Virus record (IMG/VR): IMGVR_UViG_3300034236_000061
Span: 1 to 47,568 of that record
Direction: 5' to 3' (one strand)
Origin: a virus
DNA length: 47,568 nt
In this document: positions 1-47,568 of the stretch, piece after piece
Layout: each line of letters opens with the position of its first letter
How positions within the stretch are numbered: position 1 is the stretch's first letter
The notes under the pieces: generated by a model
What the model saw: the letters and a program-made list of their open reading frames with translations, nothing else
What the model was told of the DNA's origin: nothing
Databases searched by the model: none
Program-made: the position numbers and the translations under genes

Positions 1-675
1 GCTGCCGGGCGCGCCCCCCGTCGACGCCCTCAGCGCCCGACCGAAAGCCAATGCGCCGACGGCAAACAAAGTCAGGTAAAACAACTGCGAGCGCGTCATC
101 TTTTGCCGGAAGAAAACAAACAGCAGCAGCGACCAAAGGACGTAGAACTGCTCCTCGACGGCGAGCGACCAGGTATGCGTCAATGCGCCCGTCACATTGT
201 CCGGCGCCGCGGCTGAAATCCAGTTCGTCAGATAAAAAAACGAGTAAATGAAATTGCCGCCGGCGTAAGTCGTATTTGCCCTCTCTGCGGAGAGCAGCAG
301 CGAGCCGCTCGTATATAAAACGATGAGAAAAAACCAATATGCCGGCATTAATCTCAAGCCGCGCCGGACGTAAAAGTTTTTCAGGCTGATGCCGCCCGTT
401 TTATTGTGTTCTTTGAGTAAAACGCAGGTGATCAGAAATCCGCTCAGGACGAAAAAAATATCGACGCCCATTCCGCCGAATTTGGCGAAACCCGCGAATT
501 CCGGAAAGAACGCGCCGACGTGCAGAAGCATCACCAGCAGCACGGCGACGGCGCGCAGACCGTCGAGCGCCGGGACGTGTTTAAAAACGGCGATTTCAGT
601 TGATGCCGAAACGCATGATTCAGGCGAAAAAGTTTGTTTGGCAAAAGGTTCATCAAAATAAAACGATGATGGCAT
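1..675 (-). CDS. Acyltransferase-3 family membrane O-acyltransferase, 3' end off the window
   Basis: The reading frame stays open to the first base, so only the first 225 residues are visible. They match the acyltransferase-3 (OafA/Oac-like) family: LDGLRAVAVLLVMLLH at 38-52, a GVDIFFVLSGFLIT segment at 70-83, FYVRRGLRLMPAYW at 101-114 and HTWSLAVEEQFY at 167-178. Several hydrophobic spans fit an integral inner-membrane enzyme that moves acyl groups to surface sugars. AAAGGA about 9 bases upstream supports the ATG. It follows the tail genes on the same strand, the usual place for a serotype-converting phage gene, but it could be host DNA if the prophage ends before it. Substrate unknown. Confidence 0.85.
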   Translation of the reverse strand, partial: MPSSFYFDEPFAKQTFSPESCVSASTEIAVFKHVPALDGLRAVAVLLVMLLHVGAFFPEFAGFAKFGGMGVDIFFVLSGFLITCVLLKEHNKTGGISLKNFYVRRGLRLMPAYWFFLIVLYTSGSLLLSAERANTTYAGGNFIYSFFYLTNWISAAAPDNVTGALTHTWSLAVEEQFYVLWSLLLFVFFRQKMTRSQLFYLTLFAVGALAFGRALRASTGGAPGS

Positions 676-705
676 TGTGGGCGTCCTTTTTGAGAGGCAT
701 TAAAG

Positions 706-730
706 AAACCGCTCGGGAATAAAGCGGCTT
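706..730 (-). terminator. Weak hairpin after the tail operon
   Basis: An 8-bp stem (AAGCCGCT with AGCGGTTT, one G.U pair in minus-strand RNA) lies between the last tail gene and the acyltransferase. It is followed by CTTTAA rather than a strong U-run, so termination would be partial at best. Confidence 0.3.
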
Positions 731-782
731 TTTAACTATAGCAGTTGCGTTATGGCTGTGTAAACAAGTTTTTACATCAACG

Positions 783-2837
783 TTAAATTTGCCCGGCATC
801 AATCGTCGTCGTAATGGGCGCGCCGTACGCGCCGGAAACGTTTAAGCCTTCCGTCAGATAAATTCCCAAATCCGCGCCGCCGCGTCCCTCGACCGCGAAA
901 AATACGCCGCGCTCGCAGGATTCGTCGAAACCTAAAATCTCGATGGAAGCGTTGTCCGGCTGGTCGGTTTCGCGCGCGAGTTTGCGCTCGACCAGCGGCA
1001 AAGCGAACCGGAAGGGCAGATCGCCCGCGTTGAACGCCGCGAGACGCGCGCCGCGTTTCGCCGTCAAATCGACGCCCTCGCGCCAGACGACGAGCTTTCT
1101 CTGCTTTGGCACCGAAGCATTCAAACCGACGTCGCCGGTTTTAATTTCCGAAATGGAATTAACGGTAGTTCCGCGCACGTGGTCGACGGTGTTGACTTTT
1201 ATCTGCACCTGCCCGCCGCCGAGCGTGAGCAGGCTTTCGGTGACGGTTTTTATCGCGCCGAAGCTCGATGTCATATCGACGTTCAAGTTTCCGGCTTTGT
1301 GCGCTTCTAAAAAATCCTGTTTGAAATCGGCTCCGAAATACGGATTTTCGGCGTCGGTCGCAATCAGCCCGCGCGTTTGCGTGACCTGCCTGTCCTGCAA
1401 AAGCCTCCGGATATTGCGCGAATCGGTTTTGTAATAAATCTGCTGCACCTCGTCGCGCACGGTAAGCAGCGAAGGATTGCCGGCGTTCGCCAAATCCGGC
1501 ACCAGGGCTTCGATGACGCGCCGCGACGATTTTCTTTTGCCCGCGGCGTCAAAAGTATGCGTTTCCGTATCACGCCCGATGAGCGTCACTCCGTCGCGCG
1601 TTTCGCGAACTTCGGAAATGAGCGCCGATTTTAAAATGACGTCCGGATTGTCGGTGTGCCGCCATTCTTTATAGGTTCTCGTCGTGTCGGTCTGCGTAAA
1701 ATTATCGTCGCCGAATTGTCCGGTCTCTTCGGTCGGCAGCTGCTCGATGCGCGTCGTGTAGTAATTGGCTTCCGAAGAGCTTTGCACGAATTCGAGCACG
1801 TAGCCGTCCAGCGGCGCGCGCGACGGCTGCGATGATTGAAAGCTCGTAAAGCGCGCAGGGCTGATGGCGTTCGGCGTGAAATCATCCGGAATCGCCGCCG
1901 TTTTATCCAGGATCCACAGGACATTGCCGACGGCGAAGAAAACCGGCTCGAAAACGCCGATTAAAGGCGCGACCGAATCGAGATAAGAAGACGTTATCGA
2001 CAGTTCGCAGCGCGAAACTTCGAAATTCGGAATGTTCGTCTCGAACGAATCGAAACCGCAGCCTTTGACGAAAGCTTCATTAAATAAAAAGTAAAGCGAT
2101 AAAACGCTTTTATAGACGAACTTGGTCTTGATTTGATTGCCGAGATTGTCGTAGAGCGGTTCTTCCAATTCGGGACGCGAAGCCTGCGCCGAATCGATTT
2201 CGCTGGAGCCGCCGCCGTAATAAACGCAATTGCTGCGCGGGCAAAGTGAAAGTTTATCGTCGAGCGGCGCGACCGTCGAAAACGACAGCCGGTCGTTTAA
2301 ATAAGCGAGCGCGTAGCTGCGCGAATCGAGCGCGGCGTTTTCGATTAAGGGATGCCACTCGTAAACGCCCGCGACTTTTTTGCCGATTTGAAACGTGAAT
2401 GACGCGCCTTCGGGCAAAAGCGACAAATCGGCGCGTGCCATTTCGACGGAGAGCGAAGCGCCGCTCGCGCCGCGCGGTTTTTGATAATTGAAAGATTTGT
2501 ATTTTGTTTCGACGCCGTTTACCAGAAGGCGGGCTTTGAGCTTTTGATTTTGAAAAGCGGTCGGGCTGATTTCGTTTAAAATCGGCTCCGGCTCTTCCAG
2601 ATAAAGCCGGACGCGCGGGATGATTTCGCCTGCCGATTGAACGCGAAAATTCAATCGCCGGCTGCCGCCGACTTGCGGGCGGAATTCGCCCGCAAAAACC
2701 GCCTGAAAATCGGCTGCGCCCGCCACGGACGGCGAGTAAACCTGCGGCGAGAGACTGCCGCCGAAAGCTGCTTCAAAAGTCAATTCACCGCGCGGATTGG
2801 TGACATATCGCTGATTGGACGCATTGATGAAGCTCAT
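783..2837 (-). CDS. Large distal tail protein, probable baseplate hub or tail-tip protein
   Basis: A 684-residue soluble protein with no signal peptide or membrane span. It is the largest and last gene of the tail operon, downstream of tube, chaperone and fibre-like genes, where siphophages keep hub or tip proteins. The N-terminal ~90 residues are rich in short beta-type Gly/Ala/Phe patterns. The middle (about 190-330) has a CPRSNCVYYGGG loop. The C-terminal ~200 residues look like mixed alpha/beta hub domains. I cannot assign a named family from sequence alone; the call rests on size, order and composition. It starts 3 bases after the preceding fibre gene's stop, so the two are translationally coupled. 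Confidence 0.5.
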   Translation of the reverse strand: MSFINASNQRYVTNPRGELTFEAAFGGSLSPQVYSPSVAGAADFQAVFAGEFRPQVGGSRRLNFRVQSAGEIIPRVRLYLEEPEPILNEISPTAFQNQKLKARLLVNGVETKYKSFNYQKPRGASGASLSVEMARADLSLLPEGASFTFQIGKKVAGVYEWHPLIENAALDSRSYALAYLNDRLSFSTVAPLDDKLSLCPRSNCVYYGGGSSEIDSAQASRPELEEPLYDNLGNQIKTKFVYKSVLSLYFLFNEAFVKGCGFDSFETNIPNFEVSRCELSITSSYLDSVAPLIGVFEPVFFAVGNVLWILDKTAAIPDDFTPNAISPARFTSFQSSQPSRAPLDGYVLEFVQSSSEANYYTTRIEQLPTEETGQFGDDNFTQTDTTRTYKEWRHTDNPDVILKSALISEVRETRDGVTLIGRDTETHTFDAAGKRKSSRRVIEALVPDLANAGNPSLLTVRDEVQQIYYKTDSRNIRRLLQDRQVTQTRGLIATDAENPYFGADFKQDFLEAHKAGNLNVDMTSSFGAIKTVTESLLTLGGGQVQIKVNTVDHVRGTTVNSISEIKTGDVGLNASVPKQRKLVVWREGVDLTAKRGARLAAFNAGDLPFRFALPLVERKLARETDQPDNASIEILGFDESCERGVFFAVEGRGGADLGIYLTEGLNVSGAYGAPITTTIDAGQI

Positions 2838-2840
2838 TTA

Positions 2841-3824
2841 TCAGGTGAACAAACGCCAGTTGCGGCGAATCCAGTCAATCGTTCCGACGACCTTTTCCGG
2901 CTGCGTTCCGGTCTGAAAATCTATCTCGACGTGGTGAACCGTCAGCAATTTATTGATAAACGAGGAACCGGCGCGCAGAAAGGTTTTTCCGCCGTCGAGC
3001 GAAAACCAAGTCGTCCACGAATCCGAAGCGCGCTGCAGGTGCAGCACGATTTCCGTGACGTTCGCCGAGACGATTTCGCTGACGGCGAAAAAAGACCAGC
3101 TTCCGGAGTCCTGATTGTCGACGCCGATAATCGGATTGTTGTTGTTCTGCCAGAAAGCTCGGACGGCGTTCAGCTCGTCCGAGCTGTAGGCGCTGATGAT
3201 AAACCCGGCGTAGCTCGCCGCCGTGCGGCATTGAAAGCTGACTTTCGCCGTCAGCGAAAAATCGCCGACCGGCGCGTAATTAAACTCCAGATGCAGCGTT
3301 TTGCTCGCGCCCGGAAAATAAGCGTAAAGATGCGAAGGAATGGTCGTATTGACATCATAAGAGACGCCTGAGCCGGGCGTGATGGTATACAGCGCGTTGA
3401 CCGCTCCTGCATCGTCGAATTCTTCGTCCTGAACCGTCGGCGACGACGGCGGCACGTCCACGCCGTAAGCGGCTGAAGCGATGCCCGCCGTTTCCCCGTC
3501 GTCTACGTCGAGATTCAGCGTGACGGGGCTGGAGACGCCGCCCGAGACGAGATTCAAAACAATCTCGTCGCCTTTGACGAGCGCCACGTTCAAGCCGGTG
3601 GTCGTGCCGATTTTCGAGCCGATGTTAATCGTCACGCCCGCGCCCGAAATTTCGACGCCGTTTTTATATAAGGCAAAAACGGCATTCGCGCCCACAACGT
3701 TCTCGTCCGTTTTAACGTCCACCGCTTTGAGCGTGCCGTCCTTCATAATCGGCACATAGATAACGCCGCTCGTCGCGCCGGAAAGACTGCCGCCCGTATA
3801 AACTAAGGTGAGTTGATTAATCAT
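2841..3824 (-). CDS. Modular fibre or receptor-binding protein
   Basis: 327 residues. The first 114 align without gaps to the N-terminus of the protein at 13061-13849, about 70 percent identical by hand count (shared SGVIY, GTLKAVDV, GAGVT, GDEI, VDDGETAG). After GETAG the two are unrelated. Here the C-terminal ~200 residues resemble a beta-sandwich lectin or LamG-like fold (LHLEFNYAPVGDFSLTAKVS, WTTWFSLDGGKTF), plausible for carbohydrate binding. An anchoring N-domain with an exchangeable C-domain is typical of receptor-binding proteins. It lies between a small tail-fibre-like gene and the putative hub. The fold assignment is inference. Confidence 0.6.
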   Translation of the reverse strand: MINQLTLVYTGGSLSGATSGVIYVPIMKDGTLKAVDVKTDENVVGANAVFALYKNGVEISGAGVTINIGSKIGTTTGLNVALVKGDEIVLNLVSGGVSSPVTLNLDVDDGETAGIASAAYGVDVPPSSPTVQDEEFDDAGAVNALYTITPGSGVSYDVNTTIPSHLYAYFPGASKTLHLEFNYAPVGDFSLTAKVSFQCRTAASYAGFIISAYSSDELNAVRAFWQNNNNPIIGVDNQDSGSWSFFAVSEIVSANVTEIVLHLQRASDSWTTWFSLDGGKTFLRAGSSFINKLLTVHHVEIDFQTGTQPEKVVGTIDWIRRNWRLFT

Positions 3825-3830
3825 TGCTCT

Positions 3831-4232
3831 TTACTCAAGCGAGAAGCTGATGTCGCCGATGTCGAAATAAAGATTCTGCTCGTCGTCGATTTGGAGCGCG
3901 TCGTCGAGGTTTTGATAAAAATAGAGATTTCCGCCACTCGAAGCGTCGAATAAGCCGACGGCGAGAACCGGGTCCCAATCTTCCTCCGCCGGGTCGAAAT
4001 CGAAACGCACGGCGTTTTCTTTCGCGCCCGCGCTCGCTGCCGGAAAGTTCGTCAGGTTATTCGTCACCTGAAGCGGCGTATAACCCAGATTGTCCAGTTC
4101 CGTGCCCACCGCGTCGCGGTCGAGCGTCGTCGTGAAAAGCCGAATAAAAAGATTCGTCGCCGGCGTGAAATTCGTCCCGGAAACGGCTTTGTCGAGCAGC
4201 TTGTTGCGGAGGAAATTGCTGATATTTAACAT
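3831..4232 (-). CDS. Small tail-fibre-like structural protein
   Basis: 133 residues. It resembles a widespread group of about 130-residue phage tail fibre accessory proteins: an N-terminal LFIRLFTTTLDRDAVGTELD block, then GYTPLQVTNN, a WDPVLAVGLFDA strand pair and a C-terminal DIGDISFSLE strand. It sits 6 bases before the fibre protein at 2841-3824 and probably helps attach or assemble it. The family link is by recall of the motif order. Confidence 0.55.
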   Translation of the reverse strand: MLNISNFLRNKLLDKAVSGTNFTPATNLFIRLFTTTLDRDAVGTELDNLGYTPLQVTNNLTNFPAASAGAKENAVRFDFDPAEEDWDPVLAVGLFDASSGGNLYFYQNLDDALQIDDEQNLYFDIGDISFSLE

Positions 4233-4236
4233 AGGG

Positions 4237-4485
4237 TTAGCGGTGTTTGTTGCGCGTCATTTTCGAGATTCTGAGACGGTTCGATTTGCGCCGACGCGAA
4301 GCGCCGTTCGAGCGATACGGAACTCTGAACGAATGCGCGCCGCCGTACGCCAGATGCGGAAACATTCCTTTAAGGTCGTCGAGGGAAAGCCGGTAACCGG
4401 CGGGCGCACGATACAGCGGTGAAAGTTGTGAAGCGAAAAGAAACGGAAAAAGAGCTCTGAAAAAATTAACGAAGCGTTTGAACAT
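4237..4485 (-). CDS. Small basic protein of the tail operon
   Basis: 82 residues with a hydrophobic N-terminus (MFKRFVNFFRALFPFLFASQL) and a strongly basic C-terminus (RSNGASRRRKSNRLRISK). An AAGGAA element about 12 bases upstream and the 4-base gap to the next gene support it as real. No family recognised. It could be a short membrane-associated tail accessory protein. Confidence 0.5.
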   Translation of the reverse strand: MFKRFVNFFRALFPFLFASQLSPLYRAPAGYRLSLDDLKGMFPHLAYGGAHSFRVPYRSNGASRRRKSNRLRISKMTRNKHR

Positions 4486-4513
4486 TTTCTTGAAAATTCC
4501 TTTTTTGTGATTT

Positions 4514-4924
4514 TTAAGCGGTCATAAAGCGCAGCGTGATGCCCTTGATCCGGTCGTTGATAAACGAGTCAAAAGCGAAAGGCTGCGGCAGAACCGGCTC
4601 TGCCGAAACGGTAAAGTCTCCGGCGTCTCCGGCGGCTGCAATTTCAATTGTGTCGGAATTTTCCAAAGCGGTGATGATGAGCGATTTCACGTCTTCCCAG
4701 ACGTCCGCCGTCAGGACGTTGATTTTGATTTCAAACGGGATTCCTTTGTCGGATTCGAGTATTTGCGTGACGGGCGTGCCGTCGGCTGCCGGAATGGTTA
4801 CGCCCGTGAATGGAAGCATTAAAGCGGCGGCGTTCGTTACTTGCAGTTTGCAGGCGTCGCCCATCGCCGTGCCGTCCGAGGTGAGATAAATCGAATCGAG
4901 TTGAATTCCGTAAAATCGCGACAT
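4514..4924 (-). CDS. Tail structural protein of unknown type
   Basis: 136 residues, soluble, acidic and beta-rich (FYGIQLDSIYLTSDG, DAGDFTVSAEPVLPQPF, ITLRFMTA). It sits between the frameshifting chaperone and the fibre genes, where distal tail or tube-extension proteins often lie. I do not recognise the family. Confidence 0.55.
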   Translation of the reverse strand: MSRFYGIQLDSIYLTSDGTAMGDACKLQVTNAAALMLPFTGVTIPAADGTPVTQILESDKGIPFEIKINVLTADVWEDVKSLIITALENSDTIEIAAAGDAGDFTVSAEPVLPQPFAFDSFINDRIKGITLRFMTA

Positions 4925-4930
4925 AGTAAT

Positions 4931-5149
4931 TTATTCCTGGCTCGTCAAATGAAACTCGCCGCAAAAATTCACGCACGGGTAAACAAAGAACGGCTTATCG
5001 TAAACAGACGAAAAATAATCCGCATACCACAAAGCACAAAGCTCCGACGGATACGAGCGTTTGCGCGAGCACGAGCGTTGGCGTCGATATTCATCATTGG
5101 TTTTCGGGCTTCTTTTTGTTGAATCTTTCGATTCTCTCGATTCTGGCAC
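4931..5149 (-). CDS. Possible small tail-operon protein, start uncertain
   Basis: 72 residues from a GTG. The C-terminal half (YPSELCALWYADYFSSVYDK...) has a protein-like composition rich in aromatic residues. The first third overlaps the end of the frameshifted chaperone, so the true start may lie further in. A competing frame begins at an ATGATGA overlapping the chaperone extension stop at 5094-5096 and encodes a basic 41-42 residue peptide. I cannot decide between them. Confidence 0.3.
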   Translation of the reverse strand: MPESRESKDSTKRSPKTNDEYRRQRSCSRKRSYPSELCALWYADYFSSVYDKPFFVYPCVNFCGEFHLTSQE

Positions 5150-5848
5150 GTTCGCTTTTGAGGATTTTGACCAGCCGGTCCGTCGTGATTGTCCAGTCGC
5201 GTGAATCGGTCGATTCGATTTCCGAAACGTCGATGACGGTCTGCTTCAGACTTTCCAGCGAGTATTTGTTCCAATTGCCCGCGAGACGCGTCCGGAGATT
5301 TTCTTTTAAGTTTTCCTCAAAAGTTTCTCTTTCGGCTTTGACCGGGCAGTTGCGGCAGGATTTGGCTTCGCCGAAAGCGCAAACCGAAGGGCATTCGTCG
5401 TATTCGGGCGGCAGCGTCGATTCGGCAATCGAGTTATAGAGAAACGCGCTGCAGGTTTCTCTAAAAGCTATAAAAAACTTTCTTCGGGCTGGAGACGGAC
5501 AAGATATGCGTTGACGGCGAAATAAGCCGTGCGCTCTTTAGTGACGCTTTGCTCTTCAAAAAAAGCTCTGACTGCTTCCGCCGGCGTCGAAAAATTCTCG
5601 ATGTAAGTCGGCTGAGTTCCTGGACCTAATTCTTTAGGTTTGTTTGGAAACATCCCGTCCGGCATTTGAACCGATAAATCAGCGAGCATATCGACGTTTA
5701 ATTGATATTGCTTTTCCGCTTTTTCCGCTTCGGTGAGTCCAAACATTTTTTGCCGAAGCTGTGACTCTTCGGCAATGCCAATCATCCGTAAAAAGAATGT
5801 AATCGTGTTTCCGTAGGTAACTGAAACTTTAATCGTTTCTGAGGTCAT
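5094..5848 (-). CDS. Tail assembly chaperone, long form made by -1 frameshift
   Basis: The short chaperone frame stops at 5468-5470. The -1 frame, with no start codon of its own, continues openly to 5094, giving about 251 residues in total. The extension has a Cys-rich stretch (CPSVCAFGEAKSCRNCPV) and a helical charged C-terminus (IDVSEIESTDSRDWTITTDRLVKILKSERARIER), as expected for a tape-measure-binding T domain. A gene-length frame lacking a start and joined through a perfect slippery site matches the G/GT pair of lambda-like siphophages. The frameshift signal is listed separately. Confidence 0.75.
5438..5477 (-). promoter_or_regulatory. Programmed -1 ribosomal frameshift site
   Basis: In the zero frame the message reads AGT TTT TTA TAG, containing the heptamer U UUU UUA at 5471-5477 directly before the stop. 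After an 8-base spacer (UAGCUUUU) comes a perfect 8-bp stem, AGAGAAAC (5462-5455) with GUUUCUCU (5445-5438), and a 9-base loop. Slippery heptamer, spacer of this length and stem-loop are the standard parts of a -1 frameshift cassette. Confidence 0.8.
5468..5848 (-). CDS. Tail assembly chaperone, short form
   Basis: 126 residues, helical. It lies just after the tail tube gene, the standard position of the lambda G-type chaperone. The C-terminus ends RLQPEESFL at the slippery sequence. AAAAGGAG about 13 bases ahead of the ATG is a good ribosome site. It should coat the tape measure protein during tail assembly. Unusually, the tape measure gene is not next downstream but at 10743-12965. Confidence 0.7.
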   Translation of the reverse strand: MTSETIKVSVTYGNTITFFLRMIGIAEESQLRQKMFGLTEAEKAEKQYQLNVDMLADLSVQMPDGMFPNKPKELGPGTQPTYIENFSTPAEAVRAFFEEQSVTKERTAYFAVNAYLVRLQPEESFL

Positions 5849-5932
5849 TAAAAAAAATTCTCCTTTTGAGGTTGTTGAGTGACCGATATTAGACAGCGTC
5901 GGTCAAGCGCCGTTTCACCTACCCAGATGAAA

Positions 5933-7240
5933 TTAAGTGGTTAAAAACGCGCTGGTCTGGTCGAGATAGCCTTCGGCTTTCAAAGGCGTTCCGAGCGTCG
6001 CATCTTTGTGCGGGTTCGCGTCGATGGCGATTGCCGAGCGGCGCAGCTCGCCGACGTAGACTTTCGGATTCGAGGCGAATTTCAGCAGCACGTTCGGGAA
6101 AATCAAACTGGCGCGATTGCCCGGCAAGCCCAGCAAAAACTCAATCGGCGCTTTCGTGCCGTCTTTGCAGAGCGTGTGCACGGCGTCGCCTTCCGAGCCT
6201 AAAACCTGCATCGAAATAGGATAAGTCGGCTTGTCGCCGCGCTCCAGAGTGGCGACTTCGGTGCCGGAAAACGGAAAAGCGTCGTCGCCGGTCGGAACCT
6301 GGTTGTTGAGCGTAATCGTCGCGTTCCAGAATTCCTCGCGCAAGAATTCGCCATCGACTTTGACGAGGCATTCCGCGCCTTTCAGAGCGGGCAGATTTTC
6401 GCAGTCCGGAACGTCGAAGCTGTCCATATCCGACGGCGTGAAGCGTCCCAATAGAACGACTTCGACCGTCACGACTTTGCGGCGGTTTAACGTGATGACA
6501 ATCGATTCGACGACGCAGTTATAAAATTTCTCCGGGTCGACCGTATTGCCTTCGTAGCCGCAGCCGATTGAAGTTTTCGCCAGCGCGTCGTCGGTCGAGC
6601 GCGTCGCGGCGTGAAACTTGTTCGCGCCGGGCGTCGTCACGGCGACGGCTGCCGTCGAAGTTCCGCCCGTGAGCGCGCCGGGCGTCGTGGTAACAACCGG
6701 CAGATTGGTTTTCGCCAAATCGTTGACGAAAGTCAGCGTGTAAACCAAAGTGGCGAGACCGACCGTAATGTTTCCGGCGAGCCAGTCGCACGCCTCCAGC
6801 GCGGATTGCACCGTCGCTGCCGAAGCGTTCCAGGCTAATGCGGAAGTCGTAAAAGTGAGACCTTCGAGCGTGACGGTAATCGTAAAGGTTCCGCCGGTCG
6901 CGTTAATCGTCACGGTGACGACTTTATTGGCGGGAGTTCCGGTCGGCGCGGCGACGGCGCTCAGCAGCATACAAATCCAGCCGAACAGGCGCTGCGGCGT
7001 AATCGAAGCATACGAGAGGCGAATGCGCTTGAGCTGCGCGGTCGTTTCCTCGTCGAAAACGTCTTCTTCGCCGCAGTCGTAAATCGTGTCGCGCTCGACG
7101 ACGTCTTCAAACGTCACCGTGCAGTTGTGGCGCGAATCCAAATCGGCGTCGGCGAGCGATGTTCCGAAAGCGGGCTGGCGCTTGAAAATCGAGGAAAAAG
7201 CGTAATAGGCTTTTTTGAGGCGTTGAGTGTTGAATGCCAT
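5933..7240 (-). CDS. Major tail tube protein with an inserted beta domain
   Basis: 435 residues, longer than a simple tube protein. The N-terminal ~95 and C-terminal ~230 residues look like a phage tail tube fold (LSYASITPQRLFGWIC; FYNCVVESIVITLNRRKVVTVEVVLLGRF; CLVKVDGEFLREEFWNATITLNN). Residues ~98-205 are Thr/Val/Ala-rich repeats (KVVTVTINATGGTFTITVTL, TTTPGALTGG) resembling a surface-exposed Ig-like or decoration insertion. Its place before the frameshifting chaperone supports the call. Heptanucleotide repeats lie immediately ahead of the start codon. Confidence 0.7.
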   Translation of the reverse strand: MAFNTQRLKKAYYAFSSIFKRQPAFGTSLADADLDSRHNCTVTFEDVVERDTIYDCGEEDVFDEETTAQLKRIRLSYASITPQRLFGWICMLLSAVAAPTGTPANKVVTVTINATGGTFTITVTLEGLTFTTSALAWNASAATVQSALEACDWLAGNITVGLATLVYTLTFVNDLAKTNLPVVTTTPGALTGGTSTAAVAVTTPGANKFHAATRSTDDALAKTSIGCGYEGNTVDPEKFYNCVVESIVITLNRRKVVTVEVVLLGRFTPSDMDSFDVPDCENLPALKGAECLVKVDGEFLREEFWNATITLNNQVPTGDDAFPFSGTEVATLERGDKPTYPISMQVLGSEGDAVHTLCKDGTKAPIEFLLGLPGNRASLIFPNVLLKFASNPKVYVGELRRSAIAIDANPHKDATLGTPLKAEGYLDQTSAFLTT

Positions 7241-7248
7241 AAGTTTGA

Positions 7249-7276
7249 GGTAAATGGTAAGAGGTAAGAGGTGAGG
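7249..7276. repeat. Four tandem heptanucleotides upstream of the tail tube gene
   Basis: GGTAAAT GGTAAGA GGTAAGA GGTGAGG in + orientation, ending 8 bases from the tube gene ATG. The rest of the gap up to 7418 shows no convincing gene on either strand. Confidence 0.7.
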
Positions 7277-7418
7277 ACTAAAAAACGAATCGGCGCGCCG
7301 CAGAGCATCATCAGCCGAAAAGATAACTGCTTCCGGTTATGTCACGAGGAGAAAGATGAGTAAAAAACCCCGTTCGGCTTCTCTCCGGAAGCGCGCGCCG
7401 AATTTTGAAAGAACTTGA

Positions 7419-7598
7419 CTATTTATCGACGATTGGCACATTTTCAAAAGCAAATGCGCGCGCCGCGCGGCGAACTGCCCGACGAGCGCCGGAACGGGTT
7501 TTGTAGCCTTCGCCGCCGTCCGCGATTTTGCGTCCGTTGCGAGCTTTTAAGTGCCAGCGAAACTCGCCGGCTGAATCTTCGAAAATTACAACTTTCAT
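7419..7598 (-). CDS. DUF1508 / YegP-like small protein
   Basis: 59 residues. The sequence MKVVIFEDSAGEFRWHLKAR followed by NGRKIADGGEGYKTRSGARRAVRRA fits the short DUF1508 (UPF0339) domain: F-x-D-x-x-G-x-x-R-W-x-L-K-A-x-N-G, then GEGYxxR. Its ATG overlaps the stop of the preceding gene (TAATG), so it belongs to the tail operon. The domain's role is unknown; finding one among tail genes is uncommon. Confidence 0.75.
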   Translation of the reverse strand: MKVVIFEDSAGEFRWHLKARNGRKIADGGEGYKTRSGARRAVRRAARAFAFENVPIVDK

Positions 7599-7804
7599 TA
7601 TCTTTGGCGGACCGGTTTATAGAGCTCCGGGAAAAGACGAACAATCGTTTTCGCGTTCGGGTGATAAAACGGCTTTGACTGCGCGTTCGCCGTCGGCAAA
7701 ACAATAACGGTTTCGCCGTTGGTAATTGAAAGAATCGGCTCTCTGCCGTCTTTTTTTCCGACGAAGGCGATATTCGATTGAGGTGAGGACTTTTCAGGTT
7801 TCAT
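7598..7804 (-). CDS. Small conserved-looking phage protein
   Basis: 68 residues with a beta-hairpin-like core (GREPILSITNGETVIVLPTANAQSK) and an HPNAKTIVRLFPELYKPV tail. It lies between the tail terminator and the DUF1508 gene and overlaps the latter by TAATG. No family recognised; a capsid or tail accessory role is likely from position. Confidence 0.5.
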   Translation of the reverse strand: MKPEKSSPQSNIAFVGKKDGREPILSITNGETVIVLPTANAQSKPFYHPNAKTIVRLFPELYKPVRQR

Positions 7805-7813
7805 AAAGAGCGT

Positions 7814-8308
7814 TTAAGTGATTTCCACTTTGATTTGCAAATCGACGTAATAACCTTCGACGTCCGTCAGCGGGTCATCTCCGAGAATTATAAAATTATT
7901 CTGTTTGAGCGGTAGGTGTTCGCAATTTTCGGCGAGCGTGCGGTTCTTTTGCAGGAACTTATTCCTGAGATTGATGACGAGCCTTTTGAGGTCTTTCTGC
8001 GGCGTCGAGCCGTCCGACCGCGCCGGCTTGTATTGCCACATCAAATGAGCGTTGTAAACCAGAAACACGACCGGATTATCATCGCAGCCGTCGGTCGTCG
8101 AATCTTCGAAGCTCTGAAAGGTCAGATAGCAGTACTTGATTTCCGTTTCGTCGTCCGAGTTCTGCACCGTCAGCCGGTCGAGCACGTCGTGTTTCGAATC
8201 GGTATAAAAATCGTCCGTGACGATATTGTCGATGCCTTCGATGGCGGCGAGCTTCGCCGCCAGAGCGTCGAGAATTTCCTGTTCTTTTTCGGGCGTGAGA
8301 TTAGGCAT
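7814..8308 (-). CDS. Probable tail terminator / tail completion protein
   Basis: 164 residues, alpha/beta. An N-terminal helix (MPNLTPEKEQEILDALAAKLAAI) is followed by strands and the C-terminal YYVDLQIKVEIT. Size, acidic character and place after the gp10-like gene and before the tube gene match tail terminator (gpU-like) proteins that cap the tube at the head end. Assignment by context, not by a motif. Confidence 0.55.
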   Translation of the reverse strand: MPNLTPEKEQEILDALAAKLAAIEGIDNIVTDDFYTDSKHDVLDRLTVQNSDDETEIKYCYLTFQSFEDSTTDGCDDNPVVFLVYNAHLMWQYKPARSDGSTPQKDLKRLVINLRNKFLQKNRTLAENCEHLPLKQNNFIILGDDPLTDVEGYYVDLQIKVEIT

Positions 8309-8314
8309 CGATAT

Positions 8315-8455
8315 TTATTCGCCGGCGTCGCGAATAGACTTTAATAATTCACTGACAACAAATCGCGCAAATCGAAACAGTTGGCTGACTACAAATCCGG
8401 CGAAAATTAAAAATGCTATAACGACAACGGCTTCCTGAGTGGTTAATTTTTCCAT
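8315..8455 (-). CDS. 46-residue single-span membrane protein
   Basis: One hydrophobic span (AVVVIAFLIFAGFVVSQLF, residues 9-27) then a basic amphipathic tail. The start overlaps the stop of the connector gene (TGATG), so it is translated from the same message. No family known. Membrane micro-proteins inside head-tail operons have no standard role. Confidence 0.55.
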   Translation of the reverse strand: MEKLTTQEAVVVIAFLIFAGFVVSQLFRFARFVVSELLKSIRDAGE

Positions 8456-9051
8456 CAGATTTCAAACTCCCTGCGCTTGTAGCGGTCTAAAATTTCCTTC
8501 GCCAAGGGCGGCATCGCGCGCTCGACGACAAACCCGCCCGGCGTGATTTGCCCGAGCGTGCCTTTCTGCGTCTCCCAGACGCGCAAAACCGTCAGGCGGA
8601 CGGCTTCGGCTAAATCGAGCGGCGTCACCGCATAGCCCCATCGAGCGGTGATTTTGAAAACGGCATTTGCAGTCCAGCGCCGGCACTCGAAAGGCAAATC
8701 GGAAAAGCTGCTTTCGTTCCCGAATTCTTCCGTCTCGAAATAAAGCCAGCCGTTTTTCTCGGACTCGTAAATCGAAGTAGAAAGCGATTCAAAGGAATTG
8801 CCGTTAATTTCGGTAATCGAATCGAAGACGTGAACCGGCAGGCGCAGGAAATGCTCGCCTTCGCCGCGCACGCGCTTCATCGAAGGCTCAGCCGGCGACG
8901 GCGAAAAATAACCCGGCGTCCGCTTTGTATAAGTGTCGACAAACACGGAAACGCTGTCTAAAATGCGTCCAATCGCATCTTTTTCAGCGTTCGATTTTGC
9001 CTCGGGAATGAAATCGGCAATGAGTAAATCTTTGTCTGCGTATCTTGCCAT
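8455..9051 (-). CDS. Head-tail connector (gp6-like adaptor)
   Basis: 198 residues. The N-terminus MARYADKDLLIADF, a WTANAVFKITARWGYA segment near the middle and the C-terminal LAKEILDRYKRREF are typical of the adaptor that docks on the portal ring (HK97 gp6 / SPP1 gp15 class). The order connector, gp10-like, terminator, tube is conserved in siphophages. Its ATG overlaps the gp10-like stop. Confidence 0.65.
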   Translation of the reverse strand: MARYADKDLLIADFIPEAKSNAEKDAIGRILDSVSVFVDTYTKRTPGYFSPSPAEPSMKRVRGEGEHFLRLPVHVFDSITEINGNSFESLSTSIYESEKNGWLYFETEEFGNESSFSDLPFECRRWTANAVFKITARWGYAVTPLDLAEAVRLTVLRVWETQKGTLGQITPGGFVVERAMPPLAKEILDRYKRREFEI

Positions 9052-9566
9052 CAGGAATTTTCCTTTATCGTGTCCGAAAGATTCTGCTTAAATTTTTCCT
9101 TGAATTTTTCGACGGTCGATTTAAAAAAAGGACGGTCGAGCTTTTCCGGATTGTCGAGCAGTTCACCGTAACCCTTGCCGTTGGCGACGGTCGCGCGCCC
9201 TTCGCCCGTTTTCTGCGCCCTGGTCGCGTTGACCAAAGCGCCGGTGTCGGGAGCCGGGCTTTCGCCCTTTTTACTGGCGCGGTGAAAACCGAATCCGACG
9301 ACGAATCTTTCATCCGTCAAACTTTTAAAAACCCGTTTAAAGCGCGAGCTGGTTTTTTCACCGCGATAAAAGCCGCGATTTTTCGCCGCCGCTTTTTTCA
9401 GAATCCGTCCGCGGCGATAGGTTCTGCCGGTTTTAGGTCCCTTGAGAATCGCCTGCTTTATTTCGCTTTCGAGTTCCAGCGCGCTTTGCTGCACCGTTTT
9501 GTCCAGCAGCGCCCGCCTCTCCGGCGTTTTCCACAGAGGACTGTTGAGAATCAGATTCGATTTCAT
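9051..9566 (-). CDS. HK97 gp10-like tail completion protein
   Basis: 171 residues from the ATG at 9566; an in-frame start 11 codons upstream is less likely. An N-terminal helical region (LLDKTVQQSALELESEIKQAILKGPKTGRTYRRG) and a C-terminal YGELLDNPEKLDRPFFKSTVEKFKEKF with Pro-Phe-Phe are hallmarks of the gp10 family, which sits at the head-tail joint. It overlaps the previous gene by about 130 bases in another frame. Confidence 0.65.
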   Translation of the reverse strand: MKSNLILNSPLWKTPERRALLDKTVQQSALELESEIKQAILKGPKTGRTYRRGRILKKAAAKNRGFYRGEKTSSRFKRVFKSLTDERFVVGFGFHRASKKGESPAPDTGALVNATRAQKTGEGRATVANGKGYGELLDNPEKLDRPFFKSTVEKFKEKFKQNLSDTIKENS

Positions 9567-9684
9567 CGTTAGGATTGAAGCCTTCCGGCAGCTGCTCAAA
9601 TTCGCCGCTTTTCGACATCATTTTGAACTCTGCGCTCGATTCGTCGGCTTCAAATAATTGTTCGTCGTTTCGTCTAAACCACAT
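9433..9684 (-). CDS. Small acidic protein overlapping the gp10-like gene
   Basis: 83 residues. The first 42 (MWFRRNDEQLFEADESSAEF onward to LPEGFNPNDE) look like genuine protein. The remaining 41 overlap the gp10-like gene and are Ala/Gly/Gln-rich. The overlap is long for a phage; either both frames are used or the gene once ended sooner. Heptad DNA repeats sit directly upstream of its ATG. Confidence 0.5.
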   Translation of the reverse strand: MWFRRNDEQLFEADESSAEFKMMSKSGEFEQLPEGFNPNDEIESDSQQSSVENAGEAGAAGQNGAAKRAGTRKRNKAGDSQGT

Positions 9685-9693
9685 AAAATTTAA

Positions 9694-9760
9694 GTGAAAA
9701 GTGATAAGTGATAAATGATAAATAGCAGGAAAAATCCCTATTCACTTATCACTTATCACT
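9694..9760. repeat. Heptanucleotide tandem repeat inside a long hairpin
   Basis: Four heptamers (GTGAAAA GTGATAA GTGATAA ATGATAA) end about 9 bases from the ATG at 9684. The downstream half, TTATCACTTATCACT at 9746-9760, is the exact complement of 9700-9714, giving a 15-bp stem that could act as a terminator or stability element in the minus-strand message. Confidence 0.65.
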
Positions 9761-9772
9761 GTTTGTTAAAGG

Positions 9773-10162
9773 TTAGATTTGCCGGGGCAGACGATACACG
9801 CGAACCGAAGCCGCGGGCGAACCGGTTGCCGCCTGGAACTGAACGTCAATCGAGCCGTCCGCTTTGACGAAGCGAGCCGATTCAAAAGGTCCAATCATTC
9901 TGCTTGCCGTCGCGCCGCCTCCGGAGGCTGCCAGAGCAACCGCCAAATCGCGCGCCGTGTGAGCGACTGCCGAAGTTCCGGCTTTCACGGTGACGGTCAG
10001 AGCTGCGTCGTCGGTGTTGACGACTTCGATGAGCAGGCGATCCGTGAGCGAGTTCGCCGGAAGATTAATCGTTCCGTTGGTATCGACGCTTTGCGCCGTC
10101 GGCAGGCTGACGGCAGCGTTCGCCGATAATTCGTTGATAGTGAGACTTACAGGATTAGCCAT
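9773..10162 (-). CDS. Probable head decoration or capsid-associated beta protein
   Basis: 129 residues from the ATG encoding MANPVSLTINELSANAAVSL; the longer upstream reading has no better start. The protein is almost entirely short Ala/Thr/Val strands with LLIEVVNTDDAALTVTVKAG and ends SVRVYRLPRQI, like small beta-sandwich decoration proteins. It follows a displaced coat-gene 3' end and its terminator, so in the ancestral layout it came directly after the coat gene. Confidence 0.5.
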   Translation of the reverse strand: MANPVSLTINELSANAAVSLPTAQSVDTNGTINLPANSLTDRLLIEVVNTDDAALTVTVKAGTSAVAHTARDLAVALAASGGGATASRMIGPFESARFVKADGSIDVQFQAATGSPAASVRVYRLPRQI

Positions 10163-10261
10163 AATTTTTAGTTCTGAATGAAAATTTAAATGTGAGGCGA
10201 GAGGAATATCGTTTTCATTAACAAAGATACGAACTCTCGCCATATGCAAATGAAAAATTCA

Positions 10262-10281
10262 GGGCGGAGAGCGTCCGCCCC
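10262..10281 (-). terminator. Hairpin after the displaced coat-gene end
   Basis: GGGCGGA and TCCGCCC flank a 5-6 base loop a few bases after the TAG of the coat-gene fragment; TGAATTTTTC follows in the minus direction. It fits a native terminator of the ancestral coat gene. Confidence 0.55.
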
Positions 10282-10286
10282 GTTAA

Positions 10287-10364
10287 CTAGCTTTTGTTAC
10301 CGGTCAAGACAGCCCAGGCGTAAGGTCTGATGAGCTTTCCGCCGTAAACGTGAAGTCCGATTGA
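10287..10364 (-). pseudogene. Displaced 3' end of a major coat protein gene
   Basis: In one frame this stretch encodes GLHVYGGKLIRPYAWA followed by VLTGNKS and TAG, identical in all 23 residues to the end of the intact coat protein at 16902. About 16 of the 23 codons differ, all synonymously (for example GGA CTT CAC GTT TAC against GGC TTG CAC GTG TAT). Similarity stops abruptly upstream and there is no start. It is the remnant of a second, diverged coat gene. Confidence 0.85.
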
Positions 10365-10468
10365 CTTGCAACAATTCCGTTTTTGGATTTTCAAAGGTGA
10401 TTTGGAGACGTTATTTCGCATCCATTTAGAATTTATCAGAAATAAAATTAGCGGTAAGGTATGCCGAT

Positions 10469-10732
10469 TTAATGAACGATTTGCCGTTTATCCGTGACTT
10501 GGTTCGGCGGCGTTTCTTCGGATTGATTCAGAATCGAATTTCCGACTGCCGACAGATTTTTCACTGATTCAAAAAGCGTCATAGCGTTATTGCGGCAATA
10601 TTCGATTTGCTCTGCGCTCAAATCATTTTCGCTTTCTAGCTGATTTTTAATGATGTTTCCGACGCTCAAAAGTGCTTCGGATTCGATTAGAAGCAGAGAT
10701 AAAAAAGTCTGAGATTTCTTTTTGATTGACAT
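10469..10732 (-). CDS. Small helical protein after the tape measure gene
   Basis: 87 residues, mostly helix (FLSLLLIESEALLSVGNIIKNQL; LSAEQIEYCRNNAMTLFESVKNL). It starts 10 bases after the tape measure stop, so it is co-transcribed. No family recognised; it may be an assembly partner. Confidence 0.5.
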   Translation of the reverse strand: MSIKKKSQTFLSLLLIESEALLSVGNIIKNQLESENDLSAEQIEYCRNNAMTLFESVKNLSAVGNSILNQSEETPPNQVTDKRQIVH

Positions 10733-10742
10733 AGATTACCTG

Positions 10743-12965
10743 TTAAAAATTCGGTTCATAGTATTCTTGTGTGTGTCGCGGCGTCGGCGTTTTGACCGAG
10801 CGAGACCGCACGTCCGCTTTGCCGTTCGATTCGTCGATAATTCGGATGACGCCCTGCAATCCTTCTTTTTCCGCTATTTCTTTTAATTTATCCAAGCTTT
10901 CGGCGATTCGGTTTTGCAGTGCAATTTGTTTTTTACGGTCTGCGGTTGCGTCCTGCTCGTATCGCTCGATGCGGACGGCATCGCGTTCTCTGGCTGCCGC
11001 AAACTTTTCGCGCAAATCGTAAGTTAACTGGCTAGGATTTAAACCCGACGAAAGAGCGATTAATTTTTTATCATTAATCGCCTGTTCGTTTTCGCTCAAA
11101 AACCCTTTGCCCTGTATCAGTGAAATTTGTCTCTGCAAGCGGTCTTGAAGCCGCAGGTCGGAATCATCTTGTTTTTGCAGGCTTTGGATATAACTTTGCT
11201 TTTCAAAATCGGATAAATCGCCGAATGTGCGCTGGCGAACCGAAAAGCCGCCAAAGCCGCCGTCTTTATTTGAAACGCGGTCGTAAGCGTTCAGTAAATC
11301 GTTGCGCGCGTCGGATTGAGAAAAACCGTTGGTAAATAATTTATCCGAGCCGTCCGCGTTTTTGCCGTTGGCGAATATATTTGAATGGTAACGGGTGAAC
11401 GGGTCGTTTTCCGATTGTGAAAACCCCAGAAAGCCTTTGCCGTCCGGCGTGAAAGAAGCGTTAAAGTTTTTGCCGCCGCGCCCTTTTTCGATTTGCTTGA
11501 GTCCGGCTTGAATGAAATCATCAAAGAACTTAGTCGGGTCTTCGATTTTAAACTCCGGCTTTTGATAATTTCTTAAATCCTTTGCCTGTTCGCGCAAGTC
11601 GAAAACGCCTAAATTATTATCAATTCGCGCCTCGTACAATTTCAGCGCGTTTTGATTTTTTTGCATCGTTTCAAAAGTAGAAATCAAATCCGCAGACAAG
11701 CCTTTCGTATTTTCCCGCAAAGTTTTTAAGGCTTTATCGCCGTCACTGAAAATTGAAACAAGCGGATTATTCGCGCCTTGTTTTTGATAAAGATTATCTA
11801 AAACGTCAGTGTAAGTTTTACCGAGTTCTCTGACTTTCGCTTTGCCTTTTTCGATTGATTCATTCTGTTGCTTTAGCCGTCTCTGCTCTGCTTCCCTTGC
11901 ATCGTCTTGTGATTTGGCGTAGCTTTTCCAGCGATTATCAAAAGCTTCGTTCGATGCGCGAATTTTATTCTGCTGAGACGAATCAATTTGAGCGTCAAGG
12001 GTAAGAAGCTGTCGGGAAAGTTTCTCGAAATCTTCGTTCGGTTTGGAAATCACTTTACCGTTTTCTATGACCGGCAGAGTAGCGGGCGTCAGGTTTTTAA
12101 GCTGTTCCAGATTGGCGCGACGGCGCGTAAGGGCTTCAATCGAGCCAGCATCCAAAAACCGTTCAAACGTGCGTAGTTCGGCGGCTTCCTCGCGCATTTT
12201 TTGCAGATTTTTTAATCCTTCTTTCTGCGATAAGATTTGATTATTGATTGCGCCTTGAATTTGAAATTCAACCTGTAAACGGCGTTCGGCTTCATTGCGA
12301 ATGTTTTCCGTCACTTTGACGATTCCGTATCCGGCGACGGCAACCGCGCCGAAAATGCCGAGCGAAGTCATCGAGAGAGCGTTGACGGCAAGCATCCCTC
12401 TACTAACGGCATTATAAGCGCGGTTTAAACCTTCCGGCGCGAAATCGTCGGTTAATTCCAAAGTGGTCGCTTGAAAGTCCGTAATACGCCCGCGCTTTCC
12501 GCTTTTGCCGGAAATACCTTTTGCGGTTGATGAATTAGCCGAAGGCAGTGCGCTTAGTTTTCTGTTTAAATTATCGGCTTCTTTTTCGGCGGCGCGGAGT
12601 TCGTCGGTCAAAAAAGCGATTGACGATTTTCGATTCGGGTTAAGTAACTCTTTTCTGATATTGGAAATATCATTTTGAAGCTGTCGCGCCCGTTCGGAAG
12701 TCCTGACTATCTCTCTCGTTAAGCCGCCGACATTTCCAGCGTCGAGGCGAGTAGCGGTAATCTGTTGAAACTGCTTCCGCGTTTCGGCAGCTTTTTTTTC
12801 GAGCCTGTCCAAATCAATAAAATTCTCGTTCGGGATTTTGAATTTTATGTTCGGCTGTATTTTTTCGGCATCGCGGGCAAAGTCCTGCAAACGCTGTTTA
12901 TTTTTGCCGATAACAACTTCGGCTTTATCATCTAAAAAAACCAATTCGACGGTAAGAACATCCAT
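10743..12965 (-). CDS. Tape-measure-like tail protein
   Basis: 740 residues from the ATG encoding MDVLTVELVFLDDKAEVVIG. The frame opens 15 codons earlier, but that ATG lies inside a terminator loop. Long charged coiled coil (about 25-150), then a glycine/alanine hydrophobic stretch (about 190-215, LGIFGAVAVAGYGIV), then further coiled coil (NQILSQKEGLKNLQKMREEAAELRTFERFL) to the end. This pattern and size suit a short tape measure that sets tail length and contacts the membrane at injection. It lies just after the coat gene instead of after the frameshifting chaperone; no other candidate exists in the window. Confidence 0.65.
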   Translation of the reverse strand: MDVLTVELVFLDDKAEVVIGKNKQRLQDFARDAEKIQPNIKFKIPNENFIDLDRLEKKAAETRKQFQQITATRLDAGNVGGLTREIVRTSERARQLQNDISNIRKELLNPNRKSSIAFLTDELRAAEKEADNLNRKLSALPSANSSTAKGISGKSGKRGRITDFQATTLELTDDFAPEGLNRAYNAVSRGMLAVNALSMTSLGIFGAVAVAGYGIVKVTENIRNEAERRLQVEFQIQGAINNQILSQKEGLKNLQKMREEAAELRTFERFLDAGSIEALTRRRANLEQLKNLTPATLPVIENGKVISKPNEDFEKLSRQLLTLDAQIDSSQQNKIRASNEAFDNRWKSYAKSQDDAREAEQRRLKQQNESIEKGKAKVRELGKTYTDVLDNLYQKQGANNPLVSIFSDGDKALKTLRENTKGLSADLISTFETMQKNQNALKLYEARIDNNLGVFDLREQAKDLRNYQKPEFKIEDPTKFFDDFIQAGLKQIEKGRGGKNFNASFTPDGKGFLGFSQSENDPFTRYHSNIFANGKNADGSDKLFTNGFSQSDARNDLLNAYDRVSNKDGGFGGFSVRQRTFGDLSDFEKQSYIQSLQKQDDSDLRLQDRLQRQISLIQGKGFLSENEQAINDKKLIALSSGLNPSQLTYDLREKFAAARERDAVRIERYEQDATADRKKQIALQNRIAESLDKLKEIAEKEGLQGVIRIIDESNGKADVRSRSVKTPTPRHTQEYYEPNF

Positions 12966-12997
12966 AATAATTGAGGTTAAAAGGTGAGAAAATAAAG

Positions 12998-13024
12998 AAA
13001 GGTTTGGCATTTCACCAAACCTTT
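12998..13024 (-). terminator. Terminator ahead of the tape measure gene
   Basis: Perfect 10-bp stem AAAGGTTTGG / CCAAACCTTT with a 7-base loop, followed by CTTTATTTT in the minus direction. It separates the fibre-like gene from the tape measure gene. Confidence 0.7.
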
Positions 13025-13060
13025 AAAGTTTACAGTTTTAAACGAAAGCGGTAACTAAAG

Positions 13061-13849
13061 CTAAATTTCGATGTATTCCAGATACGAGCCAGCCAGAATA
13101 TTCGTCTGGTCGGCGCTGGAAGTGCCTTGCGCGAACTGAAAAGCGAACGTGCCGCCACCCGCGCCGCAACGAACCGTTATTTTATATTCAATAAATCCGA
13201 GCGGGCTGGCGCTTAAACTTTGATTCGTCGGCAAGGTGGAAAAATCGGCAATCGTCGTCGCGCTGGACGGCGCGAAGTTCGCCGCGCCGGTTCTCTGCTC
13301 GCCGCAGACTAAAGTAACGGCTGGCGCGGCGAGTCCGAATTTTATATTCGGCGTTGCGCTCGCCGTGTAGATGAACGCTAAAAGACGAATGACGTAAGTT
13401 TTATTAGCCGCTATCGGAAAATGCAATTCAGCGTCATTTGATAAAACCGTGTTGCTTACTCGCTGTTCGTCAGCCGTTTTCTTAACGGTCGTCCACGCGC
13501 CCGCGCCGCCAGCCGTTTCGCCGTCGTCAACTGAAAGATTGAGCGTAATAGGGCTGGAAATACTGCCGCTGACGAGATTCAAAAGAATTTCGTCGCCTTT
13601 GGTAAGTTCAACGTCCAAGCCAGTGATTGAGCCTATGCGCGAACCGGCATTAACCGTCACGCCCGCGCCCGCGATTTCCACGCCGTTTAAATGCAAATTA
13701 AAAATCGCGTTCGCGCCCGAAACGCTTTCATCGGTCATTACGTCAACCGCTTTGAGAGTTCCGTTTTTTAAGATTGGTAAGTAAATAACGCCGCTTTTCG
13801 CGCCGCTAAGATTTCTGCCTTCGTAAAGTTTGGTAAGTTCGTTAATCAT
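13061..13849 (-). CDS. Fibre-like protein sharing its N-domain with the distal fibre
   Basis: 262 residues. Residues 1-114 match those of 2841-3824 at about 70 percent with no gaps. The C-terminal ~145 residues are unrelated: an Ala/Thr-rich beta domain (NKTYVIRLLAFIYTASATPNIKFGL; YKITVRCGAGGGTFAFQFAQGTSS). The shared N-domain probably anchors both proteins to the particle. Strong hairpins flank the gene on both sides, so it may be a separately expressed cassette. Confidence 0.6.
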   Translation of the reverse strand: MINELTKLYEGRNLSGAKSGVIYLPILKNGTLKAVDVMTDESVSGANAIFNLHLNGVEIAGAGVTVNAGSRIGSITGLDVELTKGDEILLNLVSGSISSPITLNLSVDDGETAGGAGAWTTVKKTADEQRVSNTVLSNDAELHFPIAANKTYVIRLLAFIYTASATPNIKFGLAAPAVTLVCGEQRTGAANFAPSSATTIADFSTLPTNQSLSASPLGFIEYKITVRCGAGGGTFAFQFAQGTSSADQTNILAGSYLEYIEI

Positions 13850-13851
13850 AA

Positions 13852-13887
13852 CTAAAAAGACTTGGTGAAAATTCCAAGTCTTTTTAG
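13852..13887. terminator. Bidirectional terminator upstream of the fibre-like gene
   Basis: 14-bp perfect stem CTAAAAAGACTTGG / CCAAGTCTTTTTAG with an 8-base loop and T-rich arms on both strands. Confidence 0.75.
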
Positions 13888-13913
13888 TGTATAGATTTAT
13901 TTGGTAGCGGTGA

Positions 13914-14156
13914 TTACTTCAATTCTTCTACGCCTAAAAAGCGTTTAAATTCGTAGTCTTCCTGTGCCTGCCTGCGCTTTTTTTCAGAATTTCTTCGCCC
14001 TTCTTGGTCAGATAAAATTTGCTGATTACCGGCGGCGGTAATCGTTTCTTCATCTTTTAAATGTTTTTCCTCTTTTTTACGAATATTATTCGTAACAATT
14101 CCCGTTATAAAAAACGCGCATAGGGCAATCGGCAGAATTATTTTTAGAGATTTCAT
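13914..14156 (-). CDS. Membrane-anchored peptide resembling the tape measure protein
   Basis: 80 residues. Residues 5-24 (KIILPIALCAFFITGIVTNN) form one membrane span or uncleaved signal. The rest aligns with tape measure residues ~213-280: GIVTNNIRKKEEKHL against GIVKVTENIRNEAERRL, then NQQILSDQEG against NNQILSQKEG, and FKRFLGVEEL against FERFLDAGSIEAL. Both copies therefore carry a hydrophobic span followed by the same charged helix. It is either a fragment of a duplicated tape measure or a standalone mimic. It has its own ATG, stop and downstream terminator. Confidence 0.65.
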   Translation of the reverse strand: MKSLKIILPIALCAFFITGIVTNNIRKKEEKHLKDEETITAAGNQQILSDQEGRRNSEKKRRQAQEDYEFKRFLGVEELK

Positions 14157-14252
14157 TTTGATTCGGTTTTCCTTTTCGGTAGGTTGAGAATAGCCGAATT
14201 AATGATAGCAAAGGGTGGGAATGTTTTTCAACAAGTTTTAAACAGTGTGGAT

Positions 14253-14927
14253 TTATTGAACGCTTGCCCTGCGCTTTCCGTTTTTTATCCTTGAAACCAA
14301 ACTTTCACGAACATTAAAATCGGTCGCTATTTTTCTTCCTGTTTCGCCGTTTTGCAATCGCCGTTTAATTTCCCTCACTTGGTTGTCGGTTAATTTGGCT
14401 TGGTGATTTTTTTCGCCAGTTTGGGCTAATGCCTTATTTTTACGATGTTCTTCGGATTGTTTTCTGCCTTTTAGCTTTTCCCCGTTTTCCGACATTCTAG
14501 CCGAAAACTCAGGCGTTACTTTTCTGTTTTTCCAGATATTGGCGCGATGTTCTGCGGATTTTTTCCTGCCTTTCAATCCAGCCGAAACTTTAGCTTTTTG
14601 TTCGTCGGAAAAACGATAACCCAAAATGCTTTTCGCGGTCGGGCTTAAATTGTAGCCGATATTTTTTTGAAAGCAGTTTGTCTTATCGAGCCAGAACTGC
14701 TCGCGCTCAATTAATAAATCAATATCGGAAACGTATTCTAAAATCTGAAAGCCAAAAGCCGCCGCGCCGTATTTATTCCACGCGGCTTGCAGAAACTTAT
14801 TATTGTGAATTTGTTTGTTTAACTGCCTTTTATGTTCGGTAAAACGGCGCGTTAAATAGACCGCCGAGCCGATGTATAACTTGCCGCTTTTAGTATTTAA
14901 AATTTGATATATTCCAGACTTTTCCAT
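14253..14927 (-). CDS. GIY-YIG homing endonuclease with NUMOD3 and HTH
   Basis: 224 residues. The catalytic domain opens with GIY at 5-7 and YIG at 18-20, with Arg27/28 and the EH pair at 31-32. Two NUMOD3-type DNA-binding repeats follow (GYRFSDEQKAKVSAGLKGRK and a later GRKQSEEHRKNKA). A C-terminal helix-turn-helix (LTDNQVREIKRRLQNGETGR, NVRESLVSRIKNGKR) completes the usual free-standing homing endonuclease layout. Such enzymes cut one specific site and spread their own DNA by repair. Base composition here is more AT-rich than in the tail genes. Confidence 0.9.
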   Translation of the reverse strand: MEKSGIYQILNTKSGKLYIGSAVYLTRRFTEHKRQLNKQIHNNKFLQAAWNKYGAAAFGFQILEYVSDIDLLIEREQFWLDKTNCFQKNIGYNLSPTAKSILGYRFSDEQKAKVSAGLKGRKKSAEHRANIWKNRKVTPEFSARMSENGEKLKGRKQSEEHRKNKALAQTGEKNHQAKLTDNQVREIKRRLQNGETGRKIATDFNVRESLVSRIKNGKRRASVQ

Positions 14928-14999
14928 TTTACCGCCTATTAAATATAAACGACTAAAACAAGAGTTTTTCCAATGTTGTCAACGGTTTAACACTTATTT

Positions 15000-15191
15000 T
15001 CAGTATCTATTTTCTACTGTTTTTAACGCTTGTTTGAACTCGGAAAAATTAACTTTTCCGTCGCGCACCCGAACGAAAAGCCGCGCCAGTTCCAAAGATT
15101 CGACGTTTGCCGATTTTGCGCGCCTTTCCGTAATCCATTTTTTGCGGCAATCGGCGCAAGTATAATTTTTATGACATTTCGGACAACTCAT
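15000..15191 (-). CDS. Small zinc-ribbon protein
   Basis: 63 residues with MSCPKCHKNYTCADCRKKW (two CxxC pairs, residues 3-15), then a helical tail SLELARLFVRVRDGKVNFSEFKQALK. The tail resembles the C-terminus of the next gene upstream (AELAKVFMQVREKEIGFFHFKQKVA), so the two may have arisen by duplication. The genes overlap by 4 bases. Function unknown. Confidence 0.6.
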   Translation of the reverse strand: MSCPKCHKNYTCADCRKKWITERRAKSANVESLELARLFVRVRDGKVNFSEFKQALKTVENRY

Positions 15192-15499
15192 TTTTTTATC
15201 GCTACCTTTTGTTTGAAGTGAAAAAAACCGATTTCCTTTTCTCGCACCTGCATAAAAACCTTTGCTAGTTCCGCGTCTTTCGGGCTGTAGCCGATTAAGG
15301 AATTTTCCGCTTGCGTTTCAAGCCGGATTTCTTCTAAAATCTGTTCGGCGCGTTCTTTGGTCTGAGGCTCGCACAATCGCCAGATTTGATGTTGTTTACC
15401 TTTGACCGTCACGGATTTTCGAACGTATAGCTTTTGCTTATGCGCGTCGAAAACCGTGTAAGGAAACGCGCCTTTCGTGTAATTCGTCTTTTTCTTCAT
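15188..15499 (-). CDS. Small basic protein resembling an arm-type DNA-binding domain
   Basis: 103 residues. The N-terminal half (FPYTVFDAHKQKLYVRKSVTVKGK, then ERAEQILEEIRLE) follows the three-strand plus helix pattern of AP2-like integrase arm-binding domains, here without a catalytic part. The C-terminal half shares a helix with the neighbouring zinc-ribbon protein. DNA binding is a guess from pattern. Confidence 0.55.
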   Translation of the reverse strand: MKKKTNYTKGAFPYTVFDAHKQKLYVRKSVTVKGKQHQIWRLCEPQTKERAEQILEEIRLETQAENSLIGYSPKDAELAKVFMQVREKEIGFFHFKQKVAIKK

Positions 15500-15580
15500 A
15501 AATTTAAGTGAGGCGTTTCCGTCTTAATTTTTCGTCAGACCTACCGCGCCTCTTTTTTCGCCTTTTGCCAGTGCGAAAAC

Positions 15581-15745
15581 TTAACCCTGATTTTCTTCCG
15601 ATTCCGCCAGAATCGCGTCTAAAAAGCGGTTGGTTATTTCCAGTAAATAGTCGAATTTAATTTTCTTTTCGGGCGAAAGATTCTCGTAATTATCTAAAAG
15701 AATCCTGAATTTCCGGCGGAGTTTTTCCAGTTTTTCTTCATCCAT
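15581..15745 (-). CDS. 54-residue helical protein
   Basis: ATGGATGA overlap with the upstream gene's stop couples the two. The product is two charged helices (EEKLEKLRRKFRILLDNYENL; KIKFDYLLEITNRFLDAILAESEE). No family recognised. Confidence 0.55.
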   Translation of the reverse strand: MDEEKLEKLRRKFRILLDNYENLSPEKKIKFDYLLEITNRFLDAILAESEENQG

Positions 15746-15938
15746 TTGCGCCCCCACGTTTTTTATTCTCGAAATGGAAAGCGGCGCGTTTTAAAATTTC
15801 CGCGTCAGACAAAGAGAGAACGGGCGAAACGGTTTTGATTTTCGGTTCGCTCAATTCGCCGAAAAGCAAGGTCAATATAAAATTGACCCGTGCAAGAAAT
15901 GAATGGAATTTAGTTTTGATTCGTTGTATATTTTTCAT
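15738..15938 (-). CDS. 66-residue small protein with a hydrophobic patch
   Basis: Basic N-terminus and a short hydrophobic stretch (ARVNFILTLLFGEL), then LSLSDAEILKRAAFHFENKK. It precedes and overlaps the 54-residue gene. Unknown function. Confidence 0.45.
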   Translation of the reverse strand: MKNIQRIKTKFHSFLARVNFILTLLFGELSEPKIKTVSPVLSLSDAEILKRAAFHFENKKRGGANG

Positions 15939-15971
15939 TGGTTGATTCCTTATTTTTAAGGGATTAAAGAG

Positions 15972-16004
15972 AGGCTTTCCTAGCTTTGCGGTTTAGGAAA
16001 GCCT
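15972..16004 (-). terminator. Strong hairpin between small genes
   Basis: 11-bp stem AGGCTTTCCTA / TAGGAAAGCCT with an 11-base loop. The run after it is CTCTCTTTAA, so it may attenuate rather than stop transcription. Confidence 0.5.
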
Positions 16005-16011
16005 TTCGTTT

Positions 16012-16209
16012 TTAGTTGCAGTCGGGGCAAAATTCCGCGCCTTGCGCGAATGACCAGCCGCGCCGCGTCAATTCGGTTTTCGTGCCGTCTGCCGAATTTG
16101 AGCAGCAATCACAAAAAACGCTCTGCGTCATTTCAAAAGTGGTTATCTGGAAACCCGCGCCCTGCGCGTTTTGGGTTTCGGTCGTAATCGTTAAAGTTTC
16201 TGCTAACAT
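16012..16209 (-). CDS. Small zinc-ribbon protein
   Basis: 65 residues: an N-terminal strand region and two Cys pairs (CDCC near 33-36 and CPDC near 61-64) separated by about 25 residues, the spacing of a zinc ribbon. Divergent from the regulator at 16364 and sharing its operator region. Function unknown. Confidence 0.55.
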   Translation of the reverse strand: MLAETLTITTETQNAQGAGFQITTFEMTQSVFCDCCSNSADGTKTELTRRGWSFAQGAEFCPDCN

Positions 16210-16253
16210 TTTTAATCTCCGTTTGTTTATTACTGACTGACAAGATTAATTAT

Positions 16254-16358
16254 ACAATACTAAAAGTAGATTTACAATACTTTTAGTAGATTATTAATAC
16301 AATAAGTAGACAAATTCTACTTTTAGTTGGAACACAGGTATTTATTGATGTATATTAT
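16254..16358. promoter_or_regulatory. Divergent promoter with repeated operator
   Basis: AT-rich. ACAATA starts at 16254, 16274 and 16299, each followed by (C/T)N0-7AGTAGA. CTAAAAGTAGA at 16260-16270 is mirrored by TCTACTTTTAG at 16316-16326. TTGGAA (16327) and TATATT (16351) are spaced 18 bases and would place a start near the GTG at 16364, so that message may be leaderless. Confidence 0.5.
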
Positions 16359-16363
16359 TTGGA

Positions 16364-16555
16364 GTGGAAGCGAAAGAGTTTAAAAGAAAAAGAATCAGCT
16401 TAGGATTAACGCAAACGGAATTAGCGGAAATGCTGGACGTTAAACCGAATACTATTTCACGCTATGAAACGGGTTTGCTATCTGTATCAAGAACGGTAGA
16501 GTTAGCACTTGAAGCGATTGAAAATAAGCTAAAGAAAGAGAAAGAAACTTTGTAG
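16364..16555 (+). CDS. XRE-family HTH repressor
   Basis: 63 residues from GTG. RKRISLGLTQTELAEMLDVK and NTISRYETG form a classic Cro/CI helix-turn-helix. It opposes the phage operon and lies just behind repeated operator-like sites. With the next gene it forms a second regulatory module, separate from the lysogeny switch at 40.4-41.7 kb. It is likely autoregulatory. Confidence 0.8.
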   Translation: MEAKEFKRKRISLGLTQTELAEMLDVKPNTISRYETGLLSVSRTVELALEAIENKLKKEKETL

Positions 16556-16558
16556 GGT

Positions 16559-16762
16559 ATGAAAGTCAGAATCCGTGAAGTAGCCGAATCAAAAGGCATA
16601 AAATCAGCCCGACAACTTCAAAAAGCGACGGGCGTTGGGCTGGCGACGGCGGCGAAATGGTTTCAGAACGACTTAATTTCAATCAGGATTGATTCTCTGA
16701 ATTTGCTTTGCAACAAACTCAAATGCACTCCGAGCGATTTATTAGTTTCGGAAAAAGTATAA
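16559..16762 (+). CDS. Small HTH regulator, paralogue of the gene at 31043
   Basis: 67 residues starting 4 bases after the preceding stop. MKVRIREVAESKGIKSARQL and LNLLCNKLKCTPSDLL match the layout of 31043-31258 (MITVRIQEIAGKFNIRNAYQL; LNTLCNLFECTPNDLL), the short Cro-like HTH group. Two copies in one prophage suggest that this block came from a second, related element. Confidence 0.75.
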   Translation: MKVRIREVAESKGIKSARQLQKATGVGLATAAKWFQNDLISIRIDSLNLLCNKLKCTPSDLLVSEKV

Positions 16763-16829
16763 AGATAATTACTCGACAACCTACCTTTACTAACCCGTTT
16801 TTATTTTTTAGCTAATGGAAAATACAAAA

Positions 16830-16866
16830 GGAATGAGGCTTGCCGTAAACGTGCAAGCCTCATTCC
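16830..16866. terminator. Coat-gene terminator built from coat-like sequence
   Basis: Perfect 14-bp stem GGAATGAGGCTTGC / GCAAGCCTCATTCC with a 9-base loop, then TTTTGTATTTT on the minus strand. The arm and loop read GGCTTGCACGTTTACGG on the minus strand, which encodes GLHVY as in the coat protein's last residues, so the hairpin may be a scar of an older coat-gene end. Confidence 0.75.
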
Positions 16867-16901
16867 TTAATCTGCCTTTGAAAAATCCTGAATGATAAGA
16901 A

Positions 16902-17750
16902 CTACGATTTGTTGCCTGTCAGGACTGCCCAAGCATACGGACGGATTAATTTACCCCCATACACGTGCAAGCCTTTTATAGCGTCCGCGAAACGAGCTTC
17001 AGGGCGATAAGCTTCGATTTTGACGATTTGCTCCGCGAAGGTATAAGCCATCGGGTGACCCGCGATGATTTTGTATTTCGTCGCGGAGGTGTGCGGCGTG
17101 TTGTTGGAAACGTAAATATCCATTCCCGCAGCGCGTCCGATTTTGCCGTTACGAATTACATTGTCCGACGTGCTGGTTCCCGCCGCGACGAAACGGTCGT
17201 CTTTGAGCAGCAAGCCTTCGCACCACGCCGGGATGATGGCAAAACGCCCTTCCTCCGGCACATTGGCTTCAGTTAATTTGACTTTCAAATCAACCAGGTA
17301 ATCATAAAGATTGTCTTTCGTCAGCACGATGGGCGTCGTGTCGTCGCCGATCAGATTCGACACCGGCACGAGAACGTGATTCGCGGCGATGAAAATATCG
17401 GACTTGTCGCGCAGACCGTAGCCGGCGCGGTTCATTGCTTCCGCCATCACGTTGGCGTTCGCCTGGACTTTATCAACGTCGTCAACGGCAAAATTGAAAT
17501 ATTTGCCTTCGGTGATGTTGAGCATCTGCCCGGCGTCGTCTAATTCGTCCGGTCCGTCGATGTTACTGTTTTTGGTGTAATCCTTAATAGTGATGTCGCC
17601 GACCGAATTGATTTTGACCGAATCGCCTTTGTCGCGGATTTCGCCTTCGTACTCGCGGTTGCAAACGGCAGGGCTGCCGAAGATGTGGAATTTTTCGAGC
17701 GCTTTCAAGATTTTGACGCTCCAAACGGTAGGAATGAAATTGTTAATCAT
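16902..17750 (-). CDS. Major coat protein, P22 gp5-like HK97 fold
   Basis: 282 residues. MINNFIPTVWSVKILKALEK, then GDSVKINSVGDITIKDYTKN, AMNRAGYGLRDKSD and PMAYTFAEQIVKIEAYRPE are typical of the P22-type coat group. It follows the scaffold gene, and a terminator ends it. Its last 23 residues are duplicated with other codons at 10287-10364. The 3' end here uses AT-richer codons (GGT AAA TTA) than the displaced copy. Confidence 0.85.
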   Translation of the reverse strand: MINNFIPTVWSVKILKALEKFHIFGSPAVCNREYEGEIRDKGDSVKINSVGDITIKDYTKNSNIDGPDELDDAGQMLNITEGKYFNFAVDDVDKVQANANVMAEAMNRAGYGLRDKSDIFIAANHVLVPVSNLIGDDTTPIVLTKDNLYDYLVDLKVKLTEANVPEEGRFAIIPAWCEGLLLKDDRFVAAGTSTSDNVIRNGKIGRAAGMDIYVSNNTPHTSATKYKIIAGHPMAYTFAEQIVKIEAYRPEARFADAIKGLHVYGGKLIRPYAWAVLTGNKS

Positions 17751-17819
17751 AGGTTGTAGAGAGGTGAGTGGCGAGCGGTTCCCGGATGGCGGGAACCGCT
17801 CGGAAAAGTGGAATTTAAA

Positions 17820-18467
17820 TTACTTCTGCGAAGCGAGGAATTTATCAATCGCTTCCATATTGTCGGCGACTTCCTTGGACGACATTTTCTGGATTTTCTC
17901 CATCGTCAATCCGCCCGCGTTGGTGTTATTGCCTTCGCCGGCGTCCGCCGAGCCTTCAGGCTTTTTCACTTCGGCAAAAAGCTCCGGCGATTCTGTTTTT
18001 GCAGTTTCCAGAACTTCTTTAAGATTGGTGATTTTGCCTTTGTCGTCGGTTTCGAGTTCCGACTTATAAGCGTTATAAAAAAGTTTCGGGTTTTTCACGC
18101 CGGCTTTTTCGGCGGCTTCGACGACCGTATCGCGCGTGTCGCGTTCGCGCAGCGCGGCGCGAGTTTCGGCGAGTTCGGCTTTCGTCCGCTCGTCGTCAGA
18201 TAGCTTTGCCTTCGCTTCGGCGTCGGCGGCTTTTTTCTCTGCCGCGCGCCGTTCGTTGGCTAACATTCTGTTGACTTCGTCCTGCGTGAAAGTTTTTGGC
18301 TGTGAGCCGCCTTCGGTTTGTGAGTTATTCGCGCCGGTCGAAGTCCCCGCCGCGCTCGATTGCTGTTGACCTTCGTTTTGATTATCGTTTGCGCCGGTCG
18401 AAGTTCCCGCCGCTTGTTGTCCCTGGGCGTTATCGCCCCCAGTTGCGTTTGAGTTTTCTTGTGGCAT
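17820..18467 (-). CDS. Capsid scaffold protein
   Basis: 215 residues, acidic and Gln/Asn/Gly-rich at the N-terminus, with a duplicated AAGTSTGAN motif, then FTQDEVNRMLANERRAAEKK and a long coiled coil, then a charged C-terminal helix (MEKIQKMSSKEVADNMEAID). This is the pattern of DUF4355-type scaffolds encoded directly ahead of coat genes. AAGGAAACT before the ATG is a good ribosome site. Confidence 0.75.
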   Translation of the reverse strand: MPQENSNATGGDNAQGQQAAGTSTGANDNQNEGQQQSSAAGTSTGANNSQTEGGSQPKTFTQDEVNRMLANERRAAEKKAADAEAKAKLSDDERTKAELAETRAALRERDTRDTVVEAAEKAGVKNPKLFYNAYKSELETDDKGKITNLKEVLETAKTESPELFAEVKKPEGSADAGEGNNTNAGGLTMEKIQKMSSKEVADNMEAIDKFLASQK

Positions 18468-18597
18468 AGTTTCCTTAAAAAATAAGGTGAGGAAGTGAGG
18501 CTACCTAAATGCAGGCTTAAAACGCCTGCCAGAAAGTATTTAATCAGAAAAAAAACAAGCGGTCGGTGTGCGCGTTTTTGTGCTAAGTTTGTGGCGT

Positions 18598-18909
18598 ATG
18601 ACTCAAATAGTTTTTATTCACGATTTAGTTAATCAACAGACGGGAAAGACCTTTAAAGAGGAAAAGCTCGAAATAAATCACAGCATACCGCTAGGCAGCC
18701 TAGTAGAAGTAAATCATCAGGACGAGGAAGACGATGATGTCGGAGTCCGGCTTTATGTCGTCGGTCACGTTAGGGATTGCGACGGAACGCCGCTTTACAG
18801 GTTAGGAATGAAAGGCGCGCCGCTTCGTGATGATTGGCAACAGGAAGGATTTTATAGCAGAAAAACTTTCGGAAATTACGGCGAAGACAGTCTAACCGTA
18901 ATTAAATAA
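18598..18909 (+). CDS. Opposite-strand small protein of the accessory block
   Basis: 103 residues from the ATG encoding MTQIVFIHDLVNQQTGKTF; a longer GTG reading is less likely. Beta-rich and acidic (LVEVNHQDEEDDDVGVRLYVV), ending in a GFYSRKTFGNYGED segment. AT-rich relative to neighbours. The next gene starts 1 base after its stop. Not recognised. Confidence 0.55.
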   Translation: MTQIVFIHDLVNQQTGKTFKEEKLEINHSIPLGSLVEVNHQDEEDDDVGVRLYVVGHVRDCDGTPLYRLGMKGAPLRDDWQQEGFYSRKTFGNYGEDSLTVIK

Positions 18910-18910
18910 T

Positions 18911-19171
18911 ATGATTATCACTAAAGACGCGGAATGGATTTATAAAACTTTAGCCGAAGCTTTTACCAAAGAAACGGGCAAAGAGTGGCAATCTTACTCG
19001 CGAATTCAATTAAAACACTCGATACCGGAATTAAACGAGACTGAGAAGACTCAATATGGAAAAGCTTGGCTTGAAATTTCTTACATCGAGTTTGAAATAG
19101 AAGATGCTGAAAATTCCGCCAGTTTTCAACTTTCCTATTCAACTAAAAATCCGCCCGTCCCGGAGGATTAG
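18911..19171 (+). CDS. Opposite-strand small protein, partner of the preceding gene
   Basis: 86 residues, acidic (WLEISYIEFEIEDAENSASF). Coupled to the gene before it and followed by its own terminator, so the pair is an independent unit inside the structural operon. Not recognised. Confidence 0.55.
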   Translation: MIITKDAEWIYKTLAEAFTKETGKEWQSYSRIQLKHSIPELNETEKTQYGKAWLEISYIEFEIEDAENSASFQLSYSTKNPPVPED

Positions 19172-19186
19172 CGGATATAAAGAAAT

Positions 19187-19216
19187 AATACATTTTTTAT
19201 GTATTGGTTTTTTCGG
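19187..19216 (+). terminator. Terminator of the small + strand pair
   Basis: AATACAT / ATGTATT stem with a T-rich loop, followed by GGTTTTTTC, converging with the PARP gene end. Confidence 0.6.
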
Positions 19217-19222
19217 CGAGTT

Positions 19223-20527
19223 TTATACCGCGCCGAACTCGCACAAATATTTCAAGTTGATTTGTGACGTGTCGTAAACGATTGCCTCGTGATTCATCAC
19301 GCCGCATGTTCCGGCTTCCACCCAGGTCGAATCGAAGCCTTTGCGCGGAAAGCTTCCCGTCCGGTTTTTCGGTTCGTTCATTTTGCCGAGCGCGCATTCG
19401 GTCAAAAACATAAACGTCCGCTGATTTCTCGCGCCCGAGCCGTTCCAAAAATCCGTCGCGTAATTTAACGCTTTCGTCGATTGAACGCTCGTATAAATTC
19501 CGTCGCCGAACATTCTGCCCGTGCAGTGAGAAGCGCTGGATTTCGGAATCATCAAACCGCTTTTCAAAATGCTCAAAAGATTCGAGGCTTTCGTGCCGTG
19601 CCATAAATCGGCGCGGACGTTGCCGATTTTCGCCGCCGCCAAATCGAAATTCTGTTTCATATCTTCGATTTCGACTTCGTAAACGCGAACCAGTTTCAAA
19701 CTCGATGTGTTATGAAAACCGTTTTTCGACGATTCATACTGTTTTTTGATGCGGCGGAAAACGGCGCGTCCCTCGTCGGTCGTGTGCGGAACGATGGACA
19801 ATTTACACTTGAAGATTTTATCGCTTTTCAAGTCCGGCGAGCTGGTCGTTAAAGCCGCGTCGAGCGCGTCGAGAATCGAGCCTTGCGCGGAGATTTTATC
19901 CGCCGTGTCTAAAAGCTGGCTGCTGGGCGGAATGCGAGCGCCGAAGTCCGCCGGTACGAGGCGAAAATAATCACAAATCAATTTATGGCGCGCGCCGCTC
20001 GTTAAACCGTTTGAATTTTCGCTTTCGATGCTCGTCAGCAGCTGGCGGGCTTTGGCGACGGCTTCGGGCGTCAAGACGCCGAGCGGCGTCGAAAACGCGC
20101 CGGTTGCCGCGTTGTACTTGATGCTCGTCGAATGCGTGATTTGATGAATATTGACCTCAGCCAAATATTTGATTAAATCGGCGGTCGTCGCGCATAATGC
20201 GCCGTCGCCGAGAATTTGCTCGACGGCGAGGCGCGATAATTCCTGCGGTCGGTTGTTCGTGATAACGATTTCAGTTTCCGCGCCGCCCAGCACGGAAGTA
20301 TCTTCATAACCTTTTCTGAGCTTTTCGCCGCGTTTGCTTTCGAGATAAGCAACTGCCGCCGCCGATGAGGAAAGCTGTTTTTTACTGACGGCGAGGTTTG
20401 CGCCTTCCCGGACGCGTCCGTATTGAGCCTCGAATAATCCGTTATCGTGCGCCGAGCCGATCCAGACTTTATTTGAATTTTCGCCCGCGTCGAAGTAATT
20501 CATTTTGTATTGCTTGATAACTGTCAT
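19223..20527 (-). CDS. WGR-domain poly(ADP-ribose) polymerase (PARP) encoded by the phage
   Basis: 434 residues from the ATG with AAAGGAA upstream. A longer frame only reflects overlap with the previous gene. WGR domain at ~5-85 (W22; G37-R38 in YGRVREG). Helical regulatory-type region ~95-270, with DLIKYLAEVN and TPLGVLTPEAVAKARQLL resembling the PARP1-3 regulatory domain. ADP-ribosyltransferase domain ~275-434 with the full H-Y-E triad: H310 (LWHGTK), Y345 (FGDGIYTS), E414 (NHEAIVYD), then SQINLKYL. It should split NAD+ and add ADP-ribose, possibly chains, perhaps stimulated by DNA ends through WGR. Target unknown; no macrodomain or glycohydrolase is nearby. The setting inside the head operon suggests late expression. 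Confidence 0.93.
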   Translation of the reverse strand: MTVIKQYKMNYFDAGENSNKVWIGSAHDNGLFEAQYGRVREGANLAVSKKQLSSSAAAVAYLESKRGEKLRKGYEDTSVLGGAETEIVITNNRPQELSRLAVEQILGDGALCATTADLIKYLAEVNIHQITHSTSIKYNAATGAFSTPLGVLTPEAVAKARQLLTSIESENSNGLTSGARHKLICDYFRLVPADFGARIPPSSQLLDTADKISAQGSILDALDAALTTSSPDLKSDKIFKCKLSIVPHTTDEGRAVFRRIKKQYESSKNGFHNTSSLKLVRVYEVEIEDMKQNFDLAAAKIGNVRADLWHGTKASNLLSILKSGLMIPKSSASHCTGRMFGDGIYTSVQSTKALNYATDFWNGSGARNQRTFMFLTECALGKMNEPKNRTGSFPRKGFDSTWVEAGTCGVMNHEAIVYDTSQINLKYLCEFGAV

Positions 20528-20559
20528 ATCGAAAAATATTCCTTTCTTAAAAAAGTTAA

Positions 20560-20579
20560 GGGCGCTTCTTAAAGCGCCC
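20560..20579 (-). terminator. Hairpin ahead of the PARP gene
   Basis: GGGCGCTT / AAGCGCCC stem with a 4-base loop, followed on the minus strand by TTAACTTTTTT. It would limit read-through from the upstream Cys protein into the PARP gene. Confidence 0.65.
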
Positions 20580-20606
20580 CTGTCAGCCTGTCTATTAGTG
20601 TCCGTC

Positions 20607-20849
20607 TTAGTTGAATGCTTCGCGGTCGTGGCATTCCCTGTGACAGTTTCCGGTCTCGGAAGGCTCGCCGCACAATTCGCAAATAACTTCCAAGTAACCG
20701 GTGTGGTCAATTTTAAAATCTGAAAACCAGTCGATTTCGGTTTCGTCCGCGTCTTCAAAGTAAGCCGCCATTTGCGCTTCGGCTTCGGCGTCCGCGTCCT
20801 GCAGCATTTCGCAAATTTCTTCGTGATAATAGGATTTCGTTAAGCTCAT
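20607..20849 (-). CDS. Small acidic Cys-motif protein of the PARP cluster
   Basis: 80 residues from the ATG behind GGAG. Acidic helical N-terminus (EEICEMLQDADAEAEAQMAAYF) and a C-terminal CELCGEPSETGNCHREC motif (C-x2-C-x8-C-x3-C), suited to one zinc ion. It lies between the SWIM and PARP genes and is likely a partner. Not recognised. Confidence 0.6.
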   Translation of the reverse strand: MSLTKSYYHEEICEMLQDADAEAEAQMAAYFEDADETEIDWFSDFKIDHTGYLEVICELCGEPSETGNCHRECHDREAFN

Positions 20850-20862
20850 ATGATTCTCCAAA

Positions 20863-20883
20863 GGGCGGCAATTTCAGCCGCCC
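20863..20883 (-). terminator. Hairpin between SWIM and Cys-protein genes
   Basis: GGGCGGC / GCCGCCC stem with a 7-base loop and T-rich flank on the + side only. On the minus strand it is followed by TTTGGAG, which overlaps the next ribosome site, so it may act as a processing or attenuation element. Confidence 0.5.
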
Positions 20884-20888
20884 GATTT

Positions 20889-21410
20889 TTACGCGTTCAC
20901 CACAACCTGAATCGTGCCGAAGCACGTTTCCTGCAAAGCTTCGGCGATATGTTTGCAGATGTGTTTGCGAAAGGTGAAATCCTTGCAATCGCATCTCGCA
21001 TTAACTTTACCTTCGGAAGTTTCCAGCCTGACGCGGTATTCCGTGCCTTTGGTGCGATTGACGACATCAAACAAGTCGCGCGCGCCGCCCGGATAAACTT
21101 CAATATTGTCTTCCAGACCGCGCCGCAGAGCTTGTTTAAATTCGGCTTTCCGTGAGCTGAGGCAAATCAAGCCAGCCGGTTCGTTGCGCGGCTGGAGCTG
21201 GACGTGATAAGCGACGAGCGCCGATTGACGGATTGCCGAGCGGCTCACTTCGCCGTCAGGATAAGCGCAATAATAAGCCGGCTCGCCGTCGCGGGTCGTC
21301 AGCTCAACGACCGTCAAATAAATCACTTTGTCGTTGTCGTCGATGTCCTGAGCCTGAATGGTGAAGCCGATTTTGTCGCCGATGTTTAAGAAGATGTTTG
21401 CGTTTGTCAT
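20889..21410 (-). CDS. SWIM zinc-finger protein
   Basis: 173 residues from the ATG behind GGAG. A beta-rich N-terminal half (IGDKIGFTIQAQDIDDNDKV; CAYPDGEVSRSAIRQSALVA) precedes a C-terminal SWIM motif, CDCKDFTFRKHICKHI (CxC-x9-CxH, residues ~143-157). SWIM fingers bind DNA or protein. In a three-gene minus-strand unit with the PARP gene. Divergent HTH gene and promoter upstream. Confidence 0.85.
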   Translation of the reverse strand: MTNANIFLNIGDKIGFTIQAQDIDDNDKVIYLTVVELTTRDGEPAYYCAYPDGEVSRSAIRQSALVAYHVQLQPRNEPAGLICLSSRKAEFKQALRRGLEDNIEVYPGGARDLFDVVNRTKGTEYRVRLETSEGKVNARCDCKDFTFRKHICKHIAEALQETCFGTIQVVVNA

Positions 21411-21439
21411 TTTGTGGTTACTCCGTTTTATTAGTGCGA

Positions 21440-21489
21440 TTGACTTATTCAATCTTTAATAAGTCTAACATCATTGCTATACTAAGTCA
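21440..21489. promoter_or_regulatory. Divergent promoter and operator of the PARP cluster
   Basis: Minus strand: TTGACT (21489-21484), 17-base spacer, TAGACT/TATTAA near 21467-21460. GACTTATT at 21442-21449 and AATAAGTC at 21458-21465 form a perfect inverted repeat over the -10 region, a plausible site for the HTH protein encoded divergently. On the + strand TATACT at 21479 could serve as a -10. Confidence 0.5.
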
Positions 21490-21556
21490 ACAAGAATATA
21501 ACAAAACTGCTAGACTTTTTCACTTTTTTTATATAAAGTTTTCTTTGGGGAAATTT

Positions 21557-21796
21557 ATGGAAGAACTCGAAGGATATTTAACCGTCAACGAAGCGGCGGA
21601 ACGGCGCGGTATCACTGGCGGTCGCATTCGTCAATTTATTTCTGAAAACCGGCTGGCTTCGATAAAAGTCGGCAATACCAGGCTAATTAAAACCGAAGAC
21701 CTCGACCGGTTGGAGATTAAAAAGAGCGGCGGGCAGAAAAAGGAAAAGGTGACGCGCTCGGCTTTGTCGAAAAGAAAAACGCGCGGCGAAAAATAA
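21557..21796 (+). CDS. Excisionase-like HTH DNA-binding protein
   Basis: 79 residues from the ATG behind TTGGGGA. GYLTVNEAAERRGITGGRIR and the following SIKVGNTRLIKTEDLDRL match the excisionase/HTH_17 (MerR-like) family. The C-terminal ~25 residues are basic. Divergent from the SWIM-PARP unit and probably its regulator. Confidence 0.75.
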   Translation: MEELEGYLTVNEAAERRGITGGRIRQFISENRLASIKVGNTRLIKTEDLDRLEIKKSGGQKKEKVTRSALSKRKTRGEK

Positions 21797-21832
21797 ACTT
21801 TCAATTGCTACTTACGATGGTGAACTCCTCTA

Positions 21833-22234
21833 ATGAGCTACGATAGCAAAACCGGACATAGTTTCTGTGAGCGCTGCGGACATTCGTGGACGGTCAGACA
21901 GAAATATAACGGCAATAATTATTATCGGAAAGAGCCGAAATCCTGCGCGAAATGTAAATCGAAAGTATGGAATCAGCCTCGCGTCTATGCCGGTAAATAT
22001 ATCAGCGGCACAATGGCGAAGCGATTCAAACCAACCGGACGCGCTGCCGCCAAGTTAAAATGTGACCCCGAACAGGCAGAGTGGGACAGTATAGCTGGCG
22101 ACGACGGTTTATCCCCAAATGAAAAAATTGACGCCATTCTCGCAACGTTGTCACCGGAAGAAAGATTGGCAGCGAAAAGACAGTTATATCTTTACCGACT
22201 CGCCGCGATGCTCGAAGAATTAGGAATCAAATAA
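21833..22234 (+). CDS. Zinc-ribbon protein with helical C-terminus
   Basis: 133 residues. CERCGHSW near 12-19 and CAKCKSKVW near 38-46 form a zinc ribbon. A linker and a helical domain follow (LSPNEKIDAILATLSPEERLAAKRQLYL), reminiscent of sigma-associated or repressor tails. Same strand as the HTH gene before it. Not recognised. Confidence 0.6.
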   Translation: MSYDSKTGHSFCERCGHSWTVRQKYNGNNYYRKEPKSCAKCKSKVWNQPRVYAGKYISGTMAKRFKPTGRAAAKLKCDPEQAEWDSIAGDDGLSPNEKIDAILATLSPEERLAAKRQLYLYRLAAMLEELGIK

Positions 22235-22280
22235 AAATAGGTAGTTCTGACTCCTGCTTAAAATAGGTAGTTCTGACTCC
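22234..22280. repeat. Direct repeat of 21 bp
   Basis: AAAATAGGTAGTTCTGACTC followed by C occurs at 22234-22254 and again at 22260-22280. It fills the gap between the convergent zinc-ribbon and head genes. Confidence 0.85.
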
Positions 22281-22283
22281 ACG

Positions 22284-23219
22284 TTACATCTCGGATAATT
22301 CCGCCAGGCTCTTGACGAAATAGCTTTGCCCGAAATCGTCCGATTTTTTCACGCCGACGAACGATTCCAGCTTTGCACCGGCGCGAAACATTTCAAAGCG
22401 CGAATTTCCCAAAATCTGTTTTTGAAAACCCGTTTCGAGCTTTAAAAAACTTTCCGCGCCGGTGGTGATTGCTTTTTGATTTTTCCGGAACGGAACCAGC
22501 GTGCAGCGGCAATTCGGATGCGAGAAAACCTTCACGCTCGTTTTAAACTTTTGTCCGTGCAAAAACCAGCAGGTCAGGCACGTGCGCGGGTCTAAAACGC
22601 TCATCCAGACGTATTCCCGAATCTCTGCTTCGCGGTAAAAATCACGGCTCGCCGCGCGGTAAGCTTCGTTGGTTTCCGTCCGCGAAAGCGTCAGAGCGCG
22701 CGTCAAACCGAAATCGGCGACAGTGTTGATCCGCCGGGCGATTGTTTGATTCGATTCGCCCAGGGCAAAGCCTTCGACCAGCTCGCGGCGCACGCGGTCT
22801 TTGAGCGGCTCTTTCATCCGGGCAAAGAATTTTCCTAAAGATTTACCGTCGTAGGTCCTTCCGATGAGTTTCTGAATCGCTTCCCGGTCAATCCGAAAGA
22901 TTTCCGCGTCCAGTTCCATTTGCAAAAATTTCTTTAAGGATTCAGGCGCGAAATTTATCACGCTTCTCTGGGCGCGCGTCACGATTTGTGAAAAAGGAAT
23001 CGCTAAGACATCGAGATGGTCTTCGAAGAGCAGCAAAATTCTTTCGAGATAATTGGCTGCGTAAAGATTCAGAAGCGTTTTCCGGTCAGTTGTCTGCGCT
23101 AAAAACAATTGAATTTCGCGCTTCATTTTCTCGAATTCAGCCAGAATCAGAACCGCCGAGCGCTTGTCGGTTCTGATTAAAAATTCGCGCTGCTCTCCGG
23201 CAAATTGTTCGGGCGTCAT
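22284..23219 (-). CDS. Phage head morphogenesis protein, SPP1 gp7 / Mu F-like
   Basis: 311 residues. The C-terminal half has the family signature: RTETNEAYRAASRDFYREA, then LDPRTCLTCWFLHGQKF and HPNCRCTLVPF, with the conserved Cys/His set that likely binds zinc. It starts immediately after the portal stop, as in SPP1-like phages, and is thought to enter the procapsid with the portal. Confidence 0.85.
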   Translation of the reverse strand: MTPEQFAGEQREFLIRTDKRSAVLILAEFEKMKREIQLFLAQTTDRKTLLNLYAANYLERILLLFEDHLDVLAIPFSQIVTRAQRSVINFAPESLKKFLQMELDAEIFRIDREAIQKLIGRTYDGKSLGKFFARMKEPLKDRVRRELVEGFALGESNQTIARRINTVADFGLTRALTLSRTETNEAYRAASRDFYREAEIREYVWMSVLDPRTCLTCWFLHGQKFKTSVKVFSHPNCRCTLVPFRKNQKAITTGAESFLKLETGFQKQILGNSRFEMFRAGAKLESFVGVKKSDDFGQSYFVKSLAELSEM

Positions 23220-24575
23220 TTATTCCTCGACCATTGAATTTCCGCCGTCGAAAAACTTCGCCGCCGCTTCGACTTTCGCTTTCTCGCGCAACGCAATTTC
23301 CGTTTTCATTTTCTCGATTTGCTCATCCGTCAAACCGTAATCGCGCTGGAGCTGCTCGTCGGACCAGCCGATTGATTTTTTCTTAATGGCGCTGTCGAGC
23401 CATTCGCCGTCGTCCTGCGGCGCGGCGTCCGTCCACTGCGTCTCGATTTCCAAGTTTTCTTTTTGCGCGTTTTGCAGTTCCATCCCGAAATCGACCACCT
23501 CGCCCCATGTCTCGCCGAACGAGCGCTGCGCGTCCTTAATAATGGCGATAAAGCGAGCCTCAAGTTTTTTCAAAGCATCGCCGGAAATGGCGTTCCCGGT
23601 CGATTCGAGATTGAAATAAGACGGCGGAATGCCCGAAACCAGACAAATCGACATAATGGCGCGCTCCAATACCAGAAGCATCTGACTCAAATCGGCGTCG
23701 GTAAACTCGCCGAATTTCGTTTCCGTATCCGAGGCGAATAAAATATCGTCGTCGGGTTTGAAGGGATTGATTTTTTTGCCGGTTTCCTCGTCGGTCTCGA
23801 CCTGCATTCCGGCGACGTAACGCCGGCGGCGCATATTTTCTTCCTGCGCGCCTAAAATGTCCGCCCACGACTTATTGAGCGCGTCGTTTAAAGGAATGAC
23901 GTCTGTCAGCAGAGAATTGCCCTGCTCGCACATTTCGGCGTCGTATTTGAAATGAAAGACCGGAACGCGCCCGAAAGTGTTCGGCAGCGGAAAGGTTTCG
24001 TCGTCGATGTGGCGCTGGTCGAAAGCCGCCGGATTCAGCGGCAGCGTTTCGTGTTTTCCGGTCGTGACGTATTTTTCAATGACGTCCGGGTAATAGAGCG
24101 TCAGGTAATAAAATCCGTCGTCGCCTTTCCACGCTTTCGCCGCTTTCGTAATCTCGCCGGTTTCCGCGTCTTTCCAAACCGTTATATTATTCGCCAGCTG
24201 CGGGTAGATTTTCACCTTGCGCTTTTTATCGACCCAGACAATCACATAGGCGTCGCCGGTTTTGAAAGCTTCGCGGTGCACGTCGCCGGCGACGAGCGGC
24301 ATTTTCGATTGCTTCCACAATTTCCACGCCGGATTTTCCGTGTTTTTCTTGTCGGCTAAAAAATTGATGATTTCCAGCCGCGACGCCGGCGCGCGAACGA
24401 CAACCTTACAAAGATTCTCGCGCAGTTTTTGCAGGCGTTTGCCGAATTTGTTTTTAAACTTTTCTGAGGCGAAATTCAGCGCGTGACGCCCGGCGTAATA
24501 GTCGTAAAACTCTTTATATTTGGATTGATTATTGCTGATTCGCGTTAATGCGGCTTTGATGTCTGATTGAGGCAT
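23220..24575 (-). CDS. Portal protein, SPP1 gp6-like
   Basis: 451 residues, the expected size. Landmarks: YYAGRHALNF near 27-36, GDAYVIVWVDKK, RVPVFHFKYD, the stem segment LSQMLLVLERAIMSICLVSGIPPSYF, then GNAISGDALKKLEARF. Forms the dodecameric gate for DNA at one capsid vertex. Heptad repeats and an imperfect ACTGTT-N5-TACAGT site lie just upstream. Confidence 0.9.
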   Translation of the reverse strand: MPQSDIKAALTRISNNQSKYKEFYDYYAGRHALNFASEKFKNKFGKRLQKLRENLCKVVVRAPASRLEIINFLADKKNTENPAWKLWKQSKMPLVAGDVHREAFKTGDAYVIVWVDKKRKVKIYPQLANNITVWKDAETGEITKAAKAWKGDDGFYYLTLYYPDVIEKYVTTGKHETLPLNPAAFDQRHIDDETFPLPNTFGRVPVFHFKYDAEMCEQGNSLLTDVIPLNDALNKSWADILGAQEENMRRRRYVAGMQVETDEETGKKINPFKPDDDILFASDTETKFGEFTDADLSQMLLVLERAIMSICLVSGIPPSYFNLESTGNAISGDALKKLEARFIAIIKDAQRSFGETWGEVVDFGMELQNAQKENLEIETQWTDAAPQDDGEWLDSAIKKKSIGWSDEQLQRDYGLTDEQIEKMKTEIALREKAKVEAAAKFFDGGNSMVEE

Positions 24576-24582
24576 AAGGCAA

Positions 24583-24634
24583 GTTGAGAGTCGAGAGTTG
24601 AGAGTTGAAAGTTGAAAACTGTTATGTTTACAGT
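24583..24634. repeat. Five heptanucleotides plus an operator-like palindrome before the portal gene
   Basis: GTTGAGA GTCGAGA GTTGAGA GTTGAAA GTTGAAA at 24583-24617, abutting ACTGTTATGTTTACAGT (24618-24634), which matches the ACTGTA-N5-TACAGT site of the replication gene with one change. The gap sits between terminase and portal genes. Confidence 0.7.
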
Positions 24635-24674
24635 TCCGTAGTTATAAGTTAGCAGTAAATCGAAAAGCGGTGAC

Positions 24675-26153
24675 TTAGAAACCGAATCCCTGCGAGCCTT
24701 CGCCGACGGTCGAGTTAAACGCGCCCGCCGCCGAGTCCATAATGTCGTCGTGCGGCAAATCCGGCTGCCCGTGCATATGCGATAAAAATTCGCCGTTCCA
24801 GCTTCCCTTTCTCAGTTTGACGTTGCCGGTTTCGGCTTGGACCGCGAGCGAGCGGGCGCGCGTCAATTTGTCGCCCTTGAAGTTTTTGCCCTTGGCGTCG
24901 TAGCCGGCGAGCTGCGTCGTCAATCGGTGAGATTCGCGTTTTGCCGCGCTTCCCGGCTCAATCTCCCAGCGAACCATAAAACGCGCTCCCAGGCGTTTTG
25001 CTTCGTCGCGGTCGAGCTTGCAGGTTTCGACGAAAAGCTTTTCGACCGAAGCCGGATTCTGCTGCACGGCGAGCACGTCGAGGATGTACCATTTCTTTTC
25101 GGCTTTGGAATAGCCTATCAGCGTACGCGCGGTGAAATCCGGGTCATTCTTGCCATCCACCTTTGTCCCTTTGATCTGCTTTTCCGTCGCGGCAAAATCC
25201 CAGTAAGCGCAAACGAGGTCGATTTTCGGAAGCGCGTCGACGACTTCAAACCATTCACGATTGAAAACCTTGCCGGCAGACGCTTTAATTTTCCAGTTTC
25301 CGCCGAGAAGCCTTTCGCGCTCGACGAGCGGCAAAGCCAGCAGGTTCGCCAGGTACTGCGGATTCGATTTTAAAAGTTTTTTATTGTCGTAAACGTTCGA
25401 CGCGATGAAAGTGACGCTTTTGATGAAATCTTCGCGCCGCGCCGTTTCGCGGATTTCTTCCGGCAGGCTCTGTCTAATCACCTGGAATTCGTCTTCCAGC
25501 TCTTCCGGAGCGTTCGCCCATTTGAGCTTGTCGCCCAGGCGAATAAACCAGCGCAGTTTGCCGGAGCGTTCGGGAATCGGCAAACCGTAGCGCGGATTAC
25601 GCGCGCCCGTGTGGGGCAGAAATTCGTTTTGGTCAATCCACCACGCGATAAACTCTGCAACCCAGCTTTCCGCGTCCGGATTCGTCGTCGCTCTGACGTA
25701 AGGCTTGACGCCGCACGTCGAGCGGTTGCGCGAAAGCATATAAAAAACCTGCTTTTCGGTGAAATGCGTCAGTTCGTCGAAGCCCAAGAAACAAATCTGC
25801 GAGCCTTGCCAGTCGAGCACGTTTTTTTCGTGCTGCAGATGCGCGAAGGAAACGACTGAGCCGGGTGGAAACGTCCAGCTGTGGTCGGTATCTTTCGGCA
25901 CGGCATCGAGCAGCGGATACATTTTGTTCGACTCGTCCCAAAGTCCGCCCTCGTTGGTAATCATCGGGCTGGTGCGCCGGAAGATAACGCCGCCGAAATC
26001 TTTGTTTCCGGTGTGGCGCGAGCCTTCGAGCAAAATGCCGAACGACTTTCCGCCGCCCGCCGCGCCGCCATAAATGGCAATGTCCGCGGGAGTCGATAAA
26101 AACATCTCCTGCGGACCCGGCTGCGGTCTAAGCTCGATGGTGTGAGGCGTCAT
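24675..26153 (-). CDS. terL: Terminase large subunit
   Basis: 492 residues. ATPase: Walker A GGAAGGGKS at 29-37, Walker B FLGFDE at 122-127, an arginine-rich FRRTSP near 58-63. Nuclease domain: YWDFAATE (first acidic residue) and the late HDDIMDSAAGAF. Packages DNA into the prohead with the small subunit, whose gene overlaps by 4 bases. Confidence 0.93.
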   Translation of the reverse strand: MTPHTIELRPQPGPQEMFLSTPADIAIYGGAAGGGKSFGILLEGSRHTGNKDFGGVIFRRTSPMITNEGGLWDESNKMYPLLDAVPKDTDHSWTFPPGSVVSFAHLQHEKNVLDWQGSQICFLGFDELTHFTEKQVFYMLSRNRSTCGVKPYVRATTNPDAESWVAEFIAWWIDQNEFLPHTGARNPRYGLPIPERSGKLRWFIRLGDKLKWANAPEELEDEFQVIRQSLPEEIRETARREDFIKSVTFIASNVYDNKKLLKSNPQYLANLLALPLVERERLLGGNWKIKASAGKVFNREWFEVVDALPKIDLVCAYWDFAATEKQIKGTKVDGKNDPDFTARTLIGYSKAEKKWYILDVLAVQQNPASVEKLFVETCKLDRDEAKRLGARFMVRWEIEPGSAAKRESHRLTTQLAGYDAKGKNFKGDKLTRARSLAVQAETGNVKLRKGSWNGEFLSHMHGQPDLPHDDIMDSAAGAFNSTVGEGSQGFGF

Positions 26154-26569
26154 TTTGCGGTGCTGTCGCGGTTGTTGTCGGGAAGGTAAACGACGACTTT
26201 CGGCTTGTCGTTGCCTTTAATGTCGGTTTCGGCGATTTTCGTCGGCGCGTAATTGCCCTGCAGCAGATTTATTTCGCGCATTTGATTGCGGATTTCCTTC
26301 GCCGTCAGCAGTCCTTTATTCGATTCGAATTTTTCCAGCAAATCGAAAACGATGCCTTCCAAAATGCCAATCGACTCGGCGCGCGAATCTTCGACGATTT
26401 TCGTCTGGTTGCGCTTCAGATAACCGGCGACGGCTTTCTGGCACGCTTGAATTGAATTCCAGTGACCTAATTTTTCGAGAATTTTGTCGTACGGCGTTTT
26501 CCTGAGGCGCAGCGCGACGGCTTTCGCCAAAATCTCCTGATATTCAATGTCCTTGTGTGAAGTCTTCAA
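26150..26569 (-). CDS. terS: Terminase small subunit
   Basis: 139 residues. An N-terminal helix-turn-helix-like region (AVALRLRKTPYDKILEKLGHWNSIQ) and a coiled centre (DLLEKFESNKGLLTAKEIRNQM) suit the DNA-recognition subunit. The overlap with terL (ATGA) is the usual arrangement. Based largely on position. Confidence 0.7.
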   Translation of the reverse strand: MKTSHKDIEYQEILAKAVALRLRKTPYDKILEKLGHWNSIQACQKAVAGYLKRNQTKIVEDSRAESIGILEGIVFDLLEKFESNKGLLTAKEIRNQMREINLLQGNYAPTKIAETDIKGNDKPKVVVYLPDNNRDSTAK

Positions 26570-26572
26570 GAT

Positions 26573-27052
26573 TTAAGTCCGCCTTAAAATTTTTTCGATA
26601 ATCTCGTCGCGCGTCGACGAGTCGCTGTTGCCTTTCTCGACCGCGTCGGCGAAGGTTTGCAGCCGGTCGAAATACGCGCCGTGAACTTCCGCCACCTGGT
26701 TGAATTCCTCGATGTCGTGCGGGATGAGGTCGAGATTGCCCAGCTCGCCGATGCCGAAATGACAGAGCTCGTGATGGACGTAGGCGATTTTCTGATTCGG
26801 CGTCAGCGCGTCGTAAGCCGGTTTGCCCGTTTCCAGCACGAACATTCCGTCCGGCTCGCCCGCGAGATACGCGTAAAAGCCCGTCACTTTGCGCGCCAGA
26901 CCGATACATTCGCGCCCGTCCTTTTTCGGATTTTCCGAGCAGAAAACATAACGGATCGGAATGCCCCAGTCATCGAGTTCCGGTTTGAATATCTCGATGA
27001 GCTTGTCGGCGATTTGCTCGACTTCCGGCGCTTCGGTGAATTCTTTCGCCAT
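26573..27052 (-). CDS. Putative phage metallopeptidase
   Basis: 159 residues. YVHHELCHFG at 91-100 gives an HExxH zinc motif (H94, E95, H98). The third ligand may be an acidic or His residue in the following EFNQVAEVHG. Matches the single-domain putative phage metallopeptidase group found near terminase genes. Substrate unknown; it could trim head proteins. Starts one base before the end of the upstream membrane-protein frame. Confidence 0.75.
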   Translation of the reverse strand: MAKEFTEAPEVEQIADKLIEIFKPELDDWGIPIRYVFCSENPKKDGRECIGLARKVTGFYAYLAGEPDGMFVLETGKPAYDALTPNQKIAYVHHELCHFGIGELGNLDLIPHDIEEFNQVAEVHGAYFDRLQTFADAVEKGNSDSSTRDEIIEKILRRT

Positions 27053-27240
27053 TAGTCTTTTTTGTTCCGGGCGTGCAGATAGATTTTCAGCCAGACATTA
27101 ACGGCGAGCGTAATGAGGAAGAAAACGCACGGCAGCACGATGCTCGTGATAATGGTGAACCACGATGGAAGCACGGCGGCGAAATAAAACGCCGGTGACG
27201 ACGGCAAAACGGAAATGATGAGGTTTCTAAAGTAGTCCAT
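27052..27240 (-). CDS. Small membrane protein, holin candidate
   Basis: 62 residues with two hydrophobic spans (about 8-24 and 29-52; SWFTIITSIVLPCVFFLITLAV) and a short charged C-terminus ARNKKD. Size, topology and its place with spanin-like and endolysin genes fit a class II holin, but no family motif is visible. Confidence 0.5.
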   Translation of the reverse strand: MDYFRNLIISVLPSSPAFYFAAVLPSWFTIITSIVLPCVFFLITLAVNVWLKIYLHARNKKD

Positions 27241-27264
27241 TGAGATGAGGCTGATTCGACAGCT

Positions 27265-27705
27265 TTAACGTATTAATTGAACTGCAATCAGGAAAGCGGC
27301 GGCAAAACGCGCTTTCCACTTTTCCTTGTTGGCTTTTTTGGCTTTCTCGCGCTGTTTGGCGTTGTCGGCTTGCAGAAGCTCGATAGTCTGCTCGTTGATC
27401 GAAACGGCACGGCTCAGAGCTTCGTTCGACTGCTTGAGCGAAACAATCTCCGATTTCGCCGATTCGTAAGATTTGCCGAGCGACGCGGAATTTTCCTTTT
27501 CCGCTGCGAGTTCGGCTTCAAGGTCCGTAATTCGCTTTTCCTGTTTGCCGATGACTTCGCGCGCGTTTTCGTTCTGTTGAATCAAAAAAGCGACGGTTTC
27601 GGCTTTACTGACAGTCTTCGAAGCGGACGTTTGGGAAAAGACGGGCGAGACTTGCGCAATTAGCAGCGTGATTAGAATTAAGATTTTGAGTATTTTTTTG
27701 TTCAT
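27265..27705 (-). CDS. Secreted coiled-coil protein, spanin-like partner
   Basis: 146 residues from the ATG encoding MNKKILKILILITLLIAQVS. Signal peptide with likely cleavage after VFS, then a long coiled coil (VIGKQEKRITDLEAELAAEK onward) and a hydrophobic C-terminus (AAAFLIAVQLI). No lipobox Cys, so it is not a classic o-spanin. Its first ~100 bases overlap the upstream gene in another frame, like Rz/Rz1. Confidence 0.55.
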   Translation of the reverse strand: MNKKILKILILITLLIAQVSPVFSQTSASKTVSKAETVAFLIQQNENAREVIGKQEKRITDLEAELAAEKENSASLGKSYESAKSEIVSLKQSNEALSRAVSINEQTIELLQADNAKQREKAKKANKEKWKARFAAAFLIAVQLIR

Positions 27706-28024
27706 CGAAGTATTTCTTTTTCGACCGCTCCAGGTCGGATTTCGAGTTTTGTGAGTTGCGGCGCCGCTCGTCGAGCTTCGGCGCGATTGCCTTTTCGCGC
27801 AATCCGTCTTCCAACTGGCGCTCGCCGGCGAAAATGGAGGCATTTACATTCGCGTTCTGCGCCTCGTCGACAGCCGTGTTCGATTCCTTCCGCTTGTTTT
27901 GAATCGTCCGGTCGAATGAAACTTCGGACAGATAACCGAACAAACAGTAAGCGCCTGCGCCGACGGCGAGCACGCCGACAAGCACAATCAACCAGAGCCA
28001 TTTTTTAAAAAATTCTTTGACCAT
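27605..28024 (-). CDS. Rz-like inner-membrane coiled-coil protein
   Basis: 139 residues: N-terminal membrane anchor (WLWLIVLVGVLAVGAGAYCLFGYL, 9-32) then a charged periplasmic coiled coil and a Cys pair near the C-terminus (ANCASLARLFPNVRFEDCQ). Shape and place directly after the endolysin gene match i-spanins. Overlaps the next gene by about 100 bases. Confidence 0.6.
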   Translation of the reverse strand: MVKEFFKKWLWLIVLVGVLAVGAGAYCLFGYLSEVSFDRTIQNKRKESNTAVDEAQNANVNASIFAGERQLEDGLREKAIAPKLDERRRNSQNSKSDLERSKKKYFDEQKNTQNLNSNHAANCASLARLFPNVRFEDCQ

Positions 28025-28025
28025 T

Positions 28026-29120
28026 TTATTTAGCTTCGGGCGAGAGTTTCCAAAACTGGCGGAAAGAGTCTTTGACCATCTCCCAGCCCAGATGAATTTG
28101 ATTGCGGTACCGGTGAATAATCCAGACGGCGACGCCGAGAATTGCCAGAGCCGACAGAATCAGCGCAACTTTGCCGCCCGTGGTCGACCAGATGGCGGTC
28201 AGCAATGAGCCGGCACTGCCGCCGGCGCGCCACAGAGCCGCTTTGACGCACGGGCGCTGCACTTTATCGGCAATCGAATCGTATTTACCGGAAAGCGCGT
28301 CCAAATCAATTTTGCCGCCGGTCGTGTCGGTTCCGGACGGCGACGGCTCAACCGTTACCGTACCGGTCTGCGGCTCCACCGGCTGCGGCGGTGCAGGAAC
28401 TGCTGGTTCAGCCGGCTGAGGTTTGACGACGACTAAAGTGTTGGTCAGCTTAAGCGTTTCCGGCAGGATGGCTTTGCACTTTTTGTAAAGCGCGAGCCGG
28501 TCCGTCCAGTGCATCGGCGGCAAATCCGGATCGCCGCGATTGACGATGCCGGAAAGACTTTTGAAACCTTTTTCCGTGCCCTGGTCGGCGAAATCGTTCA
28601 GATTATGCTGCTGCCAGAAAATGCAGGCGGATTCGACCGCCCACTCGATTTGGGCTAAAAGCTCCGGATGCTCGATAAAATTCACGCCGTACTTGTCGGC
28701 TTCGGCGAGCACCAGCTCCTCGTTTTGCCTGTAAACTTTCGAGTAATCTTTGCCCGAAAGCTTTTTCAAAACGCTGAGCAGCGTCATCCAGTAGTTGTAG
28801 CGTCCCGTGGTCTGTGTCAAACCTCTTCCTTTAAATCTTCGACCGTCGCCTTTTTTCGTGTTGCCCAAATTTTTGCGCCACTCGTAATCGGCTCCGCTCG
28901 CGTATTCAATCGTCGTTTTAAAATACGCCGTCTCGATTCCGCAGTTGGCGAAAAAAGCGCAAACTCTCCGGTAAGTCGTGATGCCGTACATCGGCAAAAA
29001 CTTGTTCAGCGCGGCGACGAGACGCGCACGGTGCACGATGAGATTGTGTTTGTGCAAATCCTTCGCCTTAACTTTCGGCGAGAAAATGCGGTCGAAAAAC
29101 TGGCTGGTGATGGCGTTCAT
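28026..29120 (-). CDS. Endolysin, GH19-like muramidase/chitinase fold with C-terminal membrane span
   Basis: 364 residues. Domain ~30-215: FFANCGIETAYFKTTIEYAS (Glu63 as likely acid) and GDGRRFKGRGLTQTTGRYNYW, typical of the phage GH19 endolysin group that cuts peptidoglycan. Then a Pro-rich linker (~232-262) and a C-terminal domain with one clear span (VALILSALAILGVAVWII, ~320-337) and an amphipathic tail. A C-terminal anchor on an endolysin is unusual and suggests control of release. Confidence 0.8.
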   Translation of the reverse strand: MNAITSQFFDRIFSPKVKAKDLHKHNLIVHRARLVAALNKFLPMYGITTYRRVCAFFANCGIETAYFKTTIEYASGADYEWRKNLGNTKKGDGRRFKGRGLTQTTGRYNYWMTLLSVLKKLSGKDYSKVYRQNEELVLAEADKYGVNFIEHPELLAQIEWAVESACIFWQQHNLNDFADQGTEKGFKSLSGIVNRGDPDLPPMHWTDRLALYKKCKAILPETLKLTNTLVVVKPQPAEPAVPAPPQPVEPQTGTVTVEPSPSGTDTTGGKIDLDALSGKYDSIADKVQRPCVKAALWRAGGSAGSLLTAIWSTTGGKVALILSALAILGVAVWIIHRYRNQIHLGWEMVKDSFRQFWKLSPEAK

Positions 29121-29158
29121 AAGTTTTTGAGTTTGCGGAAAGGTCGGCTGAAAATGAA

Positions 29159-29187
29159 AAAACTCGCCCGGGTAACAGGCGAGTTTT
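29159..29187 (-). terminator. Strong terminator before the lysis genes
   Basis: 10-bp stem AAAACTCGCC / GGCGAGTTTT with a 9-base loop, followed by TTTCATTTTC on the minus strand. It ends the regulator message at 29228. Confidence 0.8.
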
Positions 29188-29227
29188 ATTTTGTCAGAAA
29201 TTTTTAGAGCGGTAGGTTTGGCTTAAA

Positions 29228-29713
29228 TCAGCCAATCCACTCCCAGAGCTCGTTGTAGTGTTTTCCGGCTTCCTGCCAGCGTCGACGTTTTCCCTCAACG
29301 ATTAAATTTTCTTCCTCGAGCTTCAATAAAACTTTGCGGATGTCCGGCTCGGAAAGTTTCGTCTCGTCCGTCAGGTCATCCATTTCCAGACTCCCGAATT
29401 CCTGAAAAACCTTGACGATTTTGTTGCGGGCTGAAACGGAATTGACGCCGTGAGTTTTTTCGCGGATTTCCGTGGCGGCGGCTAAAAGGACTGATTGAAA
29501 AAAGCGGTTTTCGTCTTGGCGGGAAAGCTCCAGCAAAGTCTGTTTGAGCTTGTCGGCGTTCTCGATAACGAGCACCGGTTTCTCTTTGCGGGCGCGTTTT
29601 GCTTTCGCCGGCTTGGCTCTGGAAACGGGTTTAATGACCTTTTTCTTTGGAGAAAAGGGGCGACGTGAAATAGGTTGTTCGGTGTTAGAAGAGACTTCGG
29701 CAGTTAATAACAT
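29228..29713 (-). CDS. Winged-helix DNA-binding protein, possible late regulator
   Basis: 161 residues. The N-terminal ~45 are basic and disordered (PFSPKKKVIKPVSRAKPAKA). The C-terminal ~80 form a winged helix (IVKVFQEFGSLEMDDLTDET; LSEPDIRKVLLKLEEENLIV). It stands alone between early and late modules with terminators on both sides, where a late-gene activator would be expected. That role is inferred from position. Confidence 0.6.
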   Translation of the reverse strand: MLLTAEVSSNTEQPISRRPFSPKKKVIKPVSRAKPAKAKRARKEKPVLVIENADKLKQTLLELSRQDENRFFQSVLLAAATEIREKTHGVNSVSARNKIVKVFQEFGSLEMDDLTDETKLSEPDIRKVLLKLEEENLIVEGKRRRWQEAGKHYNELWEWIG

Positions 29714-30018
29714 TCAATTAGCTAATGAACGGCGAGAAACATACGTATCTCACGTCTGAAATATAGGCTACCAGAAAAATTAATAGCGTATAGGTTGTCT
29801 TATTGAGCGCGGAATTGTCAGGCTTTTTGAAGGGGAAACGCCGGTCAAGCCGAAAACTGACTCCGCAAGTTGTCCCTTGGAAAATGAAAGGCGAATTAGA
29901 GGTTTGAAAAGTTGCAAAAATGTGGCGATTAGTGCCGCCTTTTCAAAACGCACTAATCGCCATTGACGCAGAGTAAATCAGTTTTAAATTATTGTCAATC
30001 GAAAAATTAAATTATTGC
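29714..30018. other. Intergenic region between regulator and methylase
   Basis: About 300 bases without a convincing gene. The only clear element is the methylase terminator (listed separately). The left half is AT-rich and probably holds the promoter for the 29228 gene, but no clear -35/-10 pair stands out. Confidence 0.5.
29923..29962 (-). terminator. Terminator of the methylase gene
   Basis: 13-bp perfect stem TGGCGATTAGTGC / GCACTAATCGCCA with a 14-base loop, then CATTTTTGC on the minus strand. Confidence 0.75.
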
Positions 30019-30831
30019 CTAATCAGATATTAAGCCGAGCGCGCGCGAGGTTCTCGGGCTGAGCCAGACGCTTTCGGTTTTCGTCGCGCCGCCCATCACT
30101 TTCGCCGCTCGGTCGACGCGCAGCCAGCCGCGCCGCTCGAATAATTCAGCATAGATTTCAGAAGGATAGCCGCTCAATACGACGAAGCCCTGCAAGCCGT
30201 AGAGCAGCTCGGCGAACTCGCGGTGCTTATCGTTCGTCATTTCGTGGCTGTAGGCTTTCGAGGTCGTTCTCGTCGAAAAGACGTACGGCGGGTCCAGGTA
30301 GAATAAAGTGTCGACGGAATCGGTTTCGGCGATCAGGCGAAAAGCGTCGCGGTTTTCGATTTGCACGTCGAAAAGCCTGCGGGACGCGGCGTGCATATTT
30401 TCGACCATATTCACCGGGCGCAGCCGCTTAGTGCCTTTGTTAAAGCGCCGCCAGCTGCCGCGGTCGGTGCGGTATTGTCCGGAATACGACATCCAGAGGC
30501 GATAGAAAAGACGCCTGGCTGATTCGAGCGGCGTTTCCTCTTCGACTTCAATCAAACAGTTTTCGTATTCAATGCGCGCCCAGGGCGTCAGATTTATCTG
30601 CTCGATGAGCGCCTCGGGCTGCGAGCGCAGAACGCGAAAGAAGTTGACGATTTTATCATTGAGGTCGTTATAGGTTTCCAGACGCGAAGGCTCTTTGACT
30701 AAAAGGACGTTGCCGGCGCCGCCGAACGGCTCGACGTAGTGTCTGTGAGCGGCGGGAAAGTGAGTGATAATCCATTCGGCAAGACGAAATTTGCTGCCGT
30801 AATATTTCAAAACGGGGTGTTTGACGTTCAT
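30019..30831 (-). CDS. DNA adenine methylase, D12 class (Dam-like)
   Basis: 270 residues. KYYGSKFRLAEWI near 9-21 (target and SAM start), EPFGGAGNVLL at 34-44 (SAM-binding motif), YNDLNDKIVNFF, and LDPPYVF at 179-185 (catalytic DPPY). Adds a methyl group to adenine N6. Phages use such solo enzymes to evade restriction or mark origins. Transcribed divergently from the HTH gene at 31043, with a palindromic operator between. Confidence 0.92.
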   Translation of the reverse strand: MNVKHPVLKYYGSKFRLAEWIITHFPAAHRHYVEPFGGAGNVLLVKEPSRLETYNDLNDKIVNFFRVLRSQPEALIEQINLTPWARIEYENCLIEVEEETPLESARRLFYRLWMSYSGQYRTDRGSWRRFNKGTKRLRPVNMVENMHAASRRLFDVQIENRDAFRLIAETDSVDTLFYLDPPYVFSTRTTSKAYSHEMTNDKHREFAELLYGLQGFVVLSGYPSEIYAELFERRGWLRVDRAAKVMGGATKTESVWLSPRTSRALGLISD

Positions 30832-30967
30832 TGTGGGTTTTAAATTGTTGGTTTTATGAGATTTTCGAGAGATGGTAGGCTCGAAGTTCCGAAAAACTTA
30901 GCAGATTTTAAAAACGCGCACAATCCATTTTTCGGTAATACTTTTTCCGCTCATCCCGATTCTTGAA

Positions 30968-30984
30968 ACTGTAGCTATTACAGT
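30968..30984. promoter_or_regulatory. Palindromic site ACTGTA-N5-TACAGT
   Basis: ACTGTAGCTATTACAGT, perfect half-sites. The same 6+5+6 pattern occurs four times in the replication gene. Here it lies between the divergent methylase and HTH genes, so it is probably an operator for both. A further half-site, TACAGC, follows at 30993. Confidence 0.65.
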
Positions 30985-31042
30985 TATCGGTAATACAGCA
31001 AACTATATTCATCGAAGCGCGCGGAATTGGTATTTTGACTGA

Positions 31043-31258
31043 ATGATAACAGTCAGGATTCAGGAAATCGCCGGAAAATTCAATATCAGAAACGCCTACC
31101 AGCTGCAAAATTTCACCGGATTTTACCCGACTAAAGCGGCGAACCTCTGGAAAGGCGAATGGCGGCGCGCCGATTTGGAGACGCTCAACACGCTCTGCAA
31201 TCTTTTCGAATGCACGCCGAACGATTTATTGGAATTTACTCCGGACAAGGAAGATTGA
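31043..31258 (+). CDS. Small Cro-like HTH regulator
   Basis: 71 residues. MITVRIQEIAGKFNIRNAYQ and LETLNTLCNLFECTPNDLLE are the short HTH_26-type fold. Paralogue of 16559-16762. Opposite in strand to the surrounding early genes, and ends one base before the convergent nuclease gene stop. A candidate binder of the nearby palindrome. Confidence 0.8.
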   Translation: MITVRIQEIAGKFNIRNAYQLQNFTGFYPTKAANLWKGEWRRADLETLNTLCNLFECTPNDLLEFTPDKED

Positions 31259-31259
31259 T

Positions 31260-31739
31260 TTATTTCGGATAAACCGGAACTTTGATGTTCAAATGCTCAT
31301 TGACGAGCATCGAGGCGCGAAACGGCGAGCGGCAGACTTCCGTCCGGTAGCCTAAACCGGCAAAGAAATTGTGAAAAAATAGCTGTTCGTCCGATTGCAC
31401 CGATTTTTTTTCGTCTTCGGTTTTGAATTCGATCAACAATCCGTGATATTTCCCGTCGTGCGACGGCGCGAGACAAATAATATCACTAATGCCCTCAGTT
31501 AGCCCCTGCTGCACCATTGCGGCGGCGTAGGCTTTGTTTTCCGTCCAGAAGCCGTTCGGCACGGCGAAAATTGCCCGAAGGATAGGAAACTGGCGTTTAT
31601 GGATATTGCGCCACGCGATAAACGATGCCTGAATGTGTTTTTCCGGCGTGATGATGACTTTTGCTTTGGCGGAAGGTCTGAGCGGCTGAGGTTTACCGCG
31701 TCCATCGAACAATCCGCCGGTGAGATGGCGGTTTTTCAT
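31260..31739 (-). CDS. VRR-NUC domain nuclease
   Basis: 159 residues. PEKHIQASFIAWRNIHKRQF leads into the fold. Catalytic pattern D86 (GISDIICL), E104-x-K106 (LLIEFKTE), then Q-L-FFHNF, and a final GYRTEVCRS strand, all standard for VRR-NUC. Likely a junction or branched-DNA nuclease used in replication or before packaging. Confidence 0.85.
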   Translation of the reverse strand: MKNRHLTGGLFDGRGKPQPLRPSAKAKVIITPEKHIQASFIAWRNIHKRQFPILRAIFAVPNGFWTENKAYAAAMVQQGLTEGISDIICLAPSHDGKYHGLLIEFKTEDEKKSVQSDEQLFFHNFFAGLGYRTEVCRSPFRASMLVNEHLNIKVPVYPK

Positions 31740-31800
31740 ACCAAATCATTCTATTGAAGATTCGGCGAGCGGTGTCCAGGTAAGGGGAAAGTGAAAAGCA

Positions 31801-31847
31801 GCGCCGAGCTTTTACACAAATAGGACATATGTGTAAAAGCTCGGCGC
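31801..31847. terminator. Very long terminator hairpin
   Basis: 18-bp perfect stem GCGCCGAGCTTTTACACA / TGTGTAAAAGCTCGGCGC with an 11-base loop. T-rich flanks on both sides suggest termination in both directions. Confidence 0.75.
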
Positions 31848-31854
31848 ATTTTTA

Positions 31855-32241
31855 TTAGACTGCGGATATTTGAGTTTCACCGACGCGAAATGGAAATTCC
31901 GTATCGATATTAGGATAAACCTTTTTTAGTTCCTCAATCATCGTTTCGCTGTCTGAAGCCAGGGCGATTTCTCTGCCTTCGTCCGTCAGGCGATAATGTG
32001 TGTCCGGCAATATCAGGTGTATCCGTTTCAATTCTTCGGCTTTATTGACTTCGGCGGCAGTCAGTTTGACGCGAAACAGTTTTCGGTTTCCGTAACTGCG
32101 CGGCAGAAAGTTTACCCAAACCGATTGAGTGTGAAATTTGCAGCGGGCATTCCGACGACATTCGAAATCTAAAAAAATACCGACATCGCATTTTGCCATT
32201 AACCAGAACGCAAGTTTTAGGTTTTTGCTTAATCGCTTCAT
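31855..32241 (-). CDS. Unknown early protein with winged-helix-like region
   Basis: 128 residues, beginning MKRLSKNLKLAFWLMAKCDV. The middle (AAEVNKAEELKRIHLILPDT and HYRLTDEGREIALA) reads like a winged helix with an LTDEGRE wing. Overlaps the J-domain gene by 4 bases (ATGA). Not recognised. Confidence 0.5.
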   Translation of the reverse strand: MKRLSKNLKLAFWLMAKCDVGIFLDFECRRNARCKFHTQSVWVNFLPRSYGNRKLFRVKLTAAEVNKAEELKRIHLILPDTHYRLTDEGREIALASDSETMIEELKKVYPNIDTEFPFRVGETQISAV

Positions 32242-32900
32242 ATTCCTAATATCCGTTTCGCGTCCTGAAGCTTCAAAAAATCATCAGTCGTCGAGCCGCC
32301 GTTTTTATCCGGATGTAATTTAGTCGCAGCCTGTTTATAAGCACTGCCCCGAATGAAAGCGGTATATAAGATTTCTTCGGCTTTGTAATCCGAATACTTG
32401 GCTAAGAATTCAGCCGCAGATTCAGCCGTCGAAACTTTTCCTTCCGCCGACGGCAGAGCCAGCCGCGCGACCATATCTTCGTATTTGAAAACGCCGTAAC
32501 GGGCGACGTCGCGCAGTTTTTGCAGCGATAAGGCGATTGCCCGCAGATTGTCTTTCCAATCGTTGTAAGTGTCGCAAGGATAGGAAAGCGTCTGAAGCTC
32601 GTTTTTCCATTGCTGCGAGCCTTCGTCGAGGTAACGACGTTTGACCTTCGAGAACGACAAAACGACGCCCTGACGATACGGTTTGGCGTTAGCGCGAAGC
32701 TCGCCATCGGAGCGCAGGTCTTCCGGTCTGATGAACATCTCCAGTTGCACGGTCGAGGCGAGCGCGCCGAGTTTCGATAGTTCGCCCTGCAGAATCGTTT
32801 TCGTGTTCGAGTAAGTCTGCTTAAATTGAGAATTGCCCGGATGTTTTGTTTCCGATCCAATCCATTTTGAAATCGGTTTAATTATTATTTGAAACGACAT
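32238..32900 (-). CDS. Protein with C-terminal J-domain
   Basis: 220 residues from the ATG behind GGAG. Residues 1-~150 are an unrecognised domain (MSFQIIIKPISKWIGSETKH; RYLDEGSQQWKNELQTLSYP). The C-terminal ~55 (ILYTAFIRGSAYKQAATKLH, then PDKNGG and FLKLQDAKRILGI) is a J-domain with HPD. J-domains stimulate Hsp70 ATPase, so this may recruit host DnaK to a phage task such as replication-complex remodelling. The N-terminal part would give the target. Confidence 0.75.
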   Translation of the reverse strand: MSFQIIIKPISKWIGSETKHPGNSQFKQTYSNTKTILQGELSKLGALASTVQLEMFIRPEDLRSDGELRANAKPYRQGVVLSFSKVKRRYLDEGSQQWKNELQTLSYPCDTYNDWKDNLRAIALSLQKLRDVARYGVFKYEDMVARLALPSAEGKVSTAESAAEFLAKYSDYKAEEILYTAFIRGSAYKQAATKLHPDKNGGSTTDDFLKLQDAKRILGI

Positions 32901-33057
32901 TTTCAATCTCCGCTTGGGTCGGAAACGTATCTTTTTCCAACTCTAAAATTTTAATTAATTGTTGAATTGCTTCCTGAGAAATATCGCCGGTTAAAAAAAC
33001 ACGAGCAACAGCTTTTCGGGAAATCGGAAACTGCAACAAAACATCTTCGCTTTCCAT
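32878..33057 (-). CDS. 59-residue early protein
   Basis: Begins MESEDVLLQFPISRKAVARV; helical, with GDISQEAIQQLIKILELEKD. Its 3' end overlaps the J-domain gene start by 23 bases in another frame, typical of packed early genes. Unknown function. Confidence 0.55.
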   Translation of the reverse strand: MESEDVLLQFPISRKAVARVFLTGDISQEAIQQLIKILELEKDTFPTQAEIENVVSNNN

Positions 33058-33073
33058 AGTTCAAAACTCCTCA

Positions 33074-33319
33074 TCAGTCTTTCGGCAATTTCGTCGATAA
33101 CAAATTTAAAATTTGCAGCGCTCTGGTTTCATCGTAATTATCAAGACGACGCACATACTCGGCAGCAACCAAAATCGCCGAATCCCAAGTTTTCTGTTCA
33201 TCGGTTCGGCTGAGTGTGTCCGTCGCCCGGCGGTCTGGTTTACCATTTGAGCCGTCATACCAGACTTTCATTCCTTTGACGATTGCGGCGTCCGTTTCTC
33301 TGTTTAATTCTTCCGGCAT
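33074..33319 (-). CDS. 81-residue early protein
   Basis: Starts MPEELNRETDAAIVKGMKVW, then a helical C-terminal half (AILVAAEYVRRLDNYDETRA). Packed between other short early genes. Not recognised. Confidence 0.5.
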   Translation of the reverse strand: MPEELNRETDAAIVKGMKVWYDGSNGKPDRRATDTLSRTDEQKTWDSAILVAAEYVRRLDNYDETRALQILNLLSTKLPKD

Positions 33320-33335
33320 AATCTTTAAACCTGGT

Positions 33336-33590
33336 TTAATTAAATTTAGCTTGGGCGAGTCTTTCCCGATGATTCTGCAATTTGAAATACCACGTTGCGA
33401 GTTTCGCGTTTTGACGGACGCTTAGGTTTGGTTCGTCTTCGCCGGTTCCGCTGAAGCAGGAACATCTTCTCTGCTGGTGCGCGAGCGAGCCGACGACCGA
33501 ACGCAGCGCGCACTCGTAATGAAGCGGCTTGTTCGAGTTCGCTATCAAATCGCCCGGCTTGATGCTTTCTTCGCAATAGACGCAAATCAT
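33336..33590 (-). CDS. Small Cys/His zinc protein
   Basis: 84 residues. CVYCEESIKPGD near 3-14 and HYECALRSVVGS near 24-35 give a CxxC...HxxC treble-clef-like site, followed by a CSC pair and a basic tail. Function unknown. Confidence 0.55.
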   Translation of the reverse strand: MICVYCEESIKPGDLIANSNKPLHYECALRSVVGSLAHQQRRCSCFSGTGEDEPNLSVRQNAKLATWYFKLQNHRERLAQAKFN

Positions 33591-33592
33591 TT

Positions 33593-33781
33593 TTATTTCT
33601 TTTCCGCAATGGCTAAAAATCCGGATGTAACTATCGTGAGCGAGATTAATAAAAACAAATCAGTCGCGCTCAATTTCACACCCTCTTTCGGGTCAATCAA
33701 GATACCGATTAAGATTGCTATAATTAATAGCCATTCCAGCATTAAAGCCAGCGCCAGCGTGAACAATGCAAATATCCTCAT
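33593..33781 (-). CDS. Small two-span membrane protein
   Basis: 62 residues with spans at ~3-28 (FALFTLALALMLEWLLIIAI) and ~41-58 (LFLLISLTIVTSGFLAI). It abuts its neighbours closely. An early membrane protein such as this could act in superinfection control, but nothing in the sequence shows it. Confidence 0.5.
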   Translation of the reverse strand: MRIFALFTLALALMLEWLLIIAILIGILIDPKEGVKLSATDLFLLISLTIVTSGFLAIAEKK

Positions 33782-34075
33782 TTATTTTTTGTCCTCGCGG
33801 AAAAGCTTCGCGTGCTCGACCAGATTTTTTAAGACGAAAGCTTCGCGGTCTTTTTCCGGTTCGGCAGAATCGAATAAAAGAGGTATTTCGAGTTCGGTAC
33901 AAACGTCGAATTCAAGCTCGGCGATTCGCCGCACGAAATCGTTGGCTAATTCCTGGTCTTTAACGCCGGTTGTCACAATTGCTTTTAAATTCGCGTATGT
34001 AATAACGGCTAATTTTCTGACAAGCTCTTTTGTCTCACGTTCCCGTTCAAAGCTTTTTGAAGGATTTCCAATCAT
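33782..34075 (-). CDS. 97-residue early helical protein
   Basis: Start set by GGAG about 9 bases ahead of the ATG (MIGNPSKSFERERETKELVR). Helical and charged throughout, ending VEHAKLFREDKK. Not recognised. Confidence 0.5.
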   Translation of the reverse strand: MIGNPSKSFERERETKELVRKLAVITYANLKAIVTTGVKDQELANDFVRRIAELEFDVCTELEIPLLFDSAEPEKDREAFVLKNLVEHAKLFREDKK

Positions 34076-34100
34076 TTTCAACTCTCCTGTTCAACTAAAA

Positions 34101-34442
34101 TTACTCGACCGACATCATCTCGTCGTACAGCTGGCGCGTCCGCTCGCCGCCCTCGTATCGTTTGGCAATCGGTCGAAAGACGTTAGCCTGATATTCCTTC
34201 CCCCTGCCGAAGAAATGTTTAAAAGCCTTTTCCCAATCGAGCGCCTCATACGGTTTAATCGAAATCTGCACTCCGCAGTAAGCGAAAGTAATTTCTTCCG
34301 GCAGTTTTTCCATTCGCTCGACCATCAGCCGGTAAGACTCGACCAGCAATTCGACGGCGAACGGATTCAACCCGGCGTTTGCCAAATCCTGCAACTTGAC
34401 GGTGCTTTGTAAATTCAAGCCTTCGACTTCTCTTAGCGCCAT
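34101..34442 (-). CDS. 113-residue early protein
   Basis: Good ribosome site AAAGGAG. Content: NLQSTVKLQDLANAGLNPFA, an ITFAYCGVQISIKPYEALDW strand-helix region and a basic C-terminus (IAKRYEGGERTRQLYDEMM). Not recognised. Confidence 0.5.
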   Translation of the reverse strand: MALREVEGLNLQSTVKLQDLANAGLNPFAVELLVESYRLMVERMEKLPEEITFAYCGVQISIKPYEALDWEKAFKHFFGRGKEYQANVFRPIAKRYEGGERTRQLYDEMMSVE

Positions 34443-34458
34443 AACAAAAATTACTCCT

Positions 34459-34677
34459 TTAAAATTTATCCGCCGTCGCCGCGTCGCACTGCGAGCAGAC
34501 GCCCGGCTGAGTCCAGTAACAGCCGCCCGGACAAGCGTGCGACGTCGTGCAGCCGCAGACGACGCAAATCAATTCGTTGCAGCCGGGACACGTGCCGTCC
34601 GCGCCGGCGGTGACCACTCTGCTGCATTTTTGACACTTGATGGAATCCTGATTTACATCAATTAATTCCGTGACCAT
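34459..34677 (-). CDS. Cys-rich zinc protein
   Basis: 72 residues with twelve Cys in CxxC-type pairs (CQKCSRVV, CPGCNELICVVCGC, CPGGCYW, CSQC), enough for two or three zinc ions. Strong AAAGGAG ribosome site. Lies directly downstream of the long RNA hairpin at 34696-34822, which would sit in its leader. Confidence 0.65.
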   Translation of the reverse strand: MVTELIDVNQDSIKCQKCSRVVTAGADGTCPGCNELICVVCGCTTSHACPGGCYWTQPGVCSQCDAATADKF

Positions 34678-34695
34678 AAATTTCTCCTTTACGGG

Positions 34696-34822
34696 TCGAA
34701 ACGCCTGGCTAAATATTCCGAAAAGCCAACTGTAAGGCTTTATGGAAGGAAATTTGATTAGTAAATGCGGATTAAAGACAGGAACGGACGGTCTTTCCGA
34801 AATACTTAATCAGGCGTTTCGA
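34696..34822 (-). ncRNA. Candidate structured RNA: 30-bp stem around a 67-base loop
   Basis: Bases 34822-34793 and 34725-34696 pair along 30 positions in minus-strand RNA with a single A-C mismatch and four G.U pairs; the outer 12 are perfect (TCGAAACGCCTG / CAGGCGTTTCGA). Because the deviations are G.U in the minus RNA but A-C in the plus RNA, the minus transcript is the likelier functional form. It could be a leader element of the Cys-rich gene, an RNase III substrate or a small RNA. A short mobile inverted-repeat element is the alternative. Confidence 0.55.
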
Positions 34823-34845
34823 GCGTTTAATTTTCAATTTACAAA

Positions 34846-35103
34846 TTAGCTTTCTGATTTTTCGGCTCGCGTGATGTCGAGATAATACTCGGCGCCCTCT
34901 TCCCAAAAACCGAAAGCCTTCGGATTATCAATTTGCATCGTCAAGGTCAATGACGGCGTTGCTTTGGCGAACGATTTGTTTTCGCTTGACGGGTCTTCGC
35001 TATACACGCCGTGCGCGCTAATTGATTCAAACGTCTTTTCCGTTGCGGTCGTGCCATTGTCCTGAATGACGCCTACTCTGATTTTCGCTCGTAATATGTT
35101 CAT
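34846..35103 (-). CDS. 85-residue beta-rich early protein
   Basis: GAGAGGAC upstream of the ATG. MNILRAKIRVGVIQDNGTTA, then ISAHGVYSEDPSSENKSFAK and TPSLTLTMQIDNPKAFGFWE. Resembles small phage proteins of single-strand-binding or anti-restriction size, but no motif decides it. Confidence 0.55.
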   Translation of the reverse strand: MNILRAKIRVGVIQDNGTTATEKTFESISAHGVYSEDPSSENKSFAKATPSLTLTMQIDNPKAFGFWEEGAEYYLDITRAEKSES

Positions 35104-35136
35104 TTATTTTCGTCCTCTCTTGGTTTATTTTTTCAA

Positions 35137-35346
35137 TCAAAAATCTTCCGGTATATGCTTCATCCGAAAGATTACCCAGCGCGTTTTGCGCGTGATGTGT
35201 CTTCGCTCGAAATCCCGCCGGCGTCTTTCATCCGCTTTGAATTCTTCGAGCGTTTTGCAGACGTGCGATATCGGAATGCAGCCGGCTGTGGTTTTATAAA
35301 CCGGCTGCCCGCAGTCGAGACAAAAGTAATCAATTTCGCGATTCAT
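35137..35346 (-). CDS. Small zinc protein
   Basis: 69 residues from the ATG encoding MNREIDYFCLDCGQPVYKTT; an upstream TTG start would add 38 residues that run through a hairpin (CCCCTA...TAGGGG at 35408-35428) and look non-coding. CLDC and CIPISHVC supply ligands. The C-terminal half is basic and helical (RRRRDFERRHITRKTRW), suggesting nucleic-acid binding. Confidence 0.5.
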   Translation of the reverse strand: MNREIDYFCLDCGQPVYKTTAGCIPISHVCKTLEEFKADERRRRDFERRHITRKTRWVIFRMKHIPEDF

Positions 35347-35456
35347 TGTTTGCTGAATTATCAATTTCGTAATCAAAACTCCGTATTTATCCAAATTTGA
35401 GAGAAGACCCCTATCCTTTAGGTAGGGGATGAATCGAATCCACAGCATCGGCGCTT

Positions 35457-35744
35457 TCAAGCCGATGTTTTTTCTGCTAACGAAGAAATCTCCTTAAGTT
35501 TTTTAGGGTCGTAATCAGGACTTTCAGGGTCGGCTATTGTGTAAATCGTTAAACGACACATCAATTCATTCAAAATTGGGTCATTCAGTTCTGACGCTCG
35601 TTCGCCAACTTCGGCTAACAATTTGCCGAGAATATTAAGAGGAATGTTGAATATTCCCATTTTGTTATTCTTGTTCAAGATTTCGTCAAACAAATTGGCT
35701 GTATGTATCTTCCAGCCTAATTCTTTTTGTGTCTTTGCTTTCAT
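35457..35744 (-). CDS. 95-residue early protein
   Basis: GAGGTGA precedes the ATG. MKAKTQKELGWKIHTANLFD, then a helical core (GIFNIPLNILGKLLAEVGER). Not recognised. Confidence 0.5.
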   Translation of the reverse strand: MKAKTQKELGWKIHTANLFDEILNKNNKMGIFNIPLNILGKLLAEVGERASELNDPILNELMCRLTIYTIADPESPDYDPKKLKEISSLAEKTSA

Positions 35745-35803
35745 AGTTCACCTCAATAGTTATTCAAGAGAATCTCCGACTTTTGCTTTAGCTCGGAGAG
35801 TTT

Positions 35804-36040
35804 TCAATTTTTTTCACTCTCAAACCATTCGCGCCGCGTTTTGCCGAAATGCCGTTCCGCGCAATCTACGCAGAAATAAATACCGCAATAGAGACAGCGA
35901 AAAGCCTCCGTAATCGCACGGAGTTGACCGCACGGACAATATACCGCGCTATGCTCCGCCGCATTTTTATACTGACGGCGTAGTATTTCAGCTATTTTGT
36001 CGCTGTCGGCAACTTCTAAATAAATTTGCAAATCACTCAT
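35804..36040 (-). CDS. Small zinc-ribbon protein
   Basis: 78 residues. A helical N-terminus, then CPCGQLRAITEAFRCLYCGI and CVDCAERHFGKTRREW, a multi-Cys zinc module. Its ATG overlaps the stop of the upstream coiled gene. Function unknown. Confidence 0.55.
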   Translation of the reverse strand: MSDLQIYLEVADSDKIAEILRRQYKNAAEHSAVYCPCGQLRAITEAFRCLYCGIYFCVDCAERHFGKTRREWFESEKN

Positions 36041-36244
36041 TCAATTGCTTTTGGCTAAAAACCTTTTTCGCATTTCCAGCTGGTTCTCCAGCGCTTCGAC
36101 GATTTCCGCCAGCTGGCTCTCGTTTAATCGACGAAAATTGAAACTCTCGCGCCGGACGCCCAAGGCAGCCAGTTCGCCCTGTAGCGCGCGAATGCGCTCG
36201 ATTAATCTATCGTCGGTTGTTCCTGTTTCTGCTGCCATTTCCAT
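36041..36244 (-). CDS. 67-residue coiled protein overlapping the replication gene
   Basis: Starts MEMAAETGTTDDRLIERIRA; a second ATG two codons later is possible. Helical: RALQGELAALGV, then SQLAEIVEALENQLEMRKRF. The first ~43 bases overlap the end of the replication gene in another frame, so it is coupled to it. May be a replication accessory factor. Confidence 0.5.
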   Translation of the reverse strand: MEMAAETGTTDDRLIERIRALQGELAALGVRRESFNFRRLNESQLAEIVEALENQLEMRKRFLAKSN

Positions 36245-37059
36245 AAAAAGTCGTTTTCCGTGAGCGGCTCGTGTTTGCATTTGCGCGAGCCGAGTTCGTT
36301 CCCGGCTTCGTCGTAAACGGTTTCCCACCCGCCGCCGCTGCCGTGACAGCGCGGACAGTTCTGTTTTCTTTCCTCGTCGGCTTCGCGCGCCTGCTTTTCT
36401 ATTTCGGGATTCAGCGCCGCCTCGATAAAAGGGTCGTATTCGCCGGATTTGAAAATGCTCGTCGCCAAGCCGTGCCGGTTCCTGATGTCCTCGCCTTTCT
36501 CGATGCAGACATCGACGTAAGCCAGGCATTCGGTGATTGTGAATCGGGATTTATGCCCGTTGGTTTCCGGGGAATTTTTAAATGACACACTCACACCGGC
36601 AGCGCCGTTTTGCTGTGTTGTGTGCTCTGGCAATTCGCTGTTCTGAAAAGTCTCTGTATATAAGGAAGGGGAAACTGTAGACTTTACAGTTTTGGGGTCG
36701 TTTTCACTGTAAACTTTACAGTCGAAAACTGTAGACTTTACAGTTTTGTCTGTAGACTTTACAGTTTTTTCGATGCCGACGAGCGGTCGAATGCCGCCGT
36801 TTCTGCCTTTAATTACTTCGACCCACTTCAATTTTCTGAGCAGTTTGTAGCGGCGCATCGAGTTGTCGTAATCGAGGTCGTACAGCTCGCAGAGTTCCCG
36901 GATTGATTTGCGGCAGATGAGCGAATCGCCCCAGGTCCAGAGAAGAATGAGACAGTAAAGAAGAAACGCTTCCGGCTGCCAGCGTTTTTCGTCCTCTTCT
37001 TTTAACTCCTTGCGCCGCTTAAAGGCGTCTTCGCCGACACGGGCGTGCATCTTTGGCAT
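36202..37059 (-). CDS. Phage replication initiator-like protein with internal DNA repeats
   Basis: 285 residues. Residues ~25-95 form a winged helix (FLLYCLILLWTWGDSLICRK; IRELCELYDLDYDNSMRRYK; LRKLKWVEVIKG), as in lambda O- and DnaD-like initiators. Residues ~98-130 contain repeated KTVKST, the translation of palindromic DNA repeats. The C-terminal part has a CPRCHGSGGGWE...CKHE zinc motif. No helicase domain is present, so it probably loads host DnaB. Repeats inside the initiator gene after the wHTH mimic the lambda O gene, which contains the origin. Confidence 0.7.
   Translation of the reverse strand: MPKMHARVGEDAFKRRKELKEEDEKRWQPEAFLLYCLILLWTWGDSLICRKSIRELCELYDLDYDNSMRRYKLLRKLKWVEVIKGRNGGIRPLVGIEKTVKSTDKTVKSTVFDCKVYSENDPKTVKSTVSPSLYTETFQNSELPEHTTQQNGAAGVSVSFKNSPETNGHKSRFTITECLAYVDVCIEKGEDIRNRHGLATSIFKSGEYDPFIEAALNPEIEKQAREADEERKQNCPRCHGSGGGWETVYDEAGNELGSRKCKHEPLTENDFLWKWQQKQEQPTID
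36674..36765. repeat. Four phased palindromic iterons, candidate replication origin
   Basis: ACTGTAGACTTTACAGT at 36674-36690 and 36728-36744, ACTGTAAACTTTACAGT at 36706-36722, and TCTGTAGACTTTACAGT at 36749-36765. Starts are 32, 22 and 21 bases apart, close to whole helical turns, so all face one side of the helix. Half-sites ACTGTA/TACAGT are constant; only the spacer varies. Confidence 0.7.
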
Positions 37060-37108
37060 CGATTGATTCCGCGATTCCTGAAATAATTAGAGCTTTTGAG
37101 ATTGCCGT

Positions 37109-39148
37109 TTAGGCGACGGTTTCGAAATTCTGCGTTTCCATCTCCGGCGGCATCGGCGGCTCGTCCGGCTCTTTCAGCCAGAAGCGCGGAATCTCGGCTG
37201 GCTGACCGTTTCTGACTTGTTGCAGATAAAGGTTCGAAGCAACTTTAAATTCGTCCGGCGCAAGCTCGTGCCGAGTTTCGGCGTCGAGCATCCGGAATTT
37301 GATTTTGGTGTAATCGGCGGCGAGTTTTTCAATTCCGGCGCGCGAACAATCGGCGAGCTCGTCTTTATGCGCCAGAAGAAATAACATTCGCGACTGCCCG
37401 GCTTTGTCCAGCGCGGCGACGAATTCCGCGATTGACGCTTTATCCCGCAGACCGTTCGGCGCGTTTTTCCAATCGCTGACAGCCTGCAAAATATCCGCCT
37501 CGGGCGAAAAACGAATGACGAATAAAAACTCGACGATTAGCTTCTGAATTAAATCGTCGAACTGCCAGAAAGGTTTGTAATCGGTGAAGAACTCCAGCGC
37601 GGCGCGAAATATCTTTTCCCGGTTAAGGCGGTTAACCTTCGCTTCAAACTCGTCTTCGAGCCTTTGCAAATTTTCTTGCAAATGTTTTTCGACAGCCGGC
37701 TGCGGGCGATGAACCGGGCAGGTCTCGTTCCGGCAAACATACACCTGCTGCCCTTTTTTCTCGCCGCCGATGGCGAGCGACAATTCCGAAAAACCGCATT
37801 CCGGCTGGTCGAGCAGGTTTTGATTGGTTTGTACTTTTTCTCTGCCGAAAGGCGAATTGTGAAAGCTTTTTTCGGTGACGAGCGCGACGGTTTTGATGAC
37901 TTCCTCGACCGGCTTATTTTCCTCGACCGCTTTCTGCGCGGCGATTGCCTCGCGCTGGAGCTTCATATGCGTATTGGTTTTCAGCTCGAAACAGCTTTTA
38001 TTCAAACAGCGGTCGGCGGCGGCGAGCTCGGGAAAAAGATAAGCTTCGACGCTGGAGCGTTCCCGGCAGTCGCCGCAGAGCAGGTTTTTGATGTGCAGGC
38101 GCGGGTCCGATATATCGAACGGCGCGTTGTCCAGCCGGCGCAGGATATGCTCGTCGATTTCGTCTTTAAAATCCTGGTACGAAACGACGCCTTCGCCCGC
38201 ATCGCCGAATTTATAGGCGTATTTTTCCTCGACGATTATTTTCTGCGTCGCGGCGGGGAACCGCGAAAGGTAATAAGCGTGTTTGAGCGGCAGGCGTCCG
38301 TCGGCGACTTCCTCGACCGCCTCGGGAATCAAATCGTTGAGCTTGAGAATTTTGGCGATTTCCGCCCGCTCGCGGTGAAACCGCGTCGCCAGTTTTTCGC
38401 GCGTGTAGCCTTCGGTGTCCATCAGGAACTTGAACGTGAAAGCGTCGTCCAGCTCGTTCGGCTCCTCGCGCTCGTGGTTTTCCTCGTACTGCAGTTCGAC
38501 GACCTGCGCGTCCGACAGCTCGCGGACGAAGCATTCAATCGCTTTGAGACCTTTGTGCAGCGAGGCGCGCCACCGGCGTTCGCCGACGCAGATTTCGTAC
38601 CTGCCGTCGGCGAGCGGTCGAACGACAATCGGATAAATAAGCCCGTGTTCGACGATTGACGCGCCTAAAGATTCCAGACCTTCCGGCGTGAAACTGTTGC
38701 GGCGTCTTTCCTGCGTCGGAAACGGGCTCGGCACAATTGAAGTCAAATCGATAAACACGGACGGATTGCGCGGCGTCTCTTCTTCGACTAATTGAAATTT
38801 GATTGGAGACGGCGTTTCAGAAATCAGTTTTGTTTCCGCGACTCTTTTGGCTAACTCTTTCAGAGTAATTACCATCGTCGGGTCCGTCTTAAGCCACTCG
38901 TCGGGTTTAACGTAAACGGACACTTTGCCGCCCGTTTCCGTCACCCAGCGAACATTATTTCTGCCGGATGACCGGCGGCTTTCAACTGCCGCTTTTCGCA
39001 AAAACTCAATCGGGTCGGCTTGAACTTTTGCCCGCTGGATTTCCTGAGGATCAAAATAATGATTAACGAGAGCGTGAATCGTTTCAGTCTGGATTTCGCC
39101 GGTTAAATTAGTTTTTGGGGTTCGCGTCTTTTGATTTGCTTTCACCAT
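37109..39148 (-). CDS. Large ParB-like protein
   Basis: 679 residues, about twice the usual ParB. An N-terminal ~130-residue extension, then the ParB/Srx nuclease-like domain (~133-240) with GERRWRAS at 189-196 and a YEENHEREEPNE segment, then a KorB-type HTH (~245-330, EGYTREKLATRFHRERAEIA). The C-terminal half has Cys pairs (LLCGDCRERS, CLNKSCFEL; later CRNETCPVH). No ParA gene is present. It may act in regulation or replication rather than partition. AGGAG precedes the ATG, behind a long structured leader. Confidence 0.8.
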   Translation of the reverse strand: MVKANQKTRTPKTNLTGEIQTETIHALVNHYFDPQEIQRAKVQADPIEFLRKAAVESRRSSGRNNVRWVTETGGKVSVYVKPDEWLKTDPTMVITLKELAKRVAETKLISETPSPIKFQLVEEETPRNPSVFIDLTSIVPSPFPTQERRRNSFTPEGLESLGASIVEHGLIYPIVVRPLADGRYEICVGERRWRASLHKGLKAIECFVRELSDAQVVELQYEENHEREEPNELDDAFTFKFLMDTEGYTREKLATRFHRERAEIAKILKLNDLIPEAVEEVADGRLPLKHAYYLSRFPAATQKIIVEEKYAYKFGDAGEGVVSYQDFKDEIDEHILRRLDNAPFDISDPRLHIKNLLCGDCRERSSVEAYLFPELAAADRCLNKSCFELKTNTHMKLQREAIAAQKAVEENKPVEEVIKTVALVTEKSFHNSPFGREKVQTNQNLLDQPECGFSELSLAIGGEKKGQQVYVCRNETCPVHRPQPAVEKHLQENLQRLEDEFEAKVNRLNREKIFRAALEFFTDYKPFWQFDDLIQKLIVEFLFVIRFSPEADILQAVSDWKNAPNGLRDKASIAEFVAALDKAGQSRMLFLLAHKDELADCSRAGIEKLAADYTKIKFRMLDAETRHELAPDEFKVASNLYLQQVRNGQPAEIPRFWLKEPDEPPMPPEMETQNFETVA

Positions 39149-39247
39149 TTGATATATTTCTCCTGTTGATTGATTTGCTTCCCGTTGGCGGAAGGTAAAA
39201 AGGGGTGATGCGAGATACTGAGACTCGTATCAGCCTTTTTAAAATGG

Positions 39248-39447
39248 CGACGGAAGCGGCGACTCTTCCACTTGAAATCGCCGCTTGGTCTACGCGAAAG
39301 TCCACCAAAGGAGTTCTGAAGAAACCTCCGCGCCCGTCATAACTTGTCAAATAAAATTGGTGACGGAAGCGGCGACCGGCTCAATAGTCGCCGCTTTTCT
39401 TCCGCGAAAGATAAATCGAGGAGATTCAAAAACTTTCGCGCCCGTCA
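39248..39447 (-). ncRNA. Tandem three-way-junction RNA candidate, two copies
   Basis: Copies at 39361-39447 and 39248-39339. Each folds (minus RNA) as P1 UGACGG/CCGUC(A or G), P2 CGCG(AAAG or GAGG)/CUUUCGCG, and P3 AAGCGGCGA/UCGCCGCUU. Differences between copies in P1 and P2 swap A-U and G.U pairs, keeping pairing only in the minus-strand RNA. It lies in the parB leader, about 95 bases before the ATG. I do not recognise it as a known riboswitch or ribozyme. Confidence 0.6.
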
Positions 39448-39619
39448 TAACTTTTCAAGATTTTTCGCTCTGCCCAAAGCTGAAAGCCTCGCCGCTGGTT
39501 TTTACCGACAGGTAGCGATTCACGGTCATCGGTACCAACCTGAAAAGGTCTTCTTTTCCCGCCGTTTGCTTTACAGCTCTGGGCACAACGAAAATCAATT
39601 CTCAAAAAACTTTTAAAAT

Positions 39620-39653
39620 CCGGCTCGAACGGCGGTTAAGCCAATCGAGCCGG
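39620..39653 (-). terminator. Terminator-like hairpin upstream of the tandem RNA
   Basis: CCGGCTCGA / TCGAGCCGG 9-bp stem, followed on the minus strand by ATTTTAAAAGTTTTTTG. It would end messages from the small genes at 39.8-40.7 kb or serve as an antitermination target. Confidence 0.6.
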
Positions 39654-39722
39654 TTGCCAAATATCACGGAAAAATTTCGGGGGTATCCTCCTATAATTAA
39701 ATTTCCTCCGAAGAGGTGTTTT

Positions 39723-39764
39723 CGAGCGAATCGCTCGGCGAAGCGTTTTATCGCGCAAAACGCT
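39723..39764. repeat. Two adjacent short hairpins
   Basis: CGAGCGA-A-TCGCTCG (39723-39737) and AGCGTTTT...AAAACGCT (39742-39764). Possible operator or RNA elements just after the membrane peptide gene. Confidence 0.45.
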
Positions 39765-39797
39765 CGGCTGAAAGATTCGCGCCGTTTATTTCTCCAA

Positions 39798-39986
39798 TCA
39801 GCCGCGAAAGATTCTGTAAATAAAAATCACCGCGACGGATAAAACCACCGCGCCGCCGACAATCAAAAACATCGTCCAGTTCTCCTGGCGACAGCCAGCG
39901 CAGAGCTTGCCCGGCGAATAAATGCAGGACTGTTTCGAGCAAAGAAAATTTGAATTGCAGATTTTACATTCGTGTGAGTGGTTCAT
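39798..39986 (-). CDS. Cys-rich single-span membrane peptide
   Basis: 62 residues: MNHSHECKICNSNFLCSKQS and CAGCRQ supply several Cys/His, then a span MFLIVGGAVVLSVAVIFIYR near 39-58. AAAGGTGAT gives a strong ribosome site. Unknown role. Confidence 0.6.
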   Translation of the reverse strand: MNHSHECKICNSNFLCSKQSCIYSPGKLCAGCRQENWTMFLIVGGAVVLSVAVIFIYRIFRG

Positions 39987-40000
39987 AAATCACCTTTTGT

Positions 40001-40111
40001 CTACAAAATCAGAAGTAAAACGAGCGTCACGCCGCCGATTGAAAGCAGCAGTAAAACGTCGCGCCAATCAAACGCGTACCGGTCGTCATCGTCATCGCTG
40101 ATTAAAGTCAT
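40001..40111 (-). CDS. 36-residue membrane peptide
   Basis: MTLISDDDDDRYAFDWRDVL followed by LLLSIGGVTLVLLLIL: five aspartates, then one span that ends the peptide. GAGAGGTGAT before the ATG is a very strong ribosome site, and the next gene starts shortly after, so the tiny frame is likely real. Confidence 0.55.
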   Translation of the reverse strand: MTLISDDDDDRYAFDWRDVLLLLSIGGVTLVLLLIL

Positions 40112-40134
40112 AGAAAAATCACCTCTCGAAAAAT

Positions 40135-40419
40135 TTAAGAAAATTGCGCGTTCCGGATTCTGGAAATCATCTCTCTGGATAAGGGGCGCGTCGGTCTGGC
40201 GCTGGAAGCTTTTGGCGCTGCTGTCGAAGCGGCTTGCCGGCTGATTCGCTTCAGCGCGCGCTCGATCTGGCTCAAAGTGTGCTGCGGGTGTTTCCCGCCG
40301 GCGTCAATCGGCGCGTCTAAAATTCCCTTCTCGACGAGCTGTCGGCGCTGATAATCCGTCACGCCGAGCCGCGCGTTGACTTCGCTGTTTTTGAGAATTC
40401 TTTCGCCGGGTAAATTCAT
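40135..40419 (-). CDS. Small DNA-binding-like early protein
   Basis: 94 residues: LKNSEVNARLGVTDYQRRQLVEK resembles the MerR/HTH_17 fold used by short phage regulators. A basic low-complexity C-terminus follows. Lies next after the cro-like gene, the position of a cII- or xis-type factor. Confidence 0.5.
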   Translation of the reverse strand: MNLPGERILKNSEVNARLGVTDYQRRQLVEKGILDAPIDAGGKHPQHTLSQIERALKRISRQAASTAAPKASSARPTRPLSREMISRIRNAQFS

Positions 40420-40453
40420 CGGTTTTCTGAAAAACCTTTTTTATTCAGCCTTT

Positions 40454-40684
40454 TTAATTGGCTGGCAGTTCTTCGAATTTAATGCTGAGTTTTTTATTCA
40501 AACCGTTAGCCACTTTACAGAGCGTCTCGACAGTCGGAAGTTGTGAACCGTTTCGCAGCATGGTTATTGTCGGGCGTGCCAATTTGCTTTGTCTGGCTAA
40601 CTTCGCGTCCTTCAATTCCTGCTTCGCCATTTCAACCCTGAGCTGTTGGGCGATGTCTTTTTGAATTTTTTCTAAACCGTTCAT
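40454..40684 (-). CDS. XRE-family regulator, cro-like
   Basis: 76 residues from the ATG behind GGAGAAA. LKDAKLARQSKLARPTITML and VETLCKVANGLNKKLSIKFE are the helix-turn-helix of HigA-type XRE proteins. First gene of the leftward early operon and divergent from the repressor, like cro. Confidence 0.75.
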   Translation of the reverse strand: MNGLEKIQKDIAQQLRVEMAKQELKDAKLARQSKLARPTITMLRNGSQLPTVETLCKVANGLNKKLSIKFEELPAN

Positions 40685-40704
40685 TCGTCTTTTTCTCCGT
40701 CCAA

Positions 40705-40726
40705 ACTGTATGAGCAAATTTACAGT
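40705..40726. promoter_or_regulatory. Operator in the lysogeny switch
   Basis: ACTGTA (40705-40710) and TACAGT (40721-40726), 10 bases apart, in the ~60-bp gap between the divergent cro-like and repressor genes. Same half-sites as the iterons but one half turn further apart. Confidence 0.55.
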
Positions 40727-40744
40727 AAATTAATTTGATTAGTT

Positions 40745-41179
40745 ATGTCAAGCCAAGCTTACAAATTGTATGAAAATCCTTACGTGCGCTATGATATACA
40801 TAATGTCGTGGCGACCATACAGGAAGATTTGTCGGATTTTGTCCGGCGAGTTCTTAAAGAAAAAAATTTAAGCTATCGAAAAGCCGCTGCGAAAAGCGGC
40901 GGGCTGATCACCCATTCCACCGTCAGCGATGTAGTCAATAAGCGGGTGGAGAATTTATCTTCGACGACGGTCGAAGGATTGGCGCGCGGTCTCGGCGTCA
41001 CGCAGGCGGAGATTTATTCGCGCCTGAGCGGAAAAGCTCCGGACGATATAGAAATCGGCAAACAAAGAGTTGAAAATCTCTCGCTGAAATTCGGCAAAGT
41101 GCCGGCGACGAAAAAGGAGCGCGCCCAGGCGTTATTCGAGATGCTGGACCGCGAGCTGGATTTATTGATTGAAGATTAG
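40745..41179 (+). CDS. CI-like repressor (XRE family)
   Basis: 144 residues. LSDFVRRVLKEKNLSYRKAA, then ITHSTVSDVVNKRVENLSST and VEGLARGLGVTQAEIYSRL form the HTH. No LexA-type protease domain; the C-terminus is a short helix. Paired with a downstream ImmA-like protease, so relief of repression is probably by cleavage in trans. No clear ribosome site, so it may be leaderless. Confidence 0.75.
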   Translation: MSSQAYKLYENPYVRYDIHNVVATIQEDLSDFVRRVLKEKNLSYRKAAAKSGGLITHSTVSDVVNKRVENLSSTTVEGLARGLGVTQAEIYSRLSGKAPDDIEIGKQRVENLSLKFGKVPATKKERAQALFEMLDRELDLLIED

Positions 41180-41205
41180 AAAGTTTGAGAACAAGGGGAT
41201 ATCGA

Positions 41206-41652
41206 ATGAATTTGCTGGCTCACACGATAACTTTCCATTTTCCCGACTGGAATAAGAGAGTTATCACGGCAGAGGAAATTTACGATTTCTGCGAATCGAA
41301 CGGCGCGCGGATAATCAAAACCGATTTAATCGAAGGCTTGGGCGAGTACCGCGTGCATCGCGACAAATACCCGGTCATCCTGATTCACGAATATATCAAG
41401 TCGGTTTATTACAACTGGGTTTTGTTTCACGAGGCGGCGCACTTTATGCTGCACCCGATTGGTTACGCCGCCTTCAGCGACAAGAATCACCGGCGAAAAA
41501 TCGAAACGGAAGCCAATTTCTTCGCCGCCGTCGCCCTGATTCCGCAATCGATGCTGCTCACGCTGGAAGACTGGCAAATCGAGGACTCTATCGGTTATCC
41601 GCGAAAATTAATCAGCTTGCGGAGAAAGATTTTCGTCGAGCACAAAATTTAG
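41206..41652 (+). CDS. ImmA/IrrE-type metallopeptidase
   Basis: 148 residues from the ATG behind AAGGGG. HEAAHFMLHP at 75-84 gives the HExxH zinc motif, and ETEANFFAAVALIP supplies the third ligand, the standard ImmA signature. In ICEBs1 and related phages ImmA cuts the adjacent repressor after DNA damage; the same job is likely here. Confidence 0.88.
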   Translation: MNLLAHTITFHFPDWNKRVITAEEIYDFCESNGARIIKTDLIEGLGEYRVHRDKYPVILIHEYIKSVYYNWVLFHEAAHFMLHPIGYAAFSDKNHRRKIETEANFFAAVALIPQSMLLTLEDWQIEDSIGYPRKLISLRRKIFVEHKI

Positions 41653-41678
41653 ATTTACTTAAACAAACTTAAACCGAA

Positions 41679-41807
41679 ATGGTAATTGACAGCGAAAACT
41701 TAATCTCGGAATTCGACGTCATCGCGCTCGCGGATTTATTTTCGGCGCGGATTGAAACGGACGATGATTACAACGAGCTGGCGAAATTTTTCGACGAAGA
41801 CGAGTAA
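41679..41807 (+). CDS. 42-residue acidic peptide
   Basis: MVIDSENLISEFDVIALADL followed by FSARIETDDDYNELAKFFDE and DE. A highly acidic single helix pair, in line with the repressor-protease operon. It could bind ImmA or the repressor. Not recognised. Confidence 0.5.
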   Translation: MVIDSENLISEFDVIALADLFSARIETDDDYNELAKFFDEDE

Positions 41808-41820
41808 AGGAGAAATAAAT

Positions 41821-41988
41821 ATGTTGACTGGAGATTTACCGACCGGAGCATTTACAGGACATCTTCCGACCGGAGGCTTTTGCGGAAATATGGGCAGTAC
41901 TGTGAATATCACAGGAGACACGCCGACCGGAAACTTTTGCGGGAATATGGGCGCGACGGTTGCCGGAGAAATTCCGATCGGCGGCTGA
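41821..41988 (+). CDS. 55-residue Pro-Thr-Gly repeat peptide
   Basis: Consists of four imperfect copies of G-x-L/T/I-P-T/I-G, two with FCGNMG(S/A)TV attached (LTGDLPTGAFTGHLPTGGFC; GDTPTGNFCGNMGATVAGEI). AAAGGAG 8 bases ahead of the ATG is one of the strongest ribosome sites in the window. Only two Cys, in identical contexts. No signal peptide. No family known to me; a short repeat fibre or a modified-peptide precursor are both conceivable. Confidence 0.6.
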   Translation: MLTGDLPTGAFTGHLPTGGFCGNMGSTVNITGDTPTGNFCGNMGATVAGEIPIGG

Positions 41989-42207
41989 AACGCAAAGCAA
42001 GCAAGAAAAAAGCGAAAAACACCACGAAATTACCTTTTTACGTAATTTTAAGGTTCTTATAAAAAAGTGAAAAAGTGAAAAAATCCGAAAATTTTAAAAA
42101 ATAAAGTAGATAAATATGTAGATTCGCCTTTTTCGGGTTATGCTGGAAAACAATCTAAAGGTTTAATTTGTCAGCAATTTGCGGGCGGAAGGAAAAGCGA
42201 TAACGAA
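41989..42207. other. AT-rich gap between lysogeny genes and attachment site
   Basis: No gene seen. A weak AAATTAC/GTAATTT hairpin lies at 42027-42048. AAAGTAGATAAATATGTAGATT near 42104-42125 resembles the AGTAGA operator units at 16.3 kb. Confidence 0.45.
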
Positions 42208-42257
42208 TCTGACTTCGAATCAGAGGGTCGCAAGTTCGAATCTTGCCGGGTGTACCA
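42208..42257 (+). other. 3' half of tRNA-Arg(TCG), probable prophage attachment site
   Basis: Anticodon arm TCTGA-CTTCGAA-TCAGA (anticodon TCG), variable loop, T arm GCAAG-TTCGAAT-CTTGC, acceptor strand CGGGTGT, A, CCA. The matching 5' acceptor ACACCCG and D arm are absent upstream, so it is not a working tRNA. Such 3' halves are left at one end of elements that integrate into tRNA genes. The element would lie to the left. Confidence 0.75.
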
Positions 42258-42336
42258 TTATTTTCAACAGTTTAGAGGTATTACTTAATACCTCTTTTAT
42301 TATTCACACCTAAATTCACACCAAATACATCCAAGT

Positions 42337-42567
42337 TTGAGACTGCAAACCGCCTGGGAGACGATTCGGAAAGAAATCGGAAGAGAAGATTTACGTCTCC
42401 ACGATTTGCGCCACGTCTTCGGCACGCGCCTCGACCAGAGCAAAAAAGTATCCCTGCGCGAGATTCAGCTGCTGCTCGGTCATTCCGACATCCGGACGAC
42501 GCAGATTTATTTGAATCCGGACGAGGAAAATCTGAAGGAATCGATTAAAGTTCTCGAAGTGGATTGA
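42337..42567 (+). pseudogene. C-terminal fragment of a tyrosine recombinase
   Basis: 76 residues; the frame is open from about 42289 but has no proper start. LHDLRHVFGTRL, LREIQLLLGHSDIRTTQIYL contain the second catalytic Arg box (HxLR), the GHS histidine and the Tyr nucleophile. The first catalytic Arg and the N-terminal half are missing. Probably an older element's integrase left in the flank. Confidence 0.8.
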
Positions 42568-42614
42568 ATGCAAATTTTAGTAGTGTGCTAATCTCGTGAT
42601 GATATATTAGTGTT

Positions 42615-42640
42615 GTCTCATAAACGACCCTTTTTGAGAC
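42615..42640. repeat. 26-bp palindromic element, copy 1
   Basis: GTCTCATAAACG then ACCCTTTTTGAGAC; GTCTC/GAGAC arms. The rest of the gap 42568-42813 shows no gene. Confidence 0.7.
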
Positions 42641-42813
42641 CTTTTTGAGTTGTTGAAAATATTTAATTTTCAGTGCCATAAAATTAGGAAACTAACCGAA
42701 AGAATCAATTATTGGTAAAAAACGACTTTAAGCATATAATAACTGCACTATTCATTTCAGAAGGATTCAATCTTTGCACGGCTCACGCGAATTTCCCCGG
42801 AGGAGAAAGCTCG

Positions 42814-44949
42814 ATGCTTTTAAATTATTTACCGGATTTTATCGCAGGCGAAAAGGCGTATTTTTCATCTGCGATTTCAATTGCGCTGCTCATTTTGCTT
42901 TTCAGTTTTTCGGTTTTTGCGGCGGCGCCCGGCGATCTCGATTTAACATTCGGGCTTAACGGTACCGTCGAGTTAAATGTCGCGATGACGCCGCGCGCTT
43001 CCGACACGATTCTCGTCCAGGCGGACGGCAAGCTCATTATTGCCGGTTATGCCAGAACCGGCGTTTGCCCGCAATGCACGGATTTTGCCGTGGCGAGACT
43101 TCTGCCGAACGGTCAGCTCGACCCCTCGTTCGGTACGAACGGCGTCGTCCTGACTGATATGAGAACGTCCGGTGGCGGCGCCGGACAGGACGAGATAAAA
43201 GATGCAGTGCTGCAGCCGGACGGGAAAATCGTGGTCGTCGGCAGGGCGGCTTACGAGTACGGCGCTCCGTTCGCCGGCAGCGCCTATGCCCTCGCCCGTT
43301 ATAACCCGGACGGCACGCTCGACACGACCTTCGACGGAGACGGCAAGCTCGTTATGCCTTCGCTCGGCTGGCACAACAGCATCGGCGCGGTCGTCGTTAA
43401 AGCAGACGGCGAAATCGTTTTTGCCGGAACCCGCGGCAGATGCCCGGACTGCAGCAACAGAACCCGCATCGACATGGTGAGGCTCAGCCCGTCAGGCAGT
43501 TTTATCGGCGTTTCGCAAGTCACGCAGACCGGCGACGTAATTGCTCGCGAAATGGTCATCCAAACCGACGGCAAGATTCTTGTCGGCGGCTACGCCGTTA
43601 ACTTGCCGGATACGGGCTACATCTTTGCCCGCTTGAATCCCGAGGGAAGTTTCGATACGAGTTTCGGCACAAACGGAATCGCGTTTATGCCGGGAACCGT
43701 TTTCGAAGGCGGCGTGGTTGACCTTGCCCTGCATAGCGACGGGAAGATTTCCGCTGTCGGTATGACCCGCACAGGCAGTCTGGACACTTACGATTTCGAA
43801 ATACTGCGGCTCAACCCGAACGGCTCGCTCGACGCCGGCTTCGGTGCCGGCGGCAGAGTCACGTTCGTCAACAGCGGTTACGATAACGTCGGCGGTGTGG
43901 TCGCCCAGCCCGCTGACGGCAAAGTGCTGGTCGGCGGTTCCGCGTCGGGCTTTGGCGCGGTCATCATCAGGTACAACCCGGACGGATCACTCGACCCCAG
44001 CTTCGGGCGCGGCGGCATCGCAACGAATCCTGCTGCACCCGCCGCCGCGCCGATAGACCTGGCGCTGCAAGCTGACGGCAAGATCGTGACGACCGGCGGC
44101 GGCATAACAATCGCCCGTTTCCTTAACAGCGGGCAGCACCGCGATTACGATTTCGACGGCGACGGCAGGGACGACATCTCGATTTTCCGACCGAACGCCG
44201 CCGCGGCGGAATGGTATTGGCTGAACAGCTCAACGAATCAAAGCAGCGGCATTCAGTTTGGAGTCGGCGCCGACCAGACTGTTCCGGCAGACTACGACGG
44301 CGACGGGAAAACGGACGTCTCCGTGTTTCGCAACGGCGATTGGTATCGCTTGAACAGCTCAAACGGTCTATTTGTCGCCGCTCATTTCGGACAAGCGGGC
44401 GACGTTCCGGTGCCGGCTGATTACGACGGCGACACGAAAGTTGATCTGGCGGTCTACCGTCAAGGAAACTGGTACATTTTAAACAGCTCGAACGATTCTT
44501 TCCGCGCCGATCAATTCGGCATCGCGTCCGACAAGCCGATTGTCGGCGCGGATTTTGACGGTGACGGTCGCGCCGATTTGGCAGTTTACCGCGACGGCAC
44601 GTGGTACGGAATAAGAAGCCGCGATGGATTTTTCGGCGCTCAATTCGGCATCGCTTCGGATAAGCCTGTGGCGGGCGATTACGACGGGGATGGGAAAACC
44701 GACCTGGCTGTTTATCGTCCATCAGACGGAGTGTGGTATCTATCACGCTCGAATCTCGGATTTACGGCGACTCAATTCGGCATCTCAACCGATAAACCCG
44801 TGCCGGCTGATTACGACGGCGACGGCAAAACCGATTTAGCTGTTTACAGAGATGGCGACTGGTATTTGCTGCAATCAACTGCCGGTTTTGCGGCAAAACA
44901 ATTCGGAACAATAAATGACCGACCCGTTCCTAATTCGTTTGTCCCTTAA
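42814..44949 (+). CDS. Secreted delta-60 and FG-GAP repeat protein
   Basis: 711 residues from the ATG behind GGAGGAG. Signal peptide ~15-40 (SAISIALLILLFSFSVFAAA). Residues ~45-430 are delta-60 repeats (LPNGQLDPSFGTNG, QPDGKIVVVG, NPDGTLDTTFDGDG). Residues ~435-711 are FG-GAP/VCBS repeats (DYDGDGKTDVSVFRNGDWY; GIASDKPVAGDYDGDGKTDL), with DxDxDG calcium sites. Probably a surface or secreted beta-propeller. Such proteins are abundant in Acidobacteriota. Confidence 0.85.
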   Translation: MLLNYLPDFIAGEKAYFSSAISIALLILLFSFSVFAAAPGDLDLTFGLNGTVELNVAMTPRASDTILVQADGKLIIAGYARTGVCPQCTDFAVARLLPNGQLDPSFGTNGVVLTDMRTSGGGAGQDEIKDAVLQPDGKIVVVGRAAYEYGAPFAGSAYALARYNPDGTLDTTFDGDGKLVMPSLGWHNSIGAVVVKADGEIVFAGTRGRCPDCSNRTRIDMVRLSPSGSFIGVSQVTQTGDVIAREMVIQTDGKILVGGYAVNLPDTGYIFARLNPEGSFDTSFGTNGIAFMPGTVFEGGVVDLALHSDGKISAVGMTRTGSLDTYDFEILRLNPNGSLDAGFGAGGRVTFVNSGYDNVGGVVAQPADGKVLVGGSASGFGAVIIRYNPDGSLDPSFGRGGIATNPAAPAAAPIDLALQADGKIVTTGGGITIARFLNSGQHRDYDFDGDGRDDISIFRPNAAAAEWYWLNSSTNQSSGIQFGVGADQTVPADYDGDGKTDVSVFRNGDWYRLNSSNGLFVAAHFGQAGDVPVPADYDGDTKVDLAVYRQGNWYILNSSNDSFRADQFGIASDKPIVGADFDGDGRADLAVYRDGTWYGIRSRDGFFGAQFGIASDKPVAGDYDGDGKTDLAVYRPSDGVWYLSRSNLGFTATQFGISTDKPVPADYDGDGKTDLAVYRDGDWYLLQSTAGFAAKQFGTINDRPVPNSFVP

Positions 44950-44990
44950 AAACATTTAAATATTTAAGGATGTCTCAGCAAGTTTAAAAA

Positions 44991-45017
44991 GTGCCCCATA
45001 AACGCCCCTTTTCGGAA
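44991..45017. repeat. 26-bp palindromic element, copy 2 (degenerate)
   Basis: GTGCCCCATAAACGCC then CCTTTTCGGAAC; arms partly lost. Confidence 0.6.
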
Positions 45018-45040
45018 CAGTAAAAACAGAGTAATATTGT

Positions 45041-45066
45041 GTCCCATAAAGGACCCTTTTCGAGAC
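45041..45066. repeat. 26-bp palindromic element, copy 3
   Basis: GTCCCATAAAGG then ACCCTTTTCGAGAC, in the same gap as copy 2. Confidence 0.7.
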
Positions 45067-45112
45067 AAAATGAAGATTGCTTATTTAGACTTCTTTAAGA
45101 TGTTAAAACACA

Positions 45113-45643
45113 ATGACTAAATTTAGAGAAACTAAATTTATTCTCCCGCTTATTTTATTTTCGGCGCTTGTGTCTATTTCTTGTTCATTTTCGGTTCAGT
45201 CAGTTTATAACAGTAAAAATAAAACCAATAGAGAAACAAAGACTCAACAGGTTAAGGATGTTAAAAACAGAGATGATTTGAAAGTCAAAGCCATCGAGAA
45301 GGTCAAACAGTTGCATAGCCTGATGGAAGAGAGGAAATTTGAAGATGCTTATCAAATGATTGATGATAATTCCCTGTTGAAAGTTCCAAAGGCAGAAGCT
45401 CTAAAAAATATCCAAGAGGCTGTTGATACGCTTGGCAAAGTCGAAAAGATGGACTTAGTCACAGATAGCGTCGTTGTAGATCCAAGCGGAAATAATGGAC
45501 AACTTCAAGTCAGGCAGGAATTTATAGTCAAGTTTGAAAAAGATACTCCTTCTCCGAAAAGATATGAGATTTTTATCTGGAATATTTATCCGGGCGACGA
45601 CTTTAAATTGTGGACATATATAAATGCTAAAGGAGAGGACTAG
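45113..45643 (+). CDS. Putative secreted lipoprotein
   Basis: 176 residues. N-terminal signal with VSISC at 18-22 as a slightly atypical lipobox. A charged linker, then an alpha/beta domain (AIEKVKQLHSLMEERKFEDA; LQVRQEFIVKFEKD; FIWNIYPGDDFKLWTYINAK) like the small NTF2-like or DUF3887-type periplasmic folds. Exact family unclear. Confidence 0.55.
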   Translation: MTKFRETKFILPLILFSALVSISCSFSVQSVYNSKNKTNRETKTQQVKDVKNRDDLKVKAIEKVKQLHSLMEERKFEDAYQMIDDNSLLKVPKAEALKNIQEAVDTLGKVEKMDLVTDSVVVDPSGNNGQLQVRQEFIVKFEKDTPSPKRYEIFIWNIYPGDDFKLWTYINAKGED

Positions 45644-45654
45644 AGTTTCTATGT

Positions 45655-45680
45655 GTCTCAAAAACGCCCCTTTTCGAGAC
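45655..45680. repeat. 26-bp palindromic element, copy 4
   Basis: GTCTCAAAAACG then CCCCTTTTCGAGAC, 12 bases after the lipoprotein stop. Confidence 0.7.
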
Positions 45681-45758
45681 GGTTTAGATGTAGATTTTAT
45701 TTCTGCACAAAACTAATTTGGACTGTAAGAGTTTTTAATCAAGTGACAAATAAAACTT

Positions 45759-46268
45759 ATGTCGTCGTTTATAGGTCATAGTTTAATCGCCATCACAGTA
45801 TTTAAGTGTGCCGATAAAGGAAATAACAGAAGAAGTAGAATTATCTGGCTAAGTTGGCTAGTGGTTTGTGCGTTAGTTCCTGACGTTGACTATGTTTTTA
45901 TAAAATTACAATCTACACACAATAATGGAATAAGAATAACTCATTCAATTGCCTTCGCCCTGCTTTTACCTGTTATTACAATTATTTTTCTCTTATTAAA
46001 GAAGAACAAGGAGATAAAAGTAAAAAGCATACAAGTAATACTAGCAGGCATGTCACATCTAATTTTGGATATGTTGGTCGGCGTTACTCCTGACCCCTTG
46101 CTATTTCCTATATCAAATATGGCGGTTAAATTTCCGATAGGCATCCTGCCCAGTGCGGGTGCAATAAGTTTGTTCAACTACTACTTCTATAGAAATCTTA
46201 TTATCGAATTGGGTATTCTGACTCCTATTTGTTATTTAGGTAATAATATACTTGACTCAGTAAGGTAA
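45759..46268 (+). CDS. YdjM/DUF457-like membrane metal-dependent hydrolase
   Basis: 169 residues. The family signature is present: MSSFIGHSLIAI, LVPDVDYVF near 39-47, ITHSIAFALLLP and HLILDMLVG, with conserved His/Asp for metal binding. Four or more membrane spans. Function of the family is poorly known. Confidence 0.8.
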   Translation: MSSFIGHSLIAITVFKCADKGNNRRSRIIWLSWLVVCALVPDVDYVFIKLQSTHNNGIRITHSIAFALLLPVITIIFLLLKKNKEIKVKSIQVILAGMSHLILDMLVGVTPDPLLFPISNMAVKFPIGILPSAGAISLFNYYFYRNLIIELGILTPICYLGNNILDSVR

Positions 46269-46286
46269 CTGATTGTAACATCAGAT

Positions 46287-47351
46287 ATGGCTTATATTAC
46301 ACCACAGCATAGTAAAAAAGCAGTTAGCAGGGCTGGAAACGTATTAGTTCACGCAGAGCCGGATTCCATCGAATATAGTCAGGCAATTGAAGTTGTTAAT
46401 AACTGGCGTTTTTCACATATCTATCCGATGCAGACGATAAAAAAGACGCTGACCGATAGAGCTAAAAGAGTTGAAAAAACTGCCATTACAGCACAGAGAT
46501 TAAAGCGTCTCTCATCAATCGAAAGCAAGCTCAGGTTGCTTGGCAACAGCCAACTTGGGTCAATGCAGGATATAGGTGGCTGCCGAGCGATTATGAAAAG
46601 CATTGACTTAGTCAATGCGCTAGTCGATGTTTACGAAACCGCAAACGCAAAGAATCCGTTGGGCAGACCTCAGTTGATAGATAGAGACGATTATATTGAG
46701 ACTCCTAAAGCAACAGGTTATAGAGGGATTCATTTAATTTACAGATACCAAAGTTTTACGCCCAACTGTCAAGAGTGGAACGGGCTGAAAATTGAAATCC
46801 AAATACGGTCGAGGCTTCAGCATTACTGGGCGACCGCAGTTGAAACGGCTTCGGCGTTTTTAGGTGAACAACTCAAATCAGGCATCGGAAATCCCGATTG
46901 GCGTAGGTTTTTTGCATTGGCAAGTAATGTTTATTCAGTAATGGAAGAATGTGAGCTTGTTCCCGGCACTGTGGAAGGAACAAGACAAGAATTTATTGAT
47001 GAACTAAACCATTACTGGAATGAGCTACAAGTTGAAACTTTTTTAGGTGGTTGCGTAGTAGTCGTTGACCGCACACAGAAAGGTTTTAAGGACTTCAAGA
47101 GATTTTTAGTAACATTTAATGCAAAAGAAAGGTCAGTCAGCGCCAAAGGTTTTGCATCTAATCAACTGGTAGAAGCGACCACTGAATTAGCAGAACGGGA
47201 AAAAGAGTATGAAGATAAGCCCGAAATACAAGTGGTGCTTGTTGAGGTTGACAGTTTAGGTAAATTAAGAGAGTCTTATCCAAACTTTTACGCCGATACA
47301 AGCGTGTTTATTCAAAGCATCAATGATATTATCGAAAAATATGGAAAGTAA
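46287..47351 (+). CDS. RelA/SpoT-domain nucleotide pyrophosphokinase, possible toxSAS toxin
   Basis: 354 residues. Residues ~60-215 form the RelA/SpoT synthetase fold: RLKRLSSIESKLRLLG (ATP-binding basic loop), MQDIGGCRAIMKS, YIETPKATGYRGIHLIYRY (substrate Tyr in the conserved G-Y position) and LKIEIQIRSRLQHYWATAVE. No HD hydrolase domain. The C-terminal ~140 residues are a helical extension. Single-domain synthetases lacking a hydrolase and followed by a tiny overlapping gene are the form of toxSAS toxin-antitoxin systems. They may make alarmones or modify tRNA CCA ends. Confidence 0.8.
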   Translation: MAYITPQHSKKAVSRAGNVLVHAEPDSIEYSQAIEVVNNWRFSHIYPMQTIKKTLTDRAKRVEKTAITAQRLKRLSSIESKLRLLGNSQLGSMQDIGGCRAIMKSIDLVNALVDVYETANAKNPLGRPQLIDRDDYIETPKATGYRGIHLIYRYQSFTPNCQEWNGLKIEIQIRSRLQHYWATAVETASAFLGEQLKSGIGNPDWRRFFALASNVYSVMEECELVPGTVEGTRQEFIDELNHYWNELQVETFLGGCVVVVDRTQKGFKDFKRFLVTFNAKERSVSAKGFASNQLVEATTELAEREKEYEDKPEIQVVLVEVDSLGKLRESYPNFYADTSVFIQSINDIIEKYGK

Positions 47352-47502
47352 AAATTTCAAACTGAAAAAACCGAGCGCGAATGAGTTTGAGCGATTTGAT
47401 GAATTTATCAGAGAAATCGTGAAAGTTCCTAAAAAGGAAATAGAAGAACGCGAGAAAGCCGAAAAACAAAAGAAAGAAGAAAAAAGAAAGGCTAAAGTCT
47501 AA
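47341..47502 (+). CDS. 53-residue basic protein, antitoxin candidate
   Basis: ATG overlaps the synthetase stop (ATGGAAAGTAA). MESKNFKLKKPSANEFERFD, then EFIREIVKVPKKEIEEREKA and a Lys/Glu helix. The F-x-x-F-x-x-(I/L)-V-x-VPKKEI pattern is common in small proteins beside toxins. It is probably the neutralising partner of the synthetase. Confidence 0.65.
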   Translation: MESKNFKLKKPSANEFERFDEFIREIVKVPKKEIEEREKAEKQKKEEKRKAKV

Positions 47503-47523
47503 CCTTTCTTTTTCTTCCCGCGC

Positions 47524-47568
47524 CTATTGCCAATTTTGATTGCCGATTAGCTCATCGTAAGTCAATCG
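47524..47568 (-). CDS. Possible C-terminus of a minus-strand gene, cut by the window edge
   Basis: An open minus frame enters from the edge and ends RLTYDELIGNQNWQ-stop. Too short to judge; convergent with the synthetase operon. Confidence 0.3.
   Translation of the reverse strand, partial: RLTYDELIGNQNWQ

Follow-up and report, generated by a model that had tools for sequence, protein, structure and literature searches.

Why does a phage genome encode the end of its major coat protein twice, in the same amino acids and in different codons? The question is raised by a window of 47,568 nucleotides, positions 1 to 47,568 of the IMG/VR record IMGVR_UViG_3300034236_000061. The host of the virus belongs to soil-type (acidobacterial) bacteria.

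Two copies of the coat gene end

The sequence GLHVYGGKLIRPYAWAVLTGNKS, followed by a stop codon, is encoded at 10287-10358 and again at 16902-16973, in both cases on the minus strand. The following features frame the duplication:

16902-17750, minus strand: major coat gene, intact but hybrid, encoding 282 aa (match to phrog_267 major head protein, E=5e-71)
16902-16973, minus strand: imported, recoded coat 3' end, 23 residues and stop
10287-10358, minus strand: displaced native coat 3' end, 24 codons, without the upstream gene
9773-10165, minus strand: decoration-like gene (phrog_24894), which in relatives directly follows the coat gene

An earlier note on this DNA reported that the 23 terminal residues are the same in both copies and that about 16 of the 23 codons had changed, all synonymously. 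The identity and the synonymy hold, while the number of differing sense codons is 17 of 23 (22 of 72 nt). All other lineage pairs differ by at least 3 nonsynonymous changes, against 17 synonymous and none nonsynonymous here. The fragment lies 6543 bp from the coat stop, and upstream of it the identity breaks off sharply (common suffix 0, 11/40 nt). Each of 211 loci was also compared with itself, and this is the sole same-strand C-terminal duplication that combines an identical protein with low DNA identity (100% at the amino acid and 69% at the nucleotide level). This comparison, together with motif-match statistics, excludes a chance repeat as the source of the copies.

Relatives without the block had been proposed as a check, and such relatives were found. 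The coat gene runs directly into the decoration gene in L003, L093, L221, L226 and L232-L235, and none of the approximately 180 coat loci with enough downstream sequence has an insertion between the coat gene and the next one. Relatives devoid of the nuclease also lack the duplication, an outcome on the side of the earlier note, which had named the opposite as its refutation; a single occupied site is known. As the earlier note had observed, the decoration gene of the window follows the fragment and not the intact gene. The insertion thus lies inside the coat gene, in the 3' part of an essential gene, and the block is absent in relatives.

Native and imported ends

The fragment differs from the coat end of the uninterrupted L003 at 10 of 72 nt (86% DNA identity; 91% over 64 nt, with the first 18 nt identical), whereas the end of the intact gene differs from it at 22 of 72 nt (69%). 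Since L003 resembles the fragment more than the intact end, the fragment at 10287-10358 is the native coat end, and the foreign origin of the 3' end of the intact gene is well supported. The imported end diverges by 31% of nucleotides from the native fragment and from L003 alike. By contrast with this end, codons 1-254 of the intact gene are 90% identical to L003 in DNA (79/762 nt differences), and the hybrid belongs to the L003 lineage from codon 1 to approximately codon 235-254. The change point in similarity to L003 falls within codons 235-252 (1 of 2000 codon shuffles was as extreme), and the foreign tract begins ~10-25 codons upstream of the insertion point. Together with the empty sites, the L003 comparison supports the earlier proposal that an insertion of ~6.5 kb brought its own coat 3' end and displaced the original. 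Its borders and the third motif copy are these:

16974-17048, unstranded: left crossover zone in coat codons 235-259, with a fall in DNA similarity to L003
10358-10359, unstranded: right junction, where the block abuts codon 260 of the native coat sequence and no bases are shared directly upstream
16842-16859, minus strand: third copy of the junction motif, GGCTTGCACGTTTACGGC, coding for GLHVYG, inside a terminator-like hairpin

Microhomology was sought at the right junction and not found; the longest word common to both junction regions is 12 nt. The hairpin (16828-16868, z=-6.3) follows the intact coat gene, and the junction motif has 3 matches at up to 1 mismatch, versus 0.02 expected.

At silent sites the imported end is closer to L232 (17/72 differences) and L093 (18/72) than to its own native counterpart (22/72). 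This favors the main rival explanation, nuclease-independent mosaicism, in which two related phages or prophages recombined through one crossover in the conserved 3' region of the coat gene plus an illegitimate join; the donor's coat end, regulatory cassette and tape-measure gene came along, and the GIY-YIG gene was a passenger. We consider such a history possible, if somewhat less than probable. A random donor at this silent distance is expected to bring ~3-4 residue differences, and none is seen (P about 0.015, a rough estimate from other pairs). Moreover, both ends map to the same recipient point, which is insertion rather than replacement, and a break fits this better than two independent crossovers.

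Contents of the block

The 6.54-kb block between the two coat-end copies contains the following, apart from tail-related genes:

10469-10732, minus strand: 87-aa ORF between the tape-measure gene and the junction
14253-14927, minus strand: GIY-YIG homing endonuclease (PF01541, E=8e-11; I-TevI catalytic-domain structures, E=1e-14)
14931-15000, minus strand: leader/promoter preceding the GIY-YIG gene, sharing 81% identity with the leader of a nuclease gene in L003 that looks unrelated
15000-16209, minus strand: small ORFs of a divergent operon (65, 66, 58, 103 and 63 aa), no family assigned
16243-16330, unstranded: candidate operator array separating the divergent gene sets, three copies 20 bp apart whose CTAAAAGTAGA-type arms are inverted
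16364-16555, plus strand: HTH_3 repressor-like gene (E=9e-11)
16559-16762, plus strand: HTH_26 (Cro/C1-type) regulator (E=4e-11)

The GIY-YIG endonuclease recognized in the earlier note is confirmed by these domain and structure matches. Its protein has an I-TevI-like catalytic domain, a weak NUMOD3 and a C-terminal HTH, and retains the counterparts of I-TevI residues R27 and E75. A CNNNG motif of the I-TevI kind was weighed as a marker of cleavage and given no weight, since the specificity of this enzyme may differ. Among viral contigs, the nuclease leader matches L003 only, and a search for a donor or a second occupied site found nothing closely related to the nuclease, the tape measure or the 103-aa ORF. 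The 103-aa ORF is also missing from 162 genomes of the class. A search of the small ORFs for defence genes with PADLOC returned generic HTH only.

The block is AT-richer and foreign in composition. GC3 is 0.33-0.56 in most block genes (0.48 in the tape-measure gene, 0.59 in one 65-aa ORF) and 0.58-0.72 in most native late genes (0.45 in the chaperone gene). Mosaicism would account for a foreign composition as well, and nuclease genes are common passengers in the late regions of these phages, which also speaks for it.

Two element types were considered for the insertion as a whole and rejected. For a group I intron or other RNA element, no intron family was found in Rfam at E<=1, and the coat frame is continuous without splicing. 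For an integrase-type att duplication, the block has no integrase, and the two ends are not identical in DNA (69%).

Relocation of the tape-measure gene

The tape-measure gene of the phage lies in the block, away from its normal place. The features concerned are:

10743-13010, minus strand: tape-measure protein, 755 aa, the only one of the window and out of its normal place (the L093 homologue matches phrog_16823, tail length tape measure)
13061-13849, minus strand: 262-aa protein, its N-terminal ~118 aa 72% identical to the product of the phage's own tail gene 2841-3824
13914-14156, minus strand: 80-aa ORF similar to a stretch from inside the tape-measure protein
4924-5060, minus strand: vacated tape-measure site, where a small zinc-finger-like ORF abuts the next tail gene (4514-4924)

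In L093 and G030 the gene lies between the chaperone gene and p4514, and in G033 this arrangement is seen on the upstream side. No tape-measure gene is present at this place in the window, and the neighbouring genes are intact. As the resident tape measure is gone, the phage now presumably depends on the block. Modules do move in this family: in G067 the tape-measure/tail module has been transferred upstream of the scaffold gene, which is in line with mosaicism.

A sole tape-measure gene out of place might also point to a metagenome assembly chimera, in which an assembler merged the reads of two related phages in and near the coat gene; the window is an IMG/VR record and not an isolate, and conserved coat sequence is a plausible point of misjoining. 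We find this improbable. The right junction shares nothing with the native site and so offers no repeat to an assembler, the third motif copy is present, and a single false join is insufficient to remove the tape measure from its normal place on the same contig with its neighbours intact.

Still less credible is that the block is a satellite-like phage parasite with its own repressor, operator and tape measure, docking in the coat gene of its helper. The divergent regulatory region with operator-like repeats would suit such a parasite, satellites that bring a tape measure of their own are known (PLE11, PMC12987554), and the same bacterial family harbours two satellite-like islands whose genes include tape-measure-like ones. 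Yet the block has no integrase, replication gene or small terminase, and the tape measures most similar to its own come from ordinary phages, G033 and L093 (50-56%), those of the islands reaching ~28-34%. Of the known satellite types (PICI/PLE/cf-PICI), none was accepted, as no integrase, replication or packaging-diversion gene was recognized in the block.

Possible route into the coat gene

A foreign block of ~6.5 kb entered the major coat gene at codon 260, the conserved GLHVYG site, and restored the coat end. With little more than even confidence, we propose a break made by the I-TevI-like enzyme as the probable path. Simple two-sided homologous exchange is excluded by the retained native end. 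The GIY-YIG enzyme is a plausible driver of the import. On this view the enzyme of the block probably cut both strands of the coat gene within its 3' end. In one-sided repair, the upstream coat end would then have invaded the coat gene of a donor phage and copied 10-25 codons, followed by the donor end and the block itself; joining on the far side would have needed no homology. The block supplied a replacement 3' end and a terminator, so that exactly the same protein was regained, and the original last 24 codons now lie stranded at a distance of 6.5 kb. The changed target codons would presumably block both recutting and recombination between the two ends. If the block is still mobile, its later homing into coat genes without an insertion could use the stranded native end as the right homology arm.

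Several observations count against homing. A second copy of the block was sought and not found, the nuclease gene lies ~2 kb from the replacement coat end, the block is large and carries structural genes, unlike typical homing elements, and 14 other phage loci sampled around GIY-YIG genes yielded no convincing C-terminal duplication. We hold it unlikely that the block is a gene-end-replacing homing unit, the first in a phage, that has captured the tape measure, an essential structural gene, and whose third motif copy is left over from an earlier round there. If it were, the unit, holding the last coat residues and the only tape measure, could not be lost without killing the phage.

If the nuclease drove the import, gene-end-replacing homing elements are not peculiar to fungal mitochondria and operate in phages too, where the cut and the two partners are open to direct study. 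A selfish nuclease could then enter essential coding sequence without an intron or intein, selection for 'silent' recoding would be explained, and relocation of a module such as the tape measure could become fixed once the module is tied to such a unit. Were it a plain mosaic, the locus would still document one-sided recombination within a capsid gene with unusual clarity.

Comparison with known systems

Homing nucleases have been proposed to mobilise HEG islands, blocks with essential phage genes (PMC10448857). These exceed 10 kb, are nuclease-flanked and are exchanged as homologous modules, whereas here a single nuclease is internal and a remnant was left. The block was not classed with them, given its 6.5 kb, the one internal nuclease and the failure to find a second copy. 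Like PLE11 (PMC12987554), it may be a mobile unit with an alternative tape-measure protein; unlike PLE11, it contains no integrase, replication or packaging gene, and its tape measure is the only one of the phage. With the free-standing I-TevI/Seg-type homing endonucleases (PMC2988022) the enzyme shares phage carriage and a GIY-YIG domain combined with a DNA-binding HTH, but those genes normally lie between intact genes, without a duplicated gene end. For homing in phage T4, repair of double-strand breaks that is one-sided and illegitimate and involves co-conversion has been documented (PMC2988022).

The closest likeness is to the gene hybrids formed by mobile endonuclease ORFs (mORFs) of fungal mitochondria (Allomyces atp6; Glomus atp6, atp9, cox2 and nad3; PMC3630166), in which an endonuclease-bearing insertion in an essential gene gives an in-frame replacement C-terminus and the native one is kept downstream. 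In Glomus, DNA identity to a relative is 91-98% for the native ends and 64-81% for the inserted ones, while the proteins are 94-100% identical (PMC3630166); the values of 86% and 69% in the window make the fungal atp6 analogue, suggested in the earlier note, an apt one. In both settings the native end is near that of relatives and the inserted end has diverged silently, the protein being identical or nearly so. The hallmarks of gene-hybrid mORFs, namely, a 3' insertion, a foreign C-terminus, a retained native C-terminus and a homing-type endonuclease, are all found here. The differences are also clear. In the fungal case, biochemical work is reported to have established the endonuclease as the cause of mobility (PMC3630166); the phage case is known from sequence. 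The fungal insertions are about 1 kb long with the nuclease adjoining the replacement end; here the target is a phage coat gene in a bacterial prophage, the insertion measures 6.5 kb, the nuclease lies 2 kb off, and regulators and a tape-measure gene are carried as well. The architecture of the fungal elements is seen here in a new setting, combined with carriage of the only tail-length gene.

Genome organization

The IMG/VR virus record has a prophage-like genome, and prophages with coats 50–80% identical to the window coat are found in Pyrinomonadaceae and other Acidobacteriota. Late genes lie on the minus strand in the following order:

terminase, portal, Mu-F-like gene, cargo region and scaffold (-)
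16902-17750 (-), intact coat gene
6543-bp block
10287-10358 (-), 72-bp coat-end repeat
9773-10165 (-), decoration-like gene
neck and tail genes (-)

In the cargo region, 19223-20758 (minus strand) encodes a PARP (poly-ADP-ribose polymerase) catalytic domain and a PARP regulatory domain; its neighbours are a gene with a SWIM zinc finger and a divergent HTH gene. Of a tyrosine integrase, just the final 76 residues are found (42337-42567, plus strand), so that the prophage may have lost self-excision and may be unable to excise unaided. Hairpins of similar style, each with a T-run, lie shortly 5′ of the start codons of several genes in this phage family, also 5′ of the tape measure in L093, G030 and G033, and may act in transcription attenuation. 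In the window they are:

12999-13024, hairpin and T-run before a start codon
13855-13885, hairpin and T-run before a start codon
15975-16010, hairpin and T-run before a start codon

Native and imported coat ends

The earlier note had claimed that the coat 3′ end is duplicated, with the same protein written in other codons. This is confirmed: both ends encode the same 23 residues followed by a stop, with codons differing at 17 of 23 positions, every difference being silent. In a self-comparison of 211 loci, the window pair is the only C-terminal one in which the protein is identical while DNA identity is low. L003 is a 7.7-kb contig in which the decoration gene directly follows a coat gene whose protein is 90% identical to that of the window. 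Its coat end differs from the window fragment at 10 of 72 nucleotides and from the intact gene's end at 22 of 72, and over codons 1-254 the intact gene and L003 differ at 79 of 762 nucleotides. Since the fragment and codons 1-254 are close to L003 and the intact end is distant, the stranded fragment is the original coat end, and the end of the intact gene is an import. Similarity to L003 drops at codons 235-252, upstream of the insertion point (codon 260), and thus some 10-25 upstream codons were probably exchanged as well; in a codon-shuffle test of the change point, the best split was equalled in one of 2000 shuffles.

The imported end differs from L232, L093 and the native end at 17, 18 and 22 nucleotides, respectively. 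Its protein is that of the native end, whereas all other lineage pairs differ at three or more residues. The chance of an average donor matching all residues is P about 0.015, which is a guide only, the pairs being non-independent. Foreign silent sites with matching residues are expected from strong protein constraint or from selection after import.

The hairpin 3′ of the intact coat stop includes GGCTTGCACGTTTACGGC, which codes for GLHVYG, the conserved residues at the insertion point. Only three copies of the motif occur in the window, all on one strand, versus 0.02 expected. The hairpin copy has one mismatch to the L232 coat and three to each of the two coat-end copies; its gapped alignment with the native end reaches further, with a score matched by none of 5000 shuffles. 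This third copy is probably the scar of an earlier event at the site, graded short of proof because the GGCTTG portion of the match is common to other hairpins in these genomes.

The site in relatives

The coat directly adjoins the decoration gene in the related loci L003, L093, L221, L226 and L232-235. Of about 180 coat loci whose downstream sequence is long enough to judge, none has an insertion like the window's after the coat, the largest gap to the next gene being 742 bp; the occupied site is known once, in one metagenome-derived record. At a contig start of G030 (L222, G030:C17, 1-1375), an AT-rich insert lies directly upstream of the decoration gene and carries, on the opposite strand, a DUF262/GmrS-like gene identified by eye rather than by family search. 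The coat gene was not found in the G030 assembly. The G030 insert, as a possible second occupant, gives only a hint that the coat/decoration junction was used more than once.

Contents of the block

From the coat side, the block contains:

strong terminator-like hairpin
two HTH genes (+)
operator-like array, three copies 20 bp apart
divergent operon of small ORFs
14253-14927 (-), GIY-YIG gene
80-aa ORF resembling a piece of tape measure
262-aa protein
10743-13010 (-), 755-aa tape-measure protein
87-aa ORF

GC3 is 0.33-0.56 in most block genes, versus 0.58-0.72 in most other late genes (chaperone 0.45). Over its first ~118 residues, the 262-aa protein shares 72% identity with the phage's own tail gene 2841-3824. 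The nuclease fits the I-TevI catalytic domain, counterparts of R27 and E75 included; after this domain come a weak NUMOD3 motif and an HTH. Over 70 nt, the nuclease leader (14931-15000) shares 81% identity with that of a different L003 nuclease gene (region 3908-4917), the two nucleases being without evident homology. Thus, nuclease cassettes appear to have been traded among these phages, and the shared leader suggests that it stays in place while the nuclease is swapped.

In L093 and G030, the tape measure has the tail chaperone/zinc-finger ORF on one side and the p4514 tail gene on the other; further cargo precedes it at this normal place in L093, and the G033 copy comes after the chaperone. 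The window has no tape-measure homologue left at the normal place, where the zinc-finger ORF directly abuts p4514; the sole copy is in the block. The L093 homologue of the 755-aa protein matches a PHROG tape-measure family. Since the coat's last residues and the only tape measure are in the block, it supplies two things that the phage needs. L221 (G067:C12) has its tail module (tape measure, p4514, p3831, fibre-like, p783) between the Mu-F-like and scaffold genes, not after the chaperone, soon after which host-like genes start.

Satellite-like islands with tape-measure-like genes were also seen. A 9.6-kb island (L225, G082:C16, 3595-13243), inserted in tRNA-Arg(TCG) and bounded by exact 47-bp repeats, carries tyrosine-integrase-like, excisionase-like and O-like replication genes and encodes 714-aa tape-measure-like and small-terminase-like proteins; no capsid, portal or large terminase genes were recognised in it. 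It is apparently a phage satellite of Acidobacteriota with its own tape measure, comparable to PLE11 (PMC12987554). The second island (L260, G081:C12, about 4042-13146) has primosomal-like, small terminase and integrase-like genes, a tail-chaperone-like gene (28% to window 5468-5848) and a 662-aa tape-measure-like protein, and no recognised capsid genes.

Mechanism of insertion

Both block boundaries fall on one point of the recipient; the event is thus an insertion rather than a swap. Coat homology and an exchanged tract mark one junction, and homology is absent from the other. Such a pattern is the hallmark of a double-strand break that was repaired from one side and closed by an illegitimate join on the other, a course known from the intron homing of phage T4 (PMC2988022). 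A double-strand break would have occurred in the recipient coat gene, and the block-encoded GIY-YIG enzyme, with a putative target, is a plausible breaker. Silent recoding would prevent recutting as well as recombination between the two ends, the native end would be kept as a homology arm, and the block may still be mobile. If break, target and mobility are set aside, a plain mosaic event explains the block almost as well, and we regard it as quite possible, if short of probable.

Comparison with known systems

HEG islands (PMC10448857) and satellites (PMC12987554) have parts of the picture in common with the block, which falls outside both as they are defined. No phage case of gene-end replacement was found in the open-access literature searched, an absence that is weak evidence, and a duplicated gene end of this kind was seen at none of 14 sampled phage loci with related nucleases, a small sample. 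The closest known case is the fungal mitochondrial mobile ORF that forms gene hybrids. In Glomus, DNA identity to a relative is 91-98% for native ends and 64-81% for inserted ends, the ends are 94-100% identical in protein, and the native end is retained downstream (PMC3630166). The window shows the features of the fungal mobile ORF that are open to sequence testing.

Follow-up and report, generated by a model that had tools for sequence, protein, structure and literature searches.

The stretch of DNA analysed here (hereafter, the window) is a 47.6-kb virus record of IMG/VR. An 80-aa ORF lies at 13914–14156 on the minus strand (ATG start, TAA stop; hereafter, the small ORF) and encodes the protein MKSLKIILPIALCAFFITGIVTNNIRKKEEKHLKDEETITAAGNQQILSDQEGRRNSEKKRRQAQEDYEFKRFLGVEELK. 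Its N-terminal membrane span, at about residues 4–22, was predicted from hydrophobicity and helix, and is followed by one long helix that is homologous to the segment just past the hydrophobic region of the tape measure protein (TMP) of the same record. AlphaFold, run with a two-sequence alignment, predicted a single continuous helix over residues 4–74 (mean pLDDT 79.9). The first-pass annotation had described one membrane span and a following helix, and both predictions agree with this. K2 and K5 precede the hydrophobic stretch; positive charges flank the span on both sides, so that its topology is ambiguous. Searches of the small ORF against Pfam and PHROGs gave no family. Inspection of the sequence found no good lipobox (I-A-L-C), and a lipoprotein identity was therefore rejected.

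The upstream 110 nt of the small ORF were scanned for promoters and compared with those of the window genes. A predicted sigma-70-like promoter (TTGAAA-N18-TATCAT with a TG extension; 14202–14231, minus strand) matches the consensus at 10 of 12 positions, and has the best score found upstream of any of the 44 window genes examined. Accessory genes have the second and third best scores (10 and 9.5), and structural genes score 8 or less. A match to the sigma-70 consensus is not a proof of transcription. Just past the stop codon of the small ORF is a terminator-like hairpin (13851–13888, minus strand; 15-bp stem, U-rich 3′ arm, −21 kcal/mol, z −7.2), which directly abuts the start of the next gene. 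A Shine-Dalgarno-like AGGA is located 13 nt from the start codon, which is far and was counted against a functional reading. Thus, as judged from consensus matching and predicted folding, an accessory gene among structural genes is framed by its own promoter and terminator. In the close relatives L003 and L014 the same site lacks it, the capsid gene being followed directly by the decoration gene. As predicted from the sequence, the arrangement is that of a moron gene.

The accessory island and its surroundings

The small ORF is part of an accessory island of ∼6.5 kb, which also carries a GIY-YIG/NUMOD homing endonuclease gene (14253–14927, minus strand). The adjacency of the capsid and decoration genes in L003 and L014 indicates that the island entered at the capsid gene's 3′ end. 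At the far edge of the island (10287–10358, minus strand), the last 23 codons and the stop codon of the major capsid gene recur as a displaced copy. It is identical to the present capsid 3′ end (16902–16973) in all amino acids, but in only 50 of 72 nucleotides, and matches L003 at 93% over 58 nt. It seems that the island with the homing endonuclease brought a recoded capsid 3′ end, which is possibly resistant to the island's own endonuclease. A chimeric contig was also considered and set aside; exact repeats of assembly length are lacking at the recoded capsid end, and insertion or recombination explains the arrangement equally well.

Next to the small ORF is a gene for a 262-aa protein (13061–13849, minus strand). 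Over its first ∼109 aa, this protein shares 72% identity with the N-terminus encoded by the tail gene at 2841–3824. The C-termini of the two differ. The start of the 262-aa gene abuts the terminator-like hairpin, and it has no evident ribosome-binding site.

An XRE-type, repressor-like gene followed by a gene for an M78/ImmA-like (ImmA/IrrE-type) protease is also present, and this pair fits a temperate lifestyle. Other genes of the window include one for a 511-aa WGR/PARP_reg/PARP protein of the poly(ADP-ribose) polymerase type in the head-gene region (19223–20758). It adjoins a gene for a SWIM zinc-finger protein with a strong promoter match of its own (20889–21452). A gene for a RelA/SpoT-domain protein (46287–47351; phrog_4773, of unknown function, E=2.6e-90) lies at the window end.

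Identity and position of the tape measure gene

The ORF at 10743–13010 (minus strand) is 755 aa long. Comparison with homologues suggests Met16 (12965) as the likely true start, which would give a protein of 740 aa. Pfam and PHROGs provided no name for it. Capsid-based searches led to similar prophages in genomes of Pyrinomonadaceae/Acidobacteriota, and a search of those genomes with the 755-aa protein gave clear homologues (best E=3.9e-117). In G001, the homologue is followed by homologues of the window genes at 4514–4924 and 3831–4232 and, further on, of that at 783–2837. In both G050 and G047 it comes after the tail tube, with chaperone-position genes homologous to those at 5468–5848 and 4931–5149 also preceding it in G050. 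A place after the tail tube and chaperone-position genes is the standard slot of the TMP. This synteny of its homologues in the tail modules of Pyrinomonadaceae prophages supports the identification of the 755-aa protein as the TMP, which the first-pass annotation had guessed. TMPs of this prophage family are 650–760 aa long, compared to 80 aa for the small ORF.

In the window, the usual slot is empty, as the gene at 4931–5149 ends 6 nt before that at 4514–4924 starts. The TMP gene is located between the capsid and decoration genes instead. In the relative G004, a tail block containing the TMP gene lies upstream of the genes for scaffold and capsid.

Directly upstream of the TMP gene, at 13018–13038, is an operator-like or iteron-like palindrome with 2–3 mismatches to AAACTGTANNCTTTACAGTTT. 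The palindrome AAACTGTAGACTTTACAGTTT and its variants have 10 matches where 0 were expected (sites include 36672–36767, 30966, 24616 and 13018). Three are inside a replication-initiator-like gene and others lie upstream of the genes for portal and TMP; these palindromes would be either origin iterons or operators. There is none near the small ORF, so separate control of the TMP gene and the small ORF would be possible. The region immediately upstream of the G001 TMP gene contains an AbiTii gene, which indicates that accessory and defence genes do enter such regions. At the locus L183, from a relative prophage, an AbiTii-domain gene (14575–15642) occupies the region just upstream of the TMP gene, and an unassigned gene for a 281-aa protein (13697–14542) separates the two.

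Homology, origin and distribution of the small ORF

The 755-aa protein was the only match of the small ORF within its own record (E=5.0e-11, 42% identity; blastp 7.9e-12). The local alignment pairs residues 1–74 of the small ORF with residues 214–286 of the 755-aa ORF, corresponding to 12153–12371 (minus strand) of the TMP gene. The full alignment had a BLOSUM62 score of 120, whereas shuffled sequences gave a mean of 36.6 (sd 5.3, maximum 63). The part after the membrane span scored 108 alone, against 38.2 (sd 5.1) for shuffles, and is ∼13 SD above them. The hydrophobic part alone was no better than its shuffles (22 versus 20.2) and is not significant by itself, so the sequence evidence is carried only by residues ∼21–74. 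Chance similarity was rejected for these residues. An alignment of the small ORF with the TMP segment past the hydrophobic region had been noticed in the first-pass annotation, and the E-value and the shuffle tests bear it out. When 150 loci were scanned for a small ORF resembling a part of a large protein of the same locus, only two hits were obtained. The window pair was by far the stronger of them, and the other, L045, was weak.

The coil after the hydrophobic stretch is similar in all the TMPs found except that of G002 (for example, window, VTENIRNEAERRLQVEFQIQGAINNQILSQKEG...FERFL; G004, ITGQIRDLAEQRLRTEEKITAEFNKQILEQQ...FDR; G047, VTEHIRSEAEKRLKYEEQIAATMNKQVLASQE), and the small ORF keeps the TMP-conserved residues N-Q-IL, E-G and RFL. 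Over 54 columns, its identity is 46% to the window TMP, 46% to that of G047, 44% to G004, 41% to G001 and 37% to G050. Among these five TMPs, identity is 39–54%. By significant similarity over the aligned segment the small ORF belongs with the TMP family. It does not qualify as a TMP proper, being 80 aa long, outside the tail module and not of rod length.

The same comparison bears on the origin of the small ORF. Its distance from the window TMP is about that between TMPs of different prophages, and a recent copy of the window TMP was rejected on this ground, though silent sites and a tree weakly favour the window lineage. At third positions, 27 of 55 differ between the small ORF and the window TMP, where saturation would give 39.9, and the same codon is used for 16 of the 26 identical residues (10.6 expected). 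By silent sites, the small ORF is closest to the window TMP among the TMPs compared. A 55-codon nucleotide tree also pairs the two, with a bootstrap of only 58. It is a reasonable but weak reading of these sequence comparisons that the small ORF came from the TMP of its own lineage, and that the protein then changed fast.

A distance of this size is also what would be seen if the mosaic recombination that built the island had recently left behind a functionless fragment, from either a diverged TMP or an old duplicate, with a frame inherited from a full-length TMP. The other partial duplicates and the displaced capsid 3′ end in the island fit such a truncated remnant, as does the lack of conservation of the small ORF in relatives. 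On the other side, the TMP homology stops at both ends of the ORF, and nothing significant was found beyond them, in the flanks or out of frame. A predicted promoter and a hairpin frame the ORF. Far from being degraded, its membrane span is improved, the hydrophobic stretch scoring 2.24 compared to 1.56–1.86 in five TMPs. The silent sites and the tree, which weakly tie the ORF to the window TMP lineage, would also imply that it diverged as a separate gene.

The frame of the small ORF is intact, with a branch of ∼0.41 substitutions per site in the nucleotide tree. In neutral simulations assuming one indel per 15 substitutions, the probability of acquiring neither a stop nor a frameshift at 0.3–0.45 substitutions per site was ∼0.003 to 0.0003, a calculation that is invalid if the segment diverged inside the intact TMP of another phage before truncation. 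Because of this proviso, we consider a recent remnant unlikely, but still deserving serious weight as the main alternative. Given the promoter, the hairpin, the limits of homology, the stronger span and the intact frame, the small ORF seems to be more than plain debris. The decayed duplicate that the first-pass annotation had offered as its alternative is disfavoured, though it keeps some probability.

The ratio of divergence at first and second positions to that at third positions was 0.77 between the small ORF and the window TMP, and 0.47–0.61 between the window TMP and other TMPs; some TMP pairs reach 0.7–0.77, and position-specific divergence is too saturated to decide on selection. Such faster amino acid change relative to silent change would fit relaxed or changed constraint, as expected if a TMP segment had become a small membrane protein with another use, for example as an accessory of the phage's own injection, in an envelope effect or in the timing of lysis. 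The anatomy would be the same. However, the retention of N-Q-IL, E-G and RFL suggests that TMP-like contacts still matter, and we regard such another use as rather improbable.

No free-standing homologue of the small ORF was found in ∼500 Acidobacteriota genomes (119 genomes of the order and 396 drawn from the phylum, with some overlap), in IMG/VR scans or in 50,697 phage records. Searches of IMG/VR with back-translated patterns gave no relatives of the small ORF or the TMP, and IMG/VR held none of the N-terminus of the 262-aa gene. INPHARED phages had no relatives by tblastn or megablast. Weak hits, each in a single genome (G001:C9, C4, C12 and G003:C17), were rejected as chance ORFs or unrelated genes. 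The first-pass annotation had held that a lack of conservation in relatives that keep the TMP would speak against its proposal. Formally this is what we observed, as the small ORF is absent from every TMP-bearing prophage found. Such an absence is also expected of an accessory moron.

A candidate exclusion factor directed at DNA injection

As the most likely of the readings considered, we tentatively propose that the small ORF may encode a TMP-derived, membrane-anchored exclusion factor, which would be expressed in the lysogen and act on TMP-dependent DNA injection. The TMP homology, the conserved TMP segment, the best promoter, the hairpin, the stronger span, the intact frame, the single helix and the AbiTii precedent favour this reading. 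It is weakened by the lack of a free-standing homologue in any relative, and by the rearranged island with its partially duplicated 262-aa gene and displaced capsid end, partial duplicates being common debris here. A membrane-anchored TMP mimic giving superinfection exclusion had been suggested in the first-pass annotation. In its favour are the homology, a span better than those of the TMPs, the predicted promoter and terminator, the temperate-type regulators and a frame that is open against neutral expectation, whereas the absence from every TMP-bearing relative counts against it.

In the proposed scheme, the small ORF would be expressed in lysogenic cells from its predicted promoter. The product, a TMP-derived span with the adjacent coil, would likely sit in the host inner membrane, perhaps in an N-in/C-out topology. 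The putative target would be the injection step of phages that have this conserved segment in their own TMPs. The product might co-assemble with the coil of the incoming TMP in a dominant-negative manner, or might occupy the host membrane protein where this TMP segment docks.

TMPs contact the inner membrane during injection. The TMP is a target for exclusion and defence at injection (PMC10883804; PMC13190303; PMC3952083). During lambda injection, the phage protein that becomes labelled beside ManZ is the TMP, and an alteration inside its region 300–400 removes the requirement for ManYZ (PMC13190303). The superinfection exclusion moron gp15 of HK97 (Cumby et al. 2012) is prophage-borne and a predicted inner membrane protein that blocks DNA injection of long-tailed phages (PMC10883804, PMC6379469). 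Hybrids that received the tail tube and TMP genes of another phage escape exclusion by gp15 (PMC10883804). The likeness of the small ORF is in the predicted layout of a moron with a predicted membrane span, from which a similar function may be suggested by analogy. However, gp15 is related to bacterial YebO proteins rather than to phage TMPs, and of YebO proteins the small ORF had no Pfam or PHROG match, and the small ORF is itself a TMP segment.

The first-pass annotation had drawn its analogy with Ltp of TP-J34, a membrane-anchored surface lipoprotein that acts on the incoming TMP. The likeness would be in a membrane anchor and an action on the TMP, but the parallel is loose, and gp15 is closer. 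Ltp has TMP-binding repeat domains and is not described as TMP-derived, and the small ORF has no good lipobox, no such repeats and no family match. SNIPE, a membrane nuclease, likewise resides in the membrane and associates with the TMP while the genome is injected, but it carries DUF4041 and GIY-YIG nuclease domains in one protein, and the small ORF has neither. The GIY-YIG protein of the island (14253–14927) resembles homing endonucleases. The TMPs of the Pyrinomonadaceae prophages share the membrane-proximal coil (residues ∼21–74 of the small ORF); the small ORF differs in having its own start, stop and predicted separate transcription unit.

Tab of the Pseudomonas phage JBD26 is also a prophage protein directed at the TMP of competitors. 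Tab interferes with tail assembly once the DNA has entered, and is paired with an anti-Tab; it is not known to carry a membrane anchor. A peptide mimicking the TMP coil could poison the tail assembly of competitors, a step with which Tab and the Tai proteins also interfere. Prophages express TMP-targeting assembly blockers (PMC10884400), and interference with tail assembly is a wider strategy (PMC11364771). However, a membrane anchor is unexpected in a cytoplasmic assembly poison, and the phage's own assembly would be threatened unless counteracted, with no partner gene identified next to the small ORF. We consider interference with assembly very unlikely.

The exclusion mechanism proposed for the small ORF is plausible by analogy with these systems. 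The theme of TMP-directed exclusion is known from HK97 gp15 and Ltp, while the device, self-mimicry of the TMP, is apparently undescribed. Our literature search found no TMP mimics, decoys or fragments in exclusion, and nothing on a phage's own TMP segment serving this purpose. It is conceivable, though we think it doubtful, that prophages more generally derive exclusion factors from their own TMP, by releasing its inner-membrane-engaging segment as a separate, membrane-anchored protein that would jam injection by related phages. The idea bears on the way in which the TMP gets through the inner membrane and on the means by which a prophage stops that step. If true, the idea would pinpoint the exact TMP segment for channel formation or docking, and could be tested with segments of well-studied phages, e.g. 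lambda and HK97. In addition, it would point to a simple way in which exclusion genes are born, from the phage's own structural genes.

What the first reader, a model, noticed from the sequence alone, without database searches (positions are those of the whole stretch)
19223..20527. Full-architecture PARP (WGR, regulatory helices, H-Y-E catalytic domain) inside a phage head operon
The visible order WGR, helical regulatory-like region, ART domain with H310, Y345 and E414 is that of DNA-activated eukaryotic PARP2/3-type enzymes, including the Glu needed for chain growth. Phage ADP-ribosyltransferases such as T4 Alt and ModA are of the R-S-E type, so a WGR-PARP lying between scaffold and head morphogenesis genes is unusual. 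It could modify host nucleic-acid proteins, counter a nick- or break-sensing defence, or be packaged in the virion. Which one is inference.
Basis: partly seen in the sequence, partly recalled or inferred. Interest (0 to 1): 0.88.

Follow-up and report, generated by a model that had tools for sequence, protein, structure and literature searches.

The report
Prophage carrying a PARP-like enzyme
A virus integrated in an Acidobacteriota bacterium carries a complete relative of the human DNA-break sensors PARP1-3 as a swappable cargo gene among its head genes; such phage PARPs were already known from other phages, but nobody appears to have shown what any of them does.

Summary
The minus-strand gene at 19223-20527 (ATG at 20527, 434 aa) is a real PARP: catalytic domain E 4.6e-25, end-to-end profile match to human PARP1 WGR-HD-ART at 1.8e-47, a confident AlphaFold model whose best PDB matches are PARP1 and PARP2 on DNA breaks, and H310-Y345-E414 in all 38 aligned sequences. 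WGR and regulatory domains are below Pfam cut-offs in this protein alone but clear in its relatives. The gene lies between Mu-F-like and scaffold/capsid genes of a Blastocatellia (Acidobacteriota) prophage. It is not a conserved head gene: the nearest sister prophage keeps flanking genes but lacks PARP, and only 1 of 162 class genomes has one. It is cargo in a variable slot. Phage PARPs of this family are already reported (PMC4245714, PMC7824862; PHROG 23333), and I found 34 more viral contigs, mostly large phages. Best mechanism: a DNA-end- or nick-activated ADP-ribosyltransferase; DNA activation, chain length and biological role are inferred. Verdict: new member of a known kind, in an unusual carrier and location.

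The parts
19223..20527 (-). WGR-HD-ART PARP, 434 aa (ATG at 20527)
20297..20503 (-). WGR domain (aa 9-77), motif Y36-G37-R38; N19, K20, G37, R38, K69, Y74 near-invariant in relatives
   Evidence: Pfam E 0.0045 here, 32/38 aligned sequences at E<=0.001
19859..20185 (-). PARP regulatory helical domain (aa 115-223); long helices in the model; L219-D220-x-L222 conserved
19232..19813 (-). ART catalytic domain (about aa 239-432)
   Evidence: PF00644 4.6e-25
19598..19600 (-). catalytic His310
   Evidence: invariant 38/38; aligns with the WHG motif of PARP1
19493..19495 (-). catalytic Tyr345
   Evidence: invariant 38/38
19286..19288 (-). catalytic Glu414
   Evidence: invariant 38/38; aligns with NEYIVYD of PARP1
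20558..20581 (-). terminator-like hairpin between s80 and the PARP (10-bp stem, then AACTTTTTT)
   Evidence: terminator-like hits in the region as a whole are not above chance
20607..20849 (-). small acidic protein s80 (80 aa), kept in the sister prophage G067 without PARP
20889..21452 (-). SWIM zinc-finger protein, kept in the sister prophage G067 without PARP
   Evidence: PF04434 1e-7
21398..22234 (+). opposite-strand cargo: HTH protein and small zinc-finger-like protein, atypical codon use
18568..19171 (+). two opposite-strand small ORFs downstream of the PARP, low GC or atypical codon use, no family
22284..23219 (-). Mu-F-like minor head protein, upstream border of the cargo slot
   Evidence: PF04233 2.7e-13
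17820..18467 (-). head scaffolding protein, downstream border of the cargo slot
   Evidence: PF06810 2.2e-9
16902..17750 (-). major capsid protein
   Evidence: PF25209 6.3e-10, phrog_267 5e-71
23220..26153 (-). portal (SPP1 gp6-like) and large terminase

Best explanation
The gene encodes a complete clade-1 (PARP1/2/3-type) ADP-ribosyltransferase carried as a cargo ('moron') gene in a variable slot between the Mu-F-like and scaffold genes of a temperate phage of a Blastocatellia host. Most likely mechanism: the WGR domain binds a DNA end or nick, the helical domain stops blocking the NAD+ site, and the H-Y-E transferase attaches ADP-ribose (one unit or a chain) to itself and to proteins at the break. 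Most likely benefit (inferred, about 0.45): during infection it acts on proteins at broken or nicked phage or host DNA, such as nucleases, repair proteins or polymerase, to the advantage of the phage. Shown here: architecture, fold, triad, carrier and slot. Inferred: DNA activation, chain growth, targets and benefit.
For: PARP catalytic E 4.6e-25; profile of 38 sequences matches PARP1 WGR-CAT over positions 8-426 at E 1.8e-47 and PARP2 at 3.1e-47; model pLDDT 85, pTM 0.81; best folds are PARP1 on a DNA break (4opx, 4dqy; E about 2e-25, TM 0.68-0.69) and PARP2/HPF1 bridging a break (6x0l); triad 38/38, and WGR N19/K20/G37/R38/Y74 and helical-domain L219/D220 near-invariant. Carrier: capsid relatives in 43 of 162 Blastocatellia genomes, PARP in 1 of 162. 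Slot: the sister prophage G067 has Mu-F, SWIM, s80, scaffold and capsid in order but no PARP, and a DNA methylase instead; IMG/VR contigs with 92-95% identical portal/terminase and 90% identical capsid carry yet other genes on the two sides of the slot. Composition and codon use of the PARP match the late genes. The PARP of Herpetosiphon with the same triad is DNA-activated and makes long chains (stated in PMC4245714).
Against: No enzyme assay of any phage member was found. WGR and PARP_reg fall below Pfam cut-offs in this protein alone. The stretch G381 to N412 is 31 residues against about 60 in PARP1, so acceptor use may differ. No macrodomain or ARH-type ADP-ribose eraser was found in the window. 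The benefit to the phage has no direct support, and the role argument leans on other phages in which the gene has different neighbours.
Confidence: 0.72

Rival explanations
1. Prophage-borne defence: when another phage or a nuclease breaks DNA in the lysogen, the PARP is over-activated, drains NAD+ and stops the cell (abortive infection or superinfection exclusion).
For: It sits in a variable cargo slot of a temperate phage next to other swapped genes; a terminator-like hairpin separates it from the upstream gene, as in independently expressed morons; NAD+ depletion is a common antiphage output (own knowledge).
Against: No PADLOC defence family hit. Most relatives lie in large phages and in megaplasmids, where suicide would not help a phage. 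No lysogenic promoter shown.
Confidence: 0.2
2. Virion-packaged transferase injected with the DNA, in the manner of T4 Alt.
For: Located among head genes on the same strand with late-gene-like codon use.
Against: The location is not kept in relatives; neighbours of other phage PARPs are ligases, homing endonucleases and metabolism genes, with one head-protease hit among 115 neighbours in the families listed. The sister prophage lacks it, so it is not a required head component.
Confidence: 0.1
3. It is only a mono-ADP-ribosyltransferase, like PARP3 or PARP4, and makes no chains.
For: H-Y-E is also present in the mono-transferases PARP3 and PARP4 (own knowledge), which match the profile; shortened stretch before Glu414.
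Against: Nearest matches by score are PARP1 and PARP2, both polymerases; tankyrases, also polymerases, have only about 11 residues more than the profile in this region.
Confidence: 0.3
4. Host DNA joined to the phage by assembly error.
For: The closest relative (60% over aa 116-433) is a chromosomal gene of a Chloracidobacterium MAG.
Against: The PARP is 79 bp from s80, which with SWIM also stands in the same slot of an independent prophage assembly; the flanks of the chromosomal copy are unrelated; composition matches phage late genes; PARPs occur in many other phages.
Confidence: 0.04

Closest known systems
PARPs of Klebsiella phages 05F01, FBKp34 and KP13-16, Xanthomonas phage XacN1 and Stenotrophomonas phage RAS14 (PHROG 23333)
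   Same: Full-length WGR-HD-ART, 31-36% identity, same triad; FBKp34 is annotated with all three domains
   Different: Large phages of 137-385 kb; gene near nrdD, GMP reductase or small ORFs, not among head genes
Cellulophaga phage phi4:1 PARP (listed in PMC4245714)
   Same: Annotated phage PARP with H-Y-E
   Different: 27% identity, shorter; two genes away from a DNA ligase
Chloracidobacterium sp. UBA7659 PARP
   Same: Sister in the tree (support 100), 60% identical over aa 116-433
   Different: Chromosomal context, beside an Smr/MutS2-like gene
Megaplasmid WGR-PARPs (Pseudomonas, Variovorax, Vibrio)
   Same: Full length, 31-37% identity
   Different: On plasmids of about 0.8-1.2 Mb; one stands beside an RNA 2'-phosphotransferase gene
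Human PARP1/2/3, Herpetosiphon and C. difficile CD160 PARP
   Same: WGR-HD-ART order, H-Y-E triad, fold (PMC5966428, PMC4245714)
   Different: No zinc fingers or BRCT as in PARP1; Y-G-R rather than W-G-R; shorter stretch before the catalytic Glu

Membership tests
Clade-1 (DNA-dependent) PARP | ART domain with H-Y-E triad | tested here: met
   PF00644 4.6e-25; H310/Y345/E414 38/38
Clade-1 (DNA-dependent) PARP | Helical regulatory domain N-terminal to the ART | tested here: met
   PARP_reg 2.8e-5, just below cut-off here, 27/38 at E<=0.001; helices in the model; profile spans the PARP1 helical domain
Clade-1 (DNA-dependent) PARP | WGR domain | tested here: met
   E 0.0045 alone (below cut-off), 32/38 at E<=0.001; profile alignment to PARP1 and PARP2 starts in the WGR; whole-length fold match to WGR-CAT chains
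Clade-1 (DNA-dependent) PARP | Activation by DNA ends or nicks | not testable with these tools
   needs an assay
Clade-1 (DNA-dependent) PARP | Synthesis of poly(ADP-ribose) chains | not testable with these tools
   Glu414 present but not sufficient
Phage PARP family PHROG 23333 | Whole-length profile match | tested here: met
   3e-43, residues 14-431 on positions 14-382 of 383
T4 Alt/ModA-type R-S-E ART | R-S-E triad | tested here: not met
   H-Y-E; best matches are PARPs
Conserved phage head-operon gene | Kept in the same place in related phages | tested here: not met
   absent from the sister prophage slot and from 161 of 162 class genomes
Known antiphage defence system | PADLOC-DB family match | tested here: not met
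   no match at E<=0.01 for the PARP or for its same-strand neighbours SWIM and s80

The most novel reading that the evidence does not exclude
A temperate phage uses a break-activated PARP as a swappable cargo gene that senses DNA damage in the lysogen and either stops the cell by draining NAD+ or neutralises break-processing enzymes; this would be the first demonstrated PARP-based sensor in a phage-host conflict.
Probability: 0.2. Interest if true: 0.75.

Novelty: new member of a known kind. Interest (0 to 1): 0.42.

Why it matters
The role of bacterial and phage PARPs has been open since they were first listed. Here one sits in a small temperate phage, in a slot where sister prophages give natural with/without pairs, so gain and loss can be compared. 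The survey also found relatives on 34 IMG/VR contigs and 17 phage records at the thresholds used, many of them full-length WGR-HD-ART proteins, so a DNA-break-responsive ADP-ribosylation step may be a recurring phage function that ordinary enzyme assays can test.

Tried and rejected
A single-sequence scan of viral contigs found no close relative; alignment A1 was too diverse to scan. Co-occurrence with ADP-ribose erasers looked striking: among PARP-bearing records of at least 280 kb, macrodomain 15/18 and ARH 9/18. Twelve control jumbo phages, none of them a PARP hit, gave macrodomain 8/12 and ARH 2/12, so I do not claim a link. SWIM and s80 as obligate partners of PARP: rejected, since they stand without PARP in G067 and SWIM/s80 have no match beside the cultured-phage and plasmid PARPs tested. 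PARP as a recent foreign gene by composition: rejected. Terminator-like hits as a class are not above chance in the region (15 found, 15.4 expected); only the single 10-bp hairpin is noted. Ligases as neighbours (RNA ligase 3+2 and DNA ligase 2 of 115 neighbours by Pfam; DNA ligase near the phi4:1 PARP) are suggestive but come partly from one related lineage (L034, L035, L036, L039, L042). Tree placement beyond the sister pair is weakly supported and includes no eukaryotic sequences.

Full report
Observation. The finding gives 19223-20527; the plus strand there has stops and the gene is on the minus strand, ATG at 20527, 434 aa, preceded by AAGAAAGG about 13 nt upstream. Pfam gives PARP catalytic 4.6e-25, PARP_reg 2.8e-5 and WGR 0.0045; the last two are below their curated cut-offs. 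Relatives remove that weakness: of 38 aligned sequences 38, 32 and 27 match PARP, WGR and PARP_reg one by one at E<=0.001, and their profile aligns from position 8 to 426 with human PARP1 WGR-CAT (1.8e-47) and with PARP2 (3.1e-47). H310, Y345 and E414 are in all 38 and in all nine of the cultured and large-phage set. The AlphaFold model (pLDDT 85, pTM 0.81) has a WGR-like sheet, five long helices and the ART fold; the PDB search puts PARP1 and PARP2 on DNA breaks first, and the viral library lists a phage NAD(+) ADP-ribosyltransferase among its top hits.

Carrier. The window is an IMG/VR record. Terminase, portal, Mu-F, scaffold and capsid are recognisable, an integrase fragment lies at 42337-42567 and FG-GAP-like and RelA/SpoT genes follow, so I read it as an integrated prophage. 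The capsid has relatives in 43 of 162 genomes of the class of Chloracidobacterium UBA7659 (Blastocatellia), best 80%, which fixes the host class with fair confidence.

Slot. PARP is found in 1 of those 162 genomes. In the closest prophage, G067, the order Mu-F, SWIM, s80, scaffold, capsid is kept but the PARP is missing, a short ORF takes its place, and a DNA methylase with an HTH gene stands on the other strand. Two IMG/VR contigs with 92-95% identical portal/terminase (L094) and 90% identical capsid (L095) show other genes after Mu-F and before the scaffold, among them an endonuclease-like gene. The region is therefore a cargo slot, and the PARP one of its contents. Its GC (0.516) and codon use (0.705) match the late genes, unlike the opposite-strand cargo around it (0.49-0.60).

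Family. tblastn finds 17 phage records (seven with at least 80% coverage, 31-35% identity in the best) and 23 plasmid records. A conserved-block scan finds 34 viral contigs, many of 100-476 kb, and 15 contigs among 84,980 bacterial and archaeal species genomes. The window protein pairs with the chromosomal UBA7659 protein (support 100) within this mostly viral and megaplasmid set. Neighbours elsewhere are ligases, nucleotide metabolism genes and homing endonucleases, with one head-protease hit among 115 neighbours in the families listed.

Literature. PMC4245714 (2014) lists phage PARPs (Aeh1, phi4:1) and states that Herpetosiphon PARP is DNA-activated and makes long chains; PMC5966428 reports that bacterial PARPs mostly carry Y-G-R, as here, and often lack a Pfam PARP_reg hit although the helical domain is modelled; PMC7824862 names the XacN1 protein and suggests transfer of ADP-ribose chains to host proteins; PMC9503650 counts PART/PARP among the most frequent viral ARTs. 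No functional study of a phage PARP was found; most subscription papers and preprints are not held.

Mechanism. Established for relatives, inferred here: WGR engagement of a DNA end relieves helical-domain autoinhibition and the triad transfers ADP-ribose. The conserved WGR and helical-domain residues support retention of this switch, because a constitutive enzyme would not need them. Chain growth is undecided. The role is the weakest step; I favour action at broken or nicked DNA to the phage's advantage (about 0.45), over prophage-borne defence (0.2) and virion packaging (0.1). An apparent link with ADP-ribose erasers did not survive a control set of jumbo phages.

Verdict. Real and correctly described at the protein level; not new as a kind; the carrier (a small temperate phage) and the cargo slot among head genes are the unusual parts.

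Noticed in passing
window 2841-3824 and 13061-13849 (-): Two proteins 9 kb apart share a 118-aa N-terminal domain at 72% identity with different C-termini, as in exchangeable tail-fibre or decoration modules.
   Followed up: partly
window 41752-41988 (+): 78-aa ORF with repeated PTG.F..GNMG-like units, after an XRE regulator and an ImmA/IrrE-like HEAAH protein; a repetitive peptide gene of unknown purpose.
   Followed up: no
window 42613, 44991, 45039, 45653: Four dispersed copies of a roughly 31-nt sequence like GTGTCCCATAAACGCCCCTTTTCGAGACA in the putative host flank; possibly a host repeat element.
   Followed up: no
L107 (G097 prophage) 9741-11942: The Mu-F head protein appears, by eye, to contain an intein (insert starting CLTAGTIVCSPET and ending VTHNC).
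   Followed up: no
L108 (G091 prophage) 2755-4140: Mu-F head protein carries an extra C-terminal region resembling a C39-like papain-fold peptidase, by eye.
   Followed up: no
L010 4364-4957: A megaplasmid PARP is followed by an RNA 2'-phosphotransferase gene (an ADP-ribose-handling enzyme); upstream is a 200-aa protein kept beside the PARP in three Pseudomonas megaplasmids.
   Followed up: partly
window 14253-14927 (-): GIY-YIG homing-endonuclease-like gene of low GC in the late region; relatives also lie near PARPs on viral contigs L016, L017 and L044.
   Followed up: no
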